Shown: positions 1 to 64,000 of the stretch, one piece after another
Layout of the letters: each line of letters starts with the position of its first letter
How positions within the stretch are numbered: position 1 is the first letter of the stretch
Assembly: GCF_027942865.1 (NCBI RefSeq)
Contig: NC_134510.1
Coordinates: 26,281,209 to 26,345,208, forward strand
DNA length: 64,000 nt
Direction: 5' to 3'
Source: Odontesthes bonariensis
Lineage: Eukaryota > Chordata > Actinopteri > Atheriniformes > Atherinopsidae
Translations under genes and position numbers: made by a program
Notes under the pieces: model-generated
Told to the model about the DNA's origin: nothing
Databases searched by the model: none
What the model saw: only the letters and a program-made list of their open reading frames with translations

Positions 1-1643
1 TGTTGACTGACCCTTCTGCAGAAGAGAATAAACACGTGGCCGGCCGGCAAAAACGACAGAGATCTATATATTTCATTTCTCATCAGAGGTATTAGGAAGC
101 AAGGAAAGATTTTTTTCCATGGCAGCGCGACAGTAAAAAAAGCGACGTAATAGTCGCGGTCCCCGTGGAGTCTGTGAGTTTTCTCACATTTTGAGTCGAT
201 GCAGCAATAGCTCATCGAGCATTCTGTGGTTGTGTAAAACACAGCGTAGCTGGACTGGGAAAATGTTACCATTTGTCTTGTTTGAGTTTAAAGATCAGTT
301 GGCGTCATAAAGTACTCCGATTGGCTTCTTAACTGTCTTCACGGTCATGTTTTTCTCTGTTCGCCGTGAATGAGAGAAAAGCTGCAAGTCCAGCCCAGAA
401 CACACGAGGGAACATTTCTGCAGCCTCGTTCCTGGTCGTTCGGCTCGAGCGCTGCGAAAAAGCGTTCAGGTGTTTTAAATAGCGGCACAGATTTCTGTGA
501 GAAGCTGATCACATGCTCCACTGAGACGAACCTCTCCTGTGCTCACTTCTCCATTCATACGACTGCCTGCCTGCAGTTTAGACTTGAGTGTTAACAGGTT
601 CCTCTCAGTGAGATCGCCAATTGCACGGTTATTAAATTATAAATGACTCAGAGTCGTTCCTCACTTTTCCTTATCGTGACTGACATTTATGGAGACATCA
701 GTGCTGAGTAATCGTCATCTGGGTGCAGAAAATGTCAGACAACAATAGATAATAATTACGTGTGGCTTGTCAGCTGCACTTTGCTTAATGATCTCCACGT
801 GCAGATTATGACTACGCGGCATTTATCTGATGATGCTCGTTTCAGTCGTCGTCACGGTTCTAACTTGCATTAACATTACGAGTGGGTTATTAATAAAGGC
901 AGCCAGCGTGTGGGCAGATTTCCGCATGCGTGCGTGTTTGAGCGTGCATCGAGAGGACGGTCGGTTGGGATGATCCGTAAGAACAACCGGGCTTTTGACT
1001 AAAGGTCACGTTTGGGGCCAGCGGTCTTCAAGGAAGCTCGGCCTGTTGGTCGAGACACCAAAGTAAAGTCAACATTTGTCTAACTGCCCGGCGAGCGTGA
1101 AGTAAATATTTGAACTGAAGCTCTTTTTGACGCACCTCACATGAAAATGCTATGGTGGCTGGTTGCTGTCATCCCTCGTGGAAAGCAGCCACTCCTTTGC
1201 TCTCGCTGTGCTTTATGACACAGTAAACAGCCAGGTGTTACATCTTGTAAATTGTCTCTGGCTTCTGGGAGTTCTGCCGTCTGTGTACTTGGATTAATGA
1301 TGATTTGATACACTTCCTCATGCTCATTTTTTCATCATATAGACAATTCAACCTTTAAACCTGTTTTTTATTAGTATGCAGTTTGCAGCCGTATCGGGCC
1401 AAATGTTTTCGGGATGTGTCATCACCACTAATTCCTCTGCAAAAGGCCTGATGTGGACACGCTGCCAAGGAATGCAAACCCTTTGACTTTTGTCAGCTGA
1501 TAAATGTTGTGTGTGTGTGTGTGTGTGTGAGAATAGGAATATTGACAATGGAGTAGTATGAACTCAGCAGAAACCTGGTTCATATTTTGAGGATAAATGA
1601 TTGGAAACGATCCCACACAGTGACTGTTTTTCTGTGTCCTCAG
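1..1643. other. 5' flank and upstream intron of zyx
   Basis: No coding exon is supported here. The first zyx coding exon is preceded by a splice acceptor at 1641-1643, so a non-coding first exon must lie upstream, in this stretch or before the window. A CpG-containing segment around 120-420 is a candidate promoter or first-exon region, but I cannot fix a transcription start. The stretch otherwise holds unique-looking AT-rich sequence and a TG microsatellite near 1508-1529. Confidence 0.4.
1508..1529. repeat. (TG)n microsatellite
   Basis: Uninterrupted TG dinucleotide run of about 11 units in the intron upstream of the first zyx coding exon. Confidence 0.9.
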
Positions 1644-1656
1644 ATAGATCCACAAA

Positions 1657-4600
1657 ATGGAGGACTCCAGCAGCAGTAAGCCAGTTATGGTGACATCGTC
1701 ACTCAACTTCAAAGTCACCACCCCATCGTTCTACAACCAGCCAAAGAAGTTTGCCTCTGTAGCACCGCCACGACCCAAAAGTCAGACCCCTCCCTCGACT
1801 CCATCACCAACACCGCTTGGCACAGCTGTTATTGGTCGAGTGGGAGACCTGCCTCCACCGCCCTCTTCAGTCTCTGATGGTATTTGCATTGTTTCAGCTA
1901 CTTTCTGAACCATTTTTTCACTTCTGTCTCTGGCTCTGTAACTACCCTTTCCCCATCCCATCCTTGGTGCTCCTTAGGCTGGAGCATGCAGAGCCTCACC
2001 GTTCAGTATGTAATAGATTACATCAGCCGTGTGGTACTGTTGTTTGACTTTTGTCGTGTCCATTTCCTTACATACCATCATCTAATTCTGTCTTTTCAGA
2101 AGAGGCAGAAAAATGGACGGTGTCTTTTATTCTGCTTTTGTAGTTTGTATTACAACCCCTGGCAAAAAAAATTGGGAAAAGGTTATGAAATCACTCCATT
2201 GTGAAATGTCTAGAAATAATACATGTCTAAACCCGTGCCAAAGATGTTGGTTGTCCTCAGTCTGCTGCGTTTAAAATTTGGAGCAAGTACAGACAAATTG
2301 GGGAAGGTTGTGAAAATGTACAAGTCGGCCAAGGAAGAAGTCGAAGCATCAGGGCAGAGAACAGGTTAACTTTCACAGTTTTCCACAGGGTTTTAATGTC
2401 GGGTAAAAGACCAGGGGACCAGGCAGTCATTACCTCTACAGGAAATGCACTCGTCTCATTCTGTCAGATGAAAGCGGTTTACTCCCAAGCAGTCCAGATC
2501 TCAGTCCCGTAAATATGAGCTTTCCATCCTGAAACGTTTGAACCTGGCTGATGAAGAATATTGTTTTTCTTAGCGGAGACTCTACTTTTTTGGGGGGGGG
2601 GGGGTATTGTGGGATAATTACAGTAGAATTATGTTTTCTTTATTTTTATACAAAATTAAAATGGTGTTGCACTTATTTCTGTGTGTGCACGAAGAAGCAC
2701 TATGAGCATTCACGTACCTTCATGTTGTTTCATATGATCCACATAGATGATGGTTACAATAGGCTGTTCAGCCACAAAAGCCGTGAAGAAGAGTTCTTGA
2801 ATGACTGCTTTCTGTGACTTTGTTAGATGCCATTGATTTACACAAAGTTTGTTTTGGTATGAAGTCCGTTCTTCACTGCAGAAAATGGAGATCAAGGCAG
2901 AATCTGATACCTTGCAGAGCTTTCCTGCAGACTTTTTAATGTTTTGGTTTTTTTCTCTGATTTGCACCGTAGGTAGGAACACTTACTAGATGCAACAGCC
3001 TGCTACACTGAGGTAGAAGCTAACAATGGCTGCGACTGTCCGCAGCTACAGTTTTAAGAGCTATGAAAAGGTTTCTGGGGTCCAAAAGTACTTTATTAGT
3101 AGACCAACACTCAGATAAAAGTCATCTTTGCAGCTTGTTTTTATATGGTTGTCCTTCTTTGATTAAAAAACATGTTAAAGAACTTTCTCACATTGAACTG
3201 GATGATCAGATGAAGTTGAGTAAAAAGGCATTTTGGGACAACTTTTAACCAATAAACCCTCCTTATTTTTTGTCAGACTTCCCACCCCCTCCTCCTCCTC
3301 CTCCACTGGATGATGATTTGCCAGCACCCCCCCCTGAATGTCAAACCACACCCCTTGCCTCAGATGCCCTTCCTCCTGCCTTCCCTGCTCCACCTCCAGT
3401 GGCGGATGACCTGCCCCTCCCAGCACCCCCCGAAGAGAGTGCCTGTCCACCCGCCTGTCCCTCTCCCCCTCCCCCACCCCCTCCCCCACCTCCACCTCCA
3501 CCTGTCCCTGCCTCCGGCACCAGTTTCCCTAGTGCTGCTGGGAACCCACAGGTGAGTCGTGATGCTTCACAGTTGCTTTGATTCTTCCTCTCGCCGCATG
3601 TTCCTGCATTTGCATAAACTCTCATAATAATTTTTGGACACTGGAGAACTCTAATGTGTGACCATACTGAGTCACTGGCGTAAATGCAGGAATGTCAGTC
3701 TGCTGAGTTTTATCCACAAATTACATTAGCACCAGTCTGGGGTAAATCGGCCAGTTTCATGCTCCTAACAAGATTATTGGTGATTTTTCTCAAAAATAGT
3801 TTTTAGACGTGGAGTAAAAGGTTCACTGTGCAGATGTTTGTTGCTGGACTGTATAAGTTCCAGCTGGTATTTGTTTAGGCTACAAAGACATCAGTGTATG
3901 GAGTTTAGATGGTAGTGAGCTTTTGGAGAGAGCAAGATTGAAAAAGTCTCATTAACATAAAGACGATAGGAGCACATCTAATGGTTAAATGAGCAAACAA
4001 CCCGATGAATAGAACATTAAGAATACATGCTGTTTGTTCTCTCTTCTACCCAGAGAGTAAAATAAATACAGTATCGATCCGTTCATCAACTTAGAATCCA
4101 GCCTGTTCATTATTATCCTTCCAGTCTTGGTTTTCCTTCACACTGACTGTTCTGCAGTTTTTGAAACAGTTTGGTGATATTTGATTCTTGATTTGGGTCC
4201 TAACATGCCGTTCGTGTATATTTACAGTTGCAACCATTTCTCCTCCTCATCCACTTTTATAATAGTTTCCCTCTTGTGTCTTTCCCTGCCAGAGGCTGAT
4301 AGAGAAGCAGACGAGCTTCGATAAGCAGATTGACTCTCTGACTGACTTGCTGTCCGAGATGGAAACCAGGGGACCTTTCAACCCTAAGGTATAAAGCACA
4401 GACAGACGGGTCATACGCTGTAACAAACATCAGGCGCCTGGGTTTAACCGGTTAAACTACGGACCTGAAGAACAGATGAGGAGGAAGACCTCAGCCGACA
4501 TTGACTCTCAGAAATCCCGCCGTAGAAAAGAAGAATGAGTCGGTGAAAAGAAAAAAGAATAAAGCAGTGAAAGAAAGGCCGGCCTGTGGAAATAGTTTGG

Positions 4601-7600
4601 AGAGATGCAGAGGCAGTTTCATAAGTAGCTGCTCATCTGTACCGGTTGAAAGCGCAATTAGAAGTGAAGTGCATACGCAGCACACCAGACTGAGAGAGAA
4701 AAGAAAAAAGTGAGGTGGCCGGTGACTCACGCTGCGAGCAAACACTTGCTGAGAGGGAGGGTGAATGCACACTGAAGCGAGTGGAGAGTGCAACGAGGCC
4801 AGAGCCGGCTGCCAGAGACCATGTGAGAGGGCCATAAATGGAGAGTGTTTTTTATCTGACTGGGAGGTACTGAATCAGAGCAGAATAACGTTGGCTCAAA
4901 ACCGCAAAAGAAATGCCAGAAAGACGAAGTACTTCTGATAAACTCAAACTGTGGAGCGCTTCCAGTGTTTACTTTAATCAAAGTACCTCATTTGATATCA
5001 TAAAACTGTCTGCTGGCAGCATTTCAGTAAGCAATGATATACACCGGATATTGACCTCTCTCTGTTGAACTCTAGTTTTAGTAAATGAAAATTTGAATTA
5101 TTGTTAATAAAAGAGTTTTTTTTTTTTTTTGCTGTCCACAGATACCAAGCCAGTATTCATCAGCACCAGCCACCAAGCCTTCAGCCCCTCCCCCAACTGC
5201 TCCGAAACCAGCACTCTCCTTCCTCCCACCTCCCGAGATGGGTGACCGCCCTCCTCCTGCACCCTGGGCAGAAGAACTCAAAGCCAGGACAAACCGACAA
5301 GCCAATCACAACTCTGGTCCAGACTCTGCCGCCCAGCCATTCACAAAGGTCCCGGCTGTGGCTCCCAAGTCCAGTTTTGGAGGGAGAATGTCGACATCAT
5401 CTTCCTCACTGGCACAAAAACTCAACCAGAACCTGAACCAGACAGCCACTCCAATCAACAATGCACCAAAACCTTCGCCTCCCACAGCCAGCAGCTCATT
5501 CCCTCCACCTCCCGCAGCCCCGCCCGCACCTCCTGCTCCACCAAATAACGTGGCTTCTGCACCAGCTCCAAATCACATAAAGAGTTCTTCCTTTGGGACT
5601 CAGGTGAATGCAAATCAAAACCCTCCTGTGGCTGTGCCGCCCCCTCAACTCAAGATGATGGCGGCATCTCCACCCTCACCCGTGAGCCAGCCAATGAAAA
5701 CCACCCCGGCGTCAACGGTACGTTCCAGCCTGTCGTTTAGCAAAGTACTTTAGAAAGGCACAAGAAGACCAAATAATGAAGTTCGGAGTTAGCGGAAGGA
5801 CGTGCACTGTGATTCAATTGTTAAATGTAAATGAGCAGGCTGTATGAAAAGTGACAAACGTTTTATTTCTCTATGTGCATTGGTGCAAGCAGCCCTCACC
5901 TCCTGGCCAGGTTCCTATTCCAGGTGGAGGCATGCCTCTTAATATGAAGGAAGTGGAGGAGCTGGAGAGAATGACCCAGGACTTCATTAAAAACATGGAC
6001 ACAAACCCGCCTCTCATCGCCTCCCCTCCGACAGGTACAGATATCCGTGTTCGGTGATTTGCACACACCAGTCTCACAGTTCACCACTCATGCAGTCATA
6101 CTCTTCCATATGCTAATTAGAAAATCATTAAACCTTTATTAAACTTCTGTTTGACACCATGATTCTCTGTGCTAATGCAGATGAGTGCTGGCTGTCATTG
6201 TTGCTAATTAAAGTCATTATTTAGCTGCAAGTTTGTGCATCTTGCATCAATGTTTTAAAACACTATCGAGTCCTTTTGAGAGCTAATGTTCTCGATGAGA
6301 TGGATGGAGGCAGAAAGTATCGCCTGTAACATTTTAATGCCTCTCGCTGGAAAAGTTAGAGACATAAAAGAAATGATTTTCCTGTCAGTTTGCTGATTTG
6401 TTGCTTTATGCAAACCATTAGGGATTTTTTTCCCTTTTTTCTTTTTTATAAATACAGTTTTTGGGGAGAAGATGTTTATCTCCAGAGGCAGTGGTTCTGT
6501 TTACTGCTTCACATACTTTTACCTTATTCAGTGTTTGTCAATGAATGCATTACCTAGAATTTAGCTCTACCAATTCTAAGAGTTTGTAATGTGTTTATTC
6601 TGTTATTATTCTCAATAATTGAGGGATGTAGTAAACACGAGCAGAGCTGGGTAAATAGCAGGATGGATAACATTGTATCTCACTCCTTTGTGTTTCCTAC
6701 TCTTTTATTTAGAGGCCTGCGGGAAGTGTGGCGTTGCTCTTTCCCGCACTCAGCCAGCTGTGAAGGCCATGGACAAACTGTTCCACTCCAACTGTTTCTG
6801 CTGCATGAGCTGCCAGCGCCCCCTGCAGGGCATGCAGTTCTACGACAGGGATGGCTCACCACAGTGTGAGGACTGTTACACGGTGAGCAGACACACGGTT
6901 CCTCTGGATTGTGTGTGAAACACAAATGCAGCAAATTGAAAACTTAAAGTCTGAAGCTGTTATTGTCTAATTTTTTTTTTTTTTTTGCTTTTTACTGACC
7001 AAACAAAGAGTTCTTTAGGGTATTCTTTGCATATTTCATCTGTGTAGAAAGTGCAAAACACACAGCAAGTTCACAGTCATTTCCAAGTGTGCTTTCAGGT
7101 TGATAATTACATTTAAATGCATCTTGCTTTCTCTTGTTCCTCAGAGTTCGTTGGCCGTGTGTTCCCGATGCGGGGAGAGGATTACAGATCGTGTGTTGAA
7201 GGCGGTGGGACAGTGTTTCCATGCCCGCTGTTTCCGCTGCAGCACCTGCTCCTGCGCACTCGAGGGGGCACCTTTTATCACCGATGACAACAACAACCCC
7301 TACTGTGTCCAGGATTACCACAGGTGGCCTCCGATAAAGATCTGAAGCTAATTGCCAAAACTATGTGTAATTTCTTTGAGATTCTTGTGATGGAATAAGG
7401 TAGCGCTATTTACTATATCAACCGGTGTAATAGGAGAAGAGAGCAAGGACAAAATGTCTGAACCAGCACCTGAAGTTGTATCCATTGTTTGAATTTACTC
7501 TTGAAACACTTCTTTACAAACTTGGTTTTCATCTCCTGCTAATAAACCGCTTACATCTTGCTCGACAGGCCCATAAGCAGCCAGTTCCATTGGGTTTCAT

Positions 7601-7979
7601 CAGAATATTATTCAGTAACCCATGGCCTCTCCACCGCTCTCTCTTGCAGGCGTTTCTCCCCTCTGTGCGTGAGCTGTAATGAGCCCATTATTCCGGCCCC
7701 GGGCAGCGAGGAAACGGTCAGAGTGGTGGCGCTCGACAAGAACTTCCATCTCAAGTGTTACCGCTGTGAGGTAAGACATGTTTAAAATGAAAAAAAAAAC
7801 ACTTTTCATGTAAAAAATAACCACACTCCAGAAATGACTGTAAATGTGTGCATTTATTGACTCTGCAGGACTGTGCTCGTCCCCTCTCCATCGAAGCGGA
7901 TGAAAACGGCTGTTATCCACTGGATGGCAAGATCCTGTGTATGAAGTGCCACACCCAGCGAGCCAAGCAGGCTGCGTAG
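1657..7979 (+). CDS. zyx: Zyxin, focal-adhesion LIM protein
   Basis: Nine coding exons join in frame: 1657-1879, 3277-3551, 4293-4388, 5142-5717, 5893-6034, 6713-6882, 7145-7323, 7650-7770 and 7869-7979, giving about 630 residues. Zyxin sits at focal adhesions and stress fibres, recruits Ena/VASP through proline-rich motifs and responds to mechanical tension. The N-terminal two thirds is proline-rich, with FPPPP-type EVH1 ligands at the start of exon 2 and again in exon 4. A leucine-rich segment in exon 3 (SLTDLLSEM) resembles the family's export-signal region. Three tandem LIM domains begin at about residues 440 (CGKC), 500 (CSRC) and 560 (CVSC), with their Cys/His zinc ligands visible. The protein ends shortly after the third LIM, as in the family. 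The start is the first ATG after the acceptor and matches the usual zyxin N-terminus style. LPP and TRIP6 are the paralogue alternatives, but the linkage to kel favours zyx. Confidence 0.93.
2152..2545 (+). mobile_element. Tc1/mariner-like transposon fragment
   Basis: The fragment lies in zyx intron 1. It opens with ACAACCCCTGGCAAAAA, the terminal motif of a teleost Tc1-like family. It then continues into sequence resembling the 5' half of that family's transposase, the helix-turn-helix region around 2245-2360. The fragment is diverged and truncated, with no open transposase frame. The family assignment is from memory of the consensus. Confidence 0.6.
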
Positions 7980-10130
7980 TGATTGGCTGATGCAGCATCG
8001 CTCAGTTTAACTATGAACCAAATCCCAAAGCACAGGATTTATCCAGATGCCAATTTGCCTTTGCAACGGGGCTTTATTCAGTATATGTGCGCAGGTGTGT
8101 GTGCGAGTGTGCATTGTTAAAAGATATGTCTGCATGCTGATATCGTGTAGTTGTGTAGTTTATCCAGTGCAGAGGTAATGTACTGCACTGAACTAAACTC
8201 CCCTCATCTATTGTTCCAGCTCTCTAAGGCTCCCATCTCCCATCATAGCTTCCTTTTGTGTAATACCGTATAGATTTTGTGTCAACTCGATGTTTACGCT
8301 AAAGATTTCCAGCATAACTTGCACAAAAAAACGGTTTAATCAAAAGAGCAATCTGATGAATATAAAGTTGCCTTTCTGTGTCTCTTGCCTAAGTATTGTT
8401 TATAGCTCCAGGAATTGGGATTTTTTTTTCCTTTTGAAGACCTTTTAACGGCTGGCCTCCTACCGTACAAGCATTCTAAACCAGGCCGCTGTTGATTGAA
8501 AGATTGGTACTATAGAGCGAGGAGCATCAGCAGCGCGATCATTGCACACATTTCACCACTTGGTTCGGCTGGTGGTTGAAAAAAATCTTTTAAAACTTTG
8601 GCAATTGTTGTGTCTGCGAGCATGGTTAAGGATGCTTTCCTTTCTACAAAGTCCTTTATATCAGCCAGTCTACTCTGATAGTCGCGCAGGGCTACAACAC
8701 AGCTGCAAAAAGATAAAAACAGTGAATGTTGCTTTTGTAATTTTTGTGATGCAAATTCAATGATTTCCAGGCATGCTTTGAATTGTGTCTCGTTACTGTC
8801 TGTATTTGATCATACTGTGTCAGGCATAATTGGAACAAAAAAAATCCTCAGTTTTACTGTTTGGAAAATAGCTGAAAGCTGATTTAATGGTGATAAGTAT
8901 TTATAGATGCATGCTTTTTGGACGCAGAAATGATGAACAAACAAGACGAGCACAGATTCCCTCCCCGGGATCTCATTTTTCTAACGTGGTTAAGTTACAC
9001 TGTCGGCAGCGCGGCTGACATCAGGACCTTTTCTGTAATCTTGCACAGTGCCATATGAAGAGAAATATTCTTCTACTGTCACTTTGACTTAAAAATCCCT
9101 GCACATGATGAATTCTGTTTAAAGACCGGCTAGAAACATATAAGTTAAGTAGTAGTTTTAATAGTATACAACTCTCACAATCTCTTGCTTTTGAATAATG
9201 TAATTCAAGTATTAACGTTACTATCTTAGAAACATGTGTACTAGTATTAAAGTAATCTGTCTCAACAGCAGGATGACAGAATCGCAGAGGCAGTTGAACT
9301 TTAGGTAGCAGATGTTAAAAAAACACAGTGACCAAATGTGTTTGTCAGATTACAGGATTCAGACCAGTGAATACAGGTAAATGGGATTTAATATTTTAGC
9401 ATTTGTGTTGGTTGTTTGAGCCCAGTCTCTTCCTTCTTGACCTGTTCTGTTGTTTCCATGAATACCACTACTCTTTCCATTATCCATCCTTTTGTACGTA
9501 CATTTGTTCATGTAGGTTACATACTATTTTATCCTTATGTTGCTGTACTGTATTTCACTGATCTAATTAAATGCTTAGATTTACTTGGTTTCATTTAAAA
9601 CTCGGCAATGTGCCTTCTCCATTATTGTACTCCGCTGTTCTGTTCTAATTGAGCCTGGTTCGCAGCCACAGAGCCACACAATCCTCCCCAGTAGGAGAAC
9701 TCTGGTTACTTGTGCTTGCACTGAGCCCGGTGCAGTGAAACCCCAGAATGAACAACTAAACATGGCAATATTGATTCAGCATTGCATGCTTGCTGTGTTA
9801 TCAGTGGTGGCATTTCCTCTTGTGTTATGTCTTCTGTTTGCACCAGTGACTCACCTTCGTGCCCGTGTCTTTGCATCACCCTGTACTATAAACACGGTGG
9901 TGCCTTTATGGTTGTATTTACCTGGCATTACCTCGTATATCATTGTATTAAATGTGGATGCCTTGTCTTTTCTGAAAACCTTTTTTATACATTTGATATG
10001 TGTATGTTTAAACATCATTTAGCCCCACCCCTCCTTTTTTCTTTCATTTTCTTTCTTTCTTTTTCTTTCTTTTTTTTTTTGTTTTTTGGCTGTATCAAAA
10101 GATCCAAATAAAGACAAATGCTAAATACTG
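7980..10130 (+). other. zyx: zyx 3' UTR (probable)
   Basis: No coding potential is evident for 2.1 kb after the zyx stop. An AATAAA signal at 10107-10112 is the best candidate polyadenylation site for a long 3' UTR. Shorter isoforms using earlier A-rich signals are possible. A pyrimidine-rich tract precedes the signal at about 10035-10085. Confidence 0.5.
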
Positions 10131-11080
10131 AAATTCTGCGTCAGTTTTCTCCCCGTACAGTAAATTAGCCTTTTCATATGTTGAGTTTTTATGCTTATTT
10201 CCAACAGGTCTGCTTCCGTGTGACGTCCACGAAATGTGTTTTCTCCCGGACTCGATGATGTGCAACCCTCAGAGACCGTGACCTCCAGGACGCTCTATCA
10301 GTTGTTAACAGCCATGTGTTGCACTGATAATGACGATAGCAGATGTGTGTATGCGCGTGTGAATCGAAGTGTAGACGCTTTCCAGGAAGAAGAGCTTATC
10401 CCTTCTTGATGCAATGTATGAGCAAAAGCAAGGTGCTGGTCTTAACTCGCCAGTCGCAGCCATCTGGCCTGAAATTTGTAACACTGCAGACAGGAAGCTT
10501 ATTGAAAATACATATTTTAGTCTTGATGGCGACTATCTCCAGGGCTCACAAACCACAAACCAGCTCCATCCATGCAAAGTAGGGACCCATGATCTTTGCT
10601 TCATCTGGATTCTAGAGAGGAGAGTAAGACGAAGCCTGCAGAGTTGTTTTTATCAGTGTCAGATGAGGAAAGAAGTGAGTGATGGAAAGAGATACAGAGC
10701 TGAGATGACAGCTGTCTGACGCAGGGACAGAAGGAGGTGGTGCACATGTGAAGTGTAAAAAAAACAAAACACAGGAGGCAACATACTTGGAAACCACAGG
10801 GCAAGAATGAGTGAAACTACAGTAGAGCTTGAGGTAAGATTACAAAAACCATATGTTTGATGTGTTGTTAGGAAGTTGTGTTACCACGGCAACACAGCTA
10901 ATGTTTATGTTTCTCAAATGTGGCATTATTGTGTGGTTTTGAGCTGACTAGGTCTGCACAAAGTGCAATAACAAAAAAGAAAAGTTCCTTTTTTTTCAGT
11001 AGTCTTGAAACATTCAGCATGACTGATTTTTCTCAGAATTGTCAAGCTACTGAATACCAGTACTAATACAGCTTCGTTAC
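10131..11080. other. Intergenic, nothing recognised
   Basis: The stretch between the zyx polyadenylation region and the first transposon remnant has short spurious ORFs only. I see no gene, RNA or clear repeat. Confidence 0.4.
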
Positions 11081-11084
11081 GGGA

Positions 11085-12290
11085 GAAGTTGGGACTTAAT
11101 GTAAAAAAGTGAATACAAACTGAATGCAGTTATTCCCACTTGTGTTTAATTGAAAATAGTTCATGAATGCCATATCAGCCACTAAAACTGTGAAACTACT
11201 GTCTGGAAAGCATTATGCTCACTCTCAATTTGACACCAGCAACATTTTTTTTAAAAAGCTGAGAGAAAGAATCCTAAATAAAGGAAGTGTTGAGTCACAC
11301 TCGAAAAGAAACACGAGTTTGATGAAGTTACAACATAACTGGTTGGAGAAAAAAAAGCTTTTGGAAGTAAAGATGGGGGCGGGGGGGTGAAACACTGTCT
11401 GTACATCAGGTAAAAGGCAGTGAATAACTACAGAGTGGTTGTGATCTACAGGCCCTTGGGCAGCACTGAATTAAAAACAGACACAAATTTGTCACGGAGA
11501 TCCCTGTATGAGCTCAGGAACACATCTGGAAACAACTGTCTGCGAACACATTTCATCACTGCATCCACAGATGCGACTGCACAAAGAAAATACGCATTTA
11601 AACACGATCCAGAAGCACCTGTTTCTCAGCGCCTGATGGAGTGGACGGGACAACCGTCCTCTGGTCCGACAGATTGAATTTTTAAATTGTTTTTGGGCTT
11701 CATGGCTGCTGTTTGCTCCAGGCGAAAGAGGAAGTGGATCATCCAGCCTGTCATCATAGTTCCTTAAAAGTCAGGAAAGGCCTTGGTTGGCTCAGCAAAT
11801 CGATGCCAAACACATTCAGCGCGTAATAAGAAATATGGCTTTGTATTAAAGTAGTCTGGATGATAAACTGGCCTGACTGTGTTGAAGACAACTGGCACAC
11901 TTGGAGATTTTTAAAAAATATGACAAATGAGGCCCGTGAACTGTTGAGAGGCTGAAGTCTTATATCTAGCTAAATAGGAAAACACAGCAAATAATCTCCT
12001 CAATTCCCAAACATTTGCACAGTACTCTTGGAAATAAGGAGGTGATGCAACACGGTGGTGAACATGCCCCGTTATAACTTTGTTATCAAGATGTTGTTGG
12101 CATCAAATTCTGAATATATTCAGAGTATATATTTTTCCAAAGAGCATTTTGCAGCATTGCAAATGTGGCCTTTGTACTATTTTCAATCAAATCTTTACAC
12201 AATTGGCCAATTATTGCATTCGATTGTTTTGAAAAATCAAATTGCTTTTGTATTTGCACAGAATTCTGCCTTTTGTGAAAATGATGTTGC
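11085..12290 (+). mobile_element. Tc1/mariner-like element, degenerate, plus orientation
   Basis: The order of recognisable parts matches a common teleost Tc1-like family. There is a long terminal inverted repeat near 11085-11240 (AGTTGGGACTTAATGTAAA, then TTTAATTGAAAATAGTTCATG). Transposase-derived sequence follows at about 11445-12060, including a degraded stretch corresponding to the WSDE-type catalytic region. The end of the coding part reads GGTGATGCAACACGGTGGTG near 12040-12060. A second terminal repeat lies at about 12090-12290. No intact reading frame remains, so the element is old. Confidence 0.7.
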
Positions 12291-12649
12291 ATTAGCGTGT
12301 GTTTATTCACGTGTCGCACACTGAGTAAAAATGTATAAATGTAATATTGTAGCTAGCCATTAGTTAACATATTGGATAACATAGTTATACTTCTTTCCCT
12401 TGGGGCATGACTGCTTTGATTGAAACTTGAAATACGTGAATAATAGACGTGCAGTTTCATGTGATTTACAGCGCTTGAATGTGTTTGACGATAATTCGAC
12501 TGTGTGTTCCAACAACTCATTGCTGCTGAAAATGATAAAAACAACACGACTAATTAGTCATGTAGATTGTGAGAAACTTATAATCTTCGTGCAGACAAGT
12601 GGAAATGACTTTAGATGTAAACGGTGGTGACTTGTTATCAGAAAGGAAC

Positions 12650-14984
12650 ACAGTGTTAGGAGAGGTGTTTTAGGGCCAGTTCCATGAAGCACCTGTGAAT
12701 GGTGAAGGAGACCAGTTACCGGATCTTTGGCAGAGGAATGTTGTCCCATTCTGGTCTGATTTAGAATTATAGCTTCTCAACAGTCTTGGCTTAGCCTGAT
12801 AAACCAGCCTAAATGGATTGGATGTCTAATTTAGTCTGGCACCGATCAATGGATACAACGGAACATTGTTGATGAGCACAACCCGTTGTCTTTCAAACCG
12901 CGTCTGTGCCTATAGGCCAACGCTCTGACCAATCAGCGCAACTGACTGTGACGTAGTAAGCGCGACAGAAAGCTTTGGTGGGAGGGGACTCTTCCAAAAC
13001 TGATGCCAAGCACAGATTCTATAATAGGACAGATACGCCACTCACGGTGCATTTCCGGTTTCCAACGAGGCGATTTTGGTTGCAGTTCCACCCTCTTTCC
13101 ACGTGGGGCGCCCAATTTTGGAGACCAGAATGAATGGAGTCCTATGGAGCTATACGCCCTTTCGTGCCCTTATCTCAAGATATAATTTTTTCTCTAGTAA
13201 TTCGAATGTTGTTTTCGAAAGAGGGTGTTTAGAAAATACCCATGGCTGAGTTTTAGATTTTTAGAGCCACTCATTTGCTTAAAAAAAGGATTTGAAGTGT
13301 ATATGACGTCATACATAGCTGGTCGACCAGCTGTCATTAGCACAATGCTAGCGCGTTGTGGACAACAAGAAGCCAACCAGTAAGAAATCAAAGGGATATA
13401 TGTACTCGTTCAGTTGATTTTTTACTTGAAACCCATGTTGAGCTCTCAGAAACTACATTCAAATCTGAGCGCTCTTGAGGAGACTTAGGTGAAACTGACC
13501 ATTTGTAGCATCTAGCTCCATTGGGCCCCATTCATTCTGGTCTCCACCGACGCTCCCAGTGGAATTCTGGTGGAACTGCAGCCAAAAAGCCGGTACAATG
13601 GGGCTTAATAGAGAGTGGCAAGGCTGTTCGTTATAATGGCTGTGTGCCAAGGCTGAATCAAACGAGCACTGTTCCATTGCCGCCGCCATCTTTCTTGTTG
13701 TGCTTTCGCTTGTCTATGTTCGCTTCCACTGCCCAACGTCGCACTGCTCTGTCGTCACTCCCTCAGAACCCTCTGGCCCGCCCGCGTTGATTCAAAACAC
13801 ATCTCTGCGTTGTGATTGGTTTAGTTGCCATCTGCCAGATTCAGGGCAGTATTTTCAAAATGACAAGTGGATCGAGGCCAGACCCAACCGCAGGCAAAAC
13901 ATTTTGCCGTCCAGCAGTTGGCGCTGGTTTTCCAGGCTAGTCTTGGCTCTCTTCTCTGTCGTGTTTTGCGTTTTATTTTGTATCAAATGTTTTTAGTTGG
14001 TGAAAGGTCTGTACTGCAGGCAGCTCAGTCCAGCACACAGAATCTTCTACTGTAAAGCCAGGCTATTGTGAGAGATGCAGTATGTGGTTTAGCGTTGTCT
14101 TACTGAAATATGCAAGGCCTTCCCTGGAAAAGATATCATCTTGATCGGATCACGTGTTGCCTTAGAACCTGTGTGGCTTTTGAACTGAGTGCTGATAACA
14201 GGCTGGAAGGTCCCGCTCCTTTTCAGACTGAAGGATGCTGTGTTCATGATGATTCATCTGACCACGGAACAGTTTTTCACTTTGCCTCAGTCCATTTTAA
14301 ATGAGCTTTGGTCCAAAGAATCCAGAGGTTTCTAGATCATGTTCACATGAGGCTTCTTCTTTGCATGATAGAGCTTTAACCTGCATTTGTGGATGAAACG
14401 GTGAGCTGTGTTTAAAGACAAAGATTTCTGGAGGTGTTCCCGAGCCCATGCAGTGATTTCCAGGACAGAATCATGTCTGTTTTTAATGCAGTCCTGCCTG
14501 AGGGCCTGAAGATCACTGACACGCAGTATTGACTTTTTGTCGATGTCTGTTACACACAGAGCTGTCTCCAGCTTCCCTCAAGCTTTTGATATGATGTACT
14601 GTTGATAATTCAAAGTTTTCACAATTTTACACTGATGAACATTATTCTGAAATTGCTCCATGATTTGTAGAGGCAGTCTTTTACACATTGCTGAAACATA
14701 GCAGTTAACCTAATTAGCTGCAACATGTTCCTCCAGCTGTTTCTTTTCAGTACTTCTTGCTTTTTCTGGCATTTTCTTGCCCCCTTTCCAACTTTTTTGA
14801 GAGGTTTTGCTGTCATTAATCAAGATGACCTCAATTTTTTCATGAAACAGTAAGATGTCACATTTTCACCATTTAATAATATTAATAATTTTCTATGTTT
14901 GTCTTTGAGATTTACAAACCATTGCATTCTGTTGCATTCATGTACATTTCACACAGTGTCCCAACCTTTTGGGAACTTGGGTTG
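12650..14984 (-). mobile_element. Tc1/mariner-like element, minus orientation, split by an insertion
   Basis: The same Tc1-like family runs in the opposite orientation. Antisense transposase sequence occupies about 12650-12790 and resumes at 13948. It continues to about 14600, followed by a long terminal repeat ending in GTGTCCCAACCTTTTGGGAA near 14957-14976. The gap between the two halves is exactly filled by the hAT-like element at 12791-13939, and the flanking halves read seamlessly when that element is removed. The coding frame is degenerate. Confidence 0.75.
12791..13939. mobile_element. hAT-like non-autonomous foldback element
   Basis: The 1149-bp insertion is bounded by TTAGCCTGATAAACCAGC on the left and the inverse of TAGCCTGGAAAACCAGC on the right. 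A perfect 8-bp duplication, GTCTTGGC, lies at 12783-12790 and 13940-13947. An 8-bp duplication is typical of hAT elements. Long internal inverted repeats are visible. For example, GGAGACCAGAATGAATGG at 13120-13137 has its reverse complement at 13528-13545, and the segment at 13074-13092 is inverted near 13569-13587. No transposase frame is present, so it would depend on a partner element. Confidence 0.8.
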
Positions 14985-14989
14985 TTTCT

Positions 14990-16350
14990 TGCTAAAGGAT
15001 TGTTTTCACGTGTGTAGTCTGGCTTTAAAAGGTTATGATTAAAAAAGAAACAGTTGATATAAGTGGGAGCAACACTAAACATCTGTCGTGGACTTTTATG
15101 ATATCAAACTTTGTATGTTCTTACAATTTCTACATTACTGGCTCACTTCTTAATAGCAAGACAAGAACATTTTACGAAAGTCAGTGTAGATATCACTAGA
15201 GGTCTGGTCGTATTTTTCTCAGGAAGGTTCCAAATTGAATTAAATGACCCAGAAATACTTAAGTATCTCAGCCATGATAAGAGCTTGTTGAAATCTCTTA
15301 ATGCTAAGGAAAGGAGCTTAAGTGCTTCCTTAATTATCTCCTTTAGCTTGGGAAACACTGGACCATCCAGATAGAAAGGAGATAATTCCATGTCATAATT
15401 CCCAGTGCGAAACTTTTGAAGCAGCTCTCAGTTACATTTATCCTGATGTGGACGGGAGGGTGAGAATAAACAGCTTGCAACAATAATGTTTCACTTTTGA
15501 GCATTTTTCTTTCCTTTTTAAATCATGAACCTTGCTGATAAAGTAACATTTTATCCGTCATCAAAGTAATATGATATACAGTAAATGATAAAGCCTCTGC
15601 GTATGTGATAAGATTACATTAGCCAAAGTATACAAAGCACTTTTTGTAGAACATTGATTGAACATCTGTAGTTTCAGTGCGGCAGACCAACATCACAGTT
15701 TAGTGTAAACATGGTCAGATTTTCATTGCAGCTCAGTCGTCTTTTCCTAAGTTCTTAAGAATTTGAATTTTACCTTAATTCTTTCCTTAACCCAATGACC
15801 TGTTCCAATAAGGTCAAGGAAAGCAGCTTAGGAAGAGACTGTTAAAATTGGCTTTGTTCTTAGACATTATAAATGAAATAGTCTCTGTACTCTGTACTTT
15901 TCCATGCAGGAATGGGAAGACAAAACAATTGGGAAAGCCTGGGAAAGCAAGGGCAGATTCACACACACACATTGTTTGGCTGATCCAGAGAATATAACGA
16001 AGCATGTTGAACCTACTCATGTCCAATCATACTCGGTCGAGTGTGAGTCCAACCTATGAGGCTATAAATGCGAACGATACCCGGAAATCGAAGCTCAGTC
16101 TGATGGATTTCCTGTGGGAGCTCTGTTCCCCTGAGTCCAGCGCTGATATGCTTTGACATGTGACCACCAATAAACACTTTATTTTGCTTGAGATTCCTCC
16201 GGCTTGTTCTTGAGCTGCCATTGAAATAATCGATCTAACAAGACTATAGTAGGTCTTTTCTTTACTATCCGTCTGAACCCTGTGTACTACACTCATGTTA
16301 TTCCTTCTCAACCGCTTATATTTTTGTTGTCTCGACACTATTTCACCTTC
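14990..16350. other. Intergenic / kel 5' region, no gene recognised
   Basis: No coding exon is supported. The kel first exon with its start codon should be here or further upstream, because the first kel exon I can place is open but has no suitable ATG. A TATAAATG sequence at about 16063-16070 and an AATAAA near 16170 lie in a roughly 200-bp LTR-like block that lacks flanking repeats. Confidence 0.35.
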
Positions 16351-16376
16351 AGCTAATAGTCCAGTCATTGTCACAG

Positions 16377-19300
16377 CCCGAACCTGAGAGGGAGCTTCAG
16401 CCTCAGCCACAGCAGCAACTATTAGAGTCAAACCTCGAGCACCAAGTGAAGCCAGTGTGGATAAAGCATCAAAGGCTTCTCCTCTTCCTTTTGGGATTCT
16501 CTTTATGTTCCGCCATTCTGGGACTGATCTACTACATGCACCACAATCTCCATACTGAGAGCAATAACAATGCCACTCCTGGTAGGCCTTTAGAGAAATG
16601 CAACAATATTAGACATTACATGTGGAATTTTGCCTTTCTATCCAACTCTTCTCTCACTCTTTCCCGTAGTGACTCCGTGTCTCTCTCCAGCCTGTCAGTG
16701 GGCCGCAGCCCGTCTGTCCATGTCCACTGATCCTTTCACACAGCCCTGTGATTACTTCATGTTCACATGTGGAGCAGACAGACTTTCAGCAGAGGGCGGA
16801 GGAAGATATAGAGGTCAGGACATACCTGGACATCCGCAAAACCAGATGGAAAAGAGACTAAATGAAGAGAGAGAACGCAGAAGACCGACAGAGTTACTGA
16901 GCCGGAAAGCTGTGCTGCTGCAGTATCTAAGAAAGATTTTAGGTAGGAACCTGTCCATTCTGTTTTTTTTTAATATGCGAGTCCACTTGTACCTGATAAA
17001 TTATTTGAACTGTCTATGTCAGGTCTAACAGCTGATGGTAGAAGTCAATATGAAAACCAGACCACAAGCTTTTGAGAACTGTAGAACTGGAGGACGTGAT
17101 ACAAATTAATAGTAATAATAATAGTGATAATAAATAAATCAATTTGCAGCTTTTAAAGGGTCCTAAAGCTCCCATCATAGTCAAATTAAATTTCTTATTA
17201 GGAACCACCACAAGACTTTCTAGATCTGAGTGCCTAGACAAACTAAGAAACCATAAACAGGGGTTTTGAGCAGATGATGCAAAGCAATTTTCTGGAGATG
17301 GAAGACGTTTACAGAAAGATAATCAGGCCTTATTGTAGAATGGCCAGATAGAAGCCATTCCTCCCTAAAAGACACATAACAACCAGCTGGAAAATTCAAC
17401 AAGAAGGAACGCTGTAGTTCTTTCAGTGTTAACACATCCCACGGAAAATAGTCAGGTATAGAGGAACGGAAAAAAACGTCTGGCTCCCTGGAAGCAATAT
17501 AATAAAAAATGAAAACACTGTTACACAGTACTGTCACCTTTTTCCCAAATGATGTGTGCAGACGAAACCAGAGACTGAGCATCACCTTATTAGTACTGTC
17601 CCTGCAAACATGGTGATATTCTGTGGTGATATTTTTCCAGAGCAGGAGCTAGGAGATTAGGGTACAATGGATACAGAAAAATATAGAGTAACTTTGAGGA
17701 AAAACCCTCCAGATTACTTGGGACATAGATTTATATTTCAGCAGTAACCCAAAGAAAAACACCAGGAAAACTGATCTAAATTGTGTTTCTGTATCTCTGT
17801 GTTAGAGACAGATGACAGTTTGGGTAGTTCAGCTGTGCAGAAGACTAAAGAATTTTACCATTCCTGCTTGGACGCAAGATCTATAGAAGCCGCAGGAGCA
17901 GAACCCTTCCTCACACTCATCCAGAAGGTATGATGATGATTGTTACCCTGTATAAGAAGGTTTTTGGCTGATTGTTCCCAAAACAGGCCATTAAATGCTC
18001 CCTTTCTGCAACATTATGGTAGTTAGTTAGAATTAGGTAGTTGCCCCTTTGTTTCTATAGTTAAAGATACAAATAACCACAAGAGAAAAGAAATCAGTGG
18101 AAAATTACTTTCCTAAACATGTATCATCGATATTTAATGGCTGCAAATTCTCAAATGTGAAAACTTTTGGATTTTCTTCATCTTACGAGACAAGCAACTC
18201 ATCAGTTTAAAGACACCACCTTGGAAGGAGGTTATTCTTGTAAAAGAAAACTGTTGTTTGTTGTTGTAGGCCTTCTGTGTTCAGGCAAAAAAAATACTCC
18301 AAATGACTCTCATTTACTTCACACTGCTCACTGTCTACTTCTACTGGACTACAGAGGTCCTACAGAATAGAAATATGCAGTTTCCAGGAGATATGCTCAC
18401 TAGCAGGCGATGCAGCTGGTATGTGGCTGTCCTCCATGACAGACAGATGCATATGAGGAGAAAGGAGACTGACTAAGAAAGTCCCATAGCTGCGCTGATC
18501 AGTCTCATCAGCCACTACTCCCCAAACCACTCTGTGACCAAAACCATACCCCACCACCAGAGTTATAGTCATTTTATTTTTATTTTTTTTTAATTTTGCT
18601 GTATTTGCTGTCTCCTTTCTGCATATAGCTGGGGGGTTGGGCAGTATCAGGGCAGTGGAATAAGACTGATTTCAACTCCACCCTTGGTTTGCTAATGAGA
18701 GACTTCGCCACTTTTCCATTCTTCAACCTCTATGTGGGCAAAGGCCCAAATGAAACTGCCCATGGGACGACCAAAAGATACATACAGGCCAGTTCCAACA
18801 AGGATATGATGTGATGATAATGATACGATGAAAGTAGCAAATAAGCTTTGTGTCATGACTTCAACTCATGTAATCTCTTAACAACAGATTGATCAGCCAG
18901 AACTGCTGATCCCAATTGAATGGAACAGCAAGACACAGAAGTCTGAGGCTAAGACGGAGGTTGATAATCCCTGCTGATGACAGAAATATCGTACAACATC
19001 ATTCATGCATGAAACTAACAGTAGTGTGTTTTCTGTATTCAGACTCTACGTCCCTTCTTGGCATCATGTCAGAGGTACCTGGCCCTCCTGGGATCCCCGC
19101 AGAGCAGAAGCATGATCCATGTGGGCATGTTCATCTCTTTGTCCTCTGAGCTTGCCGTAGCAGCTTCACCTCTGCACTATCGTCTGGCGAAAGGACAGCT
19201 CCATCAGCGCATGACCATCAAAGAACTTCAGGTACGGCGAATTCTCATACTGTCAAGTGTATGCTGGGGCAAGTTTGGGTTTCATACTCAACTTTGGCTT

Positions 19301-22300
19301 AGTATTGTGTCTATACTTACACTTACTGGGTCTGAATTCCCTCTAACATGTTCTTTTGTACATGAACGATCCACCAGAGGCAGGCCCCTGCCATCGATTG
19401 GTTGGGCTGTCTGCAGGCTTCTTTCCATCCACTGTCCCTCAGTGAAGACGATCATGTCCTCCTACATAACCTACCCTACATTGTTCAAATGTCCCGCATC
19501 ATTAACAAGTGGCTGAATAAGCACGAGCTGAGCAGGAGGTACTGTAAAGTCATTAAAAGGTGAAGATCAACTATCCACAAACCTTTTTGTTTTTCCTTTT
19601 TGATCCTTTCCTGTCATGTGGTTCTCCTCAGTGGTCCCCTTCATACGTATATGGTCCTCAATCTGCTGCACACCCTCATGCCTGCCATGGACTCCAGATT
19701 TTCTGAAACAGCCAGGAATTTTTCCGTGGCTTTGGGTAACGCTGACGAGGTCAGTCAATGCCATGACATTCAAACACTAGAATTTAAAAAAGAAAAACAA
19801 ACAGACCTGCACATTGATTTGTTGGAGTCTCATTTGACTGTGGGGCTTTTCAGCAGCGAGTTCCTCGCTGGAAATACTGTGTGCTGGAGACTGAGAGGGG
19901 ATTTGACTCAGTCCTCACACACCTTCTTAGTGAGAGGACCGCGCACACAGAGGTGAGGGAACGCCACGACACGTAACTAATTCAATATGTAGAGATTGGA
20001 GTTTAAGTCTGTTAAAGTGCTTCAGTCTTCAACAGGCAGAGAAGATGATCGCAGACGTCTTCTCCTCCTTCAAATCCAAATTACATGAGCTCAAGTGGAT
20101 AGATCGGAAGTCTTTTCGGCTCGTCATGAAAAAGGTAAAGTTTAAAAAAAAAAAAAAGATTTCCATTTATTCATAACCACCTTTGTTCTGTTTCATATCA
20201 GCTATGGCTTGTCTCTCTCTTCAGGTTTACTCTTTGATTCCAAGACTATGGACTTCAGTGGAAATCTCTGATGCAGACGAGCTTGATCTGCTTTTATCCG
20301 AGGTACCTGCAGACTGTTCGCAGATGATAAAAACCTTTCTCAACACAACTTTTTGTAATATTCTGTAGTTGGTCTAAACCAGCTGATAAATTTGAACAGA
20401 TTATGAATCTATTATGTGTCTTTTGTTATAAGGCTGGTAATTTGATGCTGTCAGAAATGATTAAACACCTCTGATCCTACAATCTGTTTGACTTCAGGTG
20501 ACAGTCAGCACTCACAGCTATTTCTCCAACTACATCCAGCTGCTGTCCCTGTGGCAAAAGAGACGCAGTAAACTCTTGACTACTCAGAGCGAGGCTGCTG
20601 ATGTGTAAGTGTCATGACTGACATATAAAGCTGACAGATCCTGGATAACGGTCTTAGACCTTCAATAATCCTCTCACATTTCTTTCAGTCTGTCTGTCAC
20701 ACCGTTTCTTCTGGGTAATGAGCTCCTCTTTCCCATGGGAATGTTCATCCCTCCTCTTTTCCATCCCTCCTATCCAAAGTAAGATACGCACAGAGAGAAG
20801 AAGTATTCATTGTTTTTACAATGATCTGCATAAAATAAAGATTACAGTTCATGGCTTTTTCTCAAACAGAGCCTTGAATTATGGCGCAGCGGGTTTTCTT
20901 ATCGCCAAAGACATCTTCCATCTGCTCGTGCCTGAGAGTAAGCAAGATCAACATTTATCCACTCATACACGTGTCTTTATCATTATGTCCATTATTAGGT
21001 CTGAAAATGTGGACACTGACAGCACTTTATGTCAGGCATTTACCAGACAAACTAAAATTGTGGTAATTAAGTGCCTCAGCTTTGATTTGAGGATACTTAG
21101 AGTTGAGGTATTACTCCTTAAATCAACGCTAGAGAAGTTTGTGAACCGTACATCTACGTGCTGGCTCATTCTGAAATACAATTACTTTTGTTCTGCATAT
21201 TCCCAGACCTCAAACTGCCTTAGAGCACCTGAGATACCAAAGTTTGTGACTTTTGGGCTTTTGATGTGGCTTTCTGTGGCCTCTTACATGGCAACAATCA
21301 TGTGCATGGCTGCAGATTTGCAGGGCTCACATTGAGATTTGTTTTTATGAGAGTGGTGTTACATCCCACCGCTGTAGGGGGAGTGAAAAGGGAGAAATTT
21401 TTTTTGTGTTACTTTGGGCATGAATAAAATGTTGTTTTTTAGTACTTTGTTGAGAATCTCTTGCAGAAGTGAAGTGAAGTCTGGAATTCATGACCAATAT
21501 AAAAAAAAACACGCCCCCTCCTTTTGTATTGCTTGGGGGTTTAATAAAGCTGTCTTCAATTTGTCCCTCTCCTCAAGTTTTCGGCTAATAAAATGCAGCT
21601 TGAACAAACAGAAATCAGACGACTGACTAAGCAATGACAGAATGTTCCACTTTTTTTCCATAAAAAAACCCAGGATTGCTTTTATAGCACATTTTGGATC
21701 ACTGTCCATCTGTAATTAAAAGCAGGGAGACGTCATCTTTGCTGCATTTGAGTGAATCTGAACTGACAGTAAATTCTGATACATTTCAGGATTTCAGGTC
21801 TTCTGTCATGTCAATAAACTGTTTGACTCAAAGCGGCTGGAAGCAATGTATGCCAAAATCATCACATTGCATCGTTTTACAGTTGCTGTTTTATGCTTTG
21901 GATCACGAGCTGTTCCAAACCCACTCCAAACTTTTCACTATTTACCATAATGATGCAGGCTGACTTGTATCAAAGTCTGCATCCATCCAGGATCCAAGTC
22001 TAATTTGTCTTTTCTATTCTTCAGGCTCATGAGTGGTTTGCACTTTGGGGTGAAGCCTCTGTTTTGCTCTCATAAGGTTTTCTCTTTATGTCAGAGTTGG
22101 ATAATGATAAGTTATCCACCTGGAAAGTCTTAACTCAGCTGGATTTTGTGAATGGGTTTTCTTCTTCACCATGGAAAATCATCAGTAGATGTCAAGGTCT
22201 TTTTGATGTGACCAAGCTCACCAACGTGAGGGTACCAAAGTGCTAATTTGTTTTGTATCTGCAAACTGAAGATTCTCTGTTTTTGTTTCAGAGGGTTCCC

Positions 22301-23173
22301 TTAAAGGCTTGTTGAGGATTCTCAATAACAACTTTTGGAGTAAATTAAAAACCTTTCTGAGACACGATGAAGAAATAGCTGCTTCTAATTGTTCTTTCCT
22401 AACTTTCCTTGTTCCACGCATTTATAAACCTTCATTTAATTTGGATGTGAATAACCTCAAATTAAAGCTGAATCCACACATTAAACTCATATCTATTATC
22501 TGATTGTAACTTCAACTGATTTTTGGTAATCAGATAAAACAACAAACATTTTGTCAGTGTCCAAAATTCTCTCGTTAATTCACCATCTCGTTATCTGTTT
22601 TGTTATAGTTTATTCTCACAGTGAGACTGTGCGTGCTGTGGGGGAATGTGTGTGGGCTCACTACCTCAGTGTGACTGAAAAAGCAGGCAGGGATGGAGCA
22701 TTCTCGCTTTCAGCACCGCAGCAGCAGGAGGTGTGGGTGCAGTACTCTGCACTGCAGGTGGCACTCCAGGTGAGGAGCCATCCTCAAACTTTAGTGTCTG
22801 TGTGACGGCAGCGTTCAGCTGATATGTTCACATTTTGTCCACTTATTTCCTCAGGCTTATCATCAAAGTCTCAGCCACAGTCCAGGTGACACCTCCCTTT
22901 CAGGGTTGTCACACACTCGTCTCTTTCTCACATCATTTTCTCAGGTAATTCCAATTTCTTCTTTTAAATGTTTTATCTTCTTCCCTTTTAACAACTGACC
23001 CTATGTTTTAATATTTTGGTCTCCAGGTAAACTGTGATGCTGACCCATACCATGAGTCCATGCCCTTGGAGCCCTCCTTCCTAATCGCAGTAATTTGTGC
23101 CAAATCTAACCTGTGCTCTACAAGCCTACAGTGCTCCATTAAACTCCAGGGGAATTCATCACAAACATGCTAA
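16377..23173 (+). CDS. kel: Kell-like M13 family protein, probable pseudopeptidase (5' incomplete)
   Basis: Seventeen coding exons join in frame: 16377-16581, 16670-16942, 17806-17927, 18629-18787, 18888-18959, 19043-19231, 19378-19538, 19632-19749, 19854-19952, 20036-20134, 20225-20302, 20498-20604, 20689-20778, 20870-20937, 22609-22769, 22855-22944 and 23027-23173. They encode about 745 residues, with the start codon in an unseen upstream exon. The first acceptor could be 16376 or 16352. The layout is that of a type II membrane protein: short cytoplasmic tail, hydrophobic segment (LLLFLLGFSLCSAILGL), then a Cys-rich M13 ectodomain (PCLSPAC, QPCDYFMFTCG). Human KEL cleaves big endothelin-3 and is disulphide-linked to XK. 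Here the HExxH site reads KDIFH (20907-20921), the ENxxD region reads EVWVQ (22728-22742), and the NAYY substrate motif and the C-terminal CxxW are not conserved. The rest of the fold aligns well, e.g. YPKALNYGAAG. Inactivity is inferred. Confidence 0.85.
21390..22230 (-). mobile_element. Tc1/mariner-like transposon remnant in a kel intron
   Basis: The remnant lies in the 1.67-kb kel intron 20938-22608. Antisense sequence resembles a teleost Tc1-like transposase in order, with landmarks such as GGATCACTGTCCATCTGTAA near 21698, GGATCACGAGCTGTTCCAAA near 21900 and TCACCATGGAAAATCATCAG near 22168. The frame is broken throughout. Family assignment rests on recalled consensus similarity, and the outer boundaries are approximate. 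Confidence 0.6.
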
Positions 23174-24158
23174 ACAGTCCTCATTAATGGCAAGAAGAAC
23201 TTTGTTTAAGAAACATATTGTGGGGATAGGGATGTTGGAAAACTGCTGTTTAATAAAGTTTATGTATCATAAGTGTACCTAAAGTATCTACAATCCGAAA
23301 ACACGATTTTCGTATTAGCTGTAGTTTTTGTTGTTGTTGTTACGAGACGTCTGCAAATTGCGTTAATTGCACAAGCTGTTTAGTAGGCTATTCATTGAAA
23401 TGGAAAATAAACATTTGAAATGTTGTTTTCATTTTCCTTTTAAGCTGTGGAGGAAGTTCTGAGTATGGAACAGGACAATGTAAAAATCGTCTGCCTGTTT
23501 AGGATGGTGGCTGACCTTGAGGACATATTACATTATTTGATCTCTTTGGCTCTCAAACTTTAACAAACAACAAAAAAGCAGAGAGCGTTTATCTGTGAGG
23601 GAACATGAGCTGAACTGCTGAAACCACTGGTTTAACCTTAACGCATTGTCACCTGTGATTAATCCGTTTTGGTATCAGAAAGTAAGTTCACAAATCAGAA
23701 CAAACTTGTTCTGTTTATTCATACTGATGGAAGAGGTCTCCACCAAATTGAATGGTCCCATCAATGTCATGTAAGGTAGCAAATAGTGGTCCTACACTTT
23801 AATAATACAATTAATGGTGTTTTTTCCCCTTTAATTCATCACTTTTTTTGTCTCTGTCAAAATGTATGTGTGCAGAAACTGTATAAAGTTAAGTATATTT
23901 CATTTCAGTGCACCTCTTGGCAAATCTAGTTGTTTCACTTACCACTGGTAACTTTATAACCTGATTTAAATAAACTGTGATGAAGCCTAATTGTGTGTTC
24001 CATACATGTGTGCTGAACCAGCTGTTACATAGCAACTACAGAACTGTTATTTTTCCAAATATCACTAATATTTAAAATCAAAATTGTTCAAGGTGATTTA
24101 GAGGCGTTTCCCTGTGCAAGATCTTTTCTTGAGATATAAAATAATCTACATCCAAAAA
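23174..24158. other. kel 3' UTR and intergenic spacer
   Basis: An AATAAA at about 23405 is the likely kel polyadenylation signal. The remaining roughly 700 bases before the linker-histone gene are AT-rich, and I see no gene in them. Confidence 0.4.
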
Positions 24159-26893
24159 ATGCGGAGTAAAGCTCCAACGAAAAAAGTACCTCAAAGAGGT
24201 GCGGCTGGAAAAGCTACCGGGCTTAAATCGGGAGAAAACGCGCAGTTGAGACTGAATAAACGGACAGGAAAACCCACTAAAACTCCAAGAGGTAAAGGCC
24301 TTGGAAAAGCAGGAGCCAGACGTTTGGGGCGGCTGCTGAAACGGGTCATCCGGCCTCAGGAGCAGCCAAAAGGACAAGGGAAAGTTTCTCTGCCAAGTGA
24401 GTACAGTCACGGTTAAAATATTAGCTTACTGCATTAACTGCTGTAGCACTAGTTTAGCTAACGCCAGCTAATAGGTTGCTAGGATACTCGAGCATTTAAT
24501 TTAATTCAGTTAAATTCATTAACATTTCATTCATCCTCCAGGAGAAATGATAAAGCTGTAGTATTAATTATCATTAAAGATATTCTATTGTTATAGATTA
24601 AAAAAAACAAATTACATATAAATCAACTGATAAAACATTTAAAAAGTTTAAGTGTAGCACAGAGAAAGGCGAGTTACAGGGATTACAGATAGGATTACAC
24701 CATCTGTAACAGGCACTGTAACCCTCCTCCTTTAAAGTTGTTTCTCTGTAGAGTCTTAAAGCTGAGTTGACAGGTGTTATAGTTACAGCCATGTCTTAAT
24801 GAAAAAGAAAAAAGTGATTTGGCCCCAGATATTCCTAGTGGTCCAAGTTTATCCATTTGATCTGCCAGTGATCTCACACTTCCCATGATGATCAAGGGAA
24901 GAAATTATTTAAACCATCTTTCCCCTTTTTCTCCACTCCTGGTTTCCATCCAAGACATCCCCCCTTCAAATCATCTTGATTTGAGGCCTTATTCCAGGCA
25001 TTACTTTGGCTTTGTTTGCTCAGTTAGCGGATCCGACCGGTTAACAGCTTTCCTGTTGCCATGGTTATGCATCATAACAGATGTAAAAGAGCTCCGGAGT
25101 TACCAGCTAAAGTCCTTTCAGCAGCACAGAATACAAACCACCATAGAAATTATCTCAAGAAGTTGCAAAGAAAGACACAGTATGTTCAGAGCTACAGCTG
25201 CAGGCTGCCTGTCTCTAGGGTGGTTGGATTTGATATATTCACATTAAAATTCAGTATATTTAAGTCACTGTAAGTTGCACTTAAAACACTGAATGAAAAT
25301 ATTGAAGAAATTGTCAGGGAAATATTAGCTTAAAAATGAAAGAAGAAAGAATAATTAAGTAGATAATTAGAATAGATGCATTGCAGAATAATACAAAAGA
25401 TCATTATTTGGATAACTGTCACTTCCTGTAGCTTTGATTTAGTTTCTTTCTGACATAGTGCTAATATATCAGAGCTATTTTAAGACCAGAAAACATTTTT
25501 TAAAAGGAAAAATGCTTAAGTTCTTTCTTTAATATACCTTATTTAAAAAACTTGAGTTTTGCAGTAGCACCAAACTAGTAGCGGCTTGGACATATTGCAT
25601 TTTGAATAGTAAATCGCTGGCAAATAAAGTGGATGAGCGTGAAGTGCTGAAAAACACACAGCAGTAATAAAGGGAACTTTGTATTAGTGTGTTTCACCAA
25701 CACTTGTTTGCAAAGTTTAACTTCTTTCCTTCAGTGAGGCTTATTTTCTCTTAAAAATCTAGATTTTTGTTTGAGGTTTCAGAAGTTTGATTATACTAGC
25801 ACAAATTGTGTGCCATATTAACTCCCGTGCCAAGAAAAAAAGTAAATAATATACATCATCCCAAGTGGAAATTCAACAAATTGGCATGGGATGTGTGCAG
25901 TCAGTATGGAAAGATTCTACAGTGCAAAACTGCTAACCATGCATGGTGTGGGTGGGTATTATAAAGAGAATACACCTGTAAACTGTAATTGTGACAACCT
26001 CTCCATCTTTCAGAGACTCCGGTTCGTCTTTTCAAGCATCAGATTCAAACAGAGGCCAACAATGCACCCAAAGCAAGCTCCCCAAAGCTGGCCTCGCCAC
26101 AGGTCTCCAGGCTCATACTCAGTGTTGTCTCCAAGTGCAAACACAGAGGCGGCATCTCCATGGCAGAGCTCAAACAGACTCTGGCAACTGAGGGTTACGA
26201 CGTCACCAAGAACAACAGGCAGGTGAACGTGGTGACCAAAAGGCTGGTTAACAGCGAGACCTTCGTGCGAACTACAAGAAATGCATCATTCAGACTCAAC
26301 AATAAGGTAAGATGCATTTCGTCATTTAATTTGGTAATATGTCACTTTGATGTGTTCTCAATGAGTTTAATTTCTAACCCTTTTTTACTCTACAAAACCA
26401 GAAGCTCACAGACACAACTCGAGTTAAGGCAAAAACTTGGAAATCTTCGAAACCAAAAAGGGAGTTGAAGCAGAGCACCTCAGCCCATAAATTCCTCAAA
26501 GGGGCAGAAAGGTCACAGAGAGGACACAGAATGACTCCCAAACCAAGGGGCAAATCCCGCAAGCCAACAGGCAAGACCCAAAGAGCACCGGCCAAATTAC
26601 ACAGACAGCCAGGCAAAACTCGCAAACCAGCAGCCAAATCACACAAACAAAGAAGACAGGCAACCAAACCCAGAAGAAAAGCTGTAAAGCCAGTTGGTAA
26701 GAAACGTCGACCTGCAAAGAACCGAGCACGAAGGCCACTAAGGAAGGCTAAAAGGTCTCGGAGACGCCAACCAAAGCACGACCAACATCCATATAAATCT
26801 TCTCGGACAAGACAACCGCCAAGACGGAGGCTTCCCAAAACAAGAGGAAAGTCCCGGCAAATACGAAATGTCAGGAGAAGAGCTTACTACTAA
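24159..26893 (+). CDS. Linker-histone H1/protamine-like nuclear basic protein
   Basis: Three exons (24159-24396, 26014-26306, 26402-26893) join in frame to give 340 residues. Residues 1-79 form a basic, disordered N-terminus. Exon 2 holds a winged-helix H15 globular domain, seen in SRLILSVVSKCKHRGGISMA, then ELKQTLATEGYDVTKNN and VTKRLVNSETFVRTT. Exon 3 is a 163-residue tail with about 40 percent Lys+Arg, changing from K-P-rich repeats to Arg runs (RSRRRQ, PPRRRL, VRRRAYY). The role would be chromatin compaction in the nucleus. Introns, a basic N-terminal extension and a protamine-like Arg-rich tail are unlike replication-dependent somatic H1. They resemble germ-cell linker histones or PL-type sperm nuclear basic proteins. 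An AATAAA lies 15 bases after the stop (26908-26913), so the message is probably polyadenylated and not of stem-loop type. I cannot name the orthologue. Germline expression is inference. Confidence 0.8.
24397..26013 (+). other. Intron 1 of the linker-histone gene
   Basis: AT-rich intron of 1.6 kb. I see no RNA gene, ORF or recognisable repeat in it. Confidence 0.5.
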
Positions 26894-26913
26894 GATTAGT
26901 GAGCAGCAATAAA

Positions 26914-27381
26914 CTGAAACCTCTACAGCAAACTGAAACTGTTTATTATTCTTTGATGCATCGGATGTGTTAAAAATACTGAAGTGTCCTAAAGTCACTT
27001 CATCTCTCCACAAGAACTTTCACCATTATGCTTTGCTTCAAAACTGTAAAGAAAAACAAACAAACAAAACAAAACAAAAAAAACACTCATTTCCTGATAA
27101 TACATTTTAATGTAATTATTCTATAAAACCCCCAAACTCAGAATTGATCATGGTAGAAGAAAAACATTCATGTTTTTACATGAAAAGACAATACTGGGTA
27201 CAAAACCACTTTAAGCTCCACCGTCATAAGAATACACGTACAGTACAGCAGGATAGATGTCTGTAGTCTGTGTGGCATCACTGGATGTTTGGTCCAGTCT
27301 TTCTAGTCCACTGAAATGAGGTCCATGTATGGCACCTTCTCTGTTCAAGTCGGCACTTATCAGTTTATTTTGATATGTTTG
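26914..27381. other. Convergent intergenic spacer
   Basis: About 470 bases separate the linker-histone polyadenylation signal (+) and the emg1 stop (-). The spacer must hold both 3' ends. An inverse AATAAA (TTTATT) at 27364-27369 lies very close to the emg1 stop. No other feature is evident. Confidence 0.4.
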
Positions 27382-28557
27382 TCACATGACGCCCCACACT
27401 TCCTCAAAGGCGGAGCAGATCTTGGCACAGGTCAGTGCTCCAGAGAGCGGGTAGTTACTGATGGACACAGTCTTCTCCGTGTAGTCCACGTTCACCTGAT
27501 AAAAACACACGCATTAGTCAAATTTAAACAGTATTTGTAACTAAGAGCTCGAAACAGCTACTGCCTGTATCGGTCTCTCACCGCTCCATGTGCAAAAGCT
27601 CCGATCACCACTGCAGCAGGTCCCTCTGGCACCAAAGTCCGGGCGCCGACGGCTTCCCCTGAAGAGAAGGAGGTGGCGATACGAGGGCAGCCGGGAGGCA
27701 GGTGGTCAGAAACAGGATTTTTAATCATCCTCAGCAGCTTTTGCGGACCATCAGCTGCCCTGACACTCAGCTTGTGCAGCAGCTGCACTAAGGTAGAGAA
27801 AGAAGAAATATTAGGAGAGCAGCTGAGGAGGGAGGGAAGGCGTTGTTTATGCACGTGGAAAAAAGAACAAAAAGCACGATTGAAATGATAGCTTACCCAT
27901 GAGGCCACAGAAGCGAGTGAAGGTTCTTGGTATGCGGGTCTGTGGGTTGATCTCTATTAATGCGTTTTTCTCTGTGTGGATGTAAACCTGCAACAGGCCT
28001 GCCCTGTTCAGCGGACTGTCCATCAGCATGAGCAGACACTGGAATGAATCAGTTTAAGGCCAAAATTATTTACCCGTGATGTCCCAAGTAACTTTACAAG
28101 CTCACTGCATAGTAAAAGACAACAAACACAAGCACGAGGTTGTAGGTGAAGAAAACAGCTGCACACATGAATGTGAATTGTCACCTGATGAGTGATGTCT
28201 GGTCTTATATGTCCCGGGTTTCTTCCGCTTTTGACGATGATATTTTTGTGCTGGTCACAGTTTAACAACTCAAAGGTTTTCCCGACCTGGGTGATAAAAA
28301 AACACAACAATAAAATGGATCGATTGCCTTTAAATCCATTAATGGCACTAGTTGATTGCCGACATGGGCAGGTTGAAAGTGCGTCACAACCCGACTCTGA
28401 TGTTTACCTTCACTGTTTCTAGCGACGCCCCCTCCAGAATAACAACCAGTCTCCTTTCTGCCATTCGGTCATGAAGGCTACGGAGGTGCTTTGCTGGTTT
28501 TGGTTCATATTCGTCCAAATGTTCAAGACCACGCTTCTTACCATCTGGGGCCGCCAT
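27382..28557 (-). CDS. emg1: EMG1, 18S rRNA N1-specific pseudouridine methyltransferase
   Basis: Five exons on the minus strand (28408-28557, 28185-28286, 27897-28038, 27582-27787 and 27382-27495) encode 237 residues, close to the usual 240 or so. EMG1/Nep1 is a SPOUT-fold methyltransferase of the small-subunit processome that methylates a hypermodified pseudouridine of 18S rRNA in the nucleolus. Family signatures are plain: [14 protein letters not shown] (exon 1), RPDITHQ (78-84), [12 protein letters not shown] (87-98), [10 protein letters not shown], and the C-terminal [15 protein letters not shown]. Asp80 corresponds to human Asp86, the Bowen-Conradi residue, and is retained. The start at 28555-28557 (MAAPDG) matches the vertebrate N-terminus. 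An in-frame upstream ATG at 28614 would add 19 residues and is less likely. Confidence 0.95.
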
Positions 28558-28860
28558 GATGTCTTCTCTGGCCTCCTCTGTTAGTCGCAGAATGATGACG
28601 TCATGACCAAACAAAGCTGTCCAACGTGGGTGGGTTACTTCAGAGCCACTCTGGGTTAATTATTCAGTAGAATTTTTTTTTTATGTAACAACTTTTAAAT
28701 ATAGCTTACGTATTTTTTAACAGTATTAATCTTTATGTTTTAGTTACATTAATTATTTGAAAAAAATACGGCCTGAAACGGCCAGGCGTCTGCATGCGCA
28801 TGTGACCCTATTCCGTCACTTTTGTGCGCCGGATGTACTCCTGCAACGTGCGGTGCGGGA
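28558..28860. promoter_or_regulatory. Divergent promoter region of emg1 and nop2
   Basis: emg1 (-) and nop2 (+) are transcribed away from each other. The emg1 start codon is at 28557, and the nop2 non-coding first exon ends at a GT donor after 28930. The region between has an NRF1-like TGCATGCGCATGTG at 28791-28804 and a GCCGGATGT ETS-like core near 28829. It lacks an obvious TATA box, as is common for bidirectional housekeeping promoters. Both products act in ribosome biogenesis, so co-regulation is plausible. Start sites are not mapped. Confidence 0.6.
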
Positions 28861-28930
28861 TTTCACGTGTGGAAATTCATTCTACAACACTGTATAAACT
28901 GAAGTCGTGTCAGAAAGTATCAGATTATAG
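28861..28930 (+). other. nop2: nop2 non-coding first exon (3' boundary)
   Basis: The sequence ending ATTATAG at 28930 is followed by a strong donor GTAAGT. The next acceptor (TTTTTCAG at about 29599) opens the exon with the nop2 start codon. The 5' limit given here is arbitrary. Confidence 0.5.
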
Positions 28931-29619
28931 GTAAGTATTGGAAGAATTAGTACTAACCTTGTTCCTACAGCTGAAGACTCGCTGAGGTATCGTCACTAAA
29001 GTTTCAACTTTTTAACAACCGCGTGCGGTCACGTAGCAGACGCTGTGTAAACGATCATTATTTTGCAACGACTCTGTCTCATAGAAACTGTTAAAGCTGT
29101 CGTCTCATTCTTTTACATTTTGGTATGTGTATATCCAACCTTAAGGAGCCACGAACTAGCGAGTAGAAGTACGAAATAGATACGTGTAAAATTTTAGGAT
29201 ACTTTTTTTTTTTTTTAAGTATTTATGGGGTAATGCCGTTATTCGTCACACTAAGGACGTTACCCCTGCTTAAGATAATAGTGCATTTGTCTCAATTCTT
29301 CTCAAACGGTGTTTCTGCTTCACTGTTTGATTCGTCATTAAACATGTCCGTCATAATCTGACTCCCCAGACCACCTACTGACTTGTAGGCCTAAACCAAA
29401 AACCTAAACGTGTGTATTTAAGATCTTATAGCCCAGTAGGAGTCTTGTATCTGCTGGACTTAGTTGGAAAACCTGTGCACTATATGTTGTCAAAAATATC
29501 AGCAATATAGAGTAATACTCTGTAAAGTCAGAGCATCAAAAGTATCACTCTTACACCTTGTCATTATTGTTCACAACCTTGCTGCCTCCTGTTTTTCAGA
29601 CTGTGTGTAGCTCATAGTC

Positions 29620-32600
29620 ATGGGTCGGAAGTTGGATCCCACCACTAAAGTGAAGAGAGGGCCTGGTAAGAAATCCAGAAAGCAGAAGGGAGCAGAGGTC
29701 GAGTTGGCTAAGTTTTTAACTGATGGTAAGAACCCTTTGCCAGCTTTTCTGAATATCTTGTAGCGCTGAATTAATCAGTTTTATTAAGTCACGCTGGCTG
29801 TGGCTTGTTCATTAAAAAAAAAAAAAAAAAAAAAAAGAACTAAATTTTTCCCTTTGCAGAGGAAGCAGAGACAAAACGTCTGTCAAGTCGAGGCAGGAAA
29901 AGGTAAGATGTAAACTGATGGCATGACATTAAATACCTCTACACTGATTGAAAGTTGTTCATTCATATTTTTTTTGTCATTTTCAGAGCTGCAAAGAGAG
30001 TTCAGAATACGCAGAAGTCTAAAGTTGTTGCTGAGGAGCAGCCAAAGAAAGGTATCCACATCCGTCTCAGACGGTGTGCAGCACATGTTCTTATTACTGT
30101 TTAATTACCACCTGACATCTGTAATGGACTGTCTGATTCCCTACATGTTAACTTGTTTGGAAGCTGTTAATTGTTTTTGCATTTTTTCATGTTTTTCTAC
30201 CTCTTTAAGATCAGTTTCAGAAAACTAAACATTTTGATGCATTGTTTCTCTTTTTTTTCGTAAAGGATTCACTGATGAAAACAGCAAATGGCTGAAACCA
30301 GCAAAGAGGAAGCGTGAAATTGGTGAACCTGAAAGTGAGGATGACAGTGAGGAGCACTGGGAGGATGAGGATGATGAGGAGGAGGAGGAGCAGCAGCAGC
30401 AGCCTGTTAAGAAAGGAGGAAAAGACCAAGAAAAGAAGAGCGCAAAAGTAGAAGTGAAAAAACTGGATGAGGAGGAGGGCGATGATGATGAAGCGGATGA
30501 TGATGATGAAGAAATGGTTGATGACTACGGTACACTAGATGATGGCAGTGGAGCTGAAGCGGAGGAAGGGGACAGTGATGGAGAGGATGTATGTAAAATG
30601 GTTCAGCTGACTTCTTATTTATTTAGCAGGTGCACTTGATTAGATTTAAATACTTTAATGTTAAAACAACCTTTTTTATGATAAAAAAAAAAGAAGAAAA
30701 CTCACAGTTCTAGCTCCTGACCCTTTAAGGCAGTCACTGTAATTAGAGTGTGGGGCAGGTGCTCGTTCTCTGTTTGGTGTGTCTCCATCCCTGGTTATGT
30801 GCAAGTATTTTTTTCATAATTGACACAGACAAGCACAGGAGAGCGAAGCCTGGCTCTGTCACGATACATTTCAGGCAATTCAGGAGAGGCTCTGTAAGTT
30901 CACAGGCCTTTGATGTGCACTGAAAATCCAAAGAAACTTACAGGGTTTCCTCAGTGCAAGTTTGCGTATTCATTTTTTTGTTTTGTTTGAAAAGTTCCTC
31001 CAGTTTCGCCGTACAACTGCAACTCCATTTGTTGTGTTTTTTTCCACATTCAGCTTCTTCCCATTGAACGTGCTGCAAAAAAAGCGAAAAAGCAGAAAGA
31101 AACGTTGGATCTGGGGAGTGACGAAGATGAGGAGGAGGAGGAAGATGACGACGATGATGATGAAGATGAACAGGAATCAGATGCTGACATGGATGAGGAT
31201 GACACAGTTCAAACCAACACAGATGAGGGGGACAAATTCAGGCTGCCTGGTGCAGAGGAACGTGAGAACGAGGGTGAGTGAACTCATTGCTTCTCTTTTA
31301 CTGCAGCAAAATCAGTTGTTGTTCAGAAAGCTAAATCTTTATTCTCTTTTGTTTATTTTTTTTTTAGGTCTCCTGTCTCTAGACCTGAAGACAATCCACC
31401 AAAGAATAAAGGACAACATCGACGTCCTTTGTAATTTCTCAGCAAAAAGGGAGGAAGGCAAAGACCGAATAGAGTACCTCTCTCTTCTGAGGAAAGATCT
31501 CTGTACCTATTACAGCTACAACGACTTCCTCATTGAGAAATTAATGGACCTCTTCCCACTTTCAGAGGTGTTTTTCTTTTCTTTTTAATCGGTAGACTAA
31601 GGCCCCAGAACACACGAGCACGGGTTCTTTGTTATGTTATGTTTGCGTCTGTCTTTTACATGTAAACAAAGTTTGGGGAACTGAAACTGAGCTTTTTTTT
31701 TTTTTTTAGCAAAACAACTTCCAGGGTTAAGAGTTTAACTTACTGTGTAAACTGTAAGGTTTACGCATCAAAATATGTGCCGAATGACTCTTTGTTGATG
31801 TGGCAAACGGAGACGCCATCAAGATCTAGCTTGATTTTACATGTTTGCACATGTACAGTTACTCAGCAGGTGAGACGGTTTACTGCTAATTAATCCAACA
31901 CGAACTGGCCAACGTCCTCGGTTTTTGAGAAGACTCGATTGGACGTCTATTTGTTGGACCGTCTTTAAGAATAAAGTTGCTGTATTGAGCTGCTTTGCCG
32001 GCACTTTCGGGGGAAGAAAACTGATGAGATCATCTGTCGTCGCTCTCAGATAAGTTGCTAACTGAACTATTTAGCAGGCGATAGGAGGAGAGGAGATGAT
32101 GTGTGACAGCGAACACCTTTGTGTGGTTAAAAGTGGTTTTAGCAATCAGTTAAAACAATACAGTTGGCTGTTACTAAAGTACTTGTGTTGTTACCACAGT
32201 TTTTGTAGATAGTCGTCTGGACGTGATTCTTTTTTTCTTTTTCCTTAGGAATGAAGGAGGAAAAAAATAAATACCCGTGTTCGTGTGTACTTGCCTTAAT
32301 GGTTGAATGTGCCAAAAAAAAAAGTAGGACGTTTTAAAGATGACTTCATTGTCTTTCTTGTCAACAGCTGGTCGACTTCCTTGAAGCCAATGAAATCCAG
32401 AGACCTGTCACTATTCGCACCAACACACTGAAAACCAGAAGGCGGGACCTGGCGCAGGTAACTACTCTGACAGGGAGTTGTGGAATTAAAAGTCCAATAA
32501 TAATATTTAAATGCACAATGAGAAGCAGACATGACTTCTTTGTGGGTTAACTAGTTTAGGACGTCATTTGAAATCGTAACAGTATTGTTTTGTGATCAGA

Positions 32601-35600
32601 ATTTAAACGGCGATTACACAATGCAGTGTCTGTTCTGGAAACCCAGGTTATTATCTGCATATAGAAGGTGCGAAAGTCTCTTTTTAGTTGTTGATAAGTT
32701 GTGAAAGTTTATCAGACTCTTAACGAAAACAAAATGCATTAAATGAGCCACAGACGTTAACTTAATGTTAATACAGGCTGTTTCTGACTCATCTGCTATG
32801 ACATAACCATCCTGGGTGTCGTCACATATGATGAGAGCCTTAATGGTTTTTTATTTTGCCATTTCCCCCACTTTCCACTTCGAGTTTGTCACAGGTTGAG
32901 AATTTATTGGGGAGTAGGAGGCACAGCTGTAATTTGTAAATGTTCCCTAACAGCTCCGTATGTGGACAATTGGCAGTTTTTGGCAGAGAGCTACTCTGGA
33001 ATATCTTTTAGCCACAGCATGCAAGATCCTTATTTAGATGACGTCGGTGTTGGCAATGCTCATCCTTAATGCCCCAGAAACACACCTGCCGAGTTCAAAG
33101 ATGATCAGAAGAAAGATTGTTGAGAAAAACACAGACGTGTGTTAAACAAAGAACTTATGAAGTCCAATCTCTTGTTTGGTACTAAAGTGCTCACATTTTG
33201 AACTTGTTCTTTATTTTGTGTTTTTCCTTGTTCAGGCTTTGATTAACAGAGGAGTGAACCTTGATCCACTGGGGAAATGGTCTAAAGTTGGTTTGGTTAT
33301 CTTCGACTCCTCGGTACCAGTCGGTAAGATTCATTTCAGCATTCTGATTTGAGCCATTGAGGATGTTCACTGGAGAATATCAGAGACTGACTGCAGCCAA
33401 AAGAGCTTTAACTGTAATTCTTCACTTCTGTCGAAACAGGCGCTACCCCAGAGTATTTGGCTGGTCATTACATGCTGCAGGGGGCCTCCAGCTTCCTGCC
33501 AGTCATGGCGCTCTCTCCACAAGAGGGCGAGTTGGTGTTGGACATGAGCTCGGCTCCGGGGGGAAAGACCACCTATTTAGGTAAGATGTGCTGCCTTTGC
33601 TCTTTGTTTGATGTGTATAACTGAGGTGTGACAAACTGTCATCTGTGTGGTAAATGTCTACTTTAAATAAGTTTGAAAATTAAGGGCCGAATGTGAATGT
33701 TTCCTCCCGCAGCTCAGTTGATGAGAAACACAGGAGTGATCGTCGCTAATGATGCCAACGCTGACAGATTGAAGAGTGTGGTTGGAAATATTCACCGTCT
33801 GGGGGTCACCAACACTGTGGTCAGCAATTATGATGGCAGGCAGTTCCCAAAGGTAATGTGCATGTGGAGTATTGATGTGCACTACGTGTTTGGTTTGGAT
33901 TTATGTCAGATTCATGTGTACTAACCTGTTTAAATTGTTGCTGAAGGTAATGGGCGGATTTGATAGAGTGCTGCTTGATGCACCGTGCTCAGGCACAGGA
34001 GTCATTGCTAAAGATCCAGCTGTGAAGACCAGTAAGGTACAATAACATTCACTGTCTGTGTGTACATTCTTACAGATATCTGAGTTTGGTTATGATTATG
34101 CGACGATACATTTCTTCCTCTAACATTCCATTTCCTGATAGGACGAGGCAGATATCCAGCGCGCTGCTCACCTGCAGAAGGAGCTGATCCTGTCTGCCAT
34201 CGACTCTGTGAACGCTGAGTCCCCTTCTGGAGGATATCTGGTCTACTGCACGTGTTCAATAATGGTAAGTGTTAATCCAGAATTGGTTTAGTGTGTGTTC
34301 ATAGTCATGTTGATCAGGAAGGCACTTGATACTCTGGAAAAGTGGCGGCTAATACAGGTAGTGTACCAGTTGCACATAAAATCGAGGATTTAGTCGTTTT
34401 ATGCTTCAGGTGTTTGAAAAAACATCAGTTAAATGCTAAAAGGAAGTAAACACCTACACTCATCACACCTTCAAATCCATCCAGATTATTAAAACTTCCA
34501 TAAGGAGTGACAGCTGAACCTAGATACCAAAGAAATTCTCTTTGCGGTTGAGTTGTGTGATGTCATCGAGATCAAAATAACTCTAAAACCACCAGAATCT
34601 GCCAGATATCTCACATAGCTGTTGCCGTTCAACTACGTATGCATACAGGGTTAGGGTCAACCCAATTTCTATTGGGCACACAAGCAAACACACAGTGGTC
34701 TGAGAATTAAAATCTCCAAAAGCATTAGAAACCCTGTCCTGTCCTGTCCCGTCCCGTCCCGTCCCGTCTCGTCTCTGTGTCAGCAACAGCTGTGCACTGC
34801 GTCTGGCCCTGTGCAGCGGAGGTAGTGGGAGTCATCCTTGAGCTCTATTCTGAAGTTAAAACATGTTCAACTTGGCTGCAGCGCATCATATTGGAGGGAA
34901 TCTGACAGATCTCAAACAAATGGCCAAATGTTCTGTGGAGTGATTGGCTGCCTAAAGTTGGTTCTAAATTTTGTGGTACGATTCTCCCCAACAGAGTGTC
35001 AAAATGCTCCCTATACTTAGCTTTAAATGCACCTGGAAGCGGTCATTGCACAGGTGTGAAGCTCCTGAACGAGCCTAAACTCCTGTCTTTCCCTGAGGAT
35101 ATCGTGAACCTACATTCTCTAAATTGCTGCTCGTCTCCTCCTCCTCACGAGGAAACAGCTTGACAGATGCGTCCTGTATCCCGCTGAAAAAACTGTCTCC
35201 TTCCTGGATATGTTTTCGGTCGACTCGCAGCTGTGACCGAATTTGGACGCCGTTTGCGTATGCACCCTCTGCTCTGTGCCACTCCCACGGCATACCTCAT
35301 CCAACGTGAAAGCATCTGAAGAAATGTTCAGCACCAGTAAAAGCAGACGATTTTAATTACAGATAAACCCCATTTAAACTGAGGCATGGGGGTGAAAATG
35401 TTGATGTTTAGAACGGCTTTGCTGCTTCAACAACAGAGTAGGCTGTCATTGAATAATCTTTTAATTGTGCCTCATATCAAATTGTGTCTGTAAGGACATC
35501 TGCCACAGAGTTGAATGATAAGTGGATGTTTTAAAAAGGAAAATGGTCACCACACCAATGAGTGGCTCAAAAAGTTGAAAGCCCACATTTGAATCGGCTT

Positions 35601-36608
35601 TAAAAATCCAGAATAAGTCCTTTCACACGGAAGCGCGGTCCTACATTTCAGTTACGCAAAACACCTGCAAGAGGTTATTTCTGCTGAATCTTTGAACCAT
35701 AACTAATTGTTTAAAGATGATTACCACTAGGTGATCGATTCAGCTTGGATAGTAATCAAATTACATTTTCCATTAGGTGGAGGAGAATGAGTGGGTGGTG
35801 AACTACGCTTTGAAGAAAAGGAATGTCAAATTAGTTCCCACAGGACACGACTTTGGCAAGGAAGGCTTCACGAGGTAAATAAAGTGTCCAGTGTTTCATG
35901 TCAGTAAGTTTTGGAGTAACTGAGTGGCAAGTTCTGTGATCATTTACCACAAACATATTTTCTTTTCTTTTAGTTTCAAAGAATTTAGATTCCATCCTTC
36001 TCTGCGACTCACACGGCGATTTTACCCTCATTCCCACAACATGGATGGATTTTTTGTGGCCAAGTTCAAAAAGTTCTCCAATGTAGTTCCAGCTGCACCT
36101 GCAGGAAAAGGTAACTATTGCCAGCTTTGATTGTGATGATATACCCTGTTTATAATGAACGTAACCCTCTGTGTTTGTTACCACTGTAGAAGAAGAGAAA
36201 ACAGAGGCTCCTGAAGCTACAGTAGCTACAGACTCTCCAAAAGCGAAACCATCCAAAAGCGCCAAGACGCTGAAGACGGCCCCGACAAAGGCTGGCGGCT
36301 TAAAGCAAAACGGAACAGCAGCTTTGAAGTCGGCGAACATGAAGGCAACAGGAAAAAAGAACTCGCACACTGGGCCAAAGAAAGCAAAGATCGCCAAGAT
36401 GGATGGAGAGACTGTGAAGGGTGCAGAGACCAAGAAGCCCGTGGTGGGGAAAGCCGACGAGAGTAAAGCGTCCAAAGCTGACAAAAAAGATGGAAGCAGA
36501 TTTGAGAAAAAGCAAGTCAAGAAGAGAAAAGTATCCATGAATGAGAAGAACAGAATGGGAAAGAATAAATTCAACAAGTTGAAGCACATGTTGGGCAAAA
36601 ACAAATAA
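29620..36608 (+). CDS. nop2: NOP2, nucleolar 28S rRNA cytosine-5 methyltransferase
   Basis: Fifteen coding exons join in frame: 29620-29725, 29860-29902, 29987-30051, 30266-30588, 31054-31273, 31368-31567, 32368-32457, 33236-33323, 33440-33580, 33713-33852, 33947-34036, 34142-34264, 35777-35874, 35974-36110 and 36190-36608. They encode about 760 residues. NOP2 (p120/NSUN1) makes m5C in 28S rRNA and is needed for 60S assembly. The N-terminus is Lys-rich, then strongly acidic (long D/E runs in exons 4 and 5, with a Gln run from CAG repeats). The Rossmann methyltransferase core follows: SAM motif [10 protein letters not shown] (about 413-422), motif [10 protein letters not shown] with Cys486, and motif VI YCTCSI with Cys540. 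These are the two cysteines used by the NSUN family. The tail after FFVAKF is Lys/Ala/Ser-rich and ends GKNK. The start ATG in MGRKLDP matches the family. AATAAA lies at 36872-36877. Confidence 0.95.
34734..34776. repeat. (GTCCY)n pentanucleotide repeat
   Basis: Tandem GTCCT/GTCCC/GTCTC units, about eight copies, inside the long nop2 intron 34265-35776. The rest of this 1.5-kb intron shows no recognisable feature. Confidence 0.85.
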
Positions 36609-37353
36609 AGAGTGACAAGTGGACGGTGTGTAAAAATGTTCCACTTTTACATAAGAACTTTGTAGAGTTTTATTGAAACTCCATTTCTGTCCATCTAAAG
36701 GGTTTAAGTCGGTTTGTTCTGTTGGCTTTTCAGAGCAGTTTGTGTCAAATGTGACTGTAACATGGCTGTACTGATGGAGGAGAAACACATCTTTTCTTTT
36801 TTTTTATTTGTATTACAGAATATTCATTATCTTTGTTAGATAATTGCAAGTGAGGACACCCTCCATAAGATAATAAATGTTTTAAAAGATTTTTTCCCAT
36901 CACTTGTTTGATATGTCATTAATTTGTACCATGTTGTACTTGTCTAAATGTTTTCATCACCTAAATAATCGATTCTCTAATTGAATTTTAGACCATTTAG
37001 ACTCATTTAAGCATCCAAAAGAGTGAAATTTGCACAGAAGTGAACTTAATGTCATAACGTCATAATGTAGATGAGAAACAGCTACTGTTTTAGATGATTA
37101 AAAGTCGATGTTGCTGTTTTAAGTCGTAACCAATTGATTATTCGAGTGTGCAGCTGCAGCATACCGATATACAGACATAGTGTTTTGGCGAATAGCTTTG
37201 TAGTGCTTACTAGTATTGATTGCATGTATGTAAACCGGGAGATGATCGCCTGAAATATTTAGCAGTTTGGAGTAGAGTTTGTCCTGGAAAGTCAAACAGC
37301 CAATCAGATTAATCCATTTCCAAACGGAAGCTGTGTTGTTTACATTTTCCAAG

Positions 37354-40300
37354 ATGGCGGCGGGGATGTATTTGGAGCATTATTTGGACAGTAAGTTGTT
37401 TTTCCAGCTTCAGGATCGCTGGAACATATTTTACCTCAAATTGCTATTGCATATTTAGTTTTTCCTTACGAACTGTTGCTCCTGGTCGGCTCTCAACACG
37501 GAACAGAGTGCGTTAACCGTTCTCTAACGGTTAGCGGGTTTAGGCTCGGTCTAATTGCTGGAATATAGCATCTCACCAAGCACTAAGAAAGGATGCTGCT
37601 ACATACTGTAATACTCGTGCTGGCATGCTTCAGATTCGCTTAACACACAAGTCAGCTGTCTATATGTCACTTGTTGAATTGCGGTAGTTCAGAGTATGAA
37701 TTTGCATACAAGATTGAGTTGGCCTCTGTGGTTGCGTTTTCATTTCACTGTTTCGTGATGATTTCCCTGACAACCAATCCCTTCCGCCACACCAGGCATA
37801 GAAAACCTTCCCTTCGAGTTGCAGAGGAACTTCAATTTAATGAGGGATCTCGATCAACGCACAGAGGGTGAGATTACTGGACTCTAAAATTTGCATGTGT
37901 ATCAGTGTGAAGACACAGACCAACCTCTAATCAAGACCTGTCATGTTAGGATAAAAAGGATCTTTGAGATTATAGCACTTTGTATTATTGCTGCAAAAGC
38001 ACAGTTTGATAGCATTCACATTCTCAAAGGTAAGCAAATTACTTAAAAGAACCCCAGCATGATTAAACTGGAGGGTAATCGTGTCATTATGGGCTTTAGA
38101 TAGTTTTAAACTTTTAAAACTAACTAAAGAGGTCTGTTTAAAAGATTCAGCACTTGGTAATTGGACCCATTAAGGGGCCAAAGAAGAATGAATACATCAT
38201 GAAATTATAAACATTCGTCATACAAAATAATTGTGTATTTTCTGGTCTGTTTTTGCCTTTTTCTTATGAACCCTTGGATATCTTTACTTATTTAGATCAC
38301 AAAACAAAACCTTAATAGTGCAGGTTTAAGTACATAGCCTGTGATTGGGAATCACAGATAGGGAAATGTCATGTTTTAGCTCTTAGCCAAAAGGTTTGTG
38401 CAGCACAGGTTCGTTGGATAGTATATTTTACTCCTAATGTAATACAAGTTAAATCCTTTCAATAATTTACAATGATGGGCTGTGATGATTTTAGGGAATG
38501 TTGACCTAGTCAGTGTCAGTCTTATTGTATCCTTTGGAAATATGATTATAGTAACAGGACTGTTCAAATATTTCTTTGTTTTATTTTTATTTTTGCAGAT
38601 TTGAAAGGACAGATTGACTCTCTGGCTAAAGAATACACAGCGAACGCCCGCACTCTTTCCTCCGAGCAAAAGCTGTCCATACTGAGGCAGATTCAGCAAT
38701 CCTACAGTAAATGCAAGGAGTTCGGAGATGATAAGGTGCAACTGGCCATGCAGACGTATGAAATGGTTGGTACCTTCAGAATAAATACATTATGTTGTAG
38801 ACATCTGTTGTCAGTTTAATCGATAAAACGTGTAAAACTGTTTTTGTTTCGCAGGTCGACAAACACATCAGACGTCTCGACACAGACCTGGCTCGGTTTG
38901 AGGCGGACCTGAAAGAAAAGCAGATTGAGAGCACAGACTATGATTCCACCTCGAGTAAGGGGAAGAAAGGTGTGTGTACGCTCCATTTACTCTCAGCTTT
39001 GTGATGACGACCTTGTCGGTTTCCAAGAATCTGTACTGAGTGGCGTACTTTGTTGTTTTTTTCGGGATTGCAGGAGACTCCAGACAAAAAGAAAAGAAAG
39101 CGGCGAAAACAAGGTCTAAAGTGAAGAGTTCAGATGAAGATGGCAGTCCCAAGAGTGCACAGAAGAAAGTCAAACTCCTTCAACCGTACGTTGTGTTATT
39201 TGTGATGATCATGTGAATTGTTTTTAGTGTTATTGTCATTCTCCCAATTCCCGTTGACGATATTTCTCTCTATCATCAGAGGGGAATTCAACAGCCCTGC
39301 CTCCAACTTCGGGAACGTGCACCCATCTGATGTCCTGGACATGCCGGTGGACCCCAATGAGCCCACCTACTGCCTGTGTCATCAGGTGTCTTATGGCGAG
39401 ATGATCGGCTGCGACAACACTGATGTGAGTTTCACTTTCTGGCCATCTTTCAGTCTCGGTCAGAGATCACGACAGTCGTCTTCGCTTTCGTGCTGAGTGT
39501 CATTTGTGTTTTTATTTCAGCAGAAAAGCTTACTGCATTTATTGAAAGAGACAAATATTAACCCATTCTGACCTGTTTCAGCATGTGAGTGCACCTGCTC
39601 ACATGTTCACAGGGAGCCTCGGGTCTTAGCTTTGTAAACACATCCATGCATTTATTTTTTCCTGCATTTGAGGACGTGGGTGAAATAAGCAGTCAACGCC
39701 ATGGCCGATCATTTCCACGGTGTGCCGATTAGTCTCAAAAGCACAGATTCAGAACAATGATGTAATAATAGATGTAAACCAAAGGTACCAATCCCATCAA
39801 CAATGCTCATCGAGCAAGTGTCGTCTAATGTGCTGCCGCCTGCTGAGGGAGAAACAGAAGTGCCTGAGACGCCGGCAGGCTCAACACAAACAAATAAAAA
39901 AAAGCTGGAAAAGTAATTGGATGGAACTTGTCGACATTTTAATCGATGAGGAAAACAAGTCGCTAAACAAAACGTCCCACCCCATAACGCACTGCAGGGA
40001 CAGAGGAGGTCATTCTCCAACATCCCTCCACTGTGTAACATCTGGACACAGCATTGCACTTCACATCTGTGAATAAATAAACTCTTGCTGCCATCTTTTT
40101 GCACCATCTGTATTTACATTGCATCATTTGGATGTTTTACACAGAAATCTGTGGATGTACTCCTAGTTTTCTTCATTACTTGTTGCTAATTTAAATCAGA
40201 ATAATTATACGTACATATTAATGTTTTTCCCCCTATTGCACTGATACTTGTGACAAAATAATTCTGCTCATGGGATCAATAAGGTTTCTACCAGCACGTT

Positions 40301-41105
40301 ATTAGCAGACACATTTTGATATAATGCACTGCAGGCGACTCTGCGAATCACTTTTTCCTCCTTCAGAGACGGCACCAATCTGCATATTAACAGACTCGTA
40401 ACTATTAAATGAAGCAAGGTTTAGTGTAAAATCAAAGCAAATTTAAAGGATCACAGGAAACAGAACTCCTAAATTCGTTATTTTGGCCAACAAATATGAG
40501 ATTTTTAGGGTTTATTTACTGCCGACAAAGAAGCTTTTGTAGAAAAGAAAGATTGTATGAAAAAGTAAAGGAGAAAGTTACAGAAGCTCATTTGGAACTA
40601 ACATCATTTTCACTGCAGATACAAATAAGCCACTTGATAAAACTATGTAAAATAGACTTTTTTAAAGCTACATTGAAGTAAAAGTGTGTGTGTTTTTTTT
40701 TTCCTTTTATCTGTAATATTGTGACTATTGAGTGTGATTTATCAGGCGCCACACGAAGCGTACAATATGTGAAGGCTCTCTGAGCGGATAGTTTTGGATT
40801 ATCTGTTTTGAAAAGCCTGGTTTTGTCTGGGCTAAGTGCTCCATTTGCACAACACTTAGCGGTACTTTTACGTGCTTTTGTCTTTTTTTCCAGTGCTCCA
40901 TCGAGTGGTTCCATTTTGCATGTGTGGGCCTAACAACCAAACCACGAGGCAAATGGTGAGAAAGTCCAAAGCGACGGGGAAATTCGGGACATATCAGCAT
41001 GTACAGTGAAGGTGTGAATTGTTGCCAGTTACCTTTAATTCCCTCTTCTTATTCATGCTATGCAGGTACTGCCCACGGTGCTCTCAGGACAGAAAGAGGA
41101 AGTAA
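37354..41105 (+). CDS. ing4: ING4, PHD-finger subunit of the HBO1 acetyltransferase complex
   Basis: Eight exons (37354-37390, 37796-37867, 38599-38765, 38855-38969, 39074-39185, 39280-39424, 40894-40955 and 41066-41105) encode 249 residues, the same length as human ING4. ING4 recruits HBO1-JADE/BRPF histone acetyltransferase complexes to H3K4me3. Visible parts are the N-terminal coiled-coil ING domain ([20 protein letters not shown]), the [19 protein letters not shown] stretch, a basic nuclear-localisation region ([11 protein letters not shown]), and a C-terminal PHD finger. The PHD finger runs from [17 protein letters not shown] to WYCPRC with its C4HC3 ligands. ING5 is the close paralogue, but the MAAGMYLE start and the nop2/ncapd2 linkage favour ing4. 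The sequence around the start includes AAGATGGCGGC, also a YY1-like motif. Confidence 0.95.
39425..40893 (+). other. ing4: ing4 intron 6
   Basis: Longest ing4 intron at 1.47 kb. I see no gene. A segment ending GGGATCAATAAGGTTTCT near 40274-40291 resembles the 3' tail of some fish LINEs, but nothing upstream confirms this. Confidence 0.4.
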
Positions 41106-41987
41106 AACACCTGGTTGTTCTGGAACAAAACGTGGACACCGACCTGATGGACGATGAGAAGAATATTTCTTCACTAGTGACTAGAACCTTTTGTTTCTCA
41201 TCTTTTTCTTAACATTCGGTGCTTTTCTCTGGTTTATGTCCTTGCCTTGGTCTGATGCAGTGGGTGTGAAGGAGCCAAGTGGTTACAAATTTATTTAAGG
41301 TTTGATTATTTTATTTTTTTAATGGATAACATTAATTTAGTTTTTTTTCTTTCTTTTTTTTAAGTTACCCTTGGTGCTCTTATTGTGACTTATTTTTTTA
41401 CATTTTGATGTCCAAGTGAATAATAAACACTACAACTGCCCCCAATTGTTTAATAATTGAAGTTTCCATAAAACTATATACTGTATGTACATGTACAACC
41501 ATAAAATTGAAAGTATTTTCACTCAAAACTGGCCATGGATGATTTTTTTTTTTGCTTTGTTGTACGGGGTTAGCTTCTTGTGTTTAACCTTGGAACATTA
41601 GTTTAACGGAAGGGCAAATATGAATAGAAATGCAGCATCCTGACAGTATTAGGCAACTATGGTAGTGCGTTGAACCATTTCATTTGAACATTTGACCAAG
41701 TGCTGCGTAGTAGGACATTTCTTGAAAAGTGTTGTAATTTCTGTAGCTGAAACATTGGTACCGGAGCGTGGGAATGATTGTGTTGTCAATCATTTTAATA
41801 CAGCTACTACCTCAAAAAAAAAAACTTTTTCTGTGTCGTCTTTTGTCTCAGTGTGTTCCGTTATAATGCACTTTTTAAACTGGATTTGTCTGACTCTGAA
41901 ATGGCAGTTCTCATTTTGTAGTGTAGTGTTCATAGTTGTCCAGTAGGTGGTAGTGTTCAGTCGAGCTCACAGCCAAAGGGGCGCATG

Positions 41988-42035
41988 TGACGTCACTGCT
42001 ACGTTACTTTGGCGCGATGTCCAAACAAATTTGAA
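41988..42035 (+). promoter_or_regulatory. ncapd2: ncapd2 promoter: CRE, E2F and CHR-like sites
   Basis: A palindromic TGACGTCA lies at 41988-41995, TTTGGCGCGA (E2F type) at 42008-42017 and TTTGAA (CHR type) at 42030-42035. All are just upstream of a non-coding first exon whose donor follows 42140. An E2F/CDE-like site a dozen bases before a CHR is the classic arrangement of G2/M-regulated promoters, and ncapd2 is a mitotic gene. Assignment is by motif only. Confidence 0.55.
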
Positions 42036-42549
42036 AAGCAGAGGACTCGAACCGTTTCGTACACGGAGGAAGACGAGAGTAGGGGGACTTCTTTTATACA
42101 AAAGTTTGAATTGTGGCAAGCGGCACAGCTGTTATTCCAGGTAACTTATGTTTTATCCATCCATCCATCCATTTCGATGGTTTAGTCTTTCTCAAACTTT
42201 TTCCGCCAAACGGCTGACACGTTTGTGTGGCTAGCTTTGAAAGTTAGCCTGCTAACTTTAATAGCATTAGCTGTTGTTTGTTTTGAGTCACATTAACGTT
42301 ATCTTACAGTTATATAGAGACCGCTTCAAGTTTTTATGCTACTTATAAAGACGGGAGTAATTTTTGCATGTTCAGATTTTTAGCACCCCCAGTTAGCATT
42401 AAGAACAAGCAAAAACACGATGTAACCCCATAGTTTGCTACTACAACAATGCCCCGTATCTGTAACGGAGATCATGCATATTTAGCGGAGCAAACCGACT
42501 TACTAGGTTATTTAAGGTTGCAAATCCACTAATGTTTTCATTCTTAGGG

Positions 42550-45500
42550 ATGTCGTGGGACTTTTTTGTGCCTGTGTGCGTGGGGGACCTAGTGAAGACT
42601 GGTGGGATCAACCAATACGTCGTGCAGGATGTGGTCTCCCCAAAACAGCTTTCATCCCAGCTCAGTAGTAAGTTTAAATAGTAAGTTTGTATGGATTATG
42701 GAGCTCCTCTTTGTTAACGCATGGTTGTGACTGGACTCTCTTTCACATCAGGATTCAAGGCAGCTCTGAGAAGCCAGGGCCCTTTGTGTGTATTGGAGCA
42801 TTTCGACACAGGCTACAGTGTGTTACAGTAGGTGTTGATCGTGTGATGCTTGAAGTTTTTACTGTGATTAATTAATTATTTTTTTTTTTTTTACAAAATA
42901 AACTCTTTTCTTTTTAAGGCACTTCAACTCAGTGGATCTTGGGGTGAAAGAGGATACTCTGGAATTGCTTGTCCAAGGTTAGCCCCCCCCTTTGAATGTA
43001 TGTTTTTATATTTAAATTGACAACCGTGATAAACTCGGGACATCCATTCTGATATCATGAGTTTTCTTTCTCTTCCAGTGGTTAGTGGCCTGGCTGTTTC
43101 CCTGCCGGCACTTCTGGTCTCCACCTCCCTCTCAGCTGCTGAGCGCAAAGAGAATCTTAATGCAGTTAAAATGAGTGTCTTCTTGCTCTGCAAACTCGCC
43201 GAGAGCCTTGAAAGCGTCTCCTACAGACAGTGTATTGTCACAGCACCAGGGAAGGTATGGTTATCGATGAGCTTTTTACTTTGGCTATAGCCTTTCAATT
43301 AATGCTTCTGCATCAAACCACTGGGAATGTCCAATGATGAGTCCATGGCAAAATTTATGATCCAGTCAGACCAAGACACTGTGGTCTTTAGCCGGCTGAT
43401 AGGTGGGTAGTCTTGGTAGTGTGGCTGAGTTTTATTACACTGCTGTAAGGGCCCACCCATAGCAACATTGTCTCTTTCTACAACCCCTGACCTCCTGAGA
43501 GAAATAGGATGTGTTAAGTAGAAGATGTCAAACAATCTGTGAGTCTTTTAGTCTTTTGTATGTCTTGTATGAATGTCCAATATATGTATCAGCTGACATG
43601 AAGCCATAGTGTCTGCATAGGTGGTTTGGCAGTTATGATTAACTGACTTTGGTAATCTGAGGGCATTTTTCCCCCCATTAACTTGATTTATTTTTTTTAA
43701 CGGTCACTTTTAGGGGTTTACAGTTGAATATCTTTGAAGGTTAACTTGCTAAATGGATCAACCTTCTCTTGTTTTGGACAGGGTGGGAAAAAAAGCAAAT
43801 CGGGTGCAGAAGGACTTCTGCAGTGGGACTCGGAGAGAGAGGGGGTGCTGCAGGCTCTTGTCCAGCTCCTGCAGCTGGATATCCGCTCCCTCTGGAGCCT
43901 CTCTTTGGTGGAGGAGGAGTTTATCAGGTACTCTGCTGTCTGAGAAGCTGTGGGCGAAGTACCACATCATTGAACTGTCTTAACTAGGTTACATGGTGTG
44001 ATTTCCCAGCATTGCTAACACTGTAGCTTAATGGGGACTCTGCGTGTTCATTAGTGATGTCACAGGAAATTTAATAAGGTTAGATGATCCTGGAAATGTG
44101 TTTCATTGCCTAATTTATTGGAAATTGCCCTGTAGTCTGAAATTATTTTCATTTTTTTCAGGAGATATTTGTGTTATAGTTCATGTTTAGTTTGTCTTTA
44201 GTTGTAAGGTCAGCACTAGAATCTCTAGTAACTTGTGCTTTAATAAAACATTAGTCACACTTACTGTGCAGTTCTGATTAATTCAGTATCTTATGCCATT
44301 TAATCTTGGCTTCAGGTTGCTTTTTGCACATACAATAACACGAACAAACTTGAAACTGTACGTGTTTTATTTCCTCTTAGCTGTGTGACCTGCTGCTGCT
44401 ACAAGCTACTGGAGAACCCGACCATCGGTCACGTCAAGAGCAAACCCACCAGAGATTGTATAATTCACTTACTGGGATTGTTGATCAAGAAGTACAATCA
44501 CCTCCTAGGTTAGTGTCTCCATCACATACAGCCCTGTGAACAGATTTTATTATCCAACATAAGAGCCACTCATCTTTGGCATCTATAGTTGCTTTGTACT
44601 GTTTTAATGTCTACTCTTAAAATTTTATAGGTGCCGGTGTTAAAGTGATCCAGTTGTTGCAACACTTTGAGCAGTTGTCATCGGTATTTGCCCAGGCTGT
44701 GTCTGTGTGGAGCACAGAATATGGAGTCAGAGCAATCATAGGAGAAGTCATCAGGTCGGTACATGATTTATTCATTTATTTTCTTCAGCTGCTGACACTT
44801 GACTTACCCTTTTAAACGAGTTTGTGGAAATCTAAGACATTGAAAGCAAATGCATTTCTGGCTAAAAGTAAATGCTTCTCTCCCATCCCTCAGGGAAATT
44901 GGTCAGAAGTCTAGTGAAGAGCTCGCCAGAGAGGGATCAGGTGTCAAAGCCTTTGCCACCTTCCTTTCAGAACTCGGTTCTCTGGTACCTGAATTAATGA
45001 TCCCCAACATCAGTGTCCTCATCACACATCTGGAAGGAGAGGTATGTTGAAAAGGAAGTGTGTTGGTCTTTAGACGGCTAGTTTTGTGCTATTTTCATCC
45101 ACATATTTGTGTTTCTTGTAAAATGTGTTAGAAAAACAGAATCACTCACTAATTCTATTATTCCTTTAACCAATGTCCCCCATATTCAGCTTGGCAGTTT
45201 TTTTGTTTAGTTTCTGTTAGTGTGTTTTTCTTCTTCTTGATATTTCATGCATATTTTGCCCAGTGATGAGACCAAGGCGAATACGAGCTCACTGAATGAG
45301 AGTTGGGTTCTTCTTGCCTTGACTGGCAGGTAATCTTGGCAGTGCAGAGGAGGATTCCTGCTCTGCTGTAAGGGCCTGCCGACAGTGACTTGGCTCGACC
45401 CAAATTATTCCTCTACAGTCACAGAGGAGTAATTGCTTGGGGTGATGCTGACAGGGTGTGAGTGTTGTGCGTTTGCATGATGTGTGTGTGTGCGCAGAAG

Positions 45501-48500
45501 GCAAGAAGCATACCCATCTCTCTTTGCTCTTCTGTGAGCCATGAGTGCAGTCTTTGGTAATCTGAGGGCTGTAATCTGTAAAGTTTTCCCACGTGTTTCC
45601 TGATGCAGTCGTAGAAACTACACGATCTTTGCACTCCGACTTAAAAACCTGCTTGAATGTCATTTCTTTCAGAGCCACACAATGCGTGTTGCCGTCTGTG
45701 AGGTGCTGGGGGAGATCCTTGTGCGGGTCTTGTGTGGTGATGGGCTAGATGACTCTGGCAAAGCAGACCGCGACCGCTTCTTCGACATACTGCAGGAGCA
45801 TCTGCATGACACACACTCCCACGTCAGGGCGCGTGTGCTTCAGGTCTACACGCGCATCGTCAACAGCAAAGTATGTTTTCTTTGATGCTTTGTGTATATT
45901 TTTTTTAAATCAAATTTGAAGTGAAGTCCCTCTTGGTATTAAAGGCGTTTTCTGAATTCAGGCGCTGCCTCTGTGTCGGTACAGCGAGGTGATGGAACTC
46001 GCTGTGGGACGCCTGATGGATAAATCTATAAATGCAGTGAAGAGTGCCATCCAGCTGTTGGCGGCCTTCATTGCACATAATCCATATAGCTGCAAGGTAA
46101 CTCAAACAAAAGTGATTCAGTCTCTTAAGTGTCGGGTATTTCTTAGGTTTCAGCACTGGGCTTTGTTGTGATGTCTTTCAGCTGAGCAGCGCCGATCTGA
46201 AGAAGCCTTTGGAGAAAGAGACGGCTAAACTGAGAGAAATTAAAGAGAAACTGGAGGGGGAAGCACCTGGTAAACATCCTCCGTGATTGTTCAGAAATGT
46301 CTTTTAAAATCGTGCACTGTAGAATGATTTAATTCGTGTTGAGTTCCTGTTTTGCCCAGTGATGAGACCAAGGCGAATGCGAGCTCACTGAATGAGAGTC
46401 ACGTTCTTCTTGCCTTGACTGGCAGGTAATCTTGGCAGTGCAGAGGAGGATTCCTGCTCTGCTGTAAGGGCCTGCCGACAGTGACTCGGCTCGACCCAAA
46501 TTACTCCTTTAAAGTCACAGAGGAGTAATCACAGGGGAGGGAGCTGACAGTGTGTGTGTTTGTGTGCGTGTGTGTTTGGATTTGAAAGAGGCAAGAAGTT
46601 TACTTTTCTCTCATTTCTGAGCTGTGAGCTGTGTCTTTGGTAATCTGAGGGCCAAAGTAAAAACACCCACTCAAACCGTGCACGTTAGGTATGTAGCTTG
46701 AACAACTCGTCCTGTTCAGTCGCATTTGTAACTTTCAAGCTTTCATCCATTTTGTACAGTTATTAAACCTTATTTTAAATTTCTACAGCTTTAATTTATG
46801 AATTTGGAAGTGCATTTAGATAAGAGCAGATGGTGAATATTTGAATTATTCATATAAAACTGAAAGCAGTCAAAGTTCCTTGATGTTATTAGTGGCATAA
46901 ATTATGGCATTTCAAATGTAGCATCAGTAAATCATTATTTTTTTCCACAAACTGAGGGACCTTTTTTAATCGCTCTTTAATTTGGGTAAGAAGATTATCC
47001 ATTAAAAGTATTCATCAGCCCTGCAGGCCGACCGCACAGCTAGATATGTCTTTATTTAGTTCATTATTGGAAACAGAAAGAACACGGCTTCAGGTATATT
47101 ATGATGGGGAAAATGGCACATTGGAGAAAATTAAGAAGAAAAAAAGTTGTAGTCAAGCAACACTCTCCTGATTCTGAGACTGACAATTCATCCTGCTTCT
47201 ATTTTAATTTCCCAGTGCGTTGTTCCACATTTTCTTTGTAGCTTATACATGGGGAGCTGTCACTGAATTAGATTTTTTTCATTTATTTTTTTCTCCCTGC
47301 AGTCGCAGTGATAAAGGCATCGGAGCTGTGGGATGCCATGGAGCCTGAGCTCCTTGCAACTGTCAGGACAACGCTGGAGCCCACGAGTGAAGAAGAGAAA
47401 GAACAGGGGGAGGAAGAGGATGACAGGGGTGTGGAGGAAGAAAAGGCTGCAGAGGACGACAGAGCGACTGCGGTGAAGATAGCTCAGTACCTGCGCGTCA
47501 ACAAGTACAGGTGATGGTTGTCACCAGCGGAGGCGCGGCTAAAAGTTGATCGGTCGTGTCACTGCCTCAGGGTTTTCTTTTCTTTGCCTCTGCTACAGTG
47601 TTAATTAGGCAAGAATTTGACATGAAGTATGTTATCTCCCCCTGTGCAGGAATGCTGTTCAGCTTTGTATACGAGCTCACAGCTGCTTCCCAGAATCTGA
47701 GATGTTTGCGTGTCTGTCCACTCTCACTACCAAGAATGTAATGGACACGCTGGCTTTGATTTTCAAAGGTAAAAGCTTTGTGCAGTTCACTTAATACATG
47801 TCTATGAAGAGATGATTGAACACATTTTAGGTTCAGGTCAATGTGTTTCCATTTAATTGTTAAAATTTGATTTAACTTTGGCTGTGTTTTACAACACTAA
47901 AAGACTTCTCAAACCATTGGTCTCAGTTAGAACATCAGTAACACTGTGTGTTGTAATACGATGCCAACCATCACAAATCTGTTACTGAACTGAAACCTCT
48001 TCAGTCCCTTCCAAGAAGTAGCTTTAATTTAATTAACTAAACAAGCAGTTTGACTCATATATGTGAAACTTGATTCCCTTTTTGTCATGAATGTCCATCT
48101 GATTCTTGTCCTTCTTCTGATTAAATCAAAAACCTTCCCACTAGTTAACATGGTTATCAGCAGATGCGTACACCGCCCCTTAGAGACTGGCTCGTGAGAT
48201 CCCGTCACAAAGGAATTTAGTAATAATTAGCTAATTATTCGGGTTTTTTTTTTTTTTTTCTTTCATCTAAATGCTGCCTGTTCACCTGCCTTTCACACAT
48301 TAAAAGCATAAAGGTCACCTAATTATTGAGCAGCAGCTTCAGGAGCTGCTATAATCAAGCAGCGATTGTAAAGTAGTTTTTATACGTGGGTCTTTTTTTT
48401 TTTAAATTTATTTATTTTTTTTTATTATAAATGCCAAATCACATCAATTGTTTTACAGTAAATCCTCTATCCCTGGTATTAACCTCAGGCTCTAGTGAAG

Positions 48501-51500
48501 ACGCCTCGGAGCTCAGCCAGAACTTGCCACCAACCCCACAGAAAGAGGGAGCTGAAGAGGGGGACGACAGTGAACTGAAGAAGCAGGAGATGTTGGTGCA
48601 ATACCTGAAAGATACAGAAACCTTTGCCTTACAGGTGGAAAGAGCGATATCTGTCATCAACATGATGCTCTACTGGAAAACAACTTCGGGTACAAATCTC
48701 AGCTTATTTTACATTTCGGTTTATAGCTTTAAACGCTAAAGAGGTGCACATTGTATATTCTACGAGATAAATGGGGTTTTTGTTTGTTTTTAGTGGTCCA
48801 GGAGGCAGTGCAGTTTTGTGTGACGGTGTGCGAGTTCAGTGTTGCTAACTCTGTCAGCGGAGTGAGGAAGATGTTGCCTCTGGTCTGGTCAACTGACGCC
48901 GCCATTAAAGATGCTGTGGTTCAGGCCTACCGGCGCCTGTATCTGAACCCTCAAGGAGACACCGTTAGGTCTGTAGAGAGAATATACATAGACAGTGTAA
49001 AGCACATTCTGTTCGTATCCATTTTGTGTTAAGACACCGTTATCAATTGCTCAGTTATGCTTGTATTTAATCTCATCTTGAGGGTCAGAATTCATATTCG
49101 TTGTGACGATTACAGTCACATTTGATAAATTTTCTGTGAATGCTTGCAGGCTAATGTTCCTATTTTAGGCTCGTAACATTCATTAGATGTAAAAACAATA
49201 TAATACTGCTTGCTTGACATAATTTATTTATTTATTTTGTACACATCAGGAAAACAGGGGAAAAATAACCGCATTTGTCTGATCTTTTATCAGGCTGAAA
49301 GCTCAGACTCTTGTGGACAACCTCTCTGAGCTGATGGTGGATGCATCTCTGGGAACTATCCAGTGTCTGGAGGAAATTGTGAGTAACTGTTATTACTCTA
49401 ATATGACTCATATTAGAGTATATTAATGACTCATTCATGCGTAATGTTGAAAAATATGTCTAAAAAACTGATTAAACGTTCATTGAGGGGATTGTGTGTT
49501 GAGTTTTTTTTTTTTTTCTCGTACTAAAGCAATCAACCTTGTAATCAATGCAAACACGTGTCCGTAGGTGCAGGAGTTTTTCGGCAGTGGCAGCATTCTC
49601 CAGTCCAGCGTAATTCAGATGTTGTGGGAGAAGTTTACCGGTAAACGAGAAACTCCTGCCATACACAAGCGGGCTGCAGTGTTACTTCTGGGCATGGCTG
49701 CGCGGTAAGAGACAAAACTGCGTTTTTTCCAGTTAGACAAATTTATCATACCATGATGAAGAATTACTGTCTCATTGTTCCTGCCTTTGACTGTCTGGTT
49801 GTTTTAGTGAAATCTGCTACTTTTTCATCAAAAAAAGCATCTCAAACTAATTCCATAACACCAAGAAAGTTTAGACCACCACAGGGAGTTGATTAGTAGA
49901 TGCACTGAGCAACGCCTTTTTACATAATTAAATGTAGAATTCAGATTCGCAGCTTAGTGTTTATTCATGAACAACTCGGGGCAGTAGATTAGGTGAGCAC
50001 ATCAACCAAATCTAATATTCCAAGTCAGATAATGAGACAAAAGACAACATGGACATCTCCTCTTCAGTCATTTACAGTCTGTTGACGAGTGGAAATAAAT
50101 TTTATACGGAGGTTTTGATGTTTCTGGAACTCAACCGAGTCATTTCTCACCTACACTTATTCATTGTAATCACAATCTAATTAATTTAATTAAATTTTAG
50201 TCCAGTTCATACATGCAAAGCCAATTTTTTATCTTTTTATTTTTTTTGCTAAGGAAGCCAAAAGATTGCCCTGAAACTTCTCTTCAGTCCAGCCCCCCCC
50301 CCCCCCCCCCCCCCATCCTGCTCACTCTGGTGTCAGAGGGCAGAAACCCCTGAAAGTAACTGTCAGTTCACTGGCTTCTCATGAATGTTTACTATGAATC
50401 TCATTTTAGTTTACTTGTCATGCAAATTGTTTAAGGGATGATTTCAATCTGGAATCCAATTTTTTTACATTCTCTGAACAATATAATTAAAAATCAACTG
50501 GAACGGGCAACTTTAGTAAATTTTAACTGTATTTTGATAAGGATGTAAACTGTATTGTAAGATTAACTTTAATTTATTTTCACACCAAACATTACCTATT
50601 GACGTATATTGAAATGATCAGTGTTTCACACCTGCAGAGAACCTAACTTGGAATTATGACTTGAACTATTTTAGGTGCCATTCCTGCCTGTGTAATGGCA
50701 CTATATTTTGGTCCTTGACATACAGCAATTCCTCATTCGATTCGTCAGAACACAAGCCCAGCCTCGGCTCCTCTTCATTGTAATCAAAGGCACGACCATA
50801 TATCTGGCTCCTTGCCAGTGCATTTTGTAAATGTGTATATATATATATATATATATATAAATATATATGTTCTGTGTTCAGTCTACCTCAAAGAATGCTG
50901 CCGCTTTAGGGAAGAGTGATCGAGTGAGAGCAAATGTGAGGGGAAAAAAACAGTATCTGCAGTCCACCCACACTGCTGCTTCTCCTCATCCAGCATCGGC
51001 AGCATTCATAACCTATTAAACCTTCTGTGCTTCTCCTAACCCATCCTCCTACATGCATTATCTGGGCACCAGCCTAGCTCTGGCGAGGCCAGCACAGAGC
51101 ACTTGATTTAGGGCAGTGTGACTTTGTATAAAGATGTGATCATATTGCATTTTAAAATGTGTGCTTTAACGATGCTCTAACGTATCTAACAGGGCGGAGA
51201 GAGAAGTGGTGCTCAGTAATCTGGATACTCTTTGTTCTGTGGCTCTGGGAGAAAAAGTGACTGAAGACTTCCTTCTAGCAAGAGACACAGTTATCACTAT
51301 CTGCAGCATCACGGACCACGTCAGGGTAAGCTGTGAACCATGGTTTACAGACCTGTAAAGCTATCCAAATCATCATTTAACACGGTGCTGATTTTCTGCA
51401 AGTGAGAAAAAGTGCATCATTTTGCACTATGATGTAATAGGTTAATGGGAAGAGGCTCTAATGTTAACGAGCTGAAAGCGCCTGTCGCCACCTAGGGTGG

Positions 51501-54500
51501 AAGTGTCAGACATACTTCAATCAATAACTCAATAATTTCCCTCCTGTGCTTTTATACTGAGACAAGGACGGTAAGCCAATTAAATGGCCACGTGGAACTT
51601 TAAACGCACTTGTAAACACACTGAATGTTCTAATGCTTTTCTTCAGCAATCAAAAGGAGCTCCATTCAGGCTGCCTCAGGACCATCAGCTCTTCACCTGC
51701 CTCACACAGGCCATCGCTGAAGGTAACGACAGACGAATGTGCTCTTTGACTGGAAAAACGTCTACTTTTTATGGTCTTAGAGGATGAGACCGCAAGCGGT
51801 GGAAACTGACTGTATATTTGCTTTAGGTGCGGTGATGGAAGACCCTTACTGGCAGAGCTTTATGGAGCAGGCCGTCCGTCTCATCTACTTCCTGGCTGAA
51901 TCCCCGGACCAGCTGTGCTCCCGGCTGCTCCAGCGAAGCGCTCGCCTCTTGCTTGATCAGATTGCAGAAGGCGGCGAAGTCAACAGAGATGTTGGCCAAA
52001 CGCAAGATGGATCTCAGGAGTCCAGTGAACAAGGCGAGTCATAATGTCTTAGTAAAGCAGACGTTTTTTTTTTTTGTTTTTGGTTCAAAAATCTCAGTGA
52101 CTTATCATTGGCGTGTTTTGACGTCCACGCTGATGATGTATGACTTGTCCCTGAGCTAGCTCTTCATCACATGTGTCCATTTGTCTTTGTCTCCTGCAGT
52201 GAGCTGTGCGTGTCTGGCGCAGCTGTTGGCTCTGTGTGGATGCGTGGCTTTCTGGCAGGTGTCTCACCTTGAGCGCAGTGTGAGTGCTGAGCTGCGGAGG
52301 AGGAGAGGAGAGACTGAGGAGAGGGAGGAGAAGGAGAAAGGACCCGCCAGTAAAGCTAAGGTAACGAGCTGCTGCGCAGGTGTTAGACTATACGATATGT
52401 TATGCTTTGGACTAGTTGGGGAAATAACTAAAGTTATGTAGGATTTCCGTGCAGAACCTGCCCACTGCCATGTTTCTTTTGTTCTGGGGAACCGTGTAAA
52501 GTTGAAATTATTGCTACTACTTCTGTATCTATATGATTTGAATTAAGTGTTTTATGGTTTCGGCAAGAAAACATAAAACAAATATGTGATGGTTTCACAT
52601 CAGTTTTCATTGTTTCATGAAATGAATGAACTGTGCGACTTTTCGTATAGGAAAAAATACATATTTGGGCTCTGGGAACTCACACCTCATTAGTTGATGA
52701 AATCGACTTGTTGATTGATTTTCATATTATGGTTCTGGACTCTGATCAGATGTTTGCACAAAACTATTTGGAATGCTCAACTCGACAAAAGTTGGCGAGC
52801 CTAAATCGAATAAAAGTACTTGTACAGATACTTTGATTTTACTTAAGAGTCGACGCTGAAGCCCAAACAACCTGCTGTGCAGTGATGTATTTCCACAATC
52901 AGAGCGCGTCTCAGCAGGGCGGCTTTATGATGAGATTTTAGTGACACAGTTGATGAGTGATGGTTCATAATTGTTCAGCCCGACGGGGGATGGGAAGATG
53001 AATGTTTCCTTAATTGCGATCGGAATTTTTTTTTTTTCATTTATTTATTTATCTTTTTCATGTGTTTCTCTCTCAATCCTGAGACAGACAGTGGGAGACT
53101 TTGACTTTCAACCAAACGTATAGGTTCACATAAATATGCTTTTTACACATATTTGACCTTTAGCATTTAACATTTCTGTGAGTGATGAGAACACTATTAA
53201 CACCCCCTGAGCAGTGGGCAGCTGCAGAGAAGCAGTAGGGGGGCTGTGAGCGCCGTGGCACTTCCCCAATGAACTGATCACTCAGCCTTTAGGCCAAGAT
53301 TTCTTTTTCTTGCCAGTCAGGGAAAGGAACTGATGAGCTTGTGGTCAGAAATGGCTTCTCTTGGGTATAAGCACCAGCTGCCCTCACAGACACCAGCACA
53401 GGGGGAGCCATAAAAGGCCCGGGTTGGAATTAGACCTGGGTGGATACGTACTGAGCTCTAGAACATGGAGAGTCTGCTTCACCAGGTGTGCCACAGGGGA
53501 GGCTCCCAGTTGTCATTTGTTTTACCAGAACTACATCATGCTATTTTTTTTCCTGGATATGAGGCAAATTACATCAGATTGTGCCTTTTTTAAAGAAGGA
53601 GCACCGCACTCATCTAATAGGCATTCATGGTGTTTTTTGAAGGGTTTTATGGGTGATGGTTTGTCTTGCAGCAAGCAGCCAATGAAAGTGCCATGGAGGA
53701 GGAGCTCGGGTTGATTGGTGCCTCTGCTGAAGATACAGAAGCTGAACTCATCAGAAAAATCTGCGAAACAGAATTACTGGCTGGTAAATAAAAGCTCATG
53801 TCATTCGTTGTCTGGACCACATCAAGCTGTGTTATGAACCCTTCGTGATACTATTGATCTTCTTCGTAAATCATATAAATAACCAGCTTATCTCAATCTG
53901 TTTAGAGGAAAACCTGCTGAGTGCTTTCCTGCCTTTACTGGTGAGAGTCTGCAGCTCCCCAGGACGCTATTCCCACCCCCAGCTCACCACTGCTGCGTGT
54001 CTGGCACTCTCTCAGTACATGATGATAAGGTAAACATGTGATTAAACCATTTTCCTACAGCGTCGTACTGATTGTTGGACAAGTGCATAGAATTTGGAAT
54101 TGTAAACTTGAGTTTTCAGAAATTATTATGGCAGGTTGTTACTAATATCTGACATCTGATGAGTCAAACAGTCGGCTTCCGAATAGAGCATTAATGCTGT
54201 AATTTCTTTATCCCTTCTGTCAGCCCATCAGTGTGTGAAGAAAACATCCGCCTCATTTTTACGGTGCTGGAACGCTCTCCTCTTCCTGTCGTGAGGGCCA
54301 ATGCCATTATAGCCCTGGGAGACCTCACAGTCCGTTTTCCAAATATTTTGGAGCCCTGGACACAGAATCTCTATGCGAGGTAACGTTATGACCACTTCTG
54401 TTAGACCAGCTTATGAATACAAAACTTATTTATCACAGTGGCAGCTCCCTCCCTCGTCTCACACATACACTAATTGACTCTCTAGATGAACATCATCATA

Positions 54501-56926
54501 TCCGTGGATTACTTTTGTTTTTCCATCCAAGATTGTAAGAAGGAGCGTACACGCGCTGGCTCAGCTGAGTGGGTGTATTGTAAATGACGTTTCATTGCAG
54601 CAAACGCCCCCCCCTCCAATGCTTGTAAAATCAAGCCGTCTTCATATCCAAATCCCACCATTTCTCAGCGTGCAGAGGGCTGCTGCTGCTGCTGTTGCGA
54701 TGCTCCACTGAGCCACATGATGGGAAAAGTTGACTCGATCCGTCATGACTTTTTAATGGTGGGAAACAAACTTTAGAGAAACTTTAGACATGATCTATGG
54801 TGGCAAACTTTGATAATGTGCTTCATATTCTGCAGCTGTGGTTGCCATGGGAACTTAACATCGCTTAATGGCTTTTAAAAAAATAAACAAATCACCACGC
54901 TTGAACTTGGGTGGAGACTCGGATCACTTCGGGCAAGGGTGCCGAGAAACAACGAACAGCCTAATTACTAGTGTGTTTTAGATTGTGAGTAGACCCAGTG
55001 ACTAGTATTTCATAATTATACAGTTTGGTTGAGGGGAGCTCACAGGAAGAAGTTGGCTGAAGTCAGAGGTTTTACAAAGGCTTATGCTGTAGGTGTGCTT
55101 TCATTTTAAAAGCAGTCTTTGTTACTTCTACGCTATTTTCCTGGAGCCAACTAAGACGCTGAAGTTTGCTCCATTTGAAGTGCAGTTGTAATTATAATGG
55201 AAAATAATGCTCACATTGAGGTGTTTTCCATATGTGAAACATTAGTTTCTTTTATAAGACCCTACTGTGCTCGTAGTGTTTTCTACCTGATAAGCATTTC
55301 AGAGCGTTCCCTAATTGTCTCCCACACACCACCACCTCCACTGTTCTCGTGGCTGCTGCCCTGGTGCCTCCTGATAAGCGCATTAAGAATTAATTACCCT
55401 GTTCATTGCTGTTGTAAGCTCCTGCACTGGCATGTGGAAGTAGCATGTACAAATGTGTGATCCTCTGCCAGGAGTCCTGCTCTCTGGTTAAAATGAGAAA
55501 TGGTAAATGAGTTTCTTTTGTTTTGTGGTTTCGGGTGAGGGTAATTCTAAATTGGTCTCACGTTGCTCTACCACAGCCTGTCCCGTCCTAATGTATTCTG
55601 CCAAGGTTGTTCGGTTTCAGTCATTTGAGGCCAAAATGACATAAGTATAGGCGATGTACCTCTATTTATCCCCTTTTATTCCTGTCTAGTCGTGCCTTTG
55701 ACTTATATAGTTCTCATGTAGGCCATCGGTTTCATCCAACTTAGAATATTAAGGAATACTGTAGATGTTTGTCGTTCCATTTTAACAGGGATTGAAGTGA
55801 CCAATACGTACTTGTACTTCTAATTTTTCTTAAAGTACACCATTTTGTTGACAGTCTTTCAAGAGTCAGACACATCAGTAAATTACATGAGGTTCTATGC
55901 AAATATAGAGATCTAAATGCAGATGCTTAATACTTTGAATCTCTGCATACAGTGGAAATCCTTGACCACAGCCTGCCACTGCAAGACACCAAATTACTCT
56001 CGAGTACAAGAAAGGCGACGGCCTCATTATCCGGCGTTTGATTTGTTTACCCAAAAAATTGTGGAGAAGGTGGCAAACAAGGCTGCGTCCAACACTCTCA
56101 AATATATGTCCGTAAATTAATTAACCGGAGACGCTGAGTTTCCCATTTCTCTACTAATTACCTGTAGTGTTGCTGGTGCCGGTTCACATGGTAACACTGG
56201 CAATAAGTTGTAAATGTTCAAAGTTCCTTTACTTTTGAAAGCACCATTTTATACAAGTCATCTGAAGGTAAAAGTGTCGAATTGTAAACTTGTCATCGCA
56301 CCTGACTAATCACACATGAAGGACACTTATGTGGACTCATTTTCCTTGGTCCTGCTGGCTCTCCTGATCCCCTGGTTTTGACTGTAGCTTCATCGGAGGG
56401 TCCGATTTATTTCAGCAAGCAAAGTGTATCAGCATCCACCGAATGAGCTGGCATGAAATTCAGAACATTTGCTTTCAGCTCTTTCTGCCTTTGCATTAGA
56501 TTAACATGAATGCGTTGGCAATCAGCCCAAGTGAAAGTTATTTTTAAAAACATGGCATTTTTATGCAGTGAGGAGTTTAAAAGCCTGATCTGACTATGGA
56601 CCACGGAAATATGCAAATCTCCTTTTTGCATTTTAACCCTAAAATTTAAACAAAAGATGAATCCATCTCATGTAAATCAACTAAAATTGTTGTACATTGT
56701 GTGACTCCCATGACTTATCACCCATATTACAGATGGAATTTTTTTTTCTTTGTGCCATTACCAAGTCAAATTTGACTTTGTGTAGCACTTTGGTTTTAGA
56801 CAAAATGGCTTCAAAACCATTATAATCTCCTGCAGCACCAACCTAACTTTAAGTGATAGCTATATAGTTATATAGTCAAATGAGATATTATAATCCAACA
56901 CCGCTTGTGTTGCCTGTGTGTTTTGC

Positions 56927-56957
<31 letters not shown>

Positions 56958-57435
56958 ACACACACAGACACACACCCGTCTTAACGTGTGTGATGCGGCT
57001 TCACATTTTCTACCGAGGAGGAGCTGTGATTGTTGCAGTTGTTATTTACACAGATGTGCTTCATAGAGCAGAAACGGAGGGAAAACCTGGAGGGGTTTTA
57101 ATTTGATTACAACAGTTTAAATAATAATTTTATTTAAATAAATAATAATCATTTCATTTAAAGTGCCGGTGACATCATATATGTGGCATTAAGTTAAAAC
57201 TGACCATTTAGCCCAAGGCCCAGCCGTTGTAAGCATGCAGATAATCTAAACCAACAAACTCTAAATGGCTTTATGTCTGTTAGATATCCACATGTTTGTT
57301 CTCTCATTTTCATCATGATGTTTTTATTTAGATTAACTTTTTACTTCACAGAGCAGCTGGTATGGCTGAGGACTGAGTCAATTACCGAAGAGTCTGAGAC
57401 TTAACAAGCTGGCCTGTAATTTGATTTTTTTTTTT

Positions 57436-57480
<45 letters not shown>

Positions 57481-59547
57481 TTATTTTTTTGTCCTCTCCT
57501 TCTCCTCCTTCTTCCTCCAGACTAAGTGACGAGGTTCCTTCAGTGAGGCAGACCGCTGTGACAGTTCTTACTCAACTGGTGCTTAAGGATGTGCTCAAGG
57601 TCAAAGGTCAAGTGAGCGAGGTGGCCGTGCTGCTGATTGACCCGGAGCCGCACATTACCAGCCTGGCCCTGAACTTCTTCAATGAGCTGGCCACAAAGGT
57701 ACACACATCCAGGGGCCGTGATGGACACTGAATAAACTGACAGATGTTTAACTCTGTTATTTGCGCCACCCGTCAGGACAACGCCATCTACAACCTGCTC
57801 CCTGACATCATCAGCCGCCTGTCGGATCCAGAGAGAGGCATGAGCTCAGAGGACTTCAACACCATCATGAAGTGAGTTTCACAGCTGTCCAGGATCCATT
57901 CTTCCAGTGGATGTCTTCGTCCACAGAGTTTATGTCCACAATTTTGAAACGGTCGTAATTTAAGAGACTTTTGAGGGGGGATCTGAACAGCTCTGCCATT
58001 TCTACAGTTTGTTTAGAAGTTGTGTCTGTGTTTTCAGACAGCTGTTTTCCTACATCACTAAAGAAAGGCAGACTGAGTCTCTGGTGGAGAAATTGTGTCA
58101 GCGCTTCAGGACTGCCAAGTGAGTACATCTTCCCTCATGCTCATCCTGCCACCTCTAACCTGCATCTTCTTTTGTTTTCACTGAAACCGTTTCGCTGCTC
58201 ATTTCTGAGTCTGTCCTGCTCTGTTTCATTGTGTGAGATCTGCGGGTGGATGTGTGGGTAATTGGTGGGTGTTTTCACTGGGAAGAAAATTTCACAATTA
58301 AAACAAGTTCACAGTTCAGTTCACCCATCACGTACACGGACATCTTTTTGTCATGGAAACAGTGTTCCTCTATAGTTGGGCAGAGTAGATGGGATGACAG
58401 GCCTGGCCAGGCTTCAGCCTCTGACTCATACTCCATCCATGCACGAAGCTCAAAGGAAGGACACTTTATATTATACGATGGCAAAGTGAATTGAGGCATA
58501 AAAGGTTCCTCGCAAATGAGATTTGGTCCAAATATCAGGGCGATGCCGTGTTCATGAGTAATGAGCTGCTTTGTTTAGGGTCTGGCATGTCTGTGCATTT
58601 TGTTGTTGCTAATCAGGTTTATTTCCTAATCACTCAAGCTTTCGTTCTGTGCTCTCCTCAGGACCGAGCGTCAGTGGTGTGACTTGGCCATGTCCCTGTC
58701 TCTGCTGTCCATGTGTGAGCGTGGTTTTAAGAGGCTGCAGGAATGCTGGGAATGTTACAGTGACAAGTTGACTGAACCTGGAGTCTACCAGCCTCTGCTC
58801 TCCATCACTGCCAAGCTCCGCCGCGGGGCTAAACCACAGTTTAAGGTGAAGTCTACTCCCAATCAAAGTAGATGTGGGTTTTTTTCCCTCAGTCCTCCAG
58901 AAGACGAACCGTTATAGCTAATTTTTTCACTTTTTGCATTTAGTAATGATCCATTTTTTTTATCAGGCTCAGGTCGAAGAGTTTGAGAAGCGGCTGACTG
59001 CGGTTCACACTCGGGGCCTGGAGAACGTAGAAAGTCCTGAGATGGATGAAGAGAACCAAAAGGAAGGAGGGTCTAAAGAGAAGACTGTCATGCGTACACC
59101 TCATCCCACCAGAGGACGTCAGAAGACGAAGAGAGGTCAGAACTCGCAGCTTTGACTTTGAAGTTCCCTGCTCGTTGAAGCAGCTTTTTCTTTTTCTTTG
59201 TTTCGTGTCAAACAAAACACTTTTCTGTCTTTTTTTCAGGTCAAACAAAGTCCTCAATGTCCAGCCACGGTGACGACAGTTTTGTGACTCCTCAGAAATC
59301 TCGCAAGTCCAAGAAACCTGTGATCACCTTCAGCAGTGATGAGGAGGATGAGGAGGAGGGTGAGTTCAGCCTCTGTTTATTTTTCTACATAAAGTTGTTT
59401 GATGATCATCATAATTTTAATTTTTCAACTTGATTGACTGGTAAATGCTCATATGATCGTAAAAAATCCAAACACATTTGTTCACTACGACCTGAGACGC
59501 AGAAGTTGGATGATAAAGGATCTGTTTTTAAAAGTTTTTTTTTTTTA

Positions 59548-59588
<41 letters not shown>

Positions 59589-60379
59589 TCAAGCTGCAAA
59601 ACCTATTTATCCTTTTAGTTTGAATTAGTTTGTCACCCAATTAATCGAGCTTTAATGCTTAAGTTTGTCTACTTTTACAGTTGGTGCTGCGAGTCTCTTT
59701 TGTAGACACTCTGGATGGGATGTTTAGACCAGTGGAGTGAGCCTCACTCGGGAGCTGTCTGAGTAGATTTAAGACGTAAAGTGAGACTAATCCGAGATCT
59801 GCCTGAAAAATCAAATATAAATCCCACATTAACAAATTTAATGTGGGCATAACATTAGATGAGATGGGGAGTATGTGGCTTTTTCAATAGTTTTGATAGA
59901 GGGTAAAATGTCTTTGACGCTTTTGATTAGATTGCAGTTCGGTTAAATGTTTTAAAATGATTAGACTTTAAACCCGAGAGAGTCTTTTGTCAGGAAACTG
60001 GCATTTTTATTTTCTCTGACTCGATAGATTAGTGTGGAATTAGATCATTTTTATATTTCCTTGCAGTTTTACCAATTGGCACAAAAAAACCAGCATTAGC
60101 AGTGCGGCATGTTACATTTCGCAGAGGTTACTGACACAGCGGTGGATTTAAAGCCCCCCCTCCACCGGTCTGAAGAGGAGACGATACATTCTGAAATATG
60201 AACTCTTACAATCGTCTTGTCTCCTTGCTTAGAATGACATGTTCATGAGCTGTCCTCCTTTACCAAGTTTTATTTATTTACTGTTTATTTCATCAGATGC
60301 TGTGATGGCAGAGAGTGAGACCCCCAAAGTGACGACACCCATCGCCCGCACATCCAGACGAGCTCGCCTCAGAAACTGA
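42550..60379 (+). CDS. ncapd2: Condensin I subunit CAP-D2
   Basis: Thirty-one coding exons join in frame to 1399 residues (human 1401). They are: 42550-42667, 42752-42827, 42919-42977, 43079-43254, 43782-43927, 44381-44508, 44631-44754, 44894-45041, 45673-45870, 45962-46096, 46182-46269, 47303-47510, 47650-47768, 48489-48689, 48794-48968, 49294-49378, 49568-49704, 51193-51325, 51647-51722, 51827-52033, 52200-52360, 53672-53783, 53906-54029, 54224-54379, 57521-57698, 57777-57871, 58038-58118, 58662-58845, 58967-59135, 59240-59359 and 60297-60379. CAP-D2 is the HEAT-repeat subunit of condensin I that compacts mitotic chromosomes. Strongly conserved blocks include GGINQYVVQ, FRLPQDHQLF, VKGQVSEVAVLLIDPEP, NAIYNLLPDIISRLSDPE and RQTESLVEKLCQRFR. 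The C-terminus is acidic and basic with SP/TP sites, ending SRRARLRN. Acidic insertions occur in exons 12 and 14. Exon 20 uses a GC donor. Introns 4, 8 and 11 carry scaRNAs. Confidence 0.96.
43327..43666 (+). ncRNA. U85-like (SCARNA10-type) C/D-H/ACA scaRNA, copy 1
   Basis: This element lies wholly within ncapd2 intron 4. A terminal stem AUGUCC/GGGCAU (43327-43332 with 43661-43666) brackets a C box AUGAUGA (43334-43340) and a D box CUGA (43657-43660). The guide CUUUGGUAAU before the D box pairs with U5 loop I, placing U5 C45 at the fifth base from the D box, the methylation position. Inside is an H/ACA-type hairpin with lower stem GGUGGG/CCCACC. Its pocket strands AGUCUU and GUAAGGG fit U5 on either side of U46. 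These are the known targets of U85. The body differs greatly from copies 2 and 3 while stems and guides are kept. Confidence 0.8.
45258..45569 (+). ncRNA. U85-like (SCARNA10-type) C/D-H/ACA scaRNA, copy 2
   Basis: In ncapd2 intron 8, about 100 bases before the next exon. Terminal stem GCCC/GGGC, C box GUGAUGA (45263-45269) and D box CUGA (45562-45565). D-box guide UCUUUGGUAAU matches U5 around C45. H/ACA hairpin lower stem GGCAGG/CCUGCC has pocket strands AAUCUU and GUAAGGG around U5 U46. A second hairpin contains CCUCU...AGAGG, and an H-box-like AAAUUA sits between them. A GU-rich stretch follows (about 45475-45500), possibly the wobble-stem type element bound by WDR79 in scaRNAs. Human U85 is also hosted by NCAPD2. 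Confidence 0.9.
46354..46652 (+). ncRNA. U85-like (SCARNA10-type) C/D-H/ACA scaRNA, copy 3
   Basis: In ncapd2 intron 11. It is nearly identical to copy 2 over its first 180 bases and diverged in the GU-rich middle. Terminal stem GCCC/GGGC, C box GUGAUGA (46359-46365) and D box CUGA (46645-46648). Same D-box guide UCUUUGGUAAU and same pocket AAUCUU/GUAAGGG, so the same predicted U5 C45 and U46 targets. The second hairpin AUUACUCC/GGAGUAAU is perfect and is followed by an ACA. An RNA copy made by recent duplication of copy 2 (or the reverse) fits best. Confidence 0.9.
50293..50314. repeat. Poly(C) run
   Basis: Twenty-two consecutive C residues in ncapd2 intron 17. The length is probably variable and hard to sequence. 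Confidence 0.9.
50835..50869. repeat. (TA)n microsatellite
   Basis: TA dinucleotide run with one interruption, in ncapd2 intron 17. Confidence 0.85.
56926..56974. repeat. Poly(C) plus (CA)n tract
   Basis: An 18-base C run followed directly by a CA dinucleotide array with one GA interruption, in ncapd2 intron 24. Confidence 0.9.
57441..57477. repeat. (TA)n microsatellite
   Basis: About 18 TA units flanked by T runs, ending 43 bases before the exon 25 acceptor. Confidence 0.9.
59549..59588. repeat. (ATT)n microsatellite
   Basis: About 13 ATT units in the penultimate region of ncapd2 (intron 30). Confidence 0.9.
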
Positions 60380-60600
60380 TTTCCGTCTTTCTTGTTTTGT
60401 CTTTTTTCTGTCCCCTTTTATTTTTTATTTTTTTTTAACATTTTATCTATAAAAAAAATGTTGCATTTTTATCTTTATCTTTTTGTACATATTATTTTTT
60501 TAGCAGTATTGGTGCTTGGCACCAAACCTTCAGTAGTCTGACGATCATCTAATGACACAGAATCCAAACGGCTTTTAATAAACCTGTCTCTGGTTTTAAT
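60380..60600 (+). other. ncapd2: ncapd2 3' UTR
   Basis: T-rich sequence after the stop, with AATAAA at 60577-60582, about 200 bases downstream. This gives a short 3' UTR. Confidence 0.7.
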
Positions 60601-61860
60601 GAGAAGTTCGTGTCTGTATGTTTCTGTTTTATCGAGATCTTCTGCACACTGAAGAAACGTCCTGACAAATGTGTGAAGTCTTGTGTGTCTGCTGGTTTAT
60701 GTCAAGTAGATTTATGCCGTCATTACAAGCGGTGTTGACTGCCTGCTTGTATCATGTGTTTGGACAGCAGTGTTTAAAGGACTGCCACAGCTTGCCCAGA
60801 CGGTATTACTGCCCCACTTCAATTCAATTTTCTTTTCTTGCATTTTCTGTCATATTTATTTCAATCTTCCAGAGGAGAAACACGTTCATTGTGTTCCTCA
60901 GTAAAGAGTGAGGCTACATGTTGTTTACTGTCTTTTCTTTTTTTTTACCCTTTTATTCTGTCTGACACACATGCCGTTGCCTAGCTGGCCATTTCTGTTC
61001 TCCTGTAATCAATCTCTTTTGTAGATCTCCCTCCATTCTCTGCCTGGTGTTTTTCTCCCTTTCATTCTCCTCCTCCTCCTCCTACTCTCTTCTGCCTACT
61101 TTTCCTCCAGCGCTGCGCTGACATCACATGCACGGTAGTTTAACCCCCCCTCCCCTCCCCTCATCACTAATCTCTCCCTTTCTCCTACGCCCTCTCCCAC
61201 ACGTCCTCTCCAAAAAGATGAGAGGGGTGCATTTTCTGTATGTGTGATTGATACGTTATATAAAGACACTTGCCAGCAGCAGGCTAACTGTATTTGTCTG
61301 AGGACAATTGCAGTTTAAATGTATTCAGTGGGTGCTGAGAGTGCAACGCCAAGTTCATTTGCACTTCATAACTTTTGTCAGCGCTGTACAAAGATTAGTT
61401 CAGTTTGTTCGCGCTCGATATGAAACCTACGTGAACAGATTGCGTGCTGATTGCACGCCCAGAATCTAACGTTTGTGGCAGGGGTTTATTTACTTGAAAT
61501 AATCAGAGGCTGCCGAACTTTAAGGTCAGTGTGTTGGATCATGCAGCTCCTGCTAATGTTGTAATTTGGCGGCGGGGGGTACAGGGAGCAGATGGCACTG
61601 ACAGACTGTAACTTACCCAGCAGAGAGGGGAGGTCACTGCACGCTGGGAAAGACCACTGAGACAAAGGGAGAGAGGGAGGCTTATATGCTAGAGGAGCAT
61701 TGTTACCACATGGGAAATGTATAATTCAGGTTAAGTCGTGACTGAAACAATCACGTGGTTCTTTCCAACGGCTCAACTGGTAATTTGCAGGTTGCTTTGA
61801 CGAAGCACTCGCTGACCGTTGCCCTCTGACCTTGGCTTGTGCAGCACGCTGGCTTCAGTT
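60601..61860. other. Intergenic, upstream of the natriuretic peptide gene
   Basis: No gene is recognised. A pyrimidine-rich tract lies at about 61020-61210. Promoter elements of the natriuretic peptide gene probably lie toward the 3' end of this stretch, but I cannot fix a start site. Confidence 0.35.
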
Positions 61861-62252
61861 TGGCTCACCGCACAGAGTCACCTTGGCAGTGAGAGTCTCT
61901 CTTTCCAAGGCAATGACATCACTCTAAAGAAAAGGGGACGAGGAGGAGGAAGATGATGTGGAAGTAGTGGTGGGGGGGCGGGGGGCGTCTCAGGCTCTAC
62001 AAAACCTCTGCAGCATCCCAGCTGATGCCCCAGCATCCAGCATCTGCCAAGGGACAGACGCAAGAGGAAGAGAATCACCCTCCCAATTCCATCACAGAAC
62101 GACCGCGAGGAGGAGGAGCCTGCCGAGTGAGAAACTGATGCTCCCAGCAGGTGCCAACAAGTGAGAGGAAGCTGAGAGACAGAAGGTGGGAGATGGAGAA
62201 GAGTCTGTGAGAGCAGAAGACACCCAGAGCTTTCGAGAAAATAACAAAACAG
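61861..62252 (+). other. 5' UTR exon of the natriuretic peptide gene (3' boundary)
   Basis: Purine-rich sequence ending AACAAAACAG at 62252 is followed by GTGAGT. The next acceptor (TTTTTCAG near 62837) leads into the exon with the start codon. The upstream limit is arbitrary. Confidence 0.5.
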
Positions 62253-62889
62253 GTGAGTACTTTTAATTTTTTTTTTTTTTTTTTTAATGGCGGGTCTTTT
62301 TAAAGATTAAATCCTGATCAGACGTAATGATTTATGTTAAATTAAGATTGTTTACAGTGGTCTATCATTGCTTAAATGAGCTGACATAGTTGAAATTGAT
62401 AACTTTTTTTTTTTTTGGTTTTGTTTTTACTAAAAGACCAAGACTAAACAACCAAATTACCGCTTTGCTGATCCTTATAGAAGACTTGATGCAACGCAAA
62501 GTTTTATTCTTGAGAAGATAAATTCATCTAGTTTTTTCTTTTTTCTCCTACGCTTTTGTTTAGCGTAACAGATTTAAATAACAGATTTAAAAGCTTAACC
62601 ACTGACGGGGGCTGTCAATTAGTTTCAGCTCGAAGCCGTTATATATATATATATAAAACATTAAGCTCACCAGCATTTGTCTCTAAAATAGAATGAGGGG
62701 GAAAATGATTATTTATAACCCAAAGAGCTGAATCGAGGACAATCCCATCACTATTAATGTCATCGAGATAATTTAATTTGAAATTGCTTTCTTGTTTCTT
62801 TGAAAATAGCTGAAATAACTTTTTTTTTTTTTTTCAGCATAAATTCATTCGGAGCGTTTCCAGTTTTCCTGCTCTTCGTCTCTGCTGCC

Positions 62890-63489
62890 ATGCTGTGTCC
62901 TGTGCTGCTTTGTGCTATTCTGCTCCTCCTGACTCCCTTAGAGATCACAGAGGCGCGCGCTCTGCATCCTTCTCCCGATGCTGTGCAGGTACAGTGGAGT
63001 GGGAGTGGGAGTGGGAGTGGGGGGGGGCTGACAGGAGAAACGAAGTGGATTGAGGGGAATTCGGTGGATGAGGACTCTGCGAGGGGAGGCTGAGCTGAAA
63101 AGAATGATAATGAAATGTATTCCTGATTGAATTATTCTGCCGTGTACACACCCTGACAATTAAATTCCATCTTTTCTTCCCTCGCTGTGTAGTTCATGGA
63201 GCAGTTTCTGGAGCGCTATAATGACCTTCTGACTCTGGACGATCTGGAGAACCTGTTGAACAGCCAGCCGGAGGAGCAGTCCACCGTTTCCTCTGGGGTC
63301 AAGGCGGCCGAGAACCCCAAGTGGGCTGACGTCCAGACGCAGCCTGAGACCCCCTGGCTCCGGCTGCTGAAGGGGGCCCTGGCCAATCAGAAGCGAGGAG
63401 AACCGGACCGGTCACGGAGGGGCTGGAACCGAGGATGCTTTGGCTTGAAACTGGATCGGATCGGGTCCATGAGCGGATTGGGCTGTTAG
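62890..63489 (+). CDS. C-type natriuretic peptide precursor (CNP-1-like)
   Basis: Two coding exons, 62890-62988 and 63193-63489, encode 131 residues. Residues 1 to about 23 are a signal peptide (PVLLCAILLLLTPL core). The pro-region includes QFLERYNDLLTLDDLENLL, typical of CNP precursors. A furin-type RSRR precedes the 22-residue hormone that starts GWNRGCFGLKLDRIG and ends SGLGC. The two cysteines enclose the 17-residue ring, and the chain stops at the second Cys with no tail, the mark of CNP. CNP acts through guanylyl-cyclase receptor NPR-B. Trp-Asn-Arg at hormone positions 2-4 points to the teleost CNP-1 type, not the mammalian-type CNP-4; I am moderately sure of the subtype. AATAAA is at 63543-63548. 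Confidence 0.93.
63000..63024. repeat. (GGGAGT)n hexanucleotide repeat
   Basis: Four GGGAGT units right after the exon 1 donor of the natriuretic peptide gene, running into a G run. Confidence 0.8.
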
Positions 63490-63549
63490 TGGGAGAGACG
63501 TGGCGGAAAGCAAAGACTCGTGACGTCCTTAGAGGAAAAAAAAATAAAA

Positions 63550-64000
63550 CCAAGCAAAAGCTTTCAACTGCAGAGAATCATGTGAACGTGTAGACGATGT
63601 GTAGTGTGGCGTAAACCTGCAGTGTTGCTAATGTGGTTTCATTGAGCGTAGATCAGAGGCTTCACACTCTATTCCTTGTGTAAGAATAAAAACTGAATAT
63701 TAGAACACGTTAGATATGTTTCCATCAAATTATCATCCTGATTGTTGGATTCTGTGTTCCTGACTTTGTCTGCGTGCAGTAAATGTAGAGATGTTTTAAC
63801 ATTTGGTGCTTTTAAAAGCACCCGTAATGGACGTGGATATCCAAAGATGATGGCACCTATTAAAACCTGCGGCTTATTTTTATGTTCACCTTTGATTTGC
63901 ATGAATAAATGGATTTGACATTTGTGGCGTTCTGGTTCTTGCTCATAGTAATTCAATACTTGCTCCCACATGGTTCATTCCCTATTGACACCTGTCATCT
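63550..64000. other. 3' flank of the natriuretic peptide gene
   Basis: Further AATAAA signals occur at about 63685 and 63904, so a longer 3' UTR is possible. No other gene is seen. Confidence 0.4.

Follow-up and report, generated by a model that had tools for sequence, protein, structure and literature searches.

Human NCAPD2 carries one copy of U85. The window, which is the whole stretch of Odontesthes bonariensis DNA that was analysed (64 kb), holds an ncapd2-like gene with a U85-like element in each of three introns. The locus raises the question of whether all three are U85 genes, whether each keeps the two guides for the U5 snRNA, and whether the arrangement is particular to this fish.

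Host Gene and U85-Bearing Introns

The coding exons of the host gene were traced by open frames and GT/AG borders, and 17 exons joined in frame. The joined translation matched four distinct PDB sequences (best E 6.3e-48), each of them condensin complex subunit 1. The gene was named ncapd2 because of this match and because ncapd2 is a known host of U85. The original prediction had placed the elements in introns 4, 8 and 11 of ncapd2; the exon trace, in which they follow coding exons 4, 8 and 11, and the condensin subunit 1 match bore this out. All three elements are on the sense strand of the gene.

42550..49704, + strand: host gene, ncapd2-like (condensin complex subunit 1), first 17 coding exons; the gene continues downstream
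43255–43781, + strand: intron after coding exon 4, bearing U85 copy 1
45042–45672, + strand: intron after coding exon 8, bearing U85 copy 2
46270–47302, + strand: intron after coding exon 11, bearing U85 copy 3

The letters of the region make it plausible that a non-coding first exon ends near 42140, and with one such exon upstream the U85-bearing introns would be introns 5, 9 and 12.

Identification of Three U85 Copies

A cmscan search of the whole 64 kb window with Rfam 15 gave three full-length matches to snoU85 (RF01296) on the + strand, with E-values of 2e-13, 2.6e-12 and 1.5e-11. All three copies aligned to positions 1–329 of the model (length 329) and scored above its gathering score of 41 bits; no family other than snoU85 reached the gathering level in the window.

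43329–43665, + strand: Rfam match of copy 1 to RF01296, 55.8 bits
45258–45570, + strand: Rfam match of copy 2 to RF01296, 62.3 bits
46354–46653, + strand: Rfam match of copy 3 to RF01296, 58.5 bits
43327..43666, + strand: U85 copy 1, intron after coding exon 4 (RF01296 match and fold z)
45256..45571, + strand: U85 copy 2, intron after coding exon 8 (RF01296 match and fold z)
46352..46654, + strand: U85 copy 3, intron after coding exon 11 (RF01296 match, fold z and likeness to copy 2)

The elements were about 340 nt (copy 1), 316 nt (copy 2) and 303 nt (copy 3) long. Their number, strand and coordinates had been predicted correctly to within a few bases. The predicted identity as composite scaRNAs of the U85/SCARNA10 type agreed with full-length matches above the gathering score in 3/3 copies, and the covariance model, which had been proposed as a check, placed copies 1 and 3 clear of background (55.8 and 58.5 bits vs. 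41).

A permissive Rfam scan (E up to 5) found no fourth U85 in 41000–61000; its eight rows were the three U85 copies and five sub-threshold matches to other families. No broken or extra U85 copies were detected when the elements and their flanks were compared with the window by blastn (E 1e-3), and the hits beyond the copies were short and T-rich or TG-rich only. The core CTTTGGTAATCTGA and the pocket motifs occurred only at the three U85 sites (64 kb, both strands). The identification as U85 is based on the Rfam scores and the predicted guides.

C/D Part and the Guide for U5 C45

For the pairings described here, U5 bases beyond 37–46 were placed at the positions that we take them to have. 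The sequence of U5 37–46 is given in PMC7960923; PMC7960923 and PMC3766210 both list U85 as guiding the modification of U5 C45 (Cm45) and U46 (Psi46).

43335..43340, + strand: C box UGAUGA, copy 1
45264..45269, + strand: C box UGAUGA, copy 2
46360..46365, + strand: C box UGAUGA, copy 3
43647..43660, + strand: 2'-O-methylation antisense element and D box (43657–43660), copy 1
45552..45565, + strand: 2'-O-methylation antisense element and D box (45562–45565), copy 2
46635..46648, + strand: 2'-O-methylation antisense element and D box (46645–46648), copy 3

The terminal closing stem with C and D boxes at the ends, a further part of the original prediction, was seen in every copy, with UGAUGA as the C box and CUGA as the D box. 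The antisense element of copy 1 pairs with U5 42–50 and has a mismatch at 51; that of copy 2 pairs with U5 42–53, the last three pairs lying upstream of 45552; and that of copy 3 pairs with U5 42–52. In 3/3 copies U5 C45 lies opposite a G at the fifth position from box D, and U46 forms a G.U pair.

H/ACA Part and the Pocket for U5 U46

43407..43452, + strand: pseudouridylation hairpin and pocket for U5 U46, copy 1 (predicted pairing)
45330..45375, + strand: pseudouridylation hairpin and pocket for U5 U46, copy 2 (predicted pairing)
46426..46471, + strand: pseudouridylation hairpin and pocket for U5 U46, copy 3 (predicted pairing)
43459..43464, + strand: H box AUAGCA, copy 1, fitting ANANNA
45382..45387, + strand: H-box position ACAGUG, copy 2, last base off ANANNA
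46478..46483, + strand: H-box position ACAGUG, copy 3, last base off ANANNA
43532..43534, + strand: ACA box, copy 1
45451..45453, + strand: ACA box, copy 2
46547..46549, + strand: ACA box, copy 3

The pocket arms of the first H/ACA hairpin pair with U5 48–53 and 39–45, G.U pairs included, and leave U46-A47 in the pocket between them in all three copies. Counted from the start of the 3' guide arm, the distance to the H-box position was 14 nt in each, and the three ACA boxes occupy the same alignment columns. A perfect H box (ANANNA) was present in one of the three, copy 1. Copy 1 also has two UGAG motifs, the consensus CAB box, at 43426 and 43496; between the pocket and the ACA box, copies 2 and 3 have no UGAG, with AGAG/GGAG only, all these motifs having been located by sequence match regardless of loop placement.

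An H/ACA hairpin between the boxes had been predicted and is present, but it is not single, since the RF01296 family model has two. Both were visible in the minimum-energy folds of copies 2 and 3; the second was not clearly formed in that of copy 1.

Predicted Fold and Covariation

Compared with dinucleotide shuffles, the fold of copy 2 had a z of -4.49 and that of copy 3 a z of -3.50, with 0 of 100 shuffles as good in both cases; copy 1 had a z of -2.62, and 1 of 100 shuffles was as good. In the three-way alignment 89.6% of 279 cells were paired, rising to 100% in helix 1, the terminal stem. Among the three copies, 15 of the 94 predicted pairs were changed on both sides yet still paired, a number reached by 0 of 500 shuffles and compared with 1–7 for slid partners. 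A further measure, of pair types, was matched by 5 of 500 shuffles.

The RNAalifold covariation term amounted to a net penalty (+1.74 kcal/mol), and at -69.66 the consensus energy fell far short of that of the single folds (-106 to -129). Only three sequences made up the alignment, copies 2 and 3 being near duplicates, and that same alignment had served to predict the structure, so that the test favours that structure. Because of the net penalty, the weak consensus, the shared alignment and the copy 1 hairpin, covariation is supportive of the U85 fold, not decisive.

Comparison with U85 Genes of Other Vertebrates

In the pikeperch, Sander lucioperca, introns 5, 9 and 12 of Ncapd2 each carry a U85 gene, three in all (PMC11788885, 2024). 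Brain RNA-seq of six fish gave normalized counts of 98.84–437.6 for the intron 12 gene and 121.4–638.7 for the intron 9 gene, and the lowest, 2.41–31.9, for the distant copy in intron 5; all three were higher in planktivores (PMC11788885). The reported identities were 91.38, 62.31 and 61.63% (PMC11788885). Both fishes thus have three copies in one gene, a similar pair and one distant copy (about 62% in pikeperch), and introns 5, 9 and 12 would be the introns found here if one non-coding exon precedes the coding exons. The two differ in element length (315, 325 and 321 nt in pikeperch vs. about 340, 316 and 303 nt) and in the identity of the pair (91.38% vs. 82–86%).

Because the three-copy arrangement has been published for pikeperch with reads for all copies, it is neither particular to this species nor new. 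The lineage-specific expansion that had been proposed holds in a broad sense only, as pikeperch has the same triple (PMC11788885). The arrangement, its introns and its pattern of similarity are already in print for another fish and are not new in kind. The words "Cajal" and "scaRNA" are absent from the main text of PMC11788885, and U5 is not discussed in its section 3.5, its abstract or its further passages. The contribution here beyond the published record is that all three copies keep both predicted U5 guides.

Human U85 (SCARNA10) is likewise a composite C/D-H/ACA RNA for U5 C45 and U46 with NCAPD2 as host; it has two CAB motifs in the H/ACA loops, which are less clear in copies 2 and 3 of the fish (PMC3766210, PMC4041459). 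Chicken GGgCD80 is a 342-nt U85/U89-type guide for U5 C45 in NCAPD2 intron 3, but with one isoform listed (PMC2653536). Orthology of one fish copy to the chicken gene was considered and not adopted, intron numbers alone being insufficient. Chicken U87/U88, in ATG16L1 introns 9 and 11, are also snRNA-guide paralogs in one host, although they belong to another family with U5 U40 and U4 A66 as listed targets; according to the same chicken study, snoRNA paralogs are frequently found in separate introns of a single host (PMC2653536). In stickleback, U85 is named among upregulated RNAs (PMC4041765).

Relations Among the Copies and Their Origin

Copies 2 and 3 are near duplicates, with 260 of 303 aligned bases identical; copy 1 agreed with copy 2 at 177 of 310 aligned bases (57.1%) and with copy 3 at 172 of 303 (56.8%), and had no blastn match to either in the window (E 1e-3). 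The likeness of copies 2 and 3 was uneven: 145 of their first 150 bases agree, compared with 115 of the other 153, not counting 13 gap columns. Copy 2 agrees with copy 1 at 90 of the same first 150 bases.

If retroposition or a segmental duplication had recently produced copies 2 and 3 in this species, this would fit the blastn match between them, which is 83.9% over 316 bases and does not extend beyond the element, and their upstream flanks, which are marginally alike (score reached by 8 of 200 shuffles). On the downstream side there is no such likeness (46 of 200 shuffles); scores for flanks paired with copy 1 were reached by 81–116 of 200. Retroposition was rejected, as no common word of at least 6 nt, the mark of a target-site duplication, was shared by the two sides of a copy, and no A-tail was seen in the 3' flanks of copies 2 and 3. 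The pikeperch pair is even more similar, at 91.38%, in apparently the same introns (PMC11788885), so the duplication is likely older, and the split in identity would suit conversion of the 5' half. A recent origin is accordingly improbable. An old duplication, followed by constraint or by gene conversion of the 5' half, is the preferred reading; such conversion between copies 2 and 3 suits the uneven identity, though it is not proved by it.

Candidate Third Guide and UG Array

A UG array was scored in the linker of copy 3 alone (46550–46575), and the introns of fishes commonly contain GT arrays. The linker UG repeat of copies 2 and 3 had been considered as a Cajal-body signal; given the array in copy 3 alone, the frequency of GT arrays and the findings on human U85, it remains a lead. 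UG repeats are the Cajal-body signal of some C/D scaRNAs, and human U85 uses CAB boxes and is unaffected by TDP-43 knock-down (PMC4041459, PMC6412121).

A second lead, a weak one, lies after the C box of two copies.

45274..45281, + strand: AAGGCGAA after the C box of copy 2, an 8-bp complement of U5 34–41
46370..46377, + strand: AAGGCGAA after the C box of copy 3, an 8-bp complement of U5 34–41

With this stretch as the guide, U5 G37 would lie five bases from a degenerate D' box (ACGA/GCGA). The 8-bp complement of U5 34–41 is missing from copy 1, and the Rfam consensus has 5 bp. A U5 complement of 8 bp was reached by 150 of 5000 shuffles and by 67 of 2343 gene 30-mers, and some of the AAGGCGAA stretch is also paired, in the predicted fold, with the box D guide of the same RNA (helix 3). 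Gm37 is a known methylation of U5 loop I with no guide in one review table (PMC7960923). The corresponding Drosophila site, Gm38, is mapped in a preprint which states that reported guides were catalogued (PMC13228274); a guide for this site may therefore be known already. It is very doubtful that copies 2 and 3 gained a third guide, for U5 Gm37. If they did, a single RNA of this fish would direct Gm37 along with Cm45 and Psi46.

Proposed Function of the Three Copies

Very probably, the three elements are paralogous U85 genes in ncapd2, processed from its introns, with redundant guides for U5 C45 and U46. From the sequence features observed here we infer processing, localisation and modification in Odontesthes bonariensis as follows. 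The spliced ncapd2 intron would be debranched and trimmed by exonuclease, most likely releasing each U85, which its C/D terminal stem would shield from trimming. The element before box D would direct 2'-O-methylation of C45, and the pocket of the first H/ACA hairpin would direct pseudouridylation of U46, both in loop I of U5. As the copies look redundant, their probable effect is to raise or buffer the dose of a single guide.

Two other readings were weighed against this one. Fortuitous intronic sequence would be an extraordinary coincidence, given that these three are the only matches in the window to exceed the gathering score and that their guides and boxes are in register; nothing was seen in its favour. 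It is also unlikely that one or two copies are active while the others decay. Decay would be suspected first in copy 1, which diverges most: it has the lowest Rfam score and the weakest fold z, and the distant copy of pikeperch had counts of 2.41–31.9 vs. 98.84–638.7 for the other two (PMC11788885). However, copy 1 retains both guides, the C, D and ACA boxes, a perfect H box and two UGAG motifs, and it differs partly by pair changes on both sides, which would not be expected from decay.

Read as three redundant U85 genes, the locus is a second case beside pikeperch, in which all three copies retain both predicted U5 guides despite their divergence. The ncapd2 gene of fish would offer a natural system for asking why a guide for the exon-binding loop of the spliceosome is kept in several doses, and for testing concerted evolution of intronic guide copies.

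Putative protein-coding features

Two features outside the scaRNAs were recorded on the forward strand:
16239–17028, +, frames with a membrane-spanning-like stretch and the motif PCDYFMFTCG (from the sequence)
25995–26468, +, match to Pfam PF00538, the H1/H5 domain of linker histones, at E 2.6e-8

The frames at 16239–17028 gave no match in the Pfam search at E 0.01; they are reminiscent of the N-terminus of M13 neprilysin/ECE-type peptidases. Downstream of the H1/H5 domain, a frame rich in lysine and arginine (26378–26893), which matched no Pfam family, is perhaps its continuation, and the two are possibly one H1 gene with a basic tail.

Linker and possible internal pairing of the U85 scaRNAs

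A UG-rich linker joined the ACA box to the closing stem in two of the three U85 copies (from sequence):
46550–46575, linker of copy 3
about 45457–45493, linker of copy 2

It was similar to the UG-rich sequences that serve as Cajal-body signals in some C/D scaRNAs, and was scored as a repeat array in copy 3 only (46550–46575), not in copy 2.

The stretch 3' of the C box in copies 2 and 3 was ACCAAGGC. Complementarity to the box D guide, which faces U5 C45, was found in copy 2 (45271–45278 with 45550–45558) and in the matching alignment columns of the other copies. This pairing is helix 3 of the three-copy alignment, in which 6 of 8 pairs were invariant. The post-C-box stretch can pair with the guide, and the U5 C45 guide could thus be hidden within the RNA until the target is encountered.
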